A stretch of DNA of 45,303 bases, taken from the IMG/VR virus record IMGVR_UViG_3300027714_000034, positions 1 through 45,303 of that record; one strand, written 5' to 3'. The notes under the pieces were generated by a model. It saw nothing but the letters and a program-made list of their open reading frames with translations. It had not been told where the DNA came from and did not search any database. The position numbers were made by a program, and so were the translations under genes. The DNA is from a virus. Shown one piece after another: positions 1-45,303 of this stretch (its first letter is position 1; each line of letters opens with the position of its first letter).

Positions 1-509
1 TAACCAAACCTAATGAGATTCCTGCCGACGCTGTGGCAGCCATGATTCCAGCGTGCAAGCTCAAATTAATCGAGCAACTGCAACTGGTAAGAACACCGGA
101 GCATGACGCCTTCGGACATACAGCAATCGAAAATAAAGACGGAGCCACCAGCGTCGAAAGTTACATCCAAGGGGCGCTCGCGGGTCATTGCCCGGATCAC
201 TTCCTGAGTTCTGACGCAGACGGACGCCCTCTGGCTTTGATCAGCGGCATTTTGCAGGACGACGGGACATTCATCGCCTTGGTATCGCTTCACAACACCG
301 ACGCCCAAGGGTCAACCGCATATGTTTATTCGGATGACTTTTTGGATGAGGCTCTGGTCGAGCAATATGTCGCGCTCGGTTGTTACCGCTGGGAATGCCG
401 CACAAATATTGGGACACCCCACCCGCAATATTTAAGTGATCAGGGTTTCATCGAGGCCACTGGGCCTGATGATAATTACAGAACCTTGCGAGGCCCATTC
501 GGCTGGTAA
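1..509 (+). CDS. Hypothetical protein, 5'-truncated by the contig edge
   Basis: This is the left-edge copy of the gene seen complete at 44704-45228. The first in-window base is the second base of its sixth codon, so the real start lies outside the window; the ATG at 33 is internal. The two copies differ at about ten residues (for example H/L, P/S, H/Y, S/C and D/N), all in the middle. I recognise no domain. The C-terminal half, with PHPQYLSDQGF followed by GPDDNYRTLRG, vaguely recalls GNAT-like folds, but no acetyl-CoA motif is visible. It precedes the head-tail connector gene. Confidence 0.8.
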   Translation, partial: TKPNEIPADAVAAMIPACKLKLIEQLQLVRTPEHDAFGHTAIENKDGATSVESYIQGALAGHCPDHFLSSDADGRPLALISGILQDDGTFIALVSLHNTDAQGSTAYVYSDDFLDEALVEQYVALGCYRWECRTNIGTPHPQYLSDQGFIEATGPDDNYRTLRGPFGW

Positions 510-584
510 GGTAACCAACGAAAGGACAAACAATGTCACAAGTACAATTAAACAGGTCGGGTGTCGTCGGACACGTCCCGGCAA
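1..584 (+). repeat. Terminal direct repeat, left copy (diverged allele)
   Basis: Bases 1-584 align without gaps to 44720-45303. I count 27 mismatches, 26 of them between 103 and 357. Bases 1-102 are identical and 358-584 differ once (457). This is what an assembler leaves when a circular or permuted genome is read past its start and the two ends come from sibling strains. Confidence 0.9.
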
Positions 585-1435
585 CCCTGCTCTCCGGAGC
601 GATGTTCTACAACTCAGCCGACGCAAAGTTGTATATCGGAGACATCGGCAACACTCCGACCCTAGTCAGTGACAATCCTCTCGTAATTGCTGCACAGATC
701 GCAACCCTGCAGGCTGAAAGCCGTGAGACTACAGTCTCAGAAACTGCGCCAACAGCGGCGCTGCAGGGAGACCTGTGGTTTGACCTTTCAACGTCTCAAT
801 TAAAGTTCTACACGACAGAATGGGTCCAAGCAAACACAGTGCCCACTTCGATCCAAGGAATTCTCGGGGAATACCCTGTCACCACTGATGATTTTTTGAG
901 CCACATTGTCTATTCCACCACGGATGTCGCTGAGCTGAATCAGATGACAATCATGATTGAGGCAGCAACAAATTTTGCTGAGAGATATACAGGGCGATTG
1001 TTCATCAGCCGCAGCGTGACTCAGTTTTTTGACAGGTTCCCGCCATCAACAAAAAGCACCAAGCTGCCGATCATTTTGAAAGGAGGGGTCAGTGGGAGCG
1101 TCACAACGATTGATTATCTGGACAGCCTGTTTGCATCTCATACTTTATCAGCTGACAAATACAGAGTCCTCGAACGTAATGGCCGCACCCAGATTTATCC
1201 GGCACTCGGTAAGGAATGGCCCGTTGATGTCGCCAACGAAGTGGACTCCCTCAGTGTCACTTACATTGTAGGAACAGCAGCTCCAGCAGTACCCGGCGCA
1301 ATCAAAATGGCCATCCTATTGATCGCAGCAAGTATGTGGGAAAACCGCGAAAATGAGATCGTCGGAAATAATATCAAGGCTTTGAAACCAGTGATCGCTG
1401 CAAAGGATCTCCTCCATCCATACAAGTTGAGGTGA
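533..1435 (+). CDS. Head-tail connector (HK97 gp6-like) with extra N-terminal domain
   Basis: This is a 300-residue protein that should form the adaptor ring docking on the portal. The C-terminal two thirds (about residues 115-300) has the all-helical gp6-like layout: an N-terminal helical start near VTTDDFLSHIVY, a helix with AATNFAERYTG, and the typical ending NNIKALKPVIAAKDLLHPYKLR-like helix. Usual family length is near 100-190 residues. The first roughly 110 residues are extra and contain FYNSADAKLYIGD and GDLWFDLSTSQLKFY, two strand pairs that look like short fibre or decoration repeats. The ATG at 533 has AAAGGA ten bases upstream. The C-terminal assignment is good; the N-terminal role is unknown. 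Confidence 0.75.
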   Translation: MSQVQLNRSGVVGHVPATLLSGAMFYNSADAKLYIGDIGNTPTLVSDNPLVIAAQIATLQAESRETTVSETAPTAALQGDLWFDLSTSQLKFYTTEWVQANTVPTSIQGILGEYPVTTDDFLSHIVYSTTDVAELNQMTIMIEAATNFAERYTGRLFISRSVTQFFDRFPPSTKSTKLPIILKGGVSGSVTTIDYLDSLFASHTLSADKYRVLERNGRTQIYPALGKEWPVDVANEVDSLSVTYIVGTAAPAVPGAIKMAILLIAASMWENRENEIVGNNIKALKPVIAAKDLLHPYKLR

Positions 1436-1439
1436 TGAC

Positions 1440-1766
1440 ATGCGAGCTGGAAAATTAAACAACAAGGCTGAGATATTCATCCCCGCCACAGCGCAAAACT
1501 CATTCGGAGAAGTTGAGAGCACATTCGTGTCACTCGGTGTGTTTGCCTGCAGCGCCACGACTAAACCGCGCAGAGAGAGCACCACTGACGAGTCCTCAGT
1601 CTCGAAGACAGAATTCGACCTTCGGTTTAGATATTACGCGGCGCTGGGCAGTCTCCCTCGGTCTGCTTATATCGTTCTAAATGGTCTCACACTCGAGATC
1701 AACTCTGTGGCTAATGTCCAATTAAACAACCGCGAGATCCAGATGATCTGCGAGGAGCGATCATGA
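1440..1766 (+). CDS. Head closure protein (phage head-tail joining family)
   Basis: This is a 108-residue beta-rich protein. It opens with MRAGKLNNKAEIFIP, then has FGEVESTFVSLG and a central TEFDLRFRYY strand, and ends in a short C-terminal strand; this is the pattern of the SPP1 gp16/HK97 gp7 head-tail joining family (Phage_H_T_join). Members form the ring that seals the connector after packaging. It lies between the gp6-like adaptor and the tail completion gene, exactly where this family is found, and its last bases overlap the next gene (ATGA, 1763-1766). Confidence 0.75.
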   Translation: MRAGKLNNKAEIFIPATAQNSFGEVESTFVSLGVFACSATTKPRRESTTDESSVSKTEFDLRFRYYAALGSLPRSAYIVLNGLTLEINSVANVQLNNREIQMICEERS

Positions 1767-2143
1767 TTGATATTGACCTTCGGGCGCATCTCCTCGCCGA
1801 TTCAGCGATCAGCTCAACTGTCGCGGGTGTTTACGCCCTCCGGCTACCGCAGGACACAACCAGCAGCGCGATCGTTTATGAGATCGGTGCCGGACACAGT
1901 GTTCCTCAAATCGGGTCGATGGAAACAGTCATCAGGCACACGGTGACATTATTTGCGTATAGCCCAAGTTATCAAACGCTGCGGGTCCTATCCGGGAACA
2001 TAACTGACCTACTAAACGGCATGACGGGACCAATGGGGTCCACCAGTGTCACCGGGTCTCAAATCGACTCGTCGATCAACACATATGAAGAAGAGCTCAA
2101 GCTCTATCGAAATATAATTAATTTAACTATTTATACCAACTAA
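1763..2143 (+). CDS. Tail completion protein (DUF3168-like)
   Basis: The protein has 126 residues and begins MIDIDLRAHLLADSAIS. It continues with YALRLPQDTTSSAIVYEIG and a C-terminal EELKLYRNIINLTIYT strand. This is the usual shape of DUF3168 / lambda gpU-like tail terminators, which cap the tail tube and join it to the head. It starts inside the stop of the head closure gene, suggesting coupled translation, and is followed by the tube protein. The family call rests on length, pattern and position only. Confidence 0.65.
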   Translation: MIDIDLRAHLLADSAISSTVAGVYALRLPQDTTSSAIVYEIGAGHSVPQIGSMETVIRHTVTLFAYSPSYQTLRVLSGNITDLLNGMTGPMGSTSVTGSQIDSSINTYEEELKLYRNIINLTIYTN

Positions 2144-2153
2144 GGGTAAAACC

Positions 2154-2600
2154 ATGAGCAATATCGCATCTCCTTTTCACGGTCTAGCTACCGAACTCCA
2201 CATGCTGGCAGCCGCTGACACAGTCCTCGACGCCTCCACCAAAGTTGCCGAGGTTTCCTCAGTCGGTACTCTGGAGCTCTCTGCAAATATTATCGAATAT
2301 AACAAGTATGGATCCGACTACAAGCAAAAGCTGGTCGGTCAAAAAGACTCCGGCACATTGTCCTTGACGATCAATTGGGTCGCTGGTGAAGCAAGCCACA
2401 CCGCTCTCAAAACAAAATACGACAGCGGCGCTGCGCAGATTTTCGCAATCAAATGGGTGTCAGGATCTGAGAATGCCAAGGCAACTTTCACTGGCTACAT
2501 TTCAGGCTATTCAATCGACACACCCGTTGAAGATGTCGTTTCTGCAAACATCGAGATCGCCATCGACGGCTCTGTCGCTTTCGCCCTCGAAACTGTTTAA
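2154..2600 (+). CDS. Major tail tube protein
   Basis: This 148-residue protein is the expected monomer of the non-contractile tail tube. It has a short N-terminal arm (SPFHGLATELHML), a beta sandwich with the characteristic NIIEYNKYGSDYKQKLVGQKDSGTLSL-type region, a lone helix (EASHTALKTKYDSG) and a final strand pair around FTGYISGYS. That strand-helix-strand order is typical of TP901-1/lambda gpV-like tube proteins. ATG 2154 follows AAGGGTAAAACC. It is followed by a strong hairpin, which suits a gene needed in large amounts. Confidence 0.75.
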   Translation: MSNIASPFHGLATELHMLAAADTVLDASTKVAEVSSVGTLELSANIIEYNKYGSDYKQKLVGQKDSGTLSLTINWVAGEASHTALKTKYDSGAAQIFAIKWVSGSENAKATFTGYISGYSIDTPVEDVVSANIEIAIDGSVAFALETV

Positions 2601-2612
2601 CCACTCAGATAA

Positions 2613-2634
2613 AAGTCCACCTCCGGGTGGGCTT
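2613..2634 (+). terminator. Hairpin with TCCG tetraloop after the tube gene
   Basis: A nine-pair stem, AAGTCCACC with GGTGGGCTT (one T-G wobble), closes on a TCCG loop. It is followed by CTATTTATTTTTTAAT, a loose T-rich tract. It could terminate part of the transcripts or protect the tube mRNA 3' end. It belongs to a set of UNCG-type hairpins between genes in this genome. Confidence 0.65.
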
Positions 2635-2664
2635 CTATTTATTTTTTAATATTTGGAGACAAAA

Positions 2665-3000
2665 ATGCTAGACCGTAAAGCAATATTCAAAGCCGTCGAC
2701 CTCGACATTCAAAACGTGCCAGTCCCAGAGTGGGGCGGTGACATTTGCATCAGGGGTCTCACAGCTCGCGAGCGTGATCATTTCGAGGCATCAATCGGCC
2801 AGTCGGCCAACCTTGAAAACCTTCGAGCCCGACTGGTGGTCCTGTCCATATGTGATGAGACTGGGGAGCGTGTATTCAAAGACAGCGACGCGACGGAGCT
2901 CGGCAAAAAGAATGCAATGGTCGTGAATCGACTATTCGACATCTGCCGCAACATGTCCGGGATGTCTGACGCTGACGTCAAGGAACTCGAAAAAAACTAA
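2665..3000 (+). CDS. Tail assembly chaperone, short form (lambda G-like)
   Basis: This is a 111-residue acidic protein between the tube and tape-measure genes, the standard site of the tail assembly chaperone that coats the tape measure before tube polymerisation. I chose ATG 2665 because GGAG sits seven bases before it. It ends in LEKN at a TAA that directly follows the slippery heptamer A AAA AAC (2991-2997), so a fraction of ribosomes should slip into the -1 frame and make a longer GT-like protein of about 224 residues. Confidence 0.75.
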   Translation: MLDRKAIFKAVDLDIQNVPVPEWGGDICIRGLTARERDHFEASIGQSANLENLRARLVVLSICDETGERVFKDSDATELGKKNAMVVNRLFDICRNMSGMSDADVKELEKN

Positions 3001-3040
3001 AACGAGACCCGACCCGCAGGTTTAAATTCAGACTTGCGGG
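2991..3040 (+). promoter_or_regulatory. Programmed -1 ribosomal frameshift signal
   Basis: The heptamer A AAA AAC (2991-2997) is in the correct phase (codons GAA AAA AAC) and directly precedes the zero-frame TAA. The -1 frame is open from CTA at 2997 through to 3338. A stem-loop follows 15 bases later: CCCGCAGGT (3013-3021) pairs with ACTTGCGGG (3032-3040) over nine pairs with one wobble and a ten-base loop. Heptamer, stop, stem-loop and continuous downstream frame together are a textbook signal. Confidence 0.85.
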
Positions 3041-3338
3041 CCACCTCGGGATGACCGTCCGGGAAATGGAAAACAGGATGTCCTCGCAGGAACTTGCTGA
3101 GTGGATGGCCTACTGGTCCATTGAACCCTTCGGAGCCGCCCGGGATGATTACAGGGCAGGGCTATTGGCTGCAACTGTGGCCAACTGCGCTGGCAGTAAG
3201 AAAGCTCTCCAACCGACAGACTTCATTCACATCTATTCCCAACCAAAACAAATGAGCTACATCGACCGCAGGCAGCAGCAGGCGAGCCAGATGGCTATGT
3301 TTAAAAATCTATCGGAGCAGACCAATGGCAAGACCTAA
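2997..3338 (+). CDS. Tail assembly chaperone, frameshift extension (lambda T-like)
   Basis: This is the second half of the chaperone, read by -1 frameshifting from the gene at 2665. From CTA at 2997 the frame encodes LKRDPTRRFKFRLAGHLGMTVREM and then the region MSSQELAEWMAYWSIEPFG, typical of the C-terminal domain of lambda/HK97-type chaperones that contacts the tape measure. An ATG at 3051 could start a 95-residue free product, but it has no good ribosome site. The preceding 18 in-frame codons fit the family, so I favour expression only as the 224-residue fusion. It overlaps the next gene by 14 bases. Confidence 0.75.
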   Translation, partial: LKRDPTRRFKFRLAGHLGMTVREMENRMSSQELAEWMAYWSIEPFGAARDDYRAGLLAATVANCAGSKKALQPTDFIHIYSQPKQMSYIDRRQQQASQMAMFKNLSEQTNGKT

Positions 3339-3819
3339 GATGTTGACCGTCAAGGTCAGCGGTCTGAAAGAGCTCGAGCAGGCACTCAACGCGCTCGACC
3401 ACGACCTCCACAAGAAAGCACTCAAGACCGCAGGCAAGGAAGCCATGCGCCCAGTTTATACCCGGGTGCTGAACAACGTGGTCGTCGGTGAGACTGGGGG
3501 CCTGAAGTCCACAATCAAACTCACCTCGACCAGTGACGTCCGGACGCTGCGCAAGATAAGCAAAAAGGCCGCAATGGTCGCCCGGGTGTCAGCAGGTACG
3601 ACAAAAAGGCGCGACGGCCTGACAGGTCACCAAGCCCTCAATATTGAGTATGGACTGCACGGCAAGCGAAAGATGGCAGCACAGCCATTCATGCGCCCAG
3701 CTATACAGGGCAAAGAGAAGGTCGTCTTTATGCACTTTCGGCGACTGCTCGGCGTCCACATCGAAAAAACTGCGCGGACCCAGATGAAACGAAACCGCAG
3801 AAACGCTAAAAAACTATAA
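3325..3819 (+). CDS. HK97 gp10-like minor head/tail protein
   Basis: This basic 164-residue protein has KVSGLKELEQALNALDHDL followed by an alanine/lysine helix (KKALKTAGKEAMRPV), a central loop and a late AAQPFMRPAI motif. That is the signature of the HK97 gp10 family, which acts at the head-tail joint or tail end. In most siphoviruses this gene sits between head closure and DUF3168; here it lies after the chaperones, next to the tape measure. The C-terminus is strongly basic (KRNRRNAKKL). Confidence 0.75.
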   Translation: MARPKMLTVKVSGLKELEQALNALDHDLHKKALKTAGKEAMRPVYTRVLNNVVVGETGGLKSTIKLTSTSDVRTLRKISKKAAMVARVSAGTTKRRDGLTGHQALNIEYGLHGKRKMAAQPFMRPAIQGKEKVVFMHFRRLLGVHIEKTARTQMKRNRRNAKKL

Positions 3820-3828
3820 GGGAAAACA

Positions 3829-6336
3829 ATGGCCACGATCAGCAGACTCTCTGTTGATTTGGTTGCAAACAGTGCTAGATTCCGCAAGGACCTCGATGCA
3901 GCTGCTACAGATGCCAAGAAGTCGTTCGGCTCCATGATGAAAAGCGCCAAAAAGGCGACAGCTGCATTTGCTGCCGTCGGCGTCGCAGCGGGCGCTGTAT
4001 TCGTTAAGTCAGCCAAGACATACGCGAATTTCACTGAAGCACTGCAGGACGTAAAGGCAAAGACGGGCGCGACGACCAAAGAGATCAACGCGCTCTCACT
4101 GTCCATGCGTGCTGCTGCAAAAGCAACCAAGTTCACAGCAACACAAACCGCAGAAGCGGGAACCTTTTTGGCTCAGGCCGGATTAAACATCACCGAAATT
4201 AATGCAGCATTGCGACCCACACTAAACCTCGCAGCTGCCACCAAAACCTCCGTACAAAATACCGCCGACTTCATGACCAACATCATGAAGGGCATGGGCA
4301 TGAGCACAGATGATCTGCAGCGAGCTGCTGACGTTCTCGCTGTAACAACTGCCAAATCAAACACAAACCTCACGGACCTCGCGACAGCTATGTCAGACGC
4401 TGCGCCATCCGCTCGCGCATTTGGTATGTCTATCGAAGAGACAGCCTCGCTGCTGGGCTCTATGGCCAACGCGGGCATCAAAGGCTCAAAGGCAGGTATC
4501 TCGCTCCGGGCGACGTTCGCATCGTTATCGTCGACAGGTAGTTTGACTGAGAAAATGCTGGCCGAATCAACCGGGCAGATGACAACGCAAACAAAAGCTC
4601 TGCGCAAACTAGGCGTCCACACCCGGACCGCTGAGGGTAAGATCCGCAACCTTGTTGAAATCCTGAAGGACCTCAAGGCTGCAGGCGGAAACGAAGAGGA
4701 TATGATCGCGATCTTTGGTCGACGTGCTGGCTCGTCGATGATGCAGTTTATGAACGAGGGGCTCCTCGGTGCTGAGCAGCTAAAGCAAAAGCTGGATCAA
4801 GCCCGATTTGCTGCCGAGCGCATGGCTGCCACCCAGATGGACAGTCTTAATGGCGACCTGCTGCTGTTTAATTCTCAGCTCGAAGAGCTGCAGATGATAG
4901 TCGCCGAGAACGGTATCAATGACCTGTTTCGATCGATGACGCAGACGGCCACGAGTTTCATGAAGGCAATCGAACCGATCCTGCGATTCATGGCCCCAGC
5001 ATTTGATGAGCTCGCAATCGCCTTAATGGCGATCGGCGGTGCCATTGTTGTTGGCGGCATTGTCGCCCTGTCATCGGCGATGGCGGGCCTCGCTTTGGCA
5101 ATGCTTGCAAACCCTATCACTTGGATTGTTCTCGGCGTCGCGGCATTGTCTGTCGGCATATATAAGGTCATCCAAAACATCGACGAGCTCATGATGGGCT
5201 GGCGCAATCTGGTTGGCTCCACAATGAACGCGCTGAAAAACATGGCGGGTCATGTTGGCGTGTTCGCCGAGAACGTCGCCGACTCCATCGCCAAGATGTG
5301 GCTGAAGATGAAAATCGGTGCTGACAAGTTTCGGGTAAAGGTTATCGAGATTTTGAATGATCTGATCAGAGAGTCTCTGGAAAAGGTCAACGCTCTACTT
5401 GAAATCTACAACAAGATTCCATTCCTCGACGACGCCACGCCCATCGAGTTCACTATCGACACGGCGGGTGCCATCTTAAAAATCAAAAAGATGCAGTCCG
5501 AGCTCGATGCACTGGAGAAAAAAGCCAACACCTTCACAGATTCTATTTTTGTTCCCGAGGTGTTCACCCCGGAAGAAGAAGAAGGCGCAGGCATCGGTGG
5601 AATGGGTGATGGCGCTGGTGGTCTCGCAGGCACTGGGTTGCCTGAAGACTTCACGCCAGAGCAGCTGAGCAACATGCAGACCGCAGCCGAAGGGATGCGC
5701 GGCGCATTCGAGAGCATGGTCAAACCTATCTCCAACGTGTTCTCCTCGATCGTCAAGGGCACGACCTCAGTCACTGACGGCTTAAAAGAGATCGGGACCA
5801 TGATCCTCGACAAGGTGATCAGTTCGTTTGTCGAAATGGGTGTCAGCTATCTGGTCCAGCTGGCTCTGATGAAAGCGATGGAAATGGCTGGAATCGCAAC
5901 CAGTATCGCAACGACTGTCGCTGCAGGCGCGACTATGGCGACCGCAATGGCTCCGGCTGCTGCAATGGCCTCGCTCGCGTCGTTTGGCGCAAACGCCATC
6001 CCAGCCGCCGCAGGTATTATCTCCACGACAGCTGTCGCCAAAGGAATGGCCCTCGGTCAGGCGCACGACGGAATCGACAACGTCCCCAACACCGGGACCT
6101 ACCTGCTCGAGTCTGGTGAGCGTGTAGTCGACAAGCGCCTGAACAAAGACATGTCTCAATTTTTGGCAAACCAAAACAGCAGCACGAACAACGTCACGAA
6201 CAACCCGACGCTCAATTTTAACGTAAATGGCGCAGACGCCGACAGCGTCGAGGAAATGCTGCGGAATAATCGCGGGCAATTCGAAGGCATGATTCGAGAA
6301 ATATACAACGAATCTGCACAAAATTCCCCGTTCTAA
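3829..6336 (+). CDS. Tail tape measure protein
   Basis: At 835 residues this is the tape measure that sets tail length and enters the host envelope at infection. The N-terminal third resembles the PhageMin_Tail/TP901 domain: SFGSMMKSAKKATAAFAAVG, TETAGTFLAQAG-like blocks, and a long alanine-rich helical stretch with TATQTAEAGTF and NAGIKGSKAGIS. Residues about 394-446 are strongly hydrophobic (two potential membrane passes), and a second Ala/Met-rich hydrophobic block runs at about 680-745. The end, GIDNVPNTGTYLLESGERVVD, is typical of tape-measure C-termini. From family scaling this length predicts a tail of roughly 120 nm (inference). Confidence 0.9.
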   Translation: MATISRLSVDLVANSARFRKDLDAAATDAKKSFGSMMKSAKKATAAFAAVGVAAGAVFVKSAKTYANFTEALQDVKAKTGATTKEINALSLSMRAAAKATKFTATQTAEAGTFLAQAGLNITEINAALRPTLNLAAATKTSVQNTADFMTNIMKGMGMSTDDLQRAADVLAVTTAKSNTNLTDLATAMSDAAPSARAFGMSIEETASLLGSMANAGIKGSKAGISLRATFASLSSTGSLTEKMLAESTGQMTTQTKALRKLGVHTRTAEGKIRNLVEILKDLKAAGGNEEDMIAIFGRRAGSSMMQFMNEGLLGAEQLKQKLDQARFAAERMAATQMDSLNGDLLLFNSQLEELQMIVAENGINDLFRSMTQTATSFMKAIEPILRFMAPAFDELAIALMAIGGAIVVGGIVALSSAMAGLALAMLANPITWIVLGVAALSVGIYKVIQNIDELMMGWRNLVGSTMNALKNMAGHVGVFAENVADSIAKMWLKMKIGADKFRVKVIEILNDLIRESLEKVNALLEIYNKIPFLDDATPIEFTIDTAGAILKIKKMQSELDALEKKANTFTDSIFVPEVFTPEEEEGAGIGGMGDGAGGLAGTGLPEDFTPEQLSNMQTAAEGMRGAFESMVKPISNVFSSIVKGTTSVTDGLKEIGTMILDKVISSFVEMGVSYLVQLALMKAMEMAGIATSIATTVAAGATMATAMAPAAAMASLASFGANAIPAAAGIISTTAVAKGMALGQAHDGIDNVPNTGTYLLESGERVVDKRLNKDMSQFLANQNSSTNNVTNNPTLNFNVNGADADSVEEMLRNNRGQFEGMIREIYNESAQNSPF

Positions 6337-6340
6337 ACGA

Positions 6341-6358
6341 GGGGCCCTCCGGGGCCCC
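6341..6358 (+). other. Intergenic UNCG-type hairpin (GGGGCCC-TCCG-GGGCCCC)
   Basis: A perfect seven-pair GC stem closes on TCCG between the tape measure and the next tail gene, with no T-tract after it. Without the U-run it is more likely an mRNA 3' end stabiliser or processing mark than an intrinsic terminator. The same core, GGCCC-TCCG-GGGCC, recurs at 19409, 19873, 26942 and 32949. Confidence 0.65.
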
Positions 6359-6381
6359 ATACCCTAAATAAGGAGCACAGA

Positions 6382-6852
6382 ATGCCTGCACCATTACTCC
6401 CAATCTATCCCGACCCGGTCTCCTTTAGAATCACATCCAAAGTGAAAACCCTCAAATCGGAGTCACTGTCAGGAAAGATCCTCACACGCAAAATCGGAGG
6501 CCAGCGATTCGAGGCGACGCTGGTTTATCCACCAATGAACCGGACGCAGTTTGCGCCGATTCACGCATTTTTAATGGAGCAAGCCGGGATGTCCGGGTTG
6601 TTTTATATCAAGATCCCAGTATTTGGCACGGCTGCCGGTGGTGTCGGTGAGTATTACACCTATGACACACACACCAAAGTCTACATGTGCGCGAGTGATG
6701 GCGGTGACTATCCACCAAAGCTGGTGGCAGGTGGCACAGCTGAGATCGACCCGGTCTATATGCGGGTGAGTTTAAAAAGCGACATCCAGTCCATCGAATA
6801 TGGCCGGGACGGTCTGGTCCGATTTGAGGTTGATGTGATGGAGCGGCTCTGA
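6382..6852 (+). CDS. Distal tail protein (hypothetical minor tail)
   Basis: This is a 156-residue beta-rich protein placed directly after the tape measure, where distal tail or baseplate hub proteins lie. It has KSESLSGKILTRKIGGQRFEATLVYPPM near the N-terminus, which resembles the start of tail proteins that bind the tube end. It ends with RFEVDVMERL and overlaps the next gene through TGATG. SD AAGGAG precedes ATG 6382. No exact family assigned. Confidence 0.6.
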   Translation: MPAPLLPIYPDPVSFRITSKVKTLKSESLSGKILTRKIGGQRFEATLVYPPMNRTQFAPIHAFLMEQAGMSGLFYIKIPVFGTAAGGVGEYYTYDTHTKVYMCASDGGDYPPKLVAGGTAEIDPVYMRVSLKSDIQSIEYGRDGLVRFEVDVMERL

Positions 6853-7394
6853 TGCAGACATTCTCGACAGCGTTTCTCAACGCGCTCAATGCCGACCATT
6901 TTGAATACGCATTTCTGGTAGACCTGCCAGTCGGTCAGCACTACACCAACCACGGCTATGACCTGACCGTCGGCACTTCCACCTACCTCTCGAATGGATT
7001 GCTGGTCAAATTTGCAAACATCGACCAGACCCAAGAGCTCAACCTCGCAACGTACAGCCTCGAGCTGAGCAACGTCACGAACACTCTGGCCAAGACCTAC
7101 GCAGCAGGAAACTATCGAGGACTGAGCGCAGTCATCAAGCTGGCCATTTTGGTTGATGGTGTCATTCAGGGTGAGCCGGTTATTTTATACAAAGGCACTC
7201 TGGACAGCTTCAGCGTCCGCGAGAACGGTAGTTCTTCTAATCTAACAATCAAACTGACGAGCCACTGGGCGAGCTTCAATCAAATGTCCGGGCGCTACAG
7301 CTCAGACAGGTTGCAGCAGGATCTTCATGCTGGCGACCGTTTTTTTAAATACGCCCACGACGAAATGAGCAATATCGGCTGGGGTAAAAAATAA
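6852..7394 (+). CDS. Minor tail protein (DUF2163/DUF1833-like)
   Basis: This is a 180-residue protein. It starts with a helix (FSTAFLNALNADHFEYAFLVDL), continues with repeated short strands (LATYSLELSNVTNTL, AVIKLAILVDGVIQGEPVILYKGTLDSF) and ends in LTSHWASFNQMSGRYSS. The last motif, a loop with xxGRxxS, recurs in baseplate hub components of the GTA/DUF2163 type. It begins in the stop of the previous gene and is followed by the large tail-tip gene, forming a distal-tail trio. Function is inferred from position. Confidence 0.6.
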   Translation: MQTFSTAFLNALNADHFEYAFLVDLPVGQHYTNHGYDLTVGTSTYLSNGLLVKFANIDQTQELNLATYSLELSNVTNTLAKTYAAGNYRGLSAVIKLAILVDGVIQGEPVILYKGTLDSFSVRENGSSSNLTIKLTSHWASFNQMSGRYSSDRLQQDLHAGDRFFKYAHDEMSNIGWGKK

Positions 7395-7403
7395 GGAATC
7401 ACC

Positions 7404-10400
7404 ATGATCATTGGATGGGTAATTGCGGCAGTAGTCGCCGTCGTCGTCGGTGCTGCTGCGATGATGAAGAAAATGCAGCAAAAGATGCAGGGAAAGCAGG
7501 GCGGGATGATGATCTCCAAGGAGGGCGGGTCGAATCCAATCAAGATGGTCTATGGCAAACGTCGCATTGGCACGGACAATGCGTGGAAGGGCGTCAATAA
7601 TCTGACTTTAAAAACGTCATCGGGATGGGATTCCGCATATATAAGCAGCCGTGAATCTCAACTAGGAAACACGGACAAAAAAAATGTGATGCTTCACCGT
7701 CTGGACGTCTGGTGTCAGGGCCCTATTCACTCAATTGGCAACTATAAAATCGACGGAGACAAAACCAGCCACACTCGATTTGCAAATGGAAAGGCGTGGG
7801 CCCGTATCCTCACAAAGCACGGGAACCCTAATCAAACAATGTTCTCGGCTATGTCGTCGGGTATTTACGCGATTGACTCATCAATGAAAGGCGAGGGGCT
7901 GGCATGGAGCTGGTCGCGATTTTACTATCACCCGGGAGAGCCTGAGTTCCAAGGCGAGCCAAATATCACCGCCGAGGTTCATGGCCTCAAGGTCTGGGAC
8001 CCGCGCACGAACCCCAACGATCAGACGGTCAAGTCATGGTCAGACAACCCTGCGCTGTGTTTACTCGACTATTTACTTGCCGACTATGGCAGAGCTCTCA
8101 ACATTGCTGACGTTGAAATTCAAACATTTATAAACGCCGCAAATTCCTGTGATTCGACGGTCACACTCCCAGCTGACCCCACCGCCACAGAGGGGCAAAC
8201 GATTTATGTGGCGATTTTGGGCCAGATGGTCGAAATCCCAGCGGGTGGACTGTTTCCGGATTATAGGGTCGGGCAGCCATCGGGCAATCGTAAACGCTAC
8301 ACCACAAACCTCGTCCTCGAATCCGACAACTCAACGATCGACAACTGCGCTGAGATACTCAAGACCATGAAGGGCTCCCTTCCTTTCGTCAATGGTAAAT
8401 ATAAGTTGCTGATGGAGGAGGAGGGCACCTCGGTGATGACGTTCAACGATGACAACATCCTCGGAGGTGTCAATCTCGGATGGGCTGATCGCTCGAAAAG
8501 GACAAACCGGGTGACTTTAAAGTTCCCGAACGAAAACAAAGGGTATCAGGACGACACTGTCAGCTGGCCACCAGCACATAGTCTCCTGCATGAAGCCTAC
8601 AAGGCCTACGACAACAATGAGGATCTACACTCGGAGTTTGAGCTGATAGGTGTCACCGACTTTTATCAAGCGCGTGACATGGCTGAGTTTGCAGTCCGCG
8701 AATCTCGGTCTCAGGAATATGTCACCTTTAAAACACAGCCACAGGCAATGGCTTTGGAATGCGGTGATGTCATAACAGTCTCTAACGATGCTCTGGATAT
8801 TGTCAGCAAACTCTATCGGGTCCGCGAGACCTCGATGAATGCTGACCTCACTGTCACAGTGAAGGCGCAGATCTATGACCCGACGATCTATCCGTGGAGT
8901 GTGGGCGACGAGGCCGCTGAGGCCGTGACCCTGAACATGACTCCCAGCCTGTTCGATCAGCCTGCTGTGATGCAAAACGTCACCGCATCGACAGCTACTC
9001 TGCTAAACGATGACGGGACGGCTCTCACGGAAGCGACTGTGACATGGGATGAAATTGAGACCGGAACCTCCGAGATCGATTACGTTGAAATCGGCTACAA
9101 ATTAAACGCCGAGACTGTCTATGTCTGGGCACTTGTTCCAGCGGAATCACTGTCGCATACAATCACCGGGCTGCAGGATGTGCAGCTGTATAACATAGCA
9201 GCACGCTATCGCAACACGGTGGGCAAGTTCTCGGATGTCGTGGTGGTCAATATTGGCACGCTAACAGCCGGGACGAATCTCGACGCCGCAGCAGTGGCCG
9301 CTCAAGCAGCAGCAGACGCAGCCGCTGTTGTTGCTGCTCAGGCTGTAACTGATGCAGCTGCTGCCGCTGCCGCTGTCTCCAATATAGACTTCACGCCTTA
9401 TTTGGTCAGCAGTGATGTGACAGATTTCATCACTCAAGCCGAAGCGGACGCCTCTCAGACCGCTGCTCAGACCTATGCGGATGGCCTGACGGCAAACCTT
9501 CAAACGGCTGCGCAAGTATCAGCAGCAATCGCTGCCGACACAACTTTGATAAATGGCGCACGCATAACCACCGGGACCATCAACGCCGCTCGAATAAGTC
9601 TTTCAGGTAAGAATATTTCGGACCTGAACAACAACAGTGGATTTGCTACTGGGACTGAGGTGTCGGATGCCGTCGCTGCAATTGACCTGTCGGGATACGT
9701 CGCGAACGGCGACCTGTCTGGCTATATAACAACGGCGCAGGGAGTTGCTCTGCAGTCCGCTGCTGAGGTCTATGCGGATGGCCTGACGGCAAACCTTCAA
9801 ACAGCTGCACAAGTATCATCAGCAATCGCTGCCGACACAACTTTGATAAACGGCGCACGCATAACCACCGGGACCATCAACGCCGCTCGAATAAGCATCT
9901 CGGGTAAGAACGCCTCAGATCTTAACAACGATGCGTTTGCTGTCCCGGCTGATATTGCTGATCTGGCCTCGTCCTCTGATGTCACAGCAGCACAAGCAGC
10001 GGCCCAGACATACGCCGACGGACTAACTGTCGGCCTTCAAACGGCTGCGCAAGTATCAGCAGCACTCGCTGCCGACACAACTTTGATAAATGGCGCACGC
10101 ATAACCACCGGGACCATCAACGCTGCTCGAATAAGTCTTTCAGGTAAGAATATTTCGGACCTGAACAACAACAGTGGCTACGCTCTGACCAGTCAGATCC
10201 CCAACGTGTCAAATCTACAAACTGCGGCACAGGTGGCTGCCGCCATAGCCTCCGACACAACGACGATCAACGGTTCGCGGATTGTAACTGGATCGCTGAG
10301 CGCCGGGAAAATCTCGGGCGGTACGCTAGACTTCACAAATGTGGAAGCCGATAATTTGTATGTGAGCTCGATACGCGGTGACGTGAACACACTGATCCCC

Positions 10401-11126
10401 TTTAAAAAGCAAACAACACAAACAATCCCCTACCTAACTGCGGGCACGAGTTTCACAATTTTTGAAGGAACGATTCCGGCGTCGGGCAGCGCGGACATAT
10501 TGCGGAAGCCATATTTCTCGGCGACGGGCTGGGGCGTGTTTGAGAATGATGACGTGTACAAACTCGAGCTGTTTATGCGGGTCAATGACCCCACGCCATC
10601 ATCTACAAACACAGGCGTAATTTCGGACCCCCTCATCTTTAGTGCCAATAGTTGGTTTGGAGTAAGTGCGTCAATCAAAGTCCCCGGGCAGGTTTCCCTT
10701 TCAACCGGGACAGTGCTACAGGACTCGGTCAGCTCAAGTGGCAGCAATCCAAGAACGCTGGGCTCGGTTTGGTATGTCGTTTACACCGCAAGTACGAACA
10801 CAACGACTATCTCGTACTTTGCAGACAGCAACGGTGTTGGTCCAATCCTAAGCACGGCGGGTCGCTACGCAATCACGCCGCCATCGGCCTCCGGGTATGC
10901 GCTAGTAAATGAGTTCTTTTTCCGGTCGCCATTCGACTATGACCCCTATCAGTTCGCTTTAAACGGGGCGCTAAATGACGCAACCCAATACTCGGTGGAC
11001 TGTCAGGTGAAGGTTCGACTATTCAATCAAGTCGGCAGCGGATTGATACCCAACTCCCAACCGAGTCAAGACTGGTCTCTCGACCGGATTTATAACGTGT
11101 CAGGAATCTTAATGGCTCTGAGGTAA
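7404..11126 (+). CDS. Tail tip / central fibre protein (gpJ-like, phage tail hub)
   Basis: At 1240 residues this is the largest protein. Layout: an N-terminal hydrophobic helix (about residues 2-20), then NPIKMVYGKRRIG (about 47-59), typical of lambda gpJ-like tip proteins. A hub region follows, with LLDYLLADYGRALN and STIDNCAEILKTMKGSLPFVNGKYKLL. A fibronectin-III-like segment lies at about 545-615, then an alanine-rich coiled segment (about 620-660). Three near-identical repeat units with INGARITTGTINAARIS (DUF1983-like) are followed by a degenerate fourth unit, and a beta-rich C-terminal region of about 230 residues may bind the receptor. It should close the tail tip and recognise the host. 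Confidence 0.8.
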   Translation: MIIGWVIAAVVAVVVGAAAMMKKMQQKMQGKQGGMMISKEGGSNPIKMVYGKRRIGTDNAWKGVNNLTLKTSSGWDSAYISSRESQLGNTDKKNVMLHRLDVWCQGPIHSIGNYKIDGDKTSHTRFANGKAWARILTKHGNPNQTMFSAMSSGIYAIDSSMKGEGLAWSWSRFYYHPGEPEFQGEPNITAEVHGLKVWDPRTNPNDQTVKSWSDNPALCLLDYLLADYGRALNIADVEIQTFINAANSCDSTVTLPADPTATEGQTIYVAILGQMVEIPAGGLFPDYRVGQPSGNRKRYTTNLVLESDNSTIDNCAEILKTMKGSLPFVNGKYKLLMEEEGTSVMTFNDDNILGGVNLGWADRSKRTNRVTLKFPNENKGYQDDTVSWPPAHSLLHEAYKAYDNNEDLHSEFELIGVTDFYQARDMAEFAVRESRSQEYVTFKTQPQAMALECGDVITVSNDALDIVSKLYRVRETSMNADLTVTVKAQIYDPTIYPWSVGDEAAEAVTLNMTPSLFDQPAVMQNVTASTATLLNDDGTALTEATVTWDEIETGTSEIDYVEIGYKLNAETVYVWALVPAESLSHTITGLQDVQLYNIAARYRNTVGKFSDVVVVNIGTLTAGTNLDAAAVAAQAAADAAAVVAAQAVTDAAAAAAAVSNIDFTPYLVSSDVTDFITQAEADASQTAAQTYADGLTANLQTAAQVSAAIAADTTLINGARITTGTINAARISLSGKNISDLNNNSGFATGTEVSDAVAAIDLSGYVANGDLSGYITTAQGVALQSAAEVYADGLTANLQTAAQVSSAIAADTTLINGARITTGTINAARISISGKNASDLNNDAFAVPADIADLASSSDVTAAQAAAQTYADGLTVGLQTAAQVSAALAADTTLINGARITTGTINAARISLSGKNISDLNNNSGYALTSQIPNVSNLQTAAQVAAAIASDTTTINGSRIVTGSLSAGKISGGTLDFTNVEADNLYVSSIRGDVNTLIPFKKQTTQTIPYLTAGTSFTIFEGTIPASGSADILRKPYFSATGWGVFENDDVYKLELFMRVNDPTPSSTNTGVISDPLIFSANSWFGVSASIKVPGQVSLSTGTVLQDSVSSSGSNPRTLGSVWYVVYTASTNTTTISYFADSNGVGPILSTAGRYAITPPSASGYALVNEFFFRSPFDYDPYQFALNGALNDATQYSVDCQVKVRLFNQVGSGLIPNSQPSQDWSLDRIYNVSGILMALR
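9469..10320 (+). repeat. Four repeated fibre units inside the tail-tip gene
   Basis: Units begin near 9469, 9769 and 10005, and a diverged one near 10217. The core encodes LQTAAQVSAAIAADTTL and INGARITTGTINAARIS. Units 1 and 3 also share their 3' part (SGKNISDLNNNSG) almost base for base, while unit 2 diverges there. Spacing of the shared core is 297 and 240 bases. Such near-identical DNA invites recombination that would lengthen or shorten the fibre. Confidence 0.85.
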
Positions 11127-11128
11127 TT

Positions 11129-11476
11129 ATGAACTTATTTGTAAAGTACGACCACGACGCCGAACGGGTGACACTAGGCCCCCAGTCAGGAATGTCTGGG
11201 GAGCCTGACTGGCTGCCTTATATTGGCGAAAACCCTGCGATGGCGCCAACCGACATGGATGGCGATCGCTACATCGAGGAGCTGGGTGCTGTTGTCCGGG
11301 TTTCAGTAGGGGCCCTGCCTGAGCCAACATATCAGCAGCAGCGCGTCCGGGCATACCCCAACATCGGGGACCAGCTCGACCTCCTTTTTCACGACATATC
11401 AACCGGGAACCTCAGCACCGATGGTGGCTTGTATCAAGCACTTCTCGCTGTGAAAACTCAATTCCCAAAGGAATAG
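11129..11476 (+). CDS. Tail-associated protein, short hypothetical
   Basis: This 115-residue protein immediately follows the tail-tip gene. The C-terminal half carries RVRAYPNIGDQLDLLFHDI and then LLAVKTQFPKE, a motif common to short phage proteins coded beside tail fibres (often annotated as fibre assembly or XkdW-like). The N-terminal half (PDWLPYIGENP) is unassigned. Its last codons contain the AAAGGA ribosome site of the lysozyme gene two bases on. Confidence 0.55.
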   Translation: MNLFVKYDHDAERVTLGPQSGMSGEPDWLPYIGENPAMAPTDMDGDRYIEELGAVVRVSVGALPEPTYQQQRVRAYPNIGDQLDLLFHDISTGNLSTDGGLYQALLAVKTQFPKE

Positions 11477-11477
11477 T

Positions 11478-11894
11478 ATGCAATATAAAAACCAAGCTCT
11501 CGAGCTGCTCCAAGAGCACGAAGGGTTCAGGCAGTTTCCGTATCTCGACAGTCTAGGAATCCAAACCATTGGCTATGGCCGAAACCTTGAATCTCGAGGG
11601 ATTTCGGAGCCAGAGGCGTCCTACCTGCTCAGCAATGACATCGCTGAGGCCGAGGAGATGCTGCACAGTTATCCGTATTATTGGAACCTAAGCGGCGAGA
11701 GAAAGGCGGTGTTAATCGACATGATGGTGAACATGGGACCGACCCGGCTCGCTGGATTTAAGAAGATGCACGCAGCTCTGGAGGCCCGCAACTATGAACT
11801 CGCAGCCCTTGAAATGATGGACTCGAAATGGTCCACGCAAGTTGGACAGAGAGCTCTCACCCTGTCGGGCGTCATGCACGACAACAAAATATAA
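11478..11894 (+). CDS. Endolysin, T4-type lysozyme (GH24)
   Basis: This 138-residue muramidase cleaves the MurNAc-GlcNAc bond of peptidoglycan at lysis. The active-site pattern is complete: E15 in EHEGF, D24 in YLD, T30 in QTIGYG. The spacings of nine and six residues match E11, D20 and T26 of T4 lysozyme. No signal peptide or SAR helix is visible, so export should depend on the holin next door. SD AAAGGA lies in the end of the previous gene. Confidence 0.88.
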   Translation: MQYKNQALELLQEHEGFRQFPYLDSLGIQTIGYGRNLESRGISEPEASYLLSNDIAEAEEMLHSYPYYWNLSGERKAVLIDMMVNMGPTRLAGFKKMHAALEARNYELAALEMMDSKWSTQVGQRALTLSGVMHDNKI

Positions 11895-11904
11895 GGAACT
11901 GAAT

Positions 11905-12273
11905 ATGTGGGGAATTGCACTCAAAGCTGTGACATCCCTCGGATCGGATTGGCTGTCGAACCGTAAGGCCAAAAGCGAGGCAAAGTTGACCAAGGATCTG
12001 GCAATCATATCGGGTGAGCGTGCGGCAGATGTTGCCAGCGCGTCTGATATGGCAACCAGTTTGAAGGATGAATTCCTCACATTGGTTTTGACCGCGCCGC
12101 TGGTTGTTGTGTTTTATGCAGCAGTATGGGGCGACCCGGAAATGATCAATCAGGTGAACCTCGCGTTTGAGGTTATGAGTTCGCTGCCTGAATGGTATCA
12201 ATTTTGCTTCATGGGATGTGTGGCTGCAACATTTGGCCTCAGATCCGTTAAGGCTCTGGGCCCTAAATCTTAA
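11905..12273 (+). CDS. Putative holin (GTA-holin/3TM-like)
   Basis: A 122-residue protein follows the lysozyme. I chose ATG 11905 because AAGGA stands seven bases upstream; an in-frame start at 11842 inside the lysozyme gene is unlikely. It has a charged N-terminal amphipathic part (KAKSEAKLTKDLA), then two hydrophobic segments, about residues 58-78 (LVLTAPLVVVFYAAVWG) and 97-115 (FCFMGCVAATFGL). This matches the 3TM-holin family seen beside phage lysozymes. It would perforate the inner membrane to release the endolysin. Confidence 0.65.
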   Translation: MWGIALKAVTSLGSDWLSNRKAKSEAKLTKDLAIISGERAADVASASDMATSLKDEFLTLVLTAPLVVVFYAAVWGDPEMINQVNLAFEVMSSLPEWYQFCFMGCVAATFGLRSVKALGPKS

Positions 12274-12292
12274 CCTTTAAAGTGGCTGAATT

Positions 12293-12520
12293 ATGAGCGA
12301 TCACTACACCTCGCTGGTGGAGAAAATTGAGAAGCAGAACGCCTATCAATTACGCGATAAACTCGAGGCCCATTATCAACTCCGTGACGCTGCCGCCGCC
12401 ATCGCTTCGCGTCAGAAATCGCATGAAAAACTTTTGAAATTAATCATCGCGCTGCAAATAGCATCGGCAGGCTACATGCACGGAGATTCGCTGGCTTCAT
12501 TTATAAAAATATTGTTTTAA
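12293..12520 (+). CDS. Small membrane-associated protein of the lysis region
   Basis: This 75-residue protein has a charged, probably coiled first half (SLVEKIEKQNAYQLRDKLEAH) and a hydrophobic C-terminal segment (LLKLIIALQIASAGY). It is the last gene before a strong terminator and sits right after the holin, so a role in lysis (antiholin or spanin-like) is possible. No lipobox or family motif supports either. The ribosome site is weak. Confidence 0.5.
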   Translation: MSDHYTSLVEKIEKQNAYQLRDKLEAHYQLRDAAAAIASRQKSHEKLLKLIIALQIASAGYMHGDSLASFIKILF

Positions 12521-12524
12521 GATT

Positions 12525-12549
12525 AACCCTCGAAAGAGGGTTTTTTTTT
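12525..12549 (+). terminator. Intrinsic terminator between lysis genes and repressor
   Basis: AACCCTC (12525-12531) pairs with GAGGGTT (12536-12542) around a GAAA tetraloop, followed by nine T. It ends the late operon. On the other strand the hairpin abuts the repressor stop but has no T-tract, so it may serve both directions only weakly. Confidence 0.88.
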
Positions 12550-12877
12550 ACGATTCGTCGATGAGAAGCTCAGTCATCGTCACGGCTGTTTTACCCCATA
12601 GCCCGACGTAGGTCACTGGGTCATAGTAGGACATCAGTTTCTTTATAAAAAGGTCCTGATGGCAGCCCATTAGTTTAGCATAGCCGACAAAATGGTCGGG
12701 CGGGATGCGCGCTGAACCTGCTTCGATTTGGGCGATCATCGTATAATATGCTAGGTCTAGTGATTCTGCGACATCACGCTGGGTGAGGCCGCGATGGTTC
12801 CGCAGCTGTTTCAGGAAGAGGCCACCTTCCTTTCGGAGGACAAGTGATGCTGGTGTTCGTGACCCTTGTTTGTTCAT
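12548..12877 (-). CDS. XRE-family HTH repressor (cI-like candidate)
   Basis: This is the only clear minus-strand gene, with 109 residues from ATG 12877. Residues about 24-57 are a classic helix-turn-helix (GLTQRDVAESLDLAYYTMIAQIEAG). The remaining half lacks the S24 protease fold of lambda cI, so it would not be cleaved by RecA. An in-frame GTG at 12949 would add 24 residues but has no ribosome site. Upstream on its strand lies a tandem 17-bp duplication that makes a six-codon mini-ORF overlapping the start. It is divergent from the integrase block, as lysogeny repressors usually are. A GTGT-GCG-ACAC dyad at 12939-12949 is a possible operator. Confidence 0.75.
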   Translation of the reverse strand: MNKQGSRTPASLVLRKEGGLFLKQLRNHRGLTQRDVAESLDLAYYTMIAQIEAGSARIPPDHFVGYAKLMGCHQDLFIKKLMSYYDPVTYVGLWGKTAVTMTELLIDES

Positions 12878-12894
12878 GATCCTTGTTTGTTCAT
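12861..12894 (-). repeat. Tandem 17-bp duplication at the repressor start
   Basis: On the minus strand, ATGAACAAACAAGGATC (12894-12878) is followed at once by ATGAACAAACAAGGGTC (12877-12861). The first copy starts the frame MNKQGS-stop, whose TGA overlaps the second ATG (ATGA). The first ATG has GGGGGA about seven bases upstream; the second has only a too-close AAGGATC. This suggests translational coupling through a mini-ORF. Confidence 0.8.
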
Positions 12895-13076
12895 GGTTTA
12901 TCCCCCCATGTTTAGACCAAAAAAAGTTTGAATCTACCGTGTGCGACACTAGCGTCTTTGCAACAAAAAGTCACGCATATTTACATTCATAGGGCTTATA
13001 GTCACTATTGATTCCGCGTGGTCATAATCACAGGCGGCTTTCAAAAAATATGGTTTACTACAAATCTAAAGACACC

Positions 13077-13334
13077 ATGAGTGACACTAATTTGATTCAA
13101 CTAATGCTTGACCTTGAAAAACAGGCAACAACGCACAACCTGAGCGTATTTGCCATCCGTAGATTTGGACCTGTATATGTTACGGTTACGCAGCAGCTAC
13201 ACGCTGAGCGTTCGGGCTGGTCGGTCGATTTTGAGGAGCCTACTGTGGCGTCTGTTTATTGCCTTGCTGAGCACTTAGCAGCTAAGCCAAAGACCAACAA
13301 GACTGTCTACAAGACTGTCTACAATAAGGTTTAA
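13077..13334 (+). CDS. Small hypothetical protein between repressor and integrase
   Basis: An 85-residue protein reads divergently from the repressor. ATG 13077 is preferred; in-frame earlier starts lack ribosome sites, and this one has a weak AAAG. No domain is recognised. The position would suit an excisionase or Cro-like regulator, but no HTH is convincing. Its C-terminus (KTNKTVYKTVYNKV) is encoded by the first pair of ACTGTCTACAA repeats, so the coding end doubles as a probable recombination site. Confidence 0.5.
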   Translation: MSDTNLIQLMLDLEKQATTHNLSVFAIRRFGPVYVTVTQQLHAERSGWSVDFEEPTVASVYCLAEHLAAKPKTNKTVYKTVYNKV

Positions 13335-13498
13335 CCGGACAGCGTGGCTTGCCCTAAGTCGTTGATTTATCGCGTTTAAATTGGTCGACCGGAAAGTGGT
13401 CGGGAATGAGGGACCCTCAACAAAATTGACCTGAACCCCGCAAACCCACTACACACTGGCCTTTCTATAGCTTGCAACTGTCTACAAAACTGTCTACA
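13302..13498 (+). promoter_or_regulatory. Two tandem pairs of ACTGTCTACA: candidate integrase arm-type sites / attP region
   Basis: ACTGTCTACAA occurs at 13302-13312 and 13314-13324, again at 13477-13487, and as ACTGTCTACA at 13489-13498. Both pairs have a 12-bp period, and the pairs are 175 bp apart, just upstream of the integrase gene. Paired direct decamers beside int are the usual form of arm-type binding sites. The attP core itself was not identified. The 193 bases between genes (13335-13527) hold nothing else clear. Confidence 0.6.
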
Positions 13499-13527
13499 CT
13501 CATTCGAAACCTCATCGGAGATCTCGA

Positions 13528-14781
13528 ATGCGCGCATCATACATAAAGCAGCGACACAATGTCTACTGGTTCCAACGTAGGCCCCCAAAAAAGCTGCACG
13601 ACCAGCTCGGCAGTAAGACAATCAGCATCAACCTGCACACCTCCGATCTATCCGTCGCCATAAACAAACGCGACCTAATTCTCGGAGAATGGGCTGCACT
13701 ATCCTCAACAAATAGATCGCCGGATATTTACGCCAAAAAACTCGCAGAGCTAAATGGTCAGGATCTGGCAGAGAGTCATGAGTATGTTCCAGAACCTGTG
13801 GTCGACGCCCTGTCACTCAGTGGGGCCCAAACGCAGGACGAGGCCGTCGATGCCCTGCGTGGTTTCAGTGCTGCCGACCGGGCTGCTTTTTGGGCGTGGC
13901 GGGCGGCCACCAAGTCTGAGACGCCTCCCGAGGAGTATGCCTACTCGATACGGGACGCACTGGCTGCAGTGATACCGCACAAGCGCGGAACGATCACCGA
14001 CCTCCACCTCGACAAGTACACCGTCGCCGTCGACCTGTTTATGGGTCCGGGTGTCGATGGCTCTCTCGAGGCAATCCGGAAGGGCGCAGTCGTTCGCTGG
14101 ATCGACACACTGACCCAAAGCAACAGCACGAAAAACACATACCTGAGCTGTCTCGGTTCTGTCTACGAGTACGCGCAGGACCGGGAGCTCATCAACGACC
14201 AGCTGGTGAATCCCTTCAAAGGAATCAAGCTCGGCAAGAAAGACACCAAGAGCTACAAGATGATGCCGCACGAGACGCTCAGGTCCATTCTGAGCCTATT
14301 AAAACCCAAAGATCACCTTCCAGCCGTCCTCGCTATAAACACCGGGATGCGCCTGTCTGAGGTGTTCAACGCGCAGCTGCAGATCCACGAGGGAATCCAC
14401 TGTCTGGTCCTCGAGGAAAGCGCGAGCTATAAAGGAGCGAAGACCGAAGCCGGGAATCGAATGGTCCCAATACCCGACCACCTACTCGCCGACGTCCTCG
14501 AGCAGCAGCCCGGATGGTCCGAGCACGGGGCCTATTCAAAACGATTCGGCAAAGCGAAGGCCAAAGTCATCAACTGTCGACAGACTGTGTTCCATTCCCT
14601 GCGGGTCAGCTTTATCACCGAGGCTCAGCGAGCTGGATACACTGAGCAGCAGGTTGCGTGGCTGGTTGGCCATGAGGCCGGGAAGGGCGACGCGATGACC
14701 GGGAAGCTATATTTCAAAGGCTACAGGCTGCAGCTCATGAAAGAGATCATCGAGGGCGCTGCCACTTTTAAGTCCACATAA
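13528..14781 (+). CDS. int: Tyrosine integrase (phage site-specific recombinase)
   Basis: This 417-residue recombinase inserts phage DNA at attB. The N-terminal part (YIKQRHNVYWFQRRPPKKLHDQLG) is an arm-binding-like beta domain; the middle is a SAM-like core-binding domain; the C-terminal part has all catalytic signatures. These are R275 (TGMRLSE), H356 and R359 (HSLR), H382 (VGHE) and the nucleophile Y395 (GKLYFKG). SD CGGAG precedes ATG 13528. CATTCGA at 13501-13507 can pair with TCGAATG at 13524-13530, which includes the start codon. A terminator follows at 14821. Confidence 0.92.
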   Translation: MRASYIKQRHNVYWFQRRPPKKLHDQLGSKTISINLHTSDLSVAINKRDLILGEWAALSSTNRSPDIYAKKLAELNGQDLAESHEYVPEPVVDALSLSGAQTQDEAVDALRGFSAADRAAFWAWRAATKSETPPEEYAYSIRDALAAVIPHKRGTITDLHLDKYTVAVDLFMGPGVDGSLEAIRKGAVVRWIDTLTQSNSTKNTYLSCLGSVYEYAQDRELINDQLVNPFKGIKLGKKDTKSYKMMPHETLRSILSLLKPKDHLPAVLAINTGMRLSEVFNAQLQIHEGIHCLVLEESASYKGAKTEAGNRMVPIPDHLLADVLEQQPGWSEHGAYSKRFGKAKAKVINCRQTVFHSLRVSFITEAQRAGYTEQQVAWLVGHEAGKGDAMTGKLYFKGYRLQLMKEIIEGAATFKST

Positions 14782-14792
14782 ATGTCGACAAA

Positions 14793-14808
14793 GTACATTT
14801 TAATGTAC
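14793..14808. promoter_or_regulatory. Perfect 16-bp palindrome GTACATTTTAATGTAC
   Basis: This palindrome lies 11 bases after the integrase stop, with further AATGT/ACATA echoes on both sides (AAATGTCGACAAA, ACATATAAATGTAAA). It could be a protein-binding dyad such as an operator or integrase core site. It is AT-rich and not a terminator, because the real terminator follows at 14821. Confidence 0.45.
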
Positions 14809-14820
14809 ATATAAATGTAA

Positions 14821-14853
14821 ACCCTGAGATCAAATGGCCTCGGGGTTTTTTTT
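14821..14853 (+). terminator. Intrinsic terminator after the integrase gene
   Basis: ACCCTGAG (14821-14828) pairs with CTCGGGGT (14839-14846), eight pairs with one wobble, then eight T. It isolates the integrase transcript from the RNA polymerase gene. The remaining 14854-15101 is AT-rich, holds the element at 15002 and a TTGACA at 14941 without a well-spaced -10, and has no gene. Confidence 0.85.
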
Positions 14854-15001
14854 GGTTTACCTAAAATAAATTATCAAAAAGCGCAACCCACAAACCGAAA
14901 AAAAACATATAGTTTTATAAGTAAATACACCTTTCCCGCCTTGACAAAAAATAAACAACCTCTACTCCCTAAATAACGATATTCCTGCGTATCTTTATAT
15001 T

Positions 15002-15018
15002 CAGTGACTTGCTATAAC
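15002..15018 (+). promoter_or_regulatory. CAGTGACTT element with extended -10 upstream of the RNA polymerase gene
   Basis: CAGTGACTT (15002-15010) runs into GCTATAAC; TTGCTATAAC reads as an extended -10 (TGn-TATAAC). The same CAGTGACTT element accompanies four sigma70-like promoters elsewhere. It would tie polymerase expression to the same control as the small early genes. Start site and -35 are not convincing here. Confidence 0.5.
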
Positions 15019-15101
15019 CTGCGCCGAATCAAACATTCCGCCGAGTAATTTACTGGGCGGTCCGTTTTTTGAACCTCAAAGAAACCAAAAGGATCTACAC
15101 C

Positions 15102-17621
15102 ATGAACCAGAAAGCGATTACCAATGAAATGAAAGAAAAGCAAATTCGCTGGGAAAACCATCAAGTCGAGGAGGGCGTCGCCAAGTACCAGAAAGCAATG
15201 GTCGAGAAGTCCATGAACGGCACGACAGGTGGCCAGCGTTTAATCAGCAACGCATTGCCTCAGACCATCGCGGCAATCAATGAGGCCTATCTCGAGGTTG
15301 ACGATTTAATGTTCAACAACACTCACGGTGGTGGGGTTGATAATTGGGTGTATATGATCGGACTGGTTTCGGCTGAGCAGACCGCTGTCATCGCTTTGAA
15401 TAAAGCCTTTGCATTTTGCTCCGAGGGTTCCTCGGATACCGTCTCAGGATTATCACGCAAACAGACCTCGCTACTGACTCGCAAGGCCGGGCTCAACCGA
15501 TTGGCCAAAAGCATCGGGCAAGCTCTGCGCCAGCAGCTAAAATTTGAAAACTGGAAAGCAAAGTCCAAAGCGGAATCCATTGGCGTGCTCAACGGTAAAG
15601 GTGAGCAAGTCAAAAAGTCATACGCCGAGCTTTTGATTGCTAGAGCGAAGGGTCAGATCAACAACCGCAAGCTCACCCGCTGGGAAAAGAAATTTGACAA
15701 CTACGCCAATATTGACTGGGGGACAGACGTCGTGAAAATTGGCTTCAAGATAATCGACATCCTCGTCGCAGCCAACCCGGGCCTGTTTAATTATGAAACG
15801 AAAAGAGAGCTCGGGAAAACGCAGAGATTTTTCTATTTGACTGAGGAGGCGTGGTCGGAGTACCAGAGTTGTGAAGATTTTGCAGAGCTGCAGAGCCCCT
15901 ACATGCTGCCGACCTTAATCGCTCCGGTCCCGTATGGATACGTCGACGGAAAGGTTCGGGGAGGCTATCACCATATCGAGTCGCCACTATTCAGCAACCA
16001 CCAAATGCAACACACCTCAGCTGACAAAACAGCGGCGTCGGAGCGATTCCTGAGCGCCGTCAATAATGTGCAGGCGACGATGTGGAAAATCAACCCATTC
16101 ATTTTGATGGTTGTCGATATGCTCTACGGGACCGGAGCTGAGGTCGGTGGTGTCACGCAGGCCTGTCATCAGGTCACCCCGGCGCTAAACTCTGACGCCT
16201 ACGCGGCACTGAATAAAACTGAGCGCAGCGCCTACCATGCGAAACGCAAAGACGCCATCGAGAAGATTGCCAGCGCCCGGGGAAAGCATGGGGCATTCCG
16301 TCGAAAAATAGAGATCGCTCACAAAATGGCGCAGCACCCAGAGTTCGCGTTTCCACATTTTGCAGATTTTCGCGGTCGCTTATACCCATACCCCAAAGAG
16401 CTCACGCCCCAAGGTGATCAGGTTGCAAAGTCTTTGCTCATGTTTGCTGAAGGAAAACCACTCGGGACCTCGGGCCTCAAGTGGCTCAAGATTCACGCAG
16501 CCAATTGCTATGGCAAGGACAAGGAGAGTCTCATCAATCGGGAGCTGTGGGCAACCTTCAACCTCGACCTGATGATCCGGGCGGCCTCGGACCCGCTAAC
16601 AAACGACGAGTGGACAGACGCCGCCGAGCCCCTGCTGTTTCTCGCCGCTGCCAAAGAGCTCGCCCGAGCTCATGAATCCGGGGACCCGACGACGTTCGTT
16701 TCACACATCCCGGTCGCCATCGATGGCACGACCAACGGAATGCAGATTCTGAGTATGTTGGGCAAAGATCAGGTCGGCGCTGAGGCGACCAATTGCACGG
16801 CCAAGGACGAGCGTTTTGACCTGTATGCGACGGTTGCTGCTTCGGTCCTGTCGATCCTATCACGCGAGGCTGGAGGGTCTGAAATCGCCGCAGAGTGGCT
16901 CAGAAGGCTACAGGATAACCCGGGCAAAAGTCGTGGACTGGTCAAACGTGCAGTGATGTGTGTCCCCTATGGTGTGACACCTCGGGGCATTGCTGAGCAG
17001 CTGGTCGGCGATAAGCACTGCAACGACTTTGAGTGCGCGAGCAGGGCTGATGCGAGCGTCTACATGACCGACTGCATCCTCGAGGCGATGACGTCGGTGA
17101 ACGGTAAGGCCGTCGAAATAATGAGCTACTTCCAAAAGGTGAGCGGCATCATTGCCAAGGCTGAGCTGCCACTTTCATGGACCACCCCGATGGGGCTGCG
17201 CGTGACTCAGGCCTATAACAAGACGTCGAAACGCGAGATCAAGACGGTCCTCGGCGACGTCATCCTGCACATGGAGGACAAGAAGCTCGGGCTGGATGCG
17301 CGTCGGCAGGCTCAATCGAGTGCGCCGAACATAATCCACAGCTTTGACGGGGCGCTGCTGCAGCTGACTGTCGAGAAGATGGCCGAGCAGGGGCACACGG
17401 ATTTCGCGATGATTCACGACAGCTATGGAATGCACGCCAGCGCGATCGAGGACCTCAATGCAGCCCTGAGACTCTCAGCTCTGGAGATCTTTCAGGAGGA
17501 CCAGATCCAAGCATTCCACGAGCAAATGGTTGAGCTGAGCGGTCTGGACCTTCCAGAGCCACCAGCGCGTGGTGAGTACCGGATCGAGGAGATCGAAAAG
17601 GCCCCCTATTTTTTTAGTTAA
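15102..17621 (+). CDS. T7-like single-subunit DNA-directed RNA polymerase
   Basis: At 839 residues it is slightly shorter than T7 RNA polymerase (883). Every catalytic landmark is present: D541 in VAIDGTTNGMQ (T7 D537), K615 and Y623 in LVKRAVMCVPYG (T7 K631 and Y639, O helix and nucleotide gate), and D773 in MIHDSYG (T7 D812). IIHSFDGALL precedes the last. The C-terminus ends in APYFFS, resembling the hydrophobic foot of T7. ATG 15102 follows AAAAGGATCTACACC. It would transcribe the middle and late genes from phage promoters. Its presence in a siphovirus with an integrase is unusual. Confidence 0.95.
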   Translation: MNQKAITNEMKEKQIRWENHQVEEGVAKYQKAMVEKSMNGTTGGQRLISNALPQTIAAINEAYLEVDDLMFNNTHGGGVDNWVYMIGLVSAEQTAVIALNKAFAFCSEGSSDTVSGLSRKQTSLLTRKAGLNRLAKSIGQALRQQLKFENWKAKSKAESIGVLNGKGEQVKKSYAELLIARAKGQINNRKLTRWEKKFDNYANIDWGTDVVKIGFKIIDILVAANPGLFNYETKRELGKTQRFFYLTEEAWSEYQSCEDFAELQSPYMLPTLIAPVPYGYVDGKVRGGYHHIESPLFSNHQMQHTSADKTAASERFLSAVNNVQATMWKINPFILMVVDMLYGTGAEVGGVTQACHQVTPALNSDAYAALNKTERSAYHAKRKDAIEKIASARGKHGAFRRKIEIAHKMAQHPEFAFPHFADFRGRLYPYPKELTPQGDQVAKSLLMFAEGKPLGTSGLKWLKIHAANCYGKDKESLINRELWATFNLDLMIRAASDPLTNDEWTDAAEPLLFLAAAKELARAHESGDPTTFVSHIPVAIDGTTNGMQILSMLGKDQVGAEATNCTAKDERFDLYATVAASVLSILSREAGGSEIAAEWLRRLQDNPGKSRGLVKRAVMCVPYGVTPRGIAEQLVGDKHCNDFECASRADASVYMTDCILEAMTSVNGKAVEIMSYFQKVSGIIAKAELPLSWTTPMGLRVTQAYNKTSKREIKTVLGDVILHMEDKKLGLDARRQAQSSAPNIIHSFDGALLQLTVEKMAEQGHTDFAMIHDSYGMHASAIEDLNAALRLSALEIFQEDQIQAFHEQMVELSGLDLPEPPARGEYRIEEIEKAPYFFS

Positions 17622-17627
17622 TAAGTA

Positions 17628-17706
17628 CAGTAACTTAATAATGCAAAGTTGTTGACAGGTCGCTGGGTGTGTGTTTTTATACTCGCACATTCAGTGACTT
17701 ACTAAC
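17628..17706 (+). promoter_or_regulatory. Sigma70-like promoter cassette 1
   Basis: CAGTAACTT (17628) and AAGTTGTTG (17646) form an imperfect dyad overlapping the -35 TTGACA (17652-17657). The -10 is uncertain: TTTATA (spacer 18) or TATACT (spacer 20). CAGTGACTTACTAAC follows at 17692-17706, then the gene at 17726. It shares the AAGTTGTTGACAGGTC block with the three other cassettes. Confidence 0.7.
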
Positions 17707-17725
17707 TACCAAAAAGGCCTACACA

Positions 17726-18097
17726 ATGTTGAACATTTACCAAATCGTAATCCTCGAAAACGAAATCGATCCGCGCAACGCATGGGAATCTCCCAAATTT
17801 GTCGCGCAGCAGGAGACCTCGGTATTCGGCGTCGATCGTTTTGAAGACAAGCACGAGCAGTTCTACAAAAAGGTTTGCGAGACCACTTTCACCGAACTTG
17901 AACAGGCCTTTCACGGGATGAACATGTGGACAGATGAGAGCGAGGCAAAAATCACTCGACTGCGTCCCCTGCACTCACTATCTGTCGGCGACATCGTCCA
18001 CAACACGGCCACTGGCACAGCTTACATGTGCGGCCGAACTGGATGGGGTCAGCTGTCAGCCTGTCAAACTGCACGCATTACGGGAGCAGCAGCATGA
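17726..18097 (+). CDS. Hypothetical protein, first gene of the early cassette
   Basis: A 123-residue acidic protein. ATG 17726 is chosen because it lies just downstream of promoter cassette 1, whereas an in-frame start at 17669 would lie within the promoter. The C-terminal segment RPLHSLSVGDIVHNTATGTAYMC resembles the HSLSVSDIV signature of YodL-like domains seen in small phage and plasmid proteins. The N-terminal part (MLNIYQIVILENEIDPRNAW) is a beta strand with a short helix. No biochemical role known. It overlaps the next gene by ATGA. Confidence 0.7.
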   Translation: MLNIYQIVILENEIDPRNAWESPKFVAQQETSVFGVDRFEDKHEQFYKKVCETTFTELEQAFHGMNMWTDESEAKITRLRPLHSLSVGDIVHNTATGTAYMCGRTGWGQLSACQTARITGAAA

Positions 18098-18288
18098 AGA
18101 TCAAAATCGAAACGACTGTCAATGTGGACCCGGAGATTATCCGGGCCTATCAGGCCGAGCTGGGCTGCAGCGATGAAACGATCAGGGAGTTTGTGCGCAG
18201 CTGGATAATCTCAGGCGGCGTCGGGTCTCTCGAGCAGTCTCTGATGAATAACGGATTCGACCACACAGCTGTGGAGGTTGTCGCTTGA
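18094..18288 (+). CDS. Small hypothetical protein
   Basis: 64 residues from ATG 18094, inside the previous stop, with GGGAG eight bases upstream. The sequence MKIKIETTVNVDPEIIRAYQAELGC has a strand and then helices (DETIREFVRSWIIS), a shape like ribbon-helix-helix proteins, though this is only a structural impression. The following gene begins in its stop. Confidence 0.65.
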   Translation: MKIKIETTVNVDPEIIRAYQAELGCSDETIREFVRSWIISGGVGSLEQSLMNNGFDHTAVEVVA

Positions 18289-18458
18289 AGTTCACAATCT
18301 ATGAACAAGCCAACAGAAGACCAGCCAGAAGCAAGAAAACAGCCGGAGGCTACAAAATGGGCCCGGATGAAATACGGACCGCACTCTGCAAATGCAGCAA
18401 CCGCCAAGGTGATTGGATCACTGGCTGTCGATCCTGCGGTCGCCGCATTGAAGCATAA
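18285..18458 (+). CDS. Tiny zinc-knuckle-like protein (TTG start)
   Basis: 57 residues from TTG 18285, which overlaps the previous stop and has GGAGG seven bases upstream. The tail carries CKC, ten residues, then CRSC, a plausible zinc site (TALCKCSNRQGDWITGCRSCG). A second start, ATG 18357, also has GGAGG seven bases upstream and would give only the 33-residue zinc part. A competing frame, 18301-18471 (56 residues, starting MNKPTEDQPEARKQPEAT), is also open and ends in the ATGA of the next gene. Which frame is used is not settled. Confidence 0.5.
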   Translation: MKFTIYEQANRRPARSKKTAGGYKMGPDEIRTALCKCSNRQGDWITGCRSCGRRIEA

Positions 18459-18467
18459 GGATAAAAA

Positions 18468-18590
18468 ATGAAAACCCAAACCAACTCCCCGGGGATTCCC
18501 CGGGTCATCCTCGGCCTGCTACTCGCGGGCCTTTATTTGTGGGCCAGCGAAATGGCCTTTCACGATTGCATCACTTTGGGAGTTTGCTAA
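18468..18590 (+). CDS. Small single-pass membrane protein
   Basis: 40 residues: a short polar start, then a hydrophobic helix (VILGLLLAGLYLWASEMAF) and a short tail with two cysteines. ATG 18468 follows AAGGATAAAAA, and its stop TAA overlaps the next ATG (TAATG). It is one of several tiny membrane peptides in the early region; these are often host-takeover or exclusion factors, but the role here is unknown. Confidence 0.6.
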   Translation: MKTQTNSPGIPRVILGLLLAGLYLWASEMAFHDCITLGVC

Positions 18591-18859
18591 TGCACGGACA
18601 AAACCACGGCGGGAAGGGTTCCGCACAACGTATCTCGAATCAAGAACGATTCAACAATAATTTTGACGCTATATTCGGAAAGAAAAAAGAAACCCAGCCA
18701 GAGGGTCATTGTGCCCGCTGTGACGCCTCCCGATATGAGGGTGAGTTCTATGTCAGAGAGGAGCGGGAAAGCTATGACATGGGAGATCAGACTGTCTGGG
18801 AGACCTATGAGTTCAAGTGCTGCCATGTCTGTGATGAGGAGCTCGACCCTAATGAATAA
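18590..18859 (+). CDS. Small conserved-type phage protein with zinc-finger cysteines
   Basis: 89 residues. The start HGQNHGGKGSAQR followed by FNNNFDAIFGKKK matches a very common small phage protein type (GGKGS...R plus WDAIFGK). The C-terminal half has CARC and CCHVC pairs about 45 residues apart, a probable zinc ribbon. It begins in the stop of the previous membrane peptide (TAATG) and overlaps the next gene by eight bases. Function unknown. Confidence 0.7.
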   Translation: MHGQNHGGKGSAQRISNQERFNNNFDAIFGKKKETQPEGHCARCDASRYEGEFYVREERESYDMGDQTVWETYEFKCCHVCDEELDPNE

Positions 18860-19067
18860 GATGACCGAGGCGCTGTTGGAGCTCGCCAGAGAGCTCAGGG
18901 ACGTCGATGCGCAGCTGGACCTGCTGACCATCCGCAGCATCGAAGGGCAGGGCAGAGACATTGCAGCTCAGTCTGCTCACCGGGATCTGGTCCGGGACCG
19001 TATGTTCCGACAGGCTGGTGAGTCGGGTGTGGATTTGCTACCTGTAAGGGCTTTTTTTTATTCCTAA
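18852..19067 (+). CDS. Small hypothetical protein, helical
   Basis: 71 residues, predicted almost entirely helical with heptad-like spacing (LLELARELRDVDAQLDLLTIRSI). ATG 18852 lies within the end of the previous gene, with GAGGAG about ten bases upstream. It is the last gene of the first early cassette; promoter cassette 2 starts just after its stop. No function recognised. Confidence 0.55.
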   Translation: MNKMTEALLELARELRDVDAQLDLLTIRSIEGQGRDIAAQSAHRDLVRDRMFRQAGESGVDLLPVRAFFYS

Positions 19068-19070
19068 ATA

Positions 19071-19150
19071 CAGTGACTTTATATTGCAAAGTTGTTGACA
19101 GGTCCCCCGGTATCATTATAATAGGGGCCATACTACAGTGACTTACTAAC
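19071..19150 (+). promoter_or_regulatory. Sigma70 promoter cassette 2
   Basis: Consensus -35 TTGACA (19095-19100) and -10 TATAAT (19117-19122) with a 16-bp spacer. CAGTGACTT (19071) and AAGTTGTTG (19089) form a dyad overlapping the -35. CAGTGACTTACTAAC (19136-19150) lies around +8 to +22. Transcription would start near 19129, leading to the gene at 19164. Confidence 0.85.
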
Positions 19151-19163
19151 CCGGAGAGACATT

Positions 19164-19400
19164 ATGAAAAGCAATTTTTTATCAGAGTTTGAAATCCAGC
19201 AAATGGCAGAGGCTGCGCTGACGTCTTACGAATTCAGCTGCTGCTGGAAGCGCGCCTTTCAGGAAGCCGCTGAGTTTGCAGCCGACGAGCTGGGTGTCAA
19301 CGCCACTCGCGCACAAGCAGCAACCGCAGTGCGCATCGCGCAGACCGGGTGGGAAGGCATCCGCAACTGTGTCCAAGCTGTTCAATACCGCAACGCATAA
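19164..19400 (+). CDS. Small hypothetical protein of cassette 2
   Basis: 78 residues, mostly helical (FEIQQMAEAALTSYEFSCCWKRAF, then AAEFAADELGVNATRAQAATAVRIA). ATG 19164 follows CCCGGAGAGACATT, the leader shared with the cassette 3 gene. It is followed by a TCCG hairpin and a second gene. Its strong consensus promoter suggests it is among the first and most highly expressed genes. Function unknown. Confidence 0.65.
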   Translation: MKSNFLSEFEIQQMAEAALTSYEFSCCWKRAFQEAAEFAADELGVNATRAQAATAVRIAQTGWEGIRNCVQAVQYRNA

Positions 19401-19408
19401 AACCATCA

Positions 19409-19422
19409 GGCCCTCCGGGGCC
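19409..19422 (+). other. UNCG-type hairpin GGCCC-TCCG-GGGCC
   Basis: A five-pair GC stem with TCCG loop between the two genes of cassette 2, followed by ATTAGGAGACAACC, the ribosome site of the next gene. No T-tract. The near-identical arrangement at 19873 suggests cassette duplication. Confidence 0.65.
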
Positions 19423-19436
19423 ATTAGGAGACAACC

Positions 19437-19601
19437 ATGACACACTCAGAAGCACGCGCAGAAAAACTGACCAAAGACCACGCCGCGATCCGTCGACAGG
19501 CCGCAGAGAACCGCAAGGGGATCGAGCGCCTGCAGCACGCCAAAAAGGTCCGGGCAGATCCAAGAACCTCCGGCATTTTTTGCGCTTTAAATATACAGTA
19601 A
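19437..19601 (+). CDS. Small basic hypothetical protein
   Basis: 54 residues, helical and basic (EKLTKDHAAIRRQAAENRKGIERL). ATG 19437 follows AGGAGACAACC. The last codons run into promoter cassette 3: its stop TAA lies inside the CAGTAACTT element. That overlap suggests either recent cassette joining or a lengthened C-terminus. Function unknown. Confidence 0.55.
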   Translation: MTHSEARAEKLTKDHAAIRRQAAENRKGIERLQHAKKVRADPRTSGIFCALNIQ

Positions 19602-19675
19602 CTTTGCATTATAAAGTTGTTGACAGGTCCTGGGATTTGCCTATAATACGGGCCATACTACAGTGACTTACTAAC
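19596..19675 (+). promoter_or_regulatory. Sigma70 promoter cassette 3
   Basis: TTGACA (19620-19625) and TATAAT (19642-19647), 16-bp spacer. CAGTAACTT (19596) and AAGTTGTTG (19614) form the upstream dyad, with AACTTT/AAAGTT arms visible as an inverted repeat. CAGTGACTTACTAAC follows at 19661-19675. From the CATACTACAG preceding the last element to the CCCGGAGAGAC leader it is identical to cassette 2. Confidence 0.87.
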
Positions 19676-19688
19676 CCGGAGAGACAAA

Positions 19689-19862
19689 ATGAGCAACTAC
19701 CAAGCAGCTATCAGCAAAGACTCAGAAGGCAGCTTTTATGCGCTAGTCGTTCGAATCGAGAGCGACGGCTACAAAGTGGTCTGCTACGGCTACAAGGGCC
19801 GCCACTTTAAAACTGAGGCTGCTGCGATCCGCTCAACCTCCAACTACATCGCAAAATGCTAA
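19689..19862 (+). CDS. Small hypothetical protein of cassette 3
   Basis: 57 residues with alternating strands (SFYALVVRIESDGYKVVCYGYKGRHF) and a C-terminal helix (TEAAAIRSTSNYIAKC). ATG 19689 follows CCCGGAGAGACAAA. It resembles short beta-beta-beta-alpha phage proteins but no family is recognised. It is followed by a TCCG hairpin and a second gene, the same plan as cassette 2. Confidence 0.65.
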   Translation: MSNYQAAISKDSEGSFYALVVRIESDGYKVVCYGYKGRHFKTEAAAIRSTSNYIAKC

Positions 19863-19872
19863 TCAACCAAAC

Positions 19873-19886
19873 GGCCCTCCGGGGCC
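19873..19886 (+). other. UNCG-type hairpin GGCCC-TCCG-GGGCC
   Basis: Same 14-base hairpin as at 19409, again just before an AGGAGACAACCATG start. The flanks ATCAGGAGACAACC and ATTAGGAGACAACC differ at one base. Confidence 0.65.
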
Positions 19887-19900
19887 ATCAGGAGACAACC

Positions 19901-20212
19901 ATGCTACAGATCGACGACGAATTAAATGTATACCGCAACCAGCTGGACCGTGAGGCCATCGTTCTCGCTGTCTGGAAGCACAAGGCCCTCATCGAGTACA
20001 CCATGCCCAATGGCACCAGCGCCCTCAATATCATCGCCAGCGACGACGTCCACGGCGAGGGCGATTACAGATCAGTCAGCTACTACGGCCTGACGCTGCG
20101 CTGGTTGAAGATTTTGGTCGAGCAGTCTGTGGCGTGGGAAGGGCGTCCACAAAAAGGCAATCCGTGCCCCACACCTTTGGATGCTTTGAGCATCAAGGTC
20201 GGTGCAGCATGA
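19901..20212 (+). CDS. Hypothetical protein
   Basis: 103 residues from ATG 19901 (SD AGGAG). A strand-rich start (IVLAVWKHKALIEYTMPNGTSALNIIASDD) is followed by a helix (LTLRWLKILVEQSVAWEG). Soluble; no family recognised. Its stop overlaps the next start (ATGA). Confidence 0.6.
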   Translation: MLQIDDELNVYRNQLDREAIVLAVWKHKALIEYTMPNGTSALNIIASDDVHGEGDYRSVSYYGLTLRWLKILVEQSVAWEGRPQKGNPCPTPLDALSIKVGAA

Positions 20213-20346
20213 GCGTCCATGAACTACGCGAGGAGATGGTCCGATCGTTCTCAGATTTGGAGCTCCGGGACATGCTCGCTGACCTGATGCCTGATACCCC
20301 AATGCACGCTGCGTGCCTCACAGAGGCCCTGCGTCGCTGTAACTAA
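20209..20346 (+). CDS. Tiny hypothetical protein
   Basis: 45 residues, acidic and helical (VHELREEMVRSFSDLELRDMLADL). ATG 20209 overlaps the previous stop, so it is probably translationally coupled. It is the last gene of the early region, followed by a terminator at 20370. Confidence 0.55.
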   Translation: MSVHELREEMVRSFSDLELRDMLADLMPDTPMHAACLTEALRRCN

Positions 20347-20369
20347 TTAACCCCTAGCAATCCCCCTTT

Positions 20370-20392
20370 GGCCCCTCGTGGGCCTTTTTTTT
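20370..20392 (+). terminator. Intrinsic terminator ending the early region
   Basis: GGCCC (20370-20374) pairs with GGGCC (20380-20384) around CTCGT, followed by eight T. It separates the sigma70-driven early genes from the replication block, which has its own T7-like promoter at 20430. Confidence 0.85.
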
Positions 20393-20429
20393 GCCTGTCT
20401 GAAACCCAGCCAGACTGCGGCCTGCAGCA

Positions 20430-20456
20430 ATCGGTCACAAAACCCCGCCCTATAGA
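20430..20456 (+). promoter_or_regulatory. Candidate phage RNA polymerase promoter B
   Basis: ATCGGTCACAAAACCCCGCC followed by CTATAGA. It aligns without gaps to 29681-29707 with 24 of 27 identical bases. The CCCTATA-G core, with initiation expected at G20455, resembles T7 (CACTATA-G), SP6 and T3 promoters. It lies between the early terminator and the first replication-block gene, where a class II promoter would be expected. Confidence 0.75.
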
Positions 20457-20510
20457 GGACCCCCCAGTCTCTAAGTCATTAAGACGCACCCGATGTGTCA
20501 AGGAGTAATC

Positions 20511-20675
20511 ATGAACAAACCAAGCAGCCCCCGAATGATAGACATGACAAATGCAGAGATCGACAGGAAGGCGAAGATCAGCACGGTTGATGAATATGTG
20601 AGCTCGTTGTCTAGGCCCAGAGCTGGACCCTATTGGGTCAGACCCGATGGGACCATCGAGATGGAGAAGCAATGA
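20511..20675 (+). CDS. Small hypothetical protein
   Basis: 54 residues from ATG 20511, with AAGGAG six bases upstream. N-terminal NKPSSPRMIDMTNAEIDRK, later RPRAGPYWVRPDGTIEM. It is the first gene after promoter B. No family recognised; the next gene begins in its stop (ATGA). Confidence 0.6.
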   Translation: MNKPSSPRMIDMTNAEIDRKAKISTVDEYVSSLSRPRAGPYWVRPDGTIEMEKQ

Positions 20676-20755
20676 AGAAGTCGACGACGTCAGACCTGAG
20701 CTGGATACCTCCAGCCTTTGTGCTGCTGATGCTACTAAAGGCCCTGTTCTTTTAG
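20672..20755 (+). CDS. 27-residue membrane peptide
   Basis: ATG 20672 overlaps the previous stop. A short polar start (KKSTTSDLSWIPP) is followed by a hydrophobic helix (AFVLLMLLKALFF). This is too short for a known fold; it may be a membrane-acting phage peptide. Support comes from the ATGA overlap and the clear hydrophobic run. Confidence 0.45.
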   Translation: MKKSTTSDLSWIPPAFVLLMLLKALFF

Positions 20756-20801
20756 TCACCTCCATCGACTACTACCACCAAACCAAACCAAGGAGACAAC
20801 T

Positions 20802-20996
20802 ATCGTCACTATTAATGAGAAGGACTACGAGCTCGAGGACCTAGAACCTGAAGTTCAGTTTCTTATAGCCAGAGCCGACGACCTGACTGCGGAATTCCGG
20901 GCGTGCGAAATGAGGCTCAAAGAGATCAGCGCACTGCTCGACATCTATCAAAACACAGTCACCGAGCTCGTCGAAAAAGGTCCGTCCAAGGACTAA
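20802..20996 (+). CDS. DUF6447-like small protein with apparent ATC start
   Basis: 64 residues, reading IVTINEKDYELEDLEPEVQF and then a long helix with an even heptad pattern. This matches the short phage proteins that begin V-T-I-N-G/E-K-x-Y (DUF6447-type). AAGGAGA stands five bases before codon ATC, exactly where ATG would be expected, and there is no other in-frame start before the conserved part. Either initiation is at ATC or a start codon was lost by mutation or sequencing error. Function unknown. Confidence 0.65.
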   Translation: MVTINEKDYELEDLEPEVQFLIARADDLTAEFRACEMRLKEISALLDIYQNTVTELVEKGPSKD

Positions 20997-21057
20997 CCAA
21001 ACCGCAACAACCCCCAACTCAAAACCAACCACTCAGACACCATTGAGGAGATTCTCT

Positions 21058-21651
21058 ATGTCTACCAAAAAATCACTGTACGTCAATTTCGCCACCACTG
21101 TCGGCACAGCTCACTTCGCATGGCTCAACAAGCCAGACACCGGGTCGGAATACTCCGACGGCAAATACAAGGTGACCGTCGCCTTTCAAAAGGACGACCC
21201 AATGGTCGCCACGCTGAAGGCCACCATTAAAGACGCCGCGCAGCGTGAATTCGGCGACAAGATCCCCCCAGGATTTCACAACCCGTTGAAAGACGGCGAC
21301 GAATCCGGGAAAGAGCAATATCTCGGAATGGTCTACATGACCATGAAGTCAGTCCGGCAGCCCAGCATGGTCGACGCTAAGAACCAACCGCTCCCCGAGA
21401 ACGTCATCATCATGGGCGGCGACACCATTCGGGTGGCAGGTGCTGCCAAGGCGTACAACGGAGCCCAGAAAGGTGTCAGCTTCTACCTCGACATGGTCAA
21501 GCTGATCGCGAAGAACAACGCAGGCGGGAATGGTCCCGGCAACGCGGCCTCGGTATTTGGCGAGGACGAAGGTTTCACCGCCGACGACGAGCCTGCAGCC
21601 CTCGAGGCCGAAGTCTCCAACGGCAGCCCGATCGACATCGACGACCTATAG
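21058..21651 (+). CDS. Single-stranded DNA-binding protein (T7 gp2.5/DUF2815-like)
   Basis: 197 residues. The OB-fold-like first part begins KKSLYVNFATTVGTAHFAWLNKPD and has SDGKYKVTVAFQKDD. The C-terminus is acidic and ends in SPIDIDDL, as in gp2.5-type SSBs where the tail recruits polymerase and helicase. ATG 21058 follows GAGGAG; an in-frame start at 21043 is not needed. It lies directly before RusA and upstream of primase-helicase, consistent with the replication role. Confidence 0.78.
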   Translation: MSTKKSLYVNFATTVGTAHFAWLNKPDTGSEYSDGKYKVTVAFQKDDPMVATLKATIKDAAQREFGDKIPPGFHNPLKDGDESGKEQYLGMVYMTMKSVRQPSMVDAKNQPLPENVIIMGGDTIRVAGAAKAYNGAQKGVSFYLDMVKLIAKNNAGGNGPGNAASVFGEDEGFTADDEPAALEAEVSNGSPIDIDDL

Positions 21652-21658
21652 GTCCGGG

Positions 21659-22120
21659 ATGTCTCAGGCTGTCAAAACAGCAGTCGCCACAATGTTGAAA
21701 GCGATGCGAAGACAGTCGGACGATGTTCGATATTTCGCAATCCCGGTGGAGCCCCGGCCAGCGTCAAGGCCGAGGGTCACCAAGTGGGGAACCTATTTCG
21801 GGAAACCTTACACCGAGTTCCGTCAACTGGCGCAACCCTACGCAAACGCCTACCACGCGAGGCCACCCATCACGGGACCTGTCGCCATCCTGATCGAGAC
21901 CGTCTGCACAAAACCCAAAAGCGGGAAGCTAAAACACCCCCGGGGAGATGTGGACAACTACGTCAAGGGCGTCATGGACGTCATGACCAAGTCGGGAACA
22001 TTTTGGAATGACGACGTGCAGGTGGTCAGCCTCCACGCATTCAAACGCTATTGCGACCCCCTAACCAGTGAGGCCCCCGGGTCTCATGTCTATCTATACG
22101 AGGTCACAGAGAAACATTGA
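21659..22120 (+). CDS. rusA-like: RusA-type Holliday junction resolvase / endodeoxyribonuclease
   Basis: 153 residues. The metal-binding core GDVDNYVKGVMDVM, a spacer, then FWNDDVQV is the RusA signature (catalytic aspartates in DxDN and DDxQV). The upstream RPRVTKWGTYFGKPY and KPKSGKLKHPRGD are also typical. It cuts branched DNA before packaging, the task of gp3 in T7. ATG 21659 follows AGGTCCGGG, shortly after the SSB stop. Confidence 0.88.
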   Translation: MSQAVKTAVATMLKAMRRQSDDVRYFAIPVEPRPASRPRVTKWGTYFGKPYTEFRQLAQPYANAYHARPPITGPVAILIETVCTKPKSGKLKHPRGDVDNYVKGVMDVMTKSGTFWNDDVQVVSLHAFKRYCDPLTSEAPGSHVYLYEVTEKH

Positions 22121-22224
22121 ACAATCAAGATCACAGAGCTCCGAAACAAATAAGAGCGGGCGCCTACATGTTGGCGCTCAGCACTTTAATAATCATGAGC
22201 TCGACCTTTCACCAACTTATTTGA
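22117..22224 (+). CDS. 35-residue membrane peptide (TTG start)
   Basis: TTG 22117 overlaps the RusA stop (TTGA). Polar start (NNQDHRAPKQIRAG), then a hydrophobic helix (AYMLALSTLIIMSSTF). The overlap and hydrophobicity support it, but the ribosome site (GAGG eleven bases upstream) is average. A GCGCC/GGCGC hairpin lies within it. Confidence 0.35.
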   Translation: MNNQDHRAPKQIRAGAYMLALSTLIIMSSTFHQLI

Positions 22225-22242
22225 ACCAAAAAGGATTCCATC

Positions 22243-22467
22243 ATGACACCACAAGATTCAAGCCTCGAGAACCACCTCCGTCGAATCGGCTCAATCACCG
22301 CAGTCGAAGCGGCGACCCTTTACAAGGTCAGATCGATCACCAGCAACATCCACAGACTGCGTCGCGCAGGTCTGGAGATCGTGACGGATTTCAAGCGAGA
22401 CATCACGGGGCAGAAATACGCCCGGTATTTATTCAAAGGAGACAACGATGCTGGACTTCACTCATAG
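22243..22467 (+). CDS. Small HTH DNA-binding protein (HTH_39-like)
   Basis: 74 residues from ATG 22243 (SD AAAGGA). The core GSITAVEAATLYKVRSITSNIHRLRRAGLEI is a helix-turn-helix of the type found in many phage replication regions, with a C-terminal wing (VTDFKRDITGQKYARYLF). It may regulate nearby genes or assist initiation; the target is unknown. It overlaps the next gene by 20 bases. Confidence 0.7.
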   Translation: MTPQDSSLENHLRRIGSITAVEAATLYKVRSITSNIHRLRRAGLEIVTDFKRDITGQKYARYLFKGDNDAGLHS

Positions 22468-22657
22468 GCTGCGCCGGATTCTGGGCAGCCTGATCATGGG
22501 ATTTGGAATTGTGGTCCTACTGATCGGCACCGCTGTTTTGTATGTCGGCGCATGGTTTGCAGGCTCACCGTTCAAAGTGGCGGTCGAGGACCTGTCGACT
22601 GAGGACCTCAAAAAATACTATCGCGAGCAAATGGAGCGCGACAAGGAGGGCCCGTGA
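22448..22657 (+). CDS. Small single-pass membrane protein
   Basis: 69 residues. One strong transmembrane helix (IMGFGIVVLLIGTAVLYVGAW) follows a basic N-terminus (HRLRRILGS), so the C-terminal acidic helix (VEDLSTEDLKKYYREQMERD) would face the periplasm. ATG 22448 has AAAGGAG eight bases before it. The next gene overlaps by GTGA. Function unknown. Confidence 0.65.
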   Translation: MLDFTHRLRRILGSLIMGFGIVVLLIGTAVLYVGAWFAGSPFKVAVEDLSTEDLKKYYREQMERDKEGP

Positions 22658-22842
22658 CTGAGTCGCTATTTAATCAAAGTTGCGAGGTCGAGGATCTCGC
22701 TATTGATTATGTCAATTTCATCAAGCACCTCGAGGAGCTGAAGAACCCCGAGCGTCCAACGCTCCGGGAGTTTGCTATTTGGCGTAATCAGGAATTTGAA
22801 GCTCGCGACGAGTTCACAAACCCGATCCCCTCGGTCCACTAA
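22654..22842 (+). CDS. Small acidic hypothetical protein (GTG start)
   Basis: 62 residues from GTG 22654, overlapping the previous stop and preceded by AAGGAGG. Helical (CEVEDLAIDYVNFIKHLEEL, LREFAIWRNQEFEARDEF). No family recognised. Probably translated by coupling with the membrane protein before it. Confidence 0.6.
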   Translation: MTESLFNQSCEVEDLAIDYVNFIKHLEELKNPERPTLREFAIWRNQEFEARDEFTNPIPSVH

Positions 22843-22864
22843 GTAAACACCGCGAACCCTCTCA

Positions 22865-22887
22865 GGGCTCCAAGCCCTTGGAGGGCT
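22865..22887 (+). promoter_or_regulatory. Alternative hairpins over the ribosome site of the GIY-YIG gene
   Basis: CTCCAA (22868-22873) pairs with TTGGAG (22878-22883), which holds the Shine-Dalgarno GGAGGG. Two competing stems exist: GGGCT (22865) with AGCCC (22873), and AGCCC (22873) with GGGCT (22883). Two of the three would hide the ribosome site and one would free it. ATG 22893 follows. Confidence 0.6.
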
Positions 22888-22892
22888 TCCCC

Positions 22893-23345
22893 ATGTCTGA
22901 CGCAAAACCGATCAGCTATGTCTACTGCATCACCAACCGAATCAATCACAAATTTTATGTCGGCAGCCATTGCGGCAGTGACCCTCACTATTTTGGTTCG
23001 GGAACTGGCCTTAAAAGGGCGATCAAAAAATATGGTCGCCACAACTTTTTCAAAGAAATTCTGCACCACTGCGCCGACCACCAGATGGAAGAGGAGCGGC
23101 TACTGCTGGCCCTCGATGCTGCCAGAAATCCGCAAATGTACAACCTGATCACCAGCGCACACGGCGGCACAGCCGGGCTCATTCACACCGAGGAGAGAAA
23201 ACGACTGATGAGCGCAAAGCACAGCGGCGAGAACAATCCCAATTTCGGGCGAAAGAGATCCGCAGCCTGCAGAAAAAAGACCTCAGACGCTCAACACCGA
23301 CGCTGGGCCAAATATCGAAACCAACAAGCAAACCGCCAAAACTAA
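22893..23345 (+). CDS. GIY-YIG endonuclease with NUMOD3 motif (probable homing endonuclease)
   Basis: 150 residues. The nuclease motif is YVYCITNRINHKFYVGSH, followed by FGSGTGLKRAIKKYG and a catalytic-type E (EEERLLL). The C-terminal HSGENNPNFGRKR is a NUMOD3 DNA-binding module typical of free-standing homing endonucleases (SegB/I-TevI relatives). ATG 22893 is preferred over TTG 22878 because GGAGGG lies seven bases upstream. It is inserted between small early genes and the primase-helicase; its target is unknown. Confidence 0.85.
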   Translation: MSDAKPISYVYCITNRINHKFYVGSHCGSDPHYFGSGTGLKRAIKKYGRHNFFKEILHHCADHQMEEERLLLALDAARNPQMYNLITSAHGGTAGLIHTEERKRLMSAKHSGENNPNFGRKRSAACRKKTSDAQHRRWAKYRNQQANRQN

Positions 23346-23355
23346 GGAGGCACCA

Positions 23356-25011
23356 ATGGAGACACCAACCGAATCACTATTCATCGAGCACAGCAGCTGC
23401 AGCTCATGCAACTCATCGGACGCGAACGCAATTTACTCAGACCACTCATTCTGTTTCGCGTGCGAGAAGCACGTCAATCTCACCGATTCGGGTGAGCCGA
23501 TTACACCGATCCAAACGGCTCAAAACACGACGTCGTCGGGCGTCAACTTTATCAAAGGGGACTATCAGGCGCTAAGAAAGCGGGGCATCTCCGAGCAGAC
23601 CTGTCGGGCCCTCGGGTATTCCGTCGGCGAGTATCAGGGCAAGCCGTGCCACATCGCCCCCATAACTGACAGCAAGGGTCGACTGGTTGCCCAGAAGCTC
23701 AGGCTGCCGGGCAAGGACTTCAGGGTCCTCGGCGACCTCAAGGCTGGCGGTCTGGTATTCCAGAACAAATGCAAATCATCCGGGAAGCGGCTGGTCATCA
23801 CCGAGGGCGAGATCGATGCCCTCAGTTATGCAACGGTCGCCCCGGACTGGCCTGTCGTCAGCCTGCCAAATGGCTGCGCTGGTGGCGTCAAGGCCGTCAA
23901 GAAGTCCCTCGAGTTCTGTGAGGGATTCGACGAGGTTGTCCTGCTGCTGGATTCGGATGAGCCCGGGCGTGCTGCAGCCTTGGAAATCGCTGCGCTGCTG
24001 TCACCCGGCAAGTGCAAGATCGCCGAGCTGCCACTCAAGGACGCCAACGAGATGCTGGTGGCTGGGAGGGTCTCGGACCTGAAGCACGCGGTGTACAACG
24101 CCAAGCTATTCAGTCCCGAGGGCATCGTCCAAGGGCATGAGCTCACGGTCGCTGAGCTGCAGGCTGTCACTCCCAAAGGTTGCTCGATTCCATTCCCGCA
24201 GCTGCAGTCAATGATCCGAGGACTGCGCAAGCGGGAGCTGGTAATGATCTGCGCCGGGTCAGGAATCGGGAAGTCTACATTCACCCGGGAGCTCGGTTAT
24301 CACCTCGCAGTCGAGCACGGCCAGAAGGTTGGCTATGTGATGCTCGAGGAGAGTGTCGCCAAGACAGCGCAGGCAATGATCGCCATCGACAACAACGTGC
24401 CCCTCGGTGACCTGATGGAGGAGCCCACGATCCTGACGCAGGACCAGTGGGACACATCGTTTCAAAAGGTCGTCAAGCCCTCGGCGTTTTACGACAGCTT
24501 TGGATCGTCGGAGATCGACCCACTACTTTCGAAAGTTCGCTATCTCGCTGTCGGTCTGGGCTGTGATTTCGTCGTGCTCGATCACATGAGCATGGTCACG
24601 GCAGCGGGGCACGCAGACGAGCGCAAGAGCCTCGACGAATTAATGGTCAAGGCGCGCTCGCTTGTTGAGAACACCGGGATCGGTCTGATCGCCGTGTCAC
24701 ACATCAAGCGAGGCTCCGGGGACAAGTCATACAACGAAGGCGCACAGATTTCACTGACCAGTTTGAGAGGCTCCGCAGCTCTCGAGCAGCTGAGTGATGT
24801 CTGCATTGCTCTCGAGCGTGATCAGCAATCTGAGACGGAGGGTGACATCGCCCAGATCCGACTATTGAAGAACCGCCCATTCGGGCAAGTAGGACCAGCA
24901 GGCCACCTGATGTACGACGTCGCGACTGGCCGCATGAAACACCACGACAAGCAAGACGCACCACCCCAATCAGCCGACGGGTTCGACCCCTTCGACGACG
25001 TCCCCTTTTAA
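23356..25011 (+). CDS. Bifunctional primase-helicase (T7 gp4-like)
   Basis: 551 residues, close to T7 gp4A (566). It has an N-terminal zinc-binding domain with four cysteines (CSSC at 16-19 and CFAC at 34-37), then a TOPRIM core with ITEGEIDAL (E150) and LLLDSDEPGR. The RecA-like helicase carries Walker A GSGIGKST (301-308) and a Walker B-like CDFVVLDHMSM. The C-terminus is acidic (FDPFDDVPF), as in T7 where it contacts polymerase. It unwinds DNA and makes primers. SD AAGGAG precedes ATG 23356. Confidence 0.93.
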   Translation: METPTESLFIEHSSCSSCNSSDANAIYSDHSFCFACEKHVNLTDSGEPITPIQTAQNTTSSGVNFIKGDYQALRKRGISEQTCRALGYSVGEYQGKPCHIAPITDSKGRLVAQKLRLPGKDFRVLGDLKAGGLVFQNKCKSSGKRLVITEGEIDALSYATVAPDWPVVSLPNGCAGGVKAVKKSLEFCEGFDEVVLLLDSDEPGRAAALEIAALLSPGKCKIAELPLKDANEMLVAGRVSDLKHAVYNAKLFSPEGIVQGHELTVAELQAVTPKGCSIPFPQLQSMIRGLRKRELVMICAGSGIGKSTFTRELGYHLAVEHGQKVGYVMLEESVAKTAQAMIAIDNNVPLGDLMEEPTILTQDQWDTSFQKVVKPSAFYDSFGSSEIDPLLSKVRYLAVGLGCDFVVLDHMSMVTAAGHADERKSLDELMVKARSLVENTGIGLIAVSHIKRGSGDKSYNEGAQISLTSLRGSAALEQLSDVCIALERDQQSETEGDIAQIRLLKNRPFGQVGPAGHLMYDVATGRMKHHDKQDAPPQSADGFDPFDDVPF

Positions 25012-25040
25012 AACAAAAAACCAATGAGGAAATGCAGCAA

Positions 25041-26933
25041 ATGACACAAATGTCCGAATATCAAAAATATATAGCCCTGAGCCGATACGCCCGATGGATA
25101 CCTGAAGAGAATCGCAGGGAGTCGTGGGATGAGACCGTTGATCGCTACATGGAGAACGTGGTCGCTGGGAAAGTCGACCAAGCAACATTCGACGAGCTGC
25201 GCACTGCCATCGTCACACTGAATGTGATGCCATCGATGCGCGGCCTAATGACTGCAGGCGACGCAATGGACCGGGACAACACCTGCGCCTACAACTGCAG
25301 CTATTTGCCCATCGATGACCCGAAGTCATTCGACGAGGCGATGTTTATCCTGCTATGCGGGACGGGCGTCGGCTTCAGTGTCGAGCGTCAATATGTCTCA
25401 AAGCTGCCTGACGTGCCGGACGCTATGTTTGAAAGCCAGAGCACCATCGTGGTCCGAGATTCCAAAGAGGGCTGGGCCAAGGCCTACCGTCAATTGATCT
25501 CCCTGCTCTATGCAGGCGAGGTGCCCTTGTGGGACGTTTCGCAGGTTCGCCCGGCTGGCGCTAAGCTGAAGACATTCGGCGGCAGAGCGAGTGGCCCTGA
25601 GCCCCTCGAGGACCTGTTCCGATTCACCTGCGAGACATTCAAAGCAGCGGTCGGCACAAAGCTCACCTCGATCCAATGCCATGACATCATGTGCAAAATT
25701 GGTGAGGTTGTTGTCTGCGGTGGAGTGCGTCGTTCTGCGATGATCTCCCTGTCGAACCTCAGCGATGATCGTATGCGTCACGCCAAGTCGGGCCAGTGGT
25801 ACAACACGGACCCGCAACGTGCTCTGGCAAACAACTCGGTCTGCTACACCGAAAAGCCAGACATGGAGACATTCCTGCGCGAATGGTCGGCACTGGTTGA
25901 GTCTAAGTCGGGAGAGCGTGGTCTATTCAGTCGCCCGGCATCTCAAAAGCAGGCAGCCAAGAATGGACGCAGGGACGCGAATCGAGACTTCGGGACCAAC
26001 CCTTGCAGCGAGATAATCCTCAGACCTTACCAGTTCTGCAACCTCACCGAGGTCGTGGCACGCCCCGAGGACACCCGGGGGACTCTCGCCGAAAAGGTCA
26101 GGCTCGCAGCAATACTGGGCACCATCCAGTCGACGCTGGTTTATTTTCCATACCTCCGAAAGTGCTGGACCGACAACACCGCTGAGGAGCGGCTGCTCGG
26201 TGTGTCACTGACCGGGATCATGGACAACCGGGCGATCAGTCTCGGTGACAATGCTGAGTCTATTCTCGAGGAGCTCAAAGAGGTCGCCATTCTCACCAAC
26301 AAGGTCTGGGCCTATGAGTTCGGGATTCCTGTTTCTGCGGCGATTACCGCCGTAAAACCGAGCGGCACTGTCAGCCAACTGGTCGACAGCTCATCAGGTA
26401 TCCACACGCGGCATTCGGACTACTACATCCGGACCGTGCGTGGTGACAACAAGGACCCACTCACTCAGTTCCTCGCTGCCAGCGGTATCCCGAACGAGCC
26501 CTGCGCGATGGGTGGCACGACCACCGTGTTCAGTTTCCCCACCAAAGCACCGGAGGGAGCAGTCACGAGGGACGACGTCGATGCAATCAAACAGCTGGAG
26601 ATCTGGCTGATGTATCAGCGCCACTGGTGTGAGCACAAACCCTCAGTGACCATCACGGTCCGCAACGACGAATGGATGAAGGTCGGCGCGTGGGTGTTTG
26701 AGCACTTCGATGAGATGTCAGGTGTGTCATTCCTGCCGCACTCTGATCACAGCTACAAACAAGCGCCATATCAAGAATGCACTCAGGAAGTCTATGAGAC
26801 CGCACTGGCAATCATGCCGACAGGGATCGACTGGACCGGACTGCAAGAGTTCGAAATGGAAGACACCACGACCAGCAGCCAGACCCTCGCCTGTACGGGC
26901 AGCGTCTGCGAGATGGTCGACATCGGCAGCTAA
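25041..26933 (+). CDS. nrdJ-like: Class II (adenosylcobalamin-dependent) ribonucleoside-triphosphate reductase
   Basis: 630 residues. It makes deoxynucleotides for phage DNA using host vitamin B12. The cysteine layout matches Lactobacillus RTPR: C86 (NCSY), C322 in NPCSE with E324, C333 (QFCN, eleven residues on as in C408/C419), and a C-terminal pair C618/C623 five residues apart as in C731/C736. LLCGTGVGFSVE and GGVRRSAMISLSN are also typical. It is shorter than RTPR (739). I chose ATG 25041 because GAGGA lies ten bases upstream; ATG 25032 is too close. It sits between helicase and polymerase and needs no small subunit. Confidence 0.9.
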   Translation: MTQMSEYQKYIALSRYARWIPEENRRESWDETVDRYMENVVAGKVDQATFDELRTAIVTLNVMPSMRGLMTAGDAMDRDNTCAYNCSYLPIDDPKSFDEAMFILLCGTGVGFSVERQYVSKLPDVPDAMFESQSTIVVRDSKEGWAKAYRQLISLLYAGEVPLWDVSQVRPAGAKLKTFGGRASGPEPLEDLFRFTCETFKAAVGTKLTSIQCHDIMCKIGEVVVCGGVRRSAMISLSNLSDDRMRHAKSGQWYNTDPQRALANNSVCYTEKPDMETFLREWSALVESKSGERGLFSRPASQKQAAKNGRRDANRDFGTNPCSEIILRPYQFCNLTEVVARPEDTRGTLAEKVRLAAILGTIQSTLVYFPYLRKCWTDNTAEERLLGVSLTGIMDNRAISLGDNAESILEELKEVAILTNKVWAYEFGIPVSAAITAVKPSGTVSQLVDSSSGIHTRHSDYYIRTVRGDNKDPLTQFLAASGIPNEPCAMGGTTTVFSFPTKAPEGAVTRDDVDAIKQLEIWLMYQRHWCEHKPSVTITVRNDEWMKVGAWVFEHFDEMSGVSFLPHSDHSYKQAPYQECTQEVYETALAIMPTGIDWTGLQEFEMEDTTTSSQTLACTGSVCEMVDIGS

Positions 26934-26940
26934 ACACTGA

Positions 26941-26963
26941 AGGGCCCTCCGGGGCCCTTTTTT
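26941..26963 (+). terminator. Intrinsic terminator with TCCG tetraloop after the reductase
   Basis: AGGGCCC (26941-26947), TCCG, GGGCCCT (26952-26958), then six T ending at 26963. This is the one member of the GGCCC-TCCG-GGGCC family with a proper T-tract. Confidence 0.85.
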
Positions 26964-26996
26964 ACCATTACGAAACCGCCCAAAACTGGAGGCACC

Positions 26997-28889
26997 ATGA
27001 AGACACTGATTTTTGATTTGGAGACAGACGGTTTTGTCGACACCATGACCACGATCTGGTCCTGCGGTATCGGCTGCCCTGTCACTGGAGAGGTGACAAC
27101 CTACACCGACTATTCCGATGACTACCCATCACTGGCCGAAGGCCTGCAGCGGCTCAAAGATGCCGACAGGGTAGTTGCACACAATCTCATCGGGTTTGAT
27201 TTCTGGGCACTGAGGAAACTGCACCCGGACGTCATCACCCTCAATAAATGCTGGGACACATTAATCGTCAGCCAGCTGCTGGACCCTGAGCGTCGATCGC
27301 ACGCGATCAAATCATTCGGGGCTGAGTACGGATCACCGAAGGGCGACTTCAAAAACTTCCTGATGGAGCCTGAGCCTGACAAAACACGGGCCGAGGTATT
27401 CAAGCAGATGTTTGACTATTGCGAAATCGACGTCGAGATCAATATCCGGATCTACCGGGAGCTGCAGAAACAGCTCAAGGCCGATCTGTACTACAACAAA
27501 ATCGACTGGCGACAGGCCATCGATCTCGAGCACAAAACCTGCTGGTGTCTATCGCTGCAGAGTGCTCACGGGTTTCGACTGGACCTCGATGCTGCCAGAG
27601 ATCTCGAGGGCAAGCTCCGCGAGGAGTCAATCATGCTCGAGCGGGATCTGCAGGACACTTTCCCGCCGAAGTACATCCCGGCCAAAGGCAACTGGACGCA
27701 CGAGGAGCATCGCTGGGCCAACATTGAAACAACGACACCCAAGGTCGGCAACAAGACTCGGGGGATTGTCGCGGGCGCACCCTACACCAAAATTGCGCTG
27801 CAGGTATTCAATGCCGGGTCGAGGTTACAGATCGTTTATCGATTATCGAGCAAGTACCAGAAGTGGAAACCCAGCAAGTTCACCCCCAGCGGCATGGCTC
27901 AGATCGATGAGTCGGTCCTGAAAAACATGCGGGTCCCCGAGGCTACACCGCTGAGTCGTTATTTCACGGTGACCAAGAGCCTTTCGCAGCTCGCCGATGG
28001 CAAGAACGGTTGGCTCAAGCTCGAGAAGGATGGACGGGTTCATGGCCGGGTCAAATCGGTTGGCTGTCGGACTCACAGGATGTCGCATTTTTATCCGAAC
28101 ATGGCTCAGGTCGAGAAGAAGGACATTCGGATGCGACAGGTCTGGGTGCCGGACCACGGTCACAAGCTGGTCGGCTGCGATGCCTCCGGGCTCGAGCTGC
28201 GAATGCTGGCCTCATTTCTTGCAATCTGGGACGGTGGCAGCTATGCCGAGGCGGTCATCCACGGGAACAACGCGGAGGGCACCGACGCCCACTCAAGGAC
28301 CCAGAGACTCGCCGGGCTCTATGACAGAAACAGCGCAAAATCTCTGATCTACGCATACTTGTATGGGGCCGGAAATCTGAAGCTCGCCGAGATATTGTCA
28401 GACGATGCGAAAAGAGCGGGGCAATCCCCCAAGGCAATCAACCACAAAAACGGGAAGGTTGTCCGGGACAAATTGCTCAGAGGTATTACCGGGCTCGAGA
28501 ACATCATCGCTGTCAGTCAGGAACGGGACAAACGGCAGAAGTGGCTCAAGGGTCTGGACGGTCGCAAGATAGCAACCAACGGGCAGCACTCAGCTCTCAA
28601 CACGCTGCTGCAGGGTGCTGGTGCCGTCGTCATGAAACAGGCGCTCGTCGAGTTTCATTTCAACGTCCTGCCTGCTCTCGGGCTGGTCGATGCTGACCAC
28701 ATGCCTGTCGGGTGGAACTACGTCGCTAACGTCCACGATGAGGTCCAGATGACTGCACAACCGGACATCGCCGAAACCCTCGGCAGCTCATTCTCAAAAG
28801 CAATCGAAATGGCGGGAGTCACTCTGAATCTCAGGTGCCCACTCGCTGGCGAACACATGGTCGGAAGCTCATGGGCCGACACACACTAG
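26997..28889 (+). CDS. Family A DNA polymerase (T7 gp5-like)
   Basis: 630 residues. N-terminal 3'-5' exonuclease with D7 and E9 in IFDLETDG. Polymerase motif A is DASGLELRMLA (D395), motif B AKSLIYAYLYGAG (K448, Y452), motif C VHDEVQM (H580, D581). T7 reads DASGLELR, KTFIYGFLYGAG and VHDEIQ at the same places. The residue equivalent to E. coli Phe762 is tyrosine. T7 gp5 is 704 residues; the thioredoxin-binding loop is not evident. It replicates the genome with the gp4-like helicase. Confidence 0.95.
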   Translation: MKTLIFDLETDGFVDTMTTIWSCGIGCPVTGEVTTYTDYSDDYPSLAEGLQRLKDADRVVAHNLIGFDFWALRKLHPDVITLNKCWDTLIVSQLLDPERRSHAIKSFGAEYGSPKGDFKNFLMEPEPDKTRAEVFKQMFDYCEIDVEINIRIYRELQKQLKADLYYNKIDWRQAIDLEHKTCWCLSLQSAHGFRLDLDAARDLEGKLREESIMLERDLQDTFPPKYIPAKGNWTHEEHRWANIETTTPKVGNKTRGIVAGAPYTKIALQVFNAGSRLQIVYRLSSKYQKWKPSKFTPSGMAQIDESVLKNMRVPEATPLSRYFTVTKSLSQLADGKNGWLKLEKDGRVHGRVKSVGCRTHRMSHFYPNMAQVEKKDIRMRQVWVPDHGHKLVGCDASGLELRMLASFLAIWDGGSYAEAVIHGNNAEGTDAHSRTQRLAGLYDRNSAKSLIYAYLYGAGNLKLAEILSDDAKRAGQSPKAINHKNGKVVRDKLLRGITGLENIIAVSQERDKRQKWLKGLDGRKIATNGQHSALNTLLQGAGAVVMKQALVEFHFNVLPALGLVDADHMPVGWNYVANVHDEVQMTAQPDIAETLGSSFSKAIEMAGVTLNLRCPLAGEHMVGSSWADTH

Positions 28890-28898
28890 GAGACAAAA

Positions 28899-29681
28899 AT
28901 GGAACCAATCGACAAGGTGGCGCTGCTCGACGCAGACGTCATCAACTATGTTGCGAGCTCATCAGCACAGCGGGATTTTGGTGGTGAGATCTGGACTGAC
29001 ATCAGCTCGGCAATCGCCGACGCTGAGGAACAGATTGAGAAGGAAATGCGACAGGCTGGCTGCAACTCGGTCATCCTTGTTTACTCACCGAAAACATCTA
29101 CCAACTGGCGCAAGCTGATCATGCCTGCCTACAAGATGAACCGCAAAGCAAAGCCAAAGCCTATCTGTTACGGGGAGCTGCGCACAGCACTCGAGGCACG
29201 TTATGACCACATATCCATCGACTGGCTCGAGGGCGACGATCTGTTTCACATGCTCCATCGAAAGATCCCGGACAGTGTCATCGTGTCAATCGACAAGGAC
29301 ATGTTCACGCTTCCAGATGCTCAGTATCTGCGGCCCCATGTCATGGCGTGGCCAGAGTACACCACAGAGTCTGACGCCAATCATTTCTGGCTCACTCAGG
29401 TTCTCATGGGCGACAGCACGGATGGCTACAAGGGCCTGATGGGCTGCGGTCCTAAAGGTGCGCACGCGCTGCTCAAGGACTATTGGGTCGGTGAGTATTT
29501 TGATTTTAAAGAAGCATGGGGCGCTGTTGTGGCAGCCTACAAAGCAAAAGGGCAGGACAACTACCTCGAGCAGGCGCAGATGGCTCGTATCCTTCGCGAG
29601 GGAGACTACGACAGCCTGAACAGAGCCATCCGGCTATTCAACCCGGACGAGGAACAGTGGTTATACCTCCCGGACGTCTAA
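28899..29681 (+). CDS. 5'-3' exonuclease (T7 gp6/FEN-like)
   Basis: 260 residues. FEN/PIN-type acidic sites: D11 and D13 (LLDADV), EGDDLFHML, VSIDKDM, then the helix-hairpin-helix-type GDSTDGYKGLMGCGPKGA. It removes RNA primers and supplies recombination ends. SD AGGAGAC precedes ATG 28899, nine bases after the polymerase stop. Its stop codon abuts the candidate phage promoter A. Confidence 0.88.
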   Translation: MEPIDKVALLDADVINYVASSSAQRDFGGEIWTDISSAIADAEEQIEKEMRQAGCNSVILVYSPKTSTNWRKLIMPAYKMNRKAKPKPICYGELRTALEARYDHISIDWLEGDDLFHMLHRKIPDSVIVSIDKDMFTLPDAQYLRPHVMAWPEYTTESDANHFWLTQVLMGDSTDGYKGLMGCGPKGAHALLKDYWVGEYFDFKEAWGAVVAAYKAKGQDNYLEQAQMARILREGDYDSLNRAIRLFNPDEEQWLYLPDV

Positions 29682-29707
29682 TCGGTCACACAAACCCTCC
29701 CTATAGA
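29681..29707 (+). promoter_or_regulatory. Candidate phage RNA polymerase promoter A
   Basis: ATCGGTCACACAAACCCTCC followed by CTATAGA, with the first base shared with the exonuclease stop. AACCCTCCCTATAGAAGGAG compares directly with the T3 consensus AACCCTCACTAAAGGGAGA. It is the partner of promoter B (24 of 27 identical). Initiation is expected at G29706. It stands at the border between replication and late genes. Confidence 0.75.
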
Positions 29708-29898
29708 AGGAGGAATCGATTTTACATGTTGCAACCACGTCGATGTCCTAAGTGACTGCCAAGGAACCTAATTCGGAGCCTGTATTCCACAGAGAACCCC
29801 GCTACACCCAACCTTCGCCGAATAGGCCAGACTTACATGGAGTCTGACCGACTTTTATCAAAAAGCAGCCCGAGACCTCAAAGCCTCGGGCTTTTTTT
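29706..29898 (+). ncRNA. Candidate ~190-nt phage small RNA
   Basis: From the predicted start of promoter A to the terminator at 29867-29898 there is no gene longer than a nine-codon frame (29726-29755, with AAGGAGG upstream). A stem CAGACT/AGTCTG (29828-29846) precedes the terminator hairpin. Promoter, structured gene-free body and terminator together suggest a short stable transcript or an attenuated late leader. Confidence 0.45.
29867..29898 (+). terminator. Strong intrinsic terminator
   Basis: AGCCCGAG (29867-29874) pairs perfectly with CTCGGGCT (29885-29892), ten-base loop, then seven T. It lies 25 bases before the dNMP kinase start and would stop most transcription coming from the replication genes or from promoter A. 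Confidence 0.9.
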
Positions 29899-29922
29899 CA
29901 GTCAGAATCTGAGGAGATTACA

Positions 29923-30564
29923 ATGACACACATCGTCGCACTAACTGGACCAGCAGGTTCAGGAAAAGACATCACAGCGGCAAAAATGATGTCGCAAATC
30001 GAGTTCCGCAATCCGGAAGCAGACATTCGGATTCTATCATTCGCCGACCCTATAAAAGCCGCCGTCGCAACTATTTTGGACTGTGATGTTTCTGATTTTG
30101 AACATCGTCCATTTAAAGAAACAAATCTCAGCGAATCTCACGATCTGCTGGCGAGTCCTCGCCAAATGATGCAACTGCTCGGAGACGAATGGGGACGCCA
30201 ACTGATCGACCCCCAGATCTGGATTAAGCTGGCCCTTTATAAATTAAAAGACTTTCAAAAGTCCGATGTCGATTTTGTATTCATTACCGACCTCAGATAT
30301 GACAACGAGCATCAGTTTGTCCTACAGCATGGCGGGACTGTTATTGGTATTAACCGGGAAGCTGCAGCACCGATCTCAGAGCACGCCTCTGAGGCAGGCC
30401 TCTCAGCCGCCCCCTGCTATACGATCCACAACAATGGCAGCCTCGACGACCTATGCAATAAGGCCCTCGAAATCGTAAAGGTACTGCAGCCCATTGATAT
30501 ATCAAACCGCTCCCTCAATGATGTCACCCCTGCAGAGTGGGACCGTGTGGCACGCAATGCCTAG
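29923..30564 (+). CDS. Deoxynucleoside monophosphate kinase
   Basis: 213 residues with a P-loop GPAGSGKD at 9-16. Later ASPRQMMQLLGDEWGRQLIDPQIW is a motif of phage dNMP kinases (T4 gp1 relatives) that phosphorylate dNMPs to dNDPs. With the reductase it feeds the polymerase. GAGGAG lies eight bases before ATG 29923. It overlaps the HNH gene by eight bases. Confidence 0.82.
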   Translation: MTHIVALTGPAGSGKDITAAKMMSQIEFRNPEADIRILSFADPIKAAVATILDCDVSDFEHRPFKETNLSESHDLLASPRQMMQLLGDEWGRQLIDPQIWIKLALYKLKDFQKSDVDFVFITDLRYDNEHQFVLQHGGTVIGINREAAAPISEHASEAGLSAAPCYTIHNNGSLDDLCNKALEIVKVLQPIDISNRSLNDVTPAEWDRVARNA

Positions 30565-30922
30565 AGCAGCCCCTGCTGCATGTAGTACCCCTATGTGTGC
30601 AGGTATGGCTACCAAGGGCACCAGATGCTCAGCCTGTACACAGGAGGCCCGAACCACCTACACCCAGACAGAGGAACGTCAGACCCTTAACAAGTTCTAT
30701 CAGGGCAAGGTGTGGCGCTCAATCAGTAAGGCGTTCCGCAGGCGCTACCCTGTGTGCGCCCACTGTATGGCTGCAGGCAGGGCCACCCCTGCTGACATGG
30801 TGGATCACATCATCCCGGTGCGTGTGCAGTGGGGGCTCAGGCACGACCCGAACAACCTTCAGGCTCTATGTCACCCGTGCCACAACGCCAAGACGGCCAA
30901 GGACAGACGGCATAGGAGCTAA
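30557..30922 (+). CDS. HNH endonuclease (packaging-associated type)
   Basis: 121 residues from ATG 30557 inside the kinase gene. The HNH core is VDHIIPVRVQWGLRHDPNNLQALCHPCHNAKT; the zinc cysteines are CAHC and CHPC. An extra cysteine-rich N-terminus has CSTPMC and CSAC. HNH proteins of this form next to terminase genes are needed for cos cleavage in HK97-like phages (established for HK97 gp74). Here it is separated from the small terminase by a 469-bp structured gap. Confidence 0.82.
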   Translation: MPRAAPAACSTPMCAGMATKGTRCSACTQEARTTYTQTEERQTLNKFYQGKVWRSISKAFRRRYPVCAHCMAAGRATPADMVDHIIPVRVQWGLRHDPNNLQALCHPCHNAKTAKDRRHRS

Positions 30923-31391
30923 TGTGCTGCGTTCTATGCAGATCTGTAGTTCGACGTCGACGATTACATACAAATTGCGCCGTCCAGCAGGCGGCCTCTC
31001 AGGGGCCTCTGAGGGGAGGGGGGCGGTCCAATACCTGACGGCTGGCCCTCTGGGCAGCGCCGCCCAGTCGATCTCTTTTAATGTCAGTATGTGATCAATT
31101 TTTGATCAGCCCACAAATCATGATAAATCATGAAATATTCCAAATTTTCCCCGAGTCCGTCAGGACTTACCCGACAGAGGGCAAATCTGTGAAAGACTCC
31201 GATCATCAGCAATTTGGGACCAGAGACAGCCCACAAACCTGAGAGCCTTGGAGCTCAGCGCATCGCGCTCACACAGAGTTTGCAACAATCGCGAGTTTGC
31301 GGATCTCGCACAGCCTAGACCTCCTCACTAGGTGCCGGACCGTCTCCCCGGCTAAAACCGCCCTAATTTAGCCAACGCTGAGGAGCATAAA
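30923..31391 (+). other. 469-bp gene-free region, candidate packaging (cos/pac) site
   Basis: No convincing gene. It holds many symmetric elements: CTGGGC/GCCCAG hairpin (31050-31067), TGATCAA-TTT-TTGATCA (31092-31108), two AAATCATGA copies near 31116, AGTCC-GTCA-GGACT (31154-31167), AGCGC-ATC-GCGCT (31257-31269) and GGCTAAA/TTTAGCC (31350-31373). CAGCCCACAAA occurs twice (near 31108 and 31227). A GC-rich stretch with two GGCCTCT copies lies near 30990. Its position between HNH and small terminase is where terminase binding sites are usual. Confidence 0.55.
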
Positions 31392-31862
31392 ATGGCAGGA
31401 CGTAAACGAAAGCCCGAGGCACTCAAAAAACTCGAGGGAACATTCAGGAAGGACCGGGCGCAGGACACCGTCACCGTCCCGGCAGGAATACCCACCAAAC
31501 CAGCATGGACTGACCATGATCCAATCGCGTCGGCGCTATACGACCAAGTCGCGGCCCACTGCTACAGCATGGGCGTCGGGACCGAGGTTGATGCCATCGG
31601 ATTCGCGTTACTGTCGGACCAGCTGTCGATGTATCTCAGGCTGAGAGCCGTCGTGAACAGCGAGGGCCTAATGGTCCAAAGTGAAGGATCTCAGGGACAA
31701 ACAAAAAACAGACCTCACCCGGCACTAGCGCAGATGAATATCAGCTACTCAAACATCGTCAAGATGATGGGCGAATATGGACTCACCGCATCCGCACGGA
31801 CGAAAGTCGACGCAACAAAACCGATCGAGATCGATTCTTTTGACTCGTTTCTCGCCGGGTAA
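31392..31862 (+). CDS. terS: Small terminase subunit (P27 family)
   Basis: 156 residues. Basic N-terminus GRKRKPEALKKLEGTFRKDR, then PTKPAWTDHDPIASALYDQVAAHCYSMG and a C-terminal TKNRPHPALAQMN region. These are standard landmarks of the P27 small terminase family, which binds the packaging site and hands DNA to the large subunit. SD GAGGAG precedes ATG 31392. It is separated from the large subunit by 1.7 kb of small genes, which is unusual. Confidence 0.85.
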   Translation: MAGRKRKPEALKKLEGTFRKDRAQDTVTVPAGIPTKPAWTDHDPIASALYDQVAAHCYSMGVGTEVDAIGFALLSDQLSMYLRLRAVVNSEGLMVQSEGSQGQTKNRPHPALAQMNISYSNIVKMMGEYGLTASARTKVDATKPIEIDSFDSFLAG

Positions 31863-31887
31863 CCTAACCAACTATTTGAGAATTTGA

Positions 31888-32115
31888 ATGAAATCACTAA
31901 TACTATTTTTCGCACTAATTTGCCTCCCAGCCTGTCAAACCTTCAACGCTGCTGTCGATGGTGGCCAGCACATTGTAAACAACACCATCCAAGCGACAGG
32001 GGCAGCCACAGCCAATGTGACTGAAGCCATCGCCGCCGACGTGACTGACACAATTACGTTCAGTGCCAACGGTGTGGCCGATGGTATCCGAAAGGCCACC
32101 AGCGTCCCTGAATAA
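31888..32115 (+). CDS. Small phage lipoprotein
   Basis: 75 residues. A signal peptide (KSLILFFALICLPAC) ends in an LPAC lipobox with the modified cysteine at residue 16. The mature part is polar and Thr/Ala-rich (NNTIQATGAATANVTEAIAAD), probably a helix along the outer membrane. Small phage lipoproteins can block superinfection (T5 Llp) or act as outer spanins; here the gene is not beside the lysis genes, so exclusion is the likelier guess. Confidence 0.65.
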   Translation: MKSLILFFALICLPACQTFNAAVDGGQHIVNNTIQATGAATANVTEAIAADVTDTITFSANGVADGIRKATSVPE

Positions 32116-32118
32116 ATA

Positions 32119-32197
32119 CAGTAACTCTTTGTTATAAAGTTGTTGACAGGTCCTGTAAGCTCTACTAATATGTGCGCATATTCAGTAACTTACTAAC
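32119..32197 (+). promoter_or_regulatory. Sigma70-like promoter cassette 4
   Basis: CAGTAACTC (32119), AAGTTGTTG (32137), -35 TTGACA (32143-32148), -10 about TAATAT (32166-32171, spacer 17), then CAGTAACTTACTAAC (32183-32197) and the CCCGGAG leader. Same plan as cassettes 1-3 but placed among late structural genes. Confidence 0.75.
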
Positions 32198-32210
32198 CCG
32201 GAGCAACAAC

Positions 32211-32939
32211 ATGAAAAAAGCAACTCATACAGGCGAATGTCAGATCTGCGGAAACACTCAAGCTCTTCCGAGTGGCGTATTGTCTAAGCACGGCTACACA
32301 GTACAATGGGGATTTTTTGAGGGCGTATGTTCAGGCCACGGCAAGCAGCCATTTGAGTTGAGCTGTGACGACATCGCTTTATTTGTTAAGCAGGTACGCG
32401 CTCAGCTGGCCAGAACTCAAGCAGAGCGTCACGAGCTGCTCACAGGTCCTGTCAGCTACTGGGTCCGCGAGATCACCACACGCAACTGGGTCCGCTTTTC
32501 TGATCTAGCCGCAGCAAACGGTCACACCGAAACGAAAACCAATCGCCACGGCAAAGATGAGCTGATCAGCTCAAACAAGCCCTCTAGCGTCGCCCAGTAT
32601 GTCGAATACACACACGACAGGTTAATTGCTGACATGGAGAAGTATATTGAGTGGCAGGCCGAGCGCGTGGCTAACTGGGCTCCAAAAGCACTGACACCAA
32701 TCGACGGTCGCCACATCCTGCACTTTCAGCGTTCACGCCCGGTGCTTGTAGGCGATTCGATCAAAATGAGAGTCCTGTCCGAAAAGTCGGCATGTAACCG
32801 CACTTCTGGCTGGAGCGCCAAGCAGTACCGTGAGCTGTCCCCTACTGGAAACTATAAAGTCTGCACGACGTGCCACGCAGCGTTCGAAGAATACGAAGCG
32901 ATGAAAGAGAAGATAAAAGCAGACTTTTACAGCAACTAA
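32211..32939 (+). CDS. Zinc-finger-like hypothetical protein (moron candidate)
   Basis: 242 residues from ATG 32211, directly after promoter cassette 4. N-terminal CQICGNTQALPSGVLSKHGYTV, with GFFEGVCSGHG downstream, forms a probable zinc site; a late CTTC pair (KVCTTCHAAF) may add another. The pattern resembles uncharacterised phage and plasmid proteins. It has its own promoter, a TCCG hairpin and a terminator after it, and sits between the terminase subunits, the arrangement of a moron expressed independently of the lytic operon. Function unknown. Confidence 0.7.
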   Translation: MKKATHTGECQICGNTQALPSGVLSKHGYTVQWGFFEGVCSGHGKQPFELSCDDIALFVKQVRAQLARTQAERHELLTGPVSYWVREITTRNWVRFSDLAAANGHTETKTNRHGKDELISSNKPSSVAQYVEYTHDRLIADMEKYIEWQAERVANWAPKALTPIDGRHILHFQRSRPVLVGDSIKMRVLSEKSACNRTSGWSAKQYRELSPTGNYKVCTTCHAAFEEYEAMKEKIKADFYSN

Positions 32940-32948
32940 TTACCAAAC

Positions 32949-32962
32949 GGCCCTCCGGGGCC
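32949..32962 (+). other. UNCG-type hairpin GGCCC-TCCG-GGGCC
   Basis: The same 14-base hairpin as in early cassettes 2 and 3, here 10 bases after the moron gene stop and 17 bases before a true terminator. It marks this insertion as a member of the same cassette family. Confidence 0.65.
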
Positions 32963-32978
32963 TTACGCCTTCCCCAAG

Positions 32979-33001
32979 AGCCGCACATGGTGCGGTTTTT
33001 T
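32979..33001 (+). terminator. Intrinsic terminator closing the moron cassette
   Basis: CCGCAC (32981-32986), ATG loop, GTGCGG (32990-32995), then six T. It ends the transcript from promoter cassette 4. Confidence 0.85.
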
Positions 33002-33025
33002 CGTTTTAAAAATAAAGGATCAAAC

Positions 33026-33145
33026 ATGAAAAAGCCAATAGTTTATCAGTGGTGCGAAACCGCCCGGCGCTATGTCTCCCCAGCACCTGCTGCACCTAAA
33101 AAGCCAGAGCCTGAGCGCAAGCCAGATAAACCAGCCGGGAAATAA
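33026..33145 (+). CDS. Tiny proline/lysine-rich protein
   Basis: 39 residues from ATG 33026 with AAAGGA six bases upstream. A short N-terminus (KKPIVYQWCETARRYV) is followed by a Pro/Lys/Ala-rich disordered tail. No family. Weak evidence beyond the ribosome site and position. Confidence 0.45.
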   Translation: MKKPIVYQWCETARRYVSPAPAAPKKPEPERKPDKPAGK

Positions 33146-33157
33146 AGTGAGAGGATT

Positions 33158-33595
33158 ATGCTGCTAGAAATTCAGGCCGCAAATGCGGCTTTTGCAATTA
33201 TCTCGAAAGCAATTTCAAATGGCAAAGAGCTGCACGATGTCGCCAAAGACGCGCAGACATATTTTGACAACAAGTCCAGCATTACCAAAAAAGCCAACAA
33301 AAACGGTGGCAAAAGCGAGCTCGAAGCCTTCATGGCTTTGGAAAAGCTACGGGAGCAGGAAGCGCATTTAAAACAGGTCTTTATTTATGCGGGCCGACCC
33401 GGACTCTATGACGACTGGCTTCAATATCAAGCGAAAGCCAAAAGGGCACGCCAAGAGGTTGAGCGTCTCCGTGCCCAAAAGTCTGCAGCGAGTAAGCGCC
33501 GGATTCTATATTTCTTCACAGCACTCTGTACCGCGCTGGTCACTGTCCCCGTCGTCATTTTTCTCGGCTACATCGTTATAAATTTAATTATCTAA
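33158..33595 (+). CDS. Membrane-anchored coiled-coil protein
   Basis: 145 residues. LLEIQAANAAFAIISKAISNGKEL, a GGKSELEAFMALEKLREQEAHLKQVFIYAGRPGLYDDW block and a basic coiled helix are followed by a C-terminal transmembrane helix (ILYFFTALCTALVTVPVVIFLGYIVI). The GRPGL-x-DW motif occurs in a widespread family of small phage proteins coded near terminase or portal genes. Role unknown; the membrane end suggests a tail-anchored protein. Confidence 0.65.
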   Translation: MLLEIQAANAAFAIISKAISNGKELHDVAKDAQTYFDNKSSITKKANKNGGKSELEAFMALEKLREQEAHLKQVFIYAGRPGLYDDWLQYQAKAKRARQEVERLRAQKSAASKRRILYFFTALCTALVTVPVVIFLGYIVINLII

Positions 33596-33623
33596 AGATC
33601 GCCCCAAGCACAAGGAGACAACC

Positions 33624-35306
33624 ATGCTGCAACATGATTCGTCGGGCTGGGCCTATGCGGAACGTGTTGTATCTGGTGAACAACCAGCAGCGCAGCCGCT
33701 CGTCCATGCCTGCACCCGCGCCGTTGAGGATCGACGCAAACACAAAAACAAAGACTCCCAATTTTACTATGACGGCGAAGCCGCCAACCGGGTGATCAAA
33801 TTTTTCGGATTCCTGAAGCACCTCAAGGGTCCACTGGCTGGAAAGCCTCTCGCGATTGCCGACTGGCAGATCTTTATTATCACGCAGCTCTATGGCTGGA
33901 TGAGGACGTCCGACGGCTACCGAAGATTTCGGACCGCTTATATCGAGGTTCCGCGAAAGTCTGGGAAATCAACATTCTGCTCAGGTCTCGCGCTCTACGG
34001 TCTAATAGCCGATCGAGAGTCTGCTGCCGAAATCTACTCAGCAGCGACGACCCGGGATCAGAGTCGTATCGTCCACGGCGACGCGCAGGCGATGGTCAAA
34101 AAATCGCCAGATCTACTGCAGCACCTCAAGGTCCACAGATCCGCAATTCTCCACGATGCCTCCGGGTCAAAGTTCGAACCCCTGTCGTCAGATGCTGGAT
34201 CTCTGGAAGGCCGGAACCCTAGTTTCTCAGTGGTCGACGAATTACACGTCCACAAGAGCTCCGAGATCTGGGACGTGTTGAACGTGGCCAGTGGTGCAAG
34301 AGCCCAGCCGATAATCTTTGCAATCACGACTGCAGGGACCAATCGCGAGGGAATTTGCTACGAGCTGCGCGAATACTGCGTGAAAGTCCTCGACCCGTCT
34401 CTCGATGTTCATGACGACACATTTTTCGCGTCGATCTGGACCATCGATGCCGACGATGACTGGACCGACCCCGAAGTCTGGAAAAAAGCAAATCCATCCT
34501 ATGGGATCAGCGTGTTTCCGGATGATCTTGAGAGAATGGCTCTGCAGGCTAAAGAGTCGCCAACCGCTGAAACCAATTTTCGGACAAAACGACTGAATCA
34601 GTGGATGTCGAGCTCAGCTGCATGGATCACCTCGCATGACTGGGAGCAGTCCAAAGGCGAGCGGCCACCGATCAGTCACTTTAAGGGTAAACCCTGCTAC
34701 ATAGGTCTGGACCTTGCGTCGGTTTCTGACTTTGCCTCGATGGCCATTATTTTCGTCGAGGACGGCAAGCTATATCCATATCTCCAACACTATCTCCCGG
34801 AGGACACCGTGGCAAACGCCACCGGGTTCATCGGTAACAAATATCGTGAGTGGACAGACGCCGGGCACATTACAACGACCGAGGGCAACATCACAGATCT
34901 CAGTTATATCGAAGAGGATGTGTTGAAAGCTATGGGAACTTATAACGTGCGCGAGATTGCATATGACGCCTATGGCGCAACACAACTATCAGCCTCCCTG
35001 ATTGAAAAAGGGGCCCCGATGGTTAAGTTCGCGCAGGGAATCATGTCAATGTCAGATCCCTCAAAAGAGCTCGAGAAGGCCGTCAAGGGCCGCAATATTA
35101 TTCACGGTGGTGATCCTGTTTTATCTTGGATGATCAGCAATTGCGTTCTGTTTATCGACCCGAACGACAATATCAAAATAAAAAAGGACAGCGACAAGAA
35201 CAAGATCGACGGCGTCATCGCTCTGGTGATGGCTCTGGGCAGGCTCAAGGTCAACGGAGGCCTGCAGCTCGATGTTTATCGATCTCGAGGTATTCGCACC
35301 TTATAA
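33624..35306 (+). CDS. terL: Large terminase subunit (HK97-type, Terminase_1)
   Basis: 560 residues. The ATPase has Walker A PRKSGKST (110-117), Walker B VVDELH (D205, E206) and coupling motif ITTAGT. The nuclease domain starts at GLDLASVSDF, with later acidic residues (AYDAYGA, DKNKIDGVIALVMALGR). It cuts the concatemer and pumps DNA into the prohead. SD AAGGAGAC precedes ATG 33624, and the portal gene follows at once. Confidence 0.93.
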   Translation: MLQHDSSGWAYAERVVSGEQPAAQPLVHACTRAVEDRRKHKNKDSQFYYDGEAANRVIKFFGFLKHLKGPLAGKPLAIADWQIFIITQLYGWMRTSDGYRRFRTAYIEVPRKSGKSTFCSGLALYGLIADRESAAEIYSAATTRDQSRIVHGDAQAMVKKSPDLLQHLKVHRSAILHDASGSKFEPLSSDAGSLEGRNPSFSVVDELHVHKSSEIWDVLNVASGARAQPIIFAITTAGTNREGICYELREYCVKVLDPSLDVHDDTFFASIWTIDADDDWTDPEVWKKANPSYGISVFPDDLERMALQAKESPTAETNFRTKRLNQWMSSSAAWITSHDWEQSKGERPPISHFKGKPCYIGLDLASVSDFASMAIIFVEDGKLYPYLQHYLPEDTVANATGFIGNKYREWTDAGHITTTEGNITDLSYIEEDVLKAMGTYNVREIAYDAYGATQLSASLIEKGAPMVKFAQGIMSMSDPSKELEKAVKGRNIIHGGDPVLSWMISNCVLFIDPNDNIKIKKDSDKNKIDGVIALVMALGRLKVNGGLQLDVYRSRGIRTL

Positions 35307-35324
35307 CCAATACAGGAGGCCGTG

Positions 35325-36542
35325 ATGGCTTTATTCAACTGGCGCAAAGAGAAAGCCGCGCCAATATCACTACCGTTTAACAGTTCGGCCCTGTCGGACT
35401 TTTTTGGCAGTGTTTCAGGAGCCACAAGATCGGTGACCAATGAGCAGGCCATGCGCATGAATACCGTTTACAGCTGCGTAAAGGTCCTCTCTGACACGAT
35501 GGCGACGCTGCCGTGTCATCTCTACCGGGACACACCAGCAGGGCGGGAGGCGCACATATCCGCGCCACTTTATACCCTAATGATGAGCAGCCCCAACGAC
35601 TACCAGACTGGCTCTGAATTTTTCAGCTATGTCATGGTGAATCTCTGCCTGTCGGGCAACTTCTATGGCTACATAAACCGCACGAGCTCGGGGAAAGTCG
35701 TCGAGATCCTACCATTAAAAACTGAGAACGTATCGGTCCAGCAGGACTCGAAATATAACGTCGTTTATGTCGTCACCTTCGACAATGGCGATCAAGACGT
35801 GATGAGCCCTGACCAGATCCTGCACATCCGGGGCATGTCCCTCGATGGTGTGACAGGTGTCTCGCCTATCCAATACAACGCCAACACAATCGGCGCTGGG
35901 ATCGATGCCCGGGACTATGCGGCCAATGTATTCACAAACGACGCAACGCCTCGAGGTGTTCTCCACACTGACGGCATTCTCGACGATGACTCATTTGAAA
36001 ACATCAAAGCGAGTTGGAACGCCAGCCACGGCGGTGTCGGTAATTCGCACAAAGTCGCCATCTTGGAGCAGGGCCTCAAGTTCTCACCTGTATCGATGAC
36101 GCCGGACCAAGTGCAGCTGCTGGACTCTCGGAAATACACTCGATCTGAGATTTGCGCAATGTTCCGGGTGCCGCCTCACATGATTGGTGATCTGGACCGT
36201 GCCACCTTCTCAAATATCGAGCATCAAGATCTCGCATTTTATAAAGCAACGATGCTCCCCTATCTGATGCTGATCGAGGCCCGGCTCAATAAGGCGCTTT
36301 TAAATGTAGCCACGCAATGCTTCAAATTTGACGTCTCCAACCTGCTGCGCACTGACATGACCACTCGGGTGGCTACCTACAACACCCTGATCACAGCGGG
36401 CGTGATGTCACCAAACGAAGCACGCACCGAGCTCGGCTACAACCCGAGAGACGGCGGCGACGAGTTTGTCACCCAGTCCAATAATTTACAGTTCGGAGAA
36501 GAGCCCGACGATCAACCACAGGAACAAGTTGATGACAGTTAA
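35325..36542 (+). CDS. Portal protein (HK97 gp3-like)
   Basis: 405 residues. SVTNEQAMRMNTVYSCVKVLSDTMATLPCHLYR, LPLKTENVSV and RVPPHMIGDLDRATFSNIEHQ are characteristic portal segments (Phage_portal). The dodecamer forms the DNA channel at one vertex. I chose ATG 35325 (GGAGG five bases upstream) over GTG 35322. It overlaps the protease gene by 11 bases. Confidence 0.92.
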   Translation: MALFNWRKEKAAPISLPFNSSALSDFFGSVSGATRSVTNEQAMRMNTVYSCVKVLSDTMATLPCHLYRDTPAGREAHISAPLYTLMMSSPNDYQTGSEFFSYVMVNLCLSGNFYGYINRTSSGKVVEILPLKTENVSVQQDSKYNVVYVVTFDNGDQDVMSPDQILHIRGMSLDGVTGVSPIQYNANTIGAGIDARDYAANVFTNDATPRGVLHTDGILDDDSFENIKASWNASHGGVGNSHKVAILEQGLKFSPVSMTPDQVQLLDSRKYTRSEICAMFRVPPHMIGDLDRATFSNIEHQDLAFYKATMLPYLMLIEARLNKALLNVATQCFKFDVSNLLRTDMTTRVATYNTLITAGVMSPNEARTELGYNPRDGGDEFVTQSNNLQFGEEPDDQPQEQVDDS

Positions 36543-37206
36543 AAAAATGGTAATAGCATTTGATCACAAATCATTTGCTCTCGATGAATCAGACGAGCGA
36601 AAGTTCTCAGGATATGCGAACACGTTCGATCATCAGGACCGTGCCGGGGACATCACCCAGCGCGGCGCATTCATTAAGTCCATCGCCAACCATCAGGCAG
36701 CCGGGACCAAAGTCAAAATGCTCGCTCACCACGACACCACTCGACCCATCGGGGTCTGGACGTCGATGCGCGAGGACGACAAGGGTCTCTATGTCGAGGG
36801 TCGTTTGACCAAAGGCGTGCGCGATGCTGATGAGGCCTATGCACTATTAAAAGACGGAGCACTCGATGCGATGTCAATCGGATACCGGGTTGTGCGTGAA
36901 GAGTACGACCGGAAATCCGGCGCAAATTTACTTCATGAAATAGACCTTCATGAAATATCTCTGGTAGCAATACCGGCAAACCAAGAGTCTGTCGTGACCG
37001 CCGTAAAATCGGACCACGACATTCGATCGCTAGAGAAGGCCCTGCGCGATGCAGGTGTTTCTCGAAAGGACGCCAAGGCCATTCTGGCCAAAGGTTTCTC
37101 CGCGATGGACGAGGCGCGTGATGCTCCAGAAATCGACTCAAAATCTACAGACGAAGACGCTCAATTCGAGCTGAAGCGGATGTTACAAATCATAAATGGG
37201 AAATAA
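36532..37206 (+). CDS. Prohead maturation protease (HK97 gp4/S78)
   Basis: 224 residues from ATG 36532 (AGGA eight bases upstream). FSGYANTFDHQDRAGDITQRGAF, KMLAHHDTTRPIGVW (catalytic histidine region) and LDAMSIGYRV (catalytic serine) are the family hallmarks. It cleaves the delta domain of the capsid protein during maturation. The C-terminal acidic tail (ESTD-like region) may be a scaffold part. It starts inside the portal gene end. Confidence 0.9.
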   Translation: MTVKKMVIAFDHKSFALDESDERKFSGYANTFDHQDRAGDITQRGAFIKSIANHQAAGTKVKMLAHHDTTRPIGVWTSMREDDKGLYVEGRLTKGVRDADEAYALLKDGALDAMSIGYRVVREEYDRKSGANLLHEIDLHEISLVAIPANQESVVTAVKSDHDIRSLEKALRDAGVSRKDAKAILAKGFSAMDEARDAPEIDSKSTDEDAQFELKRMLQIINGK

Positions 37207-37207
37207 A

Positions 37208-38440
37208 ATGACCGACCAAATCGAAACCGTGATCGCTGAGGATGTAAGTCTGAAGCAAGTTGCAGACGCATTGGAAGCAAAGACAGTGGCAACTGACGCC
37301 CTGATCGACTCAAAGGTATCAACTGAAGCACTCGACCAAGTCAAAGCCGACTCCGAAGCTCAGATCAAATCTCTGAATGACAAAGTGGAGGCGCTCGAAG
37401 CAAAAGCCGACCGCCCAGCACTCAAAACCTCATCAATTAAGGAATCCAACACAATGGACAACAAAGACATGCTCGCGACATTCGCTCGCAAAGGCGTCGA
37501 AGGACTTCGCGCAAAAGCGGCTGACGTACAAATCTCAGTGGACGCACAAGGTGGATTCGCTCTGCCAACTGAAGTGGCCAGCAACATCATCCAGCTGCAG
37601 CACGAGTCAAGCCCGATTCGTCAGCTAGTTGGCGGTATCTCCACCTCAACAACTGACTACAGCCAACTGGTTTCCATCGGTGGTTCTGCTTCTGGTTGGG
37701 TCGGTGAGACTGCAGCACGTCCGAACACTGGCAGCCCTGAGCTCGCCAAGATCTCTGCAGTATTTGGTGAGGTTTACGCATCTCCCAAAGCATACCAGCA
37801 CGTTCTCGAAGATTCATTCTTCAACGTCGAGGCATGGTTGGCTGGTGAGGTTGCTCGTGAATTCTCTGAGCAAGAGAACAGTGCGTTCTTAACTGGCAAC
37901 GGCACAAACAAGCCTGTCGGAATCCTAAACGGTCTGGACACGACTTCTGCATACACAGCCGCTGACACGACTCGTGACTTTGGTAAGTATCAGGTTATCA
38001 AATCCGGTGTTGCCACTAATTTGGGTGCTACTTCTGACGCTGTGATTAACTTGCTGCGCTCAGTAGTTTTAAACACTAAAACTGGCTATCTTGGAAACGC
38101 CAAGTGGATGATGAGCCGCGCCACTCACAACGTGCTGGTCGATCTAAAGACCACCGACGGCGAATACTTCCTGCAGCGCGACATCACTGTTGCAGCCGCT
38201 GGCCGCATCTTTGGTTATGAAATTGTGATCAATGAAGATATGGCCGAGATCGGTGCTGGCAACATGCCCATCGTGTTTGGCGACTTCGCTGCTGGCTATC
38301 AGGTTGTGGACCGTGTTGGCGTTTCTATGCTTCGCGACCCATACAGTGCTCACGGTGCGATCAGCTTCTACACTCGCAAGCGTGTTGGCTCAATGTTGTT
38401 GAACACCGAAGCTCTGAAAGTGGTTGCAATCGCAGCTTAA
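37208..38440 (+). CDS. Major capsid protein (HK97 gp5 fold) with N-terminal delta domain
   Basis: 410 residues. The first roughly 85 are a coiled delta-like scaffold (VADALEAKTVATDALIDSK, SLNDKVEALEAKADRP). The mature shell protein probably begins near the ISVDAQGGFALPTEVAS stretch. STSTTDYSQLVSIGGSASGWVGE, SAFLTGNGTNKPVGIL and the ending KRVGSMLLNTEALKVVAI are classic HK97-fold landmarks. I chose ATG 37208 just after the protease stop, though ATG 37196 is in frame. Codon use is T-rich at third positions, as usual for a highly expressed coat gene. Confidence 0.93.
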   Translation: MTDQIETVIAEDVSLKQVADALEAKTVATDALIDSKVSTEALDQVKADSEAQIKSLNDKVEALEAKADRPALKTSSIKESNTMDNKDMLATFARKGVEGLRAKAADVQISVDAQGGFALPTEVASNIIQLQHESSPIRQLVGGISTSTTDYSQLVSIGGSASGWVGETAARPNTGSPELAKISAVFGEVYASPKAYQHVLEDSFFNVEAWLAGEVAREFSEQENSAFLTGNGTNKPVGILNGLDTTSAYTAADTTRDFGKYQVIKSGVATNLGATSDAVINLLRSVVLNTKTGYLGNAKWMMSRATHNVLVDLKTTDGEYFLQRDITVAAAGRIFGYEIVINEDMAEIGAGNMPIVFGDFAAGYQVVDRVGVSMLRDPYSAHGAISFYTRKRVGSMLLNTEALKVVAIAA

Positions 38441-38458
38441 TTTACGACGCTCAAAATT

Positions 38459-38480
38459 GGTCGACCCTTCGGGGTCGGCC
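38459..38480 (+). terminator. Nine-pair hairpin with TTCG loop after the capsid gene
   Basis: GGTCGACCC (38459-38467), TTCG, GGGTCGGCC (38472-38480) with one wobble. It is followed by TCTTATTAAG rather than a T-run. It could reduce read-through into the fibre genes and stabilise the abundant capsid mRNA. Confidence 0.65.
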
Positions 38481-38554
38481 TCTTATTAAGCATAAGACCC
38501 GCAGCCGGGCAGCTAATTACCGAATCACAAAATCACAAAATTATGGAGGCCCAC

Positions 38555-39145
38555 ATGGCCACTTTCGACAACATTGCGTCGTCGTTCAATGGGGTGCAGA
38601 CAACATTCGCCCTCGCCGTCGGTGGGTCTCCCTACGCCTTCCCAGTCCAACGCACACTCGATATTTCAGTCGGCGGGGTGCTCAACTATGAAGGCACGGA
38701 CTACACGATCGCAGGCAGCGACATTATTTTTATTGCCCCCCCACTCAGCGGCAACACGTTCGCCGGGGAGATCAGCGATCTCGACGTCCAATACACCAGC
38801 ATCATCAACACGCCTCAAATTGCGAATGGTGAGACTGTCTCAACACAGGGTCAGACCGTTTTTAACCTGACCGGGGTCAGCGGCACGCCTTTTAATATTC
38901 ACGTCTATTTAAACGGTGTGAAGTTGGCAGGCGCAGACTATAGCGCCCAATATTTAGGCAACGCCAACACCCTCAAAATTACACTCACCGCAAGCGCCAC
39001 CGCAGGTGATGTGCTGTCAATTTCAACCTCGCATCAGGGCGGCAGTTCGGCAGCTCTCAGCTCAGGCGAAATAGTTGATAGCTCTCTGGTTTTATATATG
39101 ACAGATGGCACAAATGTGACCATCGATGTCTCAGCTTTAATCTAA
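38555..39145 (+). CDS. Virion structural/fibre protein with two beta domains
   Basis: 196 residues from ATG 38555 (GGAGG five bases upstream). It contains two tandem beta domains of the type common in phage fibres: SFNGVQTTFALAVGG followed by SVGGVLNYEGTDYTIAGSDI, and TQGQTVFNLTG followed by VYLNGVKLAGADYSAQYL. Each would be a strand-rich unit ending in a binding loop. The domain recurs at the C-terminus of the next gene. Position after the capsid suggests head decoration or a side fibre. Confidence 0.7.
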   Translation: MATFDNIASSFNGVQTTFALAVGGSPYAFPVQRTLDISVGGVLNYEGTDYTIAGSDIIFIAPPLSGNTFAGEISDLDVQYTSIINTPQIANGETVSTQGQTVFNLTGVSGTPFNIHVYLNGVKLAGADYSAQYLGNANTLKITLTASATAGDVLSISTSHQGGSSAALSSGEIVDSSLVLYMTDGTNVTIDVSALI

Positions 39146-39164
39146 CAAACAAGGCCCACAAATT

Positions 39165-39788
39165 ATGTCAAAAGCAAGACAAATTGCCGATCTATTGGCA
39201 GACCTAGATAATGTCGCAACCTCCGGGCAATACGCAGATCTAGCAGGTAATCCGACAACGGTTTCCACATTTTCAAACGACAGTGGCTATATAACTAGCG
39301 CCGCACTGCCGACCAATGTGTCGCAGCTGACTAACGACAGCAGCTACGCAACCACCACGCAGGTGGCCACGGCTGTCTCCGATCTGGTTGACAGCGCCCC
39401 AGCGGCACTGGATACCCTCAACGAGCTGGCCGCAGCCCTCGGTGACGACGCAGACTTCGCAGCAAGCACTGCAACGGCGATCGGGCTAAAAGCCAATCAA
39501 ACACAAGTCAACACAATCTCTGGGACACAAAGCACGCAGGGTGGGCGAATCACCACTCTCGAGGCTAATTTCAGAATGACAGCCGAGCACACAGCCACGG
39601 CTGGACAAACTCAGATGGCCATCGCCAACCTCACAGCAGCCCCCACCGATGTGGAGGTGTTCATGAACGGCATCCGGCTCGCGTCGTCAGATTTTAGCAG
39701 CGCGTATGGTGCCGGGACATCGACCATCACGCTGGGCGAAGCCGCAGTGACTGGTGATGTGTTTGAACTGGTTGCGTGGAAAATTTAA
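39165..39788 (+). CDS. Virion fibre protein sharing the MSKAR anchor
   Basis: 207 residues. The N-terminus (SKARQIADLLADLDNVATSGQYADL, then FSNDSGYIT) matches the N-terminus of the collagen-like protein at 39831, so it is probably a shared virion-binding module. The middle, APAALDTLNELAAALGDDADF, is a motif common in phage fibres. The C-terminus repeats the FNGIRL-type beta domain of the preceding gene. Confidence 0.72.
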   Translation: MSKARQIADLLADLDNVATSGQYADLAGNPTTVSTFSNDSGYITSAALPTNVSQLTNDSSYATTTQVATAVSDLVDSAPAALDTLNELAAALGDDADFAASTATAIGLKANQTQVNTISGTQSTQGGRITTLEANFRMTAEHTATAGQTQMAIANLTAAPTDVEVFMNGIRLASSDFSSAYGAGTSTITLGEAAVTGDVFELVAWKI

Positions 39789-39830
39789 TTTAGCAGGTGC
39801 AAATAGTGCCTCGAATAATAGGGAATAATT

Positions 39831-40637
39831 ATGAGTAAAGCACGCGACTATGCGGATTTACGCAACGACCTCGACGATGCTGCTTTCAGTGGTAACTATT
39901 CAGACCTAGTGGGCACGCCTACGATTCCGAGTGCAGTATCGCAGCTATCGAATGATTCTGGATATTTAACAGAGGGAGCCACGGGCCCACAAGGACCGCA
40001 AGGACCTGCGGGCTCGTCCTCAACTGTTGCAGGCCCGCAAGGCCCTGCTGGTTCTACTGGCAGCCAAGGCCCACAAGGTGCTACAGGTGCCACAGGTGCC
40101 ACAGGTGCCGCAGGTGATGATGGCAGTCAAGGTCCACAGGGCAACACTGGAGCCGCTGGTCCGCAAGGTGCTACAGGTGCCGCAGGTGCTGCTGGTGATG
40201 ATGGCAGCCAAGGTCCACAGGGCAACACTGGAGCCACTGGCCCACAAGGTGCTACAGGTGCAGCAGGCGCTGCTGGTGATGATGGCAGCCAAGGTCCACA
40301 AGGCAACACTGGAGCAACTGGCAGCCAAGGTCCCCAAGGCAACACTGGAGCCACTGGCCCACAAGGTGCTACAGGTGCCGCAGGCGCTGCTGGTGATGAT
40401 GGCAGCCAAGGTCCACAAGGCAACACTGGAGCAACTGGCAGCCAAGGTCCCCAAGGTAACACGGGCGCACAGGGTGCCACCGGAGCAGCCGGGCCCACGG
40501 GCAGCCAAGGCCCACAAGGAAACACAGGGCCCCAAGGTGCCACCGGAGCTGCAGCCGCAGTTCTGCACTCAGTGGTTACATCTATTCCGACAAGTGGCTC
40601 CGGCTACCCGGTAGGACATATCTGGTATGTCGTATGA
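39831..40637 (+). CDS. Collagen-like fibre protein
   Basis: 268 residues. After the shared [22 protein letters not shown] anchor comes [10 protein letters not shown], then about 180 residues of uninterrupted Gly-X-Y ([30 protein letters not shown]). A short cap ([24 protein letters not shown]) ends the protein. It should trimerise into a collagen triple helix, likely a head or tail fibre. It overlaps the next gene by ATGA. Confidence 0.85.
39980..40560 (+). repeat. Gly-X-Y coding repeat array
   Basis: Tandem nine- and longer-base units. Blocks of about 60-120 bases encoding [17 protein letters not shown] are near-identical in DNA (for example around 40190-40320 and 40380-40460). This allows slippage or recombination that would change fibre length in steps. 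Confidence 0.85.
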
Positions 40638-43060
40638 CTATTCGAGTTCGCACAAGTTCAGGCCTTGCTGAGGCCAATCAAATTGTGGTCAAGGCAGCAG
40701 CGGGCACATTGCGGGCGGTGAATAATATCATCGTCTGGAATGGCTCGTCGCTGAACACTGCGTGGTCCGCTATCTATGACACAAGCCGGGCGACGACGAC
40801 GGCCTTCACGACTGCATTCAATACAGCATTCGGCACGACGTATGCTACGTCGCGATCTACCACAACAGCCTTCAACACCTCGAGGTCGACTGTTTCGACG
40901 TTTGCAACGCAGCGCGAAACGACCTCAGCGTTTAACACCGCCCGGACAACTGTATCGGCGTTCAACACCTCGATCGACACGGTGACAGCTTTTAACACGG
41001 CACGGGATACTGTGAGCACATGGAACACAGCCAGATCCACGACGACAGGTTTCAACACCTCTCGATCTACTGTTTCAACATTCAACACCGCTCACACAAC
41101 TGTCACGGGTTACAACACACAGCTCGCTACGACGACAACATTTAACACGTCGCAGTCGACTGTGACCGCGTTTAATACAGCGCACGCCACGGGCACATCC
41201 AAGGCCACGACGACTGCGTTCAACACCACGACCAGCTTCAACACTGCAACTGGAACGGCGCACAGCACGACCACGACGTTTGGAACGAGCCGGGCTACAG
41301 GAACAAGCCGAAGCACAACGACGGCCTACAATAGCGTTTTTGCTACAACCCGCGCCACGGGCACAGCACGTTCAACGACTACAACATTCGCCACAGCGCA
41401 CGCCACAGGAACCTCACGGGCGACGACGACGACCTATGGCACCTCGAGGGCTACGGGAACAAGCCGCAGCACCACGACAACCTTTGGAACAAGCCGGGCA
41501 ACCGGAACATCACGAGCGACGACCACGTCCTATACGACTACCTATGGAACGAGTAAGGCGACAGGGACATCCCGTGCAACAACAACGTCCTACACGACTA
41601 CCTATGGAACGAGTAGGGCGACGGGAACCTCAAGAGGAACGTCTCGCAGCACCACGACGTCCTATAACACCGGGGTTACGACCTCTCGCGCCACATACTG
41701 GTCGGCAGCAACTCAAAAGAGTACGACCACAACTTTCGGCACGACTCATGCGTATACCGGATGGTTTGCGACCACTGTTGCAATTGTCCCAGACAACAAT
41801 GCGTGGTCAGTTTCGAGCGCCGGGTCTGCCTTTATTAATTGGCCCTACAACGTAGCCGCCGCCACCGGATTATCGACGTCTGCAACATCACACACGGTAG
41901 GTGGTTATTATTACCAGCGTGGCGCATTTATTGGGACCTTCAATTTTAAGGGTATTCTTTCGCACAGGTATCAAATAAGACGCCGAGTTTCTGGCACTTA
42001 TAACACCTCTCGAACCACGACAACTGCGGGCACCACAGGTGGTGGCTATACAACAACATGGACGACACAGCGCGGAACCTCGAAGGCAACGACGACAGCG
42101 TTCACCACGTCGTTCAACACCACGACCAGCTACAACACGTCGCGTGGCACGTCGAAGGCTACAACAACGTCGTTCAACACCACGACCAGCTACAACACGT
42201 CGCGTGGCACGTCGAAAGCTACAACAACGTCGTTCAACACCACCACGGGCTTCAACACGGCCAGAGCCACGACAACGTCGTTCAACACCACCACGGGCTT
42301 CAACACAGCCAGAGCCACGACAACATCGTTCAACACCTCAACCGTATACAACACGGCCAAGGCTACGACGACGGCTTTCAACACGACAACGACGTTCAAC
42401 ACGTCCATCGCTACAGCCCGGGCAACGACGACGAGTTTCAACACGACGACGGGATTTAATACGTCACGAGCAACGGTGACTGCCTACAACACCAACAAGG
42501 TGACCAGCCGGGCCACAGGTACGTCACGAGCAACGACAACAGCGTTCGCCACGACCACGACCTATGGAACCAGCCGGGCCACCAATTCAGTGTGGGCAAC
42601 AAGTCGCAGCACGACCAGCGTTTTTGGAACGTCGCACAGCACGGCCACGACATACGCTACAACCGTCAGCACCGCCACTGTGTTTGGAACCGCTAGAGCA
42701 ACAGTCACCACGTTTGCAACGAACCAAACCACGAGCACCACGTTCGGGACCAGTCGTTCGACAAACTCGGTATTTGCGACAAGCCTCGACACTTCCACAA
42801 TATTTGGGACCAGCACACTCACAGACACTGTGTTTGACACTTCGCTGGACACTTCCACAATATTTGGGACCACCAACGCCACAGCCACAATATTCAACAC
42901 CAGCAACACAACCAACCGCACAACCTCACAAGACACAGCTCGCACAACGAGCTCCGTCGTTTATGAGAGGGTCACCGGGACAGCTGTGGACACTGAGGTC
43001 GGATCGGCTGGCGCTGACAATGCACGCTACTGGGACGGATCACAATGGACGGAGACCTAG
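40634..43060 (+). CDS. Giant Thr/Ser decapeptide-repeat fibre protein
   Basis: 808 residues. N-terminal 45 residues ([30 protein letters not shown]) look like a small beta anchor. Then come about 60 copies of a ten-residue unit, roughly T-[TV]-[ST]-x-F-N-T-[SA]-R-x (for example [10 protein letters not shown]), broken once by a non-repeated globular segment (about residues 355-455: [19 protein letters not shown]). The end, [26 protein letters not shown], is unique. Charge is low and threonine very high. It probably forms a long rod-like fibre; no known family explains the ten-residue period. Confidence 0.8.
40780..42950 (+). repeat. 30-bp / decapeptide repeat array
   Basis: Units of 30 bases encode the decapeptide, with 60-base blocks copied almost exactly: 42121-42180 and 42181-42240 differ at a single base. 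The globular break lies around 41700-41990. Synonymous drift elsewhere shows the array is old as well as recently expanded. Confidence 0.85.
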
Positions 43061-43212
43061 CACTACTGACCACAAAACTCGAGAACACTCTCGAGATAAT
43101 AATGGATCACTTTCACGATACTGATCAGCGTATTGAGGAACTAGAGAACCAGATTGAGGAGTTAAAAAATGGCACTACAACCGATGTCGACAAACGAGTC
43201 TCTCGGGAATAA
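43045..43212 (+). CDS. Small coiled-coil protein (overlapping gene)
   Basis: 55 residues from ATG 43045, overlapping the end of the decapeptide gene and the start of the next. EIIMDHFHDTDQRIEELENQ and IEELKNG form a clear heptad coiled coil. It may be a trimerising or chaperone factor for the fibres; unproven. GGGACGGATCACA lies upstream as a modest ribosome site. It is easy to miss because both ends overlap other genes. Confidence 0.55.
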   Translation: MDGDLALLTTKLENTLEIIMDHFHDTDQRIEELENQIEELKNGTTTDVDKRVSRE

Positions 43213-44041
43213 AACGACGCACTTTTTTAAAACTGGATCACTGCTACGAAACCCAGACGACACGCTCGTCGCTGTTCGGGCCCTGCTACCAAAAAAGGGC
43301 CCCAACAGCACGCGGGTTGAATATGACCTCTGGTATGACATGGCAGACCCGGACCGTGTCCATGGGTATATGTACACCGACGCGATGGGGAAATTCGTTT
43401 ATCTACGGGTGGGCGATGTGTCCCGCACGCACGCAATAATGGAAAAGGCCGCCACAAGTCCGATCACCGACGAGGGGCGGGCTATTCTTACCGATTTAAA
43501 AAACACCTCGACAGACAAATACAAGCTGAGAAAGGCTCGAGCAAAACACGATTTTGTTTTGTTTTTGGCTGGAGCAAACATTCTCAACAAGGCTGTCGAC
43601 TGGGAAAAGATTGAGGCCTGCGTGATGAAGGGGGCCAAAATAAAATGCCACCCGCTGAGCTCACGAGATCTGGTCGCTCTGCTTCACAAGCGGTATGGCC
43701 GAGACAATGTTCTCGACAAAAATCTATCGGGCTATGATCTTTTGGAAACCGCCAGCCAAATTGGCTGCGCTGAAAATTCTGAGATGGGACTGATTGGGAT
43801 TGCAAAAGGTAAGACCCTTCACGGCATTGGGTGCGGCAATAAGCAGCTCACCTACAGCGCGATCTATGCCGCTATCTGTAACAGTGCGGACACGCAAAGT
43901 GATGCACTGCTGCGCATTTTATCTACAAAATCGAGTGGACTGATCCCGGCACATGCGGCAAACCCGCAGGAATACGTCGATCAATTCTTTGCAGAATATG
44001 GAGATCTGGAACATGTTAAACCTAAATCTCCTAATCATTGA
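43169..44041 (+). CDS. Hypothetical protein
   Basis: 290 residues, soluble, mixed alpha/beta. The N-terminal half (FFKTGSLLRNPDDTLVAVRALLPKKG, VEYDLWYDMADPDRVHGYMY) is strand-rich. The C-terminal half is helical, with LSSRDLVALLHKRYGRDNVL and a GHG-like GIAKGKTLHGIGCG loop. No family recognised. ATG 43169 follows GAGGAGTTAAAA. It forms a pair with the overlapping gene at 44013 and lies before the connector genes, so a virion or maturation role is possible. Confidence 0.7.
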   Translation: MALQPMSTNESLGNKTTHFFKTGSLLRNPDDTLVAVRALLPKKGPNSTRVEYDLWYDMADPDRVHGYMYTDAMGKFVYLRVGDVSRTHAIMEKAATSPITDEGRAILTDLKNTSTDKYKLRKARAKHDFVLFLAGANILNKAVDWEKIEACVMKGAKIKCHPLSSRDLVALLHKRYGRDNVLDKNLSGYDLLETASQIGCAENSEMGLIGIAKGKTLHGIGCGNKQLTYSAIYAAICNSADTQSDALLRILSTKSSGLIPAHAANPQEYVDQFFAEYGDLEHVKPKSPNH

Positions 44042-44732
44042 CACGCCATTCACGGCAATCACTGAGGCCTCAATCAAAAAAAATATGCCGGGCAAGGGCT
44101 ACACGATCGTCGGCCTGAATGGTGGGATCATCCGCACTGCGCTGGAGGAGTGTGACAACGAGCTCACACTGGTTGTGATGGGTGGTGTCATTCTTGAGAT
44201 CGGACCGGGCGACATCCCGCCGCTGCAAAAGCTCTCAGAGTTTCATATTTGTGCGGCACGATCTCAGGTCTATTCGGACCACCCGACACTGTCTCGATTT
44301 TATAGCTACACCGAGAGTCCTTGCAATCAAGGTCAGGTTGATCTCGGCATTTTCATTATTAATCCAAAGTTGTGGACCACGATCCCGGACAGAGACGCCG
44401 GTGCATTGCGCGACAAGAAACTGATGAAGATGCCCCGCTATATGAACCACAAAACCGACATCCTCGTCAGTAATTGTCTCAGTCCCTATGAGGCCCTGAA
44501 GTACGGGATGCTCGGCTATATGGCGTCGGCTTTCAACTATTTGGACATTCTACAAAAAGGCAGCGCCACCACGATTGAGGGCTATGCCTACAGGCTCGAC
44601 AAGCTCGCAGAATATTCTGACGACCCAGAAATAAAAATCCTGGCACTAAAGCCGAGCATAACCAAACTACGAGAACGGCTATTTATAGCCCAGAGGTATC
44701 AAGATGGAAGGCGTGATTTTAACCAAACCTAA
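44013..44732 (+). CDS. Hypothetical protein, possible glycosyltransferase-like
   Basis: 239 residues from ATG 44013 (GGAG nine bases upstream; it overlaps the previous gene by 29 bases). It starts with a hydrophobic strand (LNLLIIDTPF), then ELTLVVMGGVILEIGPG, LGIFIINPKLW and a late helical LSPYEALKYGMLGYMASAFNYL. The strand-D and the FIINPKLW segment recall nucleotide-sugar-binding folds, but no DXD motif is clear. The call is only an impression. It overlaps the following gene by 29 bases. Confidence 0.65.
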   Translation: MLNLNLLIIDTPFTAITEASIKKNMPGKGYTIVGLNGGIIRTALEECDNELTLVVMGGVILEIGPGDIPPLQKLSEFHICAARSQVYSDHPTLSRFYSYTESPCNQGQVDLGIFIINPKLWTTIPDRDAGALRDKKLMKMPRYMNHKTDILVSNCLSPYEALKYGMLGYMASAFNYLDILQKGSATTIEGYAYRLDKLAEYSDDPEIKILALKPSITKLRERLFIAQRYQDGRRDFNQT

Positions 44733-45228
44733 TGAGATTCCTGCCGACGCTGTGGCAGCCATGATTCCAGCGTGCAAGCTCAAATTAATCGAGCAACTGC
44801 AACTGGTAAGAACACCGGAGCTTGACGCCTTCGGACATACAGCGATTGAAAATAAAGACGGGGCCACGAGCGTCGAAAGTTACATCCAAGGGGCGCTCGC
44901 GGGTCATTGCTCGGATTACTTCCTGAGCTGTGACGCTAACGGACGACCGCTGGCTTTGATCAGCGGCATCTTACAGGACGACGGGACATTTATCGCAATG
45001 GTGTCGCTACATAACACCGACGCCGAAGGGTCAACCGCCTATGTTTATTCGGATGACTTTTTGGATGACGCCCTGATCGAGCAATATGTCGCGCTCGGTT
45101 GTTACCGCTGGGAATGCCGCACAAATATTGGGACACCCCACCCGCAATATTTAAGTGATCAGGGTTTCATCGAGGTCACTGGGCCTGATGATAATTACAG
45201 AACCTTGCGAGGCCCATTCGGCTGGTAA
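44704..45228 (+). CDS. Hypothetical protein (complete copy of the left-edge gene)
   Basis: 174 residues from ATG 44704, the only complete copy of this gene. N-terminal half is helical (IPADAVAAMIPACKLKLIEQLQL), the rest mixed, with LISGILQDDGTFIAMVSLHN and a conserved-looking C-terminus LSDQGFIEVTGPDDNYRTLRG. No domain recognised. On the closed genome it is immediately followed by the head-tail connector gene, so it is part of the head-tail joining block. Confidence 0.75.
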   Translation: MEGVILTKPNEIPADAVAAMIPACKLKLIEQLQLVRTPELDAFGHTAIENKDGATSVESYIQGALAGHCSDYFLSCDANGRPLALISGILQDDGTFIAMVSLHNTDAEGSTAYVYSDDFLDDALIEQYVALGCYRWECRTNIGTPHPQYLSDQGFIEVTGPDDNYRTLRGPFGW

Positions 45229-45303
45229 GGTAACCAACGAAAGGACAAACAATGTCACAAGTACAATTAAACAGGTCGGGTGTCGTCGGACACGTCCCGG
45301 CAA
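44720..45303 (+). repeat. Terminal direct repeat, right copy
   Basis: Partner of 1-584. The right copy is 95.4 percent identical by my count (27 mismatches), concentrated in the middle of the gene. Confidence 0.9.
45252..45303 (+). CDS. Head-tail connector gene, 3'-truncated second copy
   Basis: The start of the gene at 533-1435 seen again at the right edge (17 codons). It is identical to the left copy over its visible length, which supports circular wrap-round rather than a true duplication. Confidence 0.8.
   Translation, partial: MSQVQLNRSGVVGHVPA

Follow-up and report, generated by a model that had tools for sequence, protein, structure and literature searches.

Two repeated sites as probable promoters of the T7-class RNA polymerase of a siphovirus with a relative integrated in a SAR92 genome

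The stretch of DNA analysed here (the window; IMG/VR record IMGVR_UViG_3300027714_000034, 45,303 nucleotides) is the almost complete genome of a marine siphovirus in which nearly all genes read in one direction. Because the window ends repeat each other, with positions 1 to about 584 recurring nearly exactly, if not perfectly, at 44720-45303, the genome has a circular map of about 44.7 kb; the repeated ends may stem from mixed strains in the assembly or represent a terminal repeat. The structural genes encode terminases, portal, protease, capsid, tail terminator, major tail protein, tail chaperone, tape measure, distal tail protein and fibre J, and are accompanied by T7-type replication genes for a Gp2.5-like SSB, RusA-like resolvase, primase/helicase, ribonucleotide reductase, DNA polymerase, exonuclease and dNMP kinase. 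With a tape measure, major tail protein, tail terminator and fibre J, and no short-tailed virion genes, the phage does not fit the Autographiviridae; the combination of siphovirus structural genes with a T7-like RNA polymerase is that of Xp10-like siphoviruses. Strongly repetitive coding sequence at 9456-10174 and 40056-42500 (tail-fibre and upstream structural region) varies between relatives, and one related contig (L016, 46-4314) carries collagen-like coding repeats. The features on which the following analysis draws are listed below by position in the window and strand.

12548-12949, minus strand: candidate helix-turn-helix repressor (Pfam HTH_3, E = 1.8e-6, above cut-off; PHROG 3, transcriptional repressor, E = 1.9e-5)
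13528-14781, plus strand: integrase (PHROG 1 integrase, E = 1.2e-26; a relative is integrated in a SAR92 genome)
15102-17621, plus strand: T7-class single-subunit RNA polymerase (PHROG 414, T7 RNA polymerase in PDB, catalytic residues)
17628-17701, plus strand: host sigma-70 type promoter cassette with CAGTRACTT boxes
19071-19144, plus strand: host sigma-70 promoter cassette, TTGACA-16-TATAAT, with CAGTRACTT boxes
19596-19669, plus strand: host sigma-70 promoter cassette, TTGACA-16-TATAAT, with CAGTRACTT boxes
20370-20392, plus strand: early terminator, GGCCCCTCGTGGGCC then T8, directly before promoter 1
20430-20456, plus strand: predicted promoter 1, start G20455, which would drive the replication block (repeat search, weight matrix, relatives)
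29681-29707, plus strand: predicted promoter 2, start G29706 (repeat search, weight matrix, relatives)
29706-29866, plus strand: conserved stretch behind promoter 2 with no credible gene, a candidate noncoding RNA; all three lineages have an equivalent
29867-29898, plus strand: intrinsic terminator, GCCCGAG hairpin and T run, at the same place in L047 and in L020, L048 and L049

A close relative of the window is found in the SAR92 clade bacterium H921, where a 519-kb contig (JAOALD010000003.1) encodes a polymerase 96% identical to that of the window. It lies in a prophage of about 44.8 kb (about 264.5-309.4 kb) that matches the window at 84-94% identity along most of its sequence. Homology to the window ends near 309.4 kb and 265.0 kb, and genes for tRNA-Arg (309387-309463) and tRNA-Pro (264449-264525) lie directly outside the prophage. 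Since this relative is integrated between tRNA genes of H921, it is temperate and its host is a SAR92 bacterium; the same lifestyle and host are presumed for the window. Short tandem-like repeats (ACTGTCTACAA) at 13290-13498, just before the integrase gene, are also present in the prophage and in L016 (6226-6406) and are possibly integrase arm sites or an attachment region.

The polymerase ORF opens at TTG 15069, and ATG 15102 has a ribosome-binding site. The protein matches PHROG 414 over the whole profile (positions 3-816 of 816; E = 1.3e-176), and in the PDB it matches T7 RNA polymerase (E = 5e-53). When it is aligned with T7, T3, SP6 and other polymerases, D552, K626, Y634, H783 and D784 are invariant; they correspond to D537, K631, Y639, H811 and D812 of T7. 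The full-length family match and the catalytic residues place the protein among T7-class single-subunit RNA polymerases, its best matches in named phages being 26-32% identical; no DNA match to named phages was found for 15069-20600. In the tree, the polymerases of the window, L014, L016 and L020 form one clade (100/100) on a long branch. This clade groups with the phiL7 polymerase, the representative of Xp10-like phages in the tree and itself a long branch, in 0% of 200 bootstrap trees, placing it outside the Xp10/phiL7 clade. L021, recovered by profile search with a polymerase 28% identical, was left out as a relative.

The early block contains sigma-70 type promoters near 17650, 19095 and 19620; the hexamers of the latter two are perfect. 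CAGTRACTT boxes stand before the -35 element and near the start site, and one also precedes the polymerase gene. The window has eight exact copies (15002, 17628, 17692, 19071, 19136, 19596, 19661 and 32183, all on the plus strand) against about 0.7 expected. To judge from its family matches, the helix-turn-helix protein at 12548-12949 would be the lysogeny regulator and is the obvious repressor candidate; the boxes are likely its operators. A separate unit at 32143-33000, inserted between the genes for the small and large terminase subunits, consists of a single gene (32172 or 32211 to 32939) with its own sigma-70 promoter, a CAGTAACTT box and a terminator, and looks like an independently controlled cargo gene.

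Between the early block and the structural genes lie the two sites that are the main subject of this analysis, site 1 (20430-20456, ATCGGTCACAAAACCCCGCCCTATAGA) and site 2 (29681-29707, ATCGGTCACACAAACCCTCCCTATAGA), both on the plus strand. Direct reading confirmed the original prediction that they are identical at 24 of 27 bases without gaps; all three differences fall inside an 8-base spacer. When as many as three mismatches are allowed, ATCGGTCACA-N8-CCCTATAGA occurs exactly twice in the 45.3-kb window, and in 100 dinucleotide shuffles of the window the mean number of occurrences was 0.00 and the largest 0. A weight matrix built from the known sites scored 41.2 and 37.4 bits at these places and 7.6 bits at the next best, and its scan of the window yielded no third copy. 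A CCCTATAAA sequence at 30048, considered as a further promoter, was rejected, as it lies inside the dNMP-kinase gene and has no score in the full weight-matrix scan. Outside the motif the two sites are unlike, with 15 of 60 flanking positions identical upstream and 21 of 60 downstream.

The position of the sites likewise agrees with the prediction, which had placed them after the early terminator and at the replication/late border. Site 1 begins 38 bp past the hairpin-T8 terminator (20370-20392), its predicted start G20455 being 63 bp beyond the terminator, and the first gene behind it (ATG 20511, with an AAGGAG ribosome-binding site) follows 56 bp downstream. The first base of site 2 is the last base of the exonuclease ORF (28899-29681), and downstream of it come the dNMP kinase gene (29923) and the terminase-portal-capsid block. 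Both sites are thus intergenic or at a gene end, at block borders and in the direction of transcription; the start points put forward earlier, G20455 and G29706, coincide with the predicted +1 positions. Short (about 20-27 bp), repeated, gene-directed and placed at block borders, the elements have the organization of T7-class phage promoters. They are also few, as anticipated: two in the almost complete window genome and three in each of two other lineages, the count for one of these being pieced together from two contigs.

The exact motif is present in 10 other IMG/VR contig stretches, always at one of the same two places, and at both places in the SAR92 prophage. Besides the prophage, site 1 is found in L001, L003, L007, L010 and L012-L015, and site 2 in L002-L006 and L008. 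Every relative with the same polymerase whose contig reaches the site has the motif; its lack from such relatives had been named as the observation that would speak against the prediction. L014, with a polymerase 84% identical, keeps GTCACA-N8-CCCTATAGAGG within the full site GTCACAAAAACCCGCCCTATAGAGGACCCCCC. More informative are two further lineages (L016 and L020), the polymerases of which are 51-53% identical to that of the window. In L016 and L017, the motif is CACGTAAAGCCCCCC(T/C)TTAGAGAG, present in two copies 103 bp apart right after the early terminator; it recurs at the exonuclease/dNMP-kinase border in L047, a contig without a polymerase gene that is tied to L016 only by the shared sample and motif. 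In L020 (part of G002), two copies of TGTAACGAAAAAGGTCCCATACAGAAG separated by 125 bp again follow the early terminator, and another, with one change, stands at the late (exonuclease/dNMP-kinase) border; L048 and L049 have the late copy, and the motif of this lineage reads GTAACGAAAAA(G/A)GTCCCATACAGAAG. As in the window, the early terminator precedes the first site in both L016 and L020.

In an alignment anchored at the start point, copies from separate loci of the same lineage agree at 21-25 of 25 columns, and sites of different lineages, of which three could be compared, at 10-18 of 25. The motif thus varies with the polymerase lineage, across three lineages only. Common to all of them are the TATAG/TTTAG/TACAG core and, just behind it, a GA-rich start (GAGG, GAAG or GAGA). 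Separated sites that change together, in step with the divergence of the polymerase, are what would be expected if one co-evolving protein reads them all, and polymerases 51-53% identical with motifs of their own at the same two places are the strongest evidence in this comparison. Because the motifs co-diverge with the polymerase in three lineages, we consider the promoter reading well supported.

Likeness to the promoters of T7 and T3, which the original prediction had named, contributes less. The general form holds, with a C-rich segment from -12 to -5 followed by TATA|G, but a distinctive sequence match does not: in +1-aligned comparisons each of the two sites agrees with T7 phi1.1A at 16 of 23 positions, and site 2 with T3 phi1.05 at 15 of 23, and two sequences inside one window gene match T7 phi1.1A at 17 and 16 of 23, beating or equalling the sites. 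Such moderate likeness suggests the class of promoter and would prove nothing alone; since it is not distinctive, the case for promoters rests on position, number and co-divergence. The sites share with T7 and T3 promoters C at -9, -7 and -5 and TATA before the start G, and the enzyme is of the same class with its catalytic residues kept; they differ in a longer conserved region (to -25), a GA-rich start in place of GGG, and in being two instead of many. The specificity loop of the window polymerase also seems to differ from that of T7 and T3. In those enzymes promoter specificity involves R746, N748 or D749, R756 and Q758; the loop aligns ambiguously with theirs, and in the window most likely only R746 is kept. 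Reading specificity from the T7/T3 residue code was abandoned, as the residues have no clean correspondence in this ambiguous alignment.

T7 RNA polymerase protects -17 to +6 of its promoters. The segment from -25 to -18 is conserved here, yet lies outside that footprint, and for this reason part of the motif may serve another protein. A stronger version of this idea, that the sites as a whole bind some other phage protein (a repressor or antiterminator) or act as RNA-level signals, would fit with the position, mostly upstream of the T7 footprint, of the half of the motif with the highest conservation (-25 to -16). We regard it as very improbable: the candidate repressor operator is already CAGTRACTT, found at eight places and unrelated to the motif; no sigma-70 promoter stands beside either site; an RNA-level signal is unlikely to be transcribed when it stands directly behind a terminator; and the core before the GA-rich start is kept in all lineages. 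A chance repeat or a recent duplication devoid of function has in its favour that there are only two copies in the window; this explanation deserves next to no credence, given that the flanks of the two sites are unrelated, that the motif is invariant in eight sequences in which flanking third codon positions differ by 21-40%, that it is found in independent assemblies and a bacterial genome, and that the same loci are occupied in other lineages by repeats specific to them.

More serious is the possibility that the phage polymerase uses these promoters mainly to prime DNA replication, as at the primary origins of T7 and T3, and not for gene expression. The tandem copies 103-125 bp apart before the replication genes of L016 and L020 resemble T7 phi1.1A/phi1.1B, annotated 75 bp apart, and the T3 primary origin is just after phi1.05. 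On the other hand, site 1 of the window is single and stands 56 bp before a gene with a ribosome-binding site, and in LUZ100 a tandem promoter pair before the SSB gene was read as serving strong expression (PMC10134795). Priming as the main role is therefore improbable in our view, although both roles can be compatible at the same sites. On the combined sequence comparisons, we favour the reading that the phage's own T7-class RNA polymerase uses the two sites as promoters, probably its only ones, within the transcription programme outlined below, with a probability of about 0.9. Comparison with relatives thus supports the predicted assignment to the phage polymerase, whereas the T3/T7 likeness and the late-border role need to be softened.

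With regard to the latter, site 2 does lie at the replication/late border, but it is not simply a late-operon promoter, because a conserved terminator follows within 190 bp. The order behind the second site is the same in the three lineages: a stretch with no credible gene, a hairpin-T terminator and the dNMP kinase gene, the stretch and terminator together measuring about 170-190 bp. Among eight sequences of the window lineage, 5.7% of the compared bases are variable in 29706-29866, compared with 21% and 40% of third codon positions in the flanking genes and no position of the promoter motif. A CGATTTT block close to the beginning of the noncoding stretch and a (T/A)AGTGACTG-like block are common to the window and L020 lineages. 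A structured RNA at 29706-29866 was considered and rejected: the fold is not above chance (z-scores of -0.2 to -0.8 in three lineages), the window scan returned no Rfam hit at the gathering threshold that would assign the stretch to a known RNA family, and the cross-lineage alignment is too gappy for covariation analysis. It is conservation, not structure, that speaks for the noncoding stretch. A nine-codon frame, MLQPRRCPK, at 29727-29756 (ATG 29727) stands behind AGGAGG; it shows only a silent change in the window lineage and is absent elsewhere.

We tentatively suggest, while rating the odds as clearly below even, that promoter 2 serves mainly to produce, through the phage polymerase, a dedicated noncoding RNA of about 190 nt with its own terminator, retained in three lineages despite their altered promoter sequences, the late genes being reached only by read-through. 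No further phage promoter and no convincing host promoter for the late operon were found in the window, and read-through seems needed for this reason; the terminator at 29867-29898 would accordingly be leaky. The sigma-70 cassette at 32143 was dismissed as a late promoter, since it is one of the CAGTRACTT set and has a terminator at 32976-33000, and so more likely serves the gene just behind it.

In the transcription programme that we infer, from polymerase binding and start points to promoter strength, timing and read-through, the host sigma-70 promoters would act after infection or induction, having presumably been kept silent by the helix-turn-helix repressor in the lysogen, and early host transcription would yield the phage polymerase and small early proteins before halting at the terminator 20370-20392. 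The phage polymerase would then transcribe the replication genes from G20455 and, from G29706, a short noncoding RNA mostly ending at 29867-29898, with read-through past this terminator supplying the late head and tail genes.

The analysis provides concrete candidate polymerase-promoter pairs from an uncharacterised clade of T7-like polymerases of siphoviruses, among them a temperate siphovirus found in a SAR92 bacterium. With different motifs at syntenic positions, the three pairs open the evolution of promoter specificity to direct tests that use matched enzymes and templates; they are also possible orthogonal expression tools. The comparison also exposes a conserved cassette of promoter, noncoding stretch and terminator at the replication/late border; if the RNA of about 190 nt is real, be it a regulator, a packaging RNA or a replication RNA, it would represent a new phage RNA family.

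A T7-like polymerase together with few promoters is already known from siphoviruses; new are the polymerase clade, its motifs, the SAR92 prophage and the conserved second-site cassette. Xp10 is a siphovirus with a T7-like polymerase in which two near-identical 43-bp repeats upstream of the structural genes contain experimentally confirmed promoters (PMC4331800) and a terminator lies between early and late genes (PMC3985653); BUCT603 of Stenotrophomonas is likewise a siphovirus with a T7-like polymerase (PMC9294509). Like BUCT603 and the Xanthomonas phages Xp10 and phiL7, the window combines lambda-type tail genes with such a polymerase, and it shares with Xp10 two near-identical phage promoters, as predicted here, detected as repeats, and the early/late terminator. 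Unlike in Xp10, the sites are not side by side but 9.25 kb apart at two borders. Unlike phiL7, the window has a polymerase of a separate clade, and the polymerase and replication genes of phiL7 are on the strand opposite to its tail and lysis genes, whereas nearly all window genes read one way. An intergenic 39-nt tandem pair in phiL7 (L058, 28080-28161; 82% identical, 43 bp apart) possibly represents its polymerase promoters, by analogy with Xp10. An integrase, a candidate repressor and the SAR92 prophage further set the window group apart from Xp10, phiL7 and BUCT603. It resembles the temperate T7-like podoviruses (LUZ100, the Paadamvirus members RHEph01 and vTRX32-1, and HTVC119P) in having an integrase gene upstream of the polymerase gene and T7-like replication genes. 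LUZ100 is T7-like with temperate features and has eight phage promoters, one before its own polymerase gene (PMC10134795), and Paadamvirus relatives are T7-like phages with temperate features as well (PMC8631192). As in LUZ100, the motif is only partly T7-like, and LUZ100 has tandem promoters before its SSB gene (PMC10134795). However, LUZ100, RHEph01, vTRX32-1 and HTVC119P have podovirus virions, and the polymerases of RHEph01, CRP-113 and HTVC119P are only about 28% identical to that of the window.
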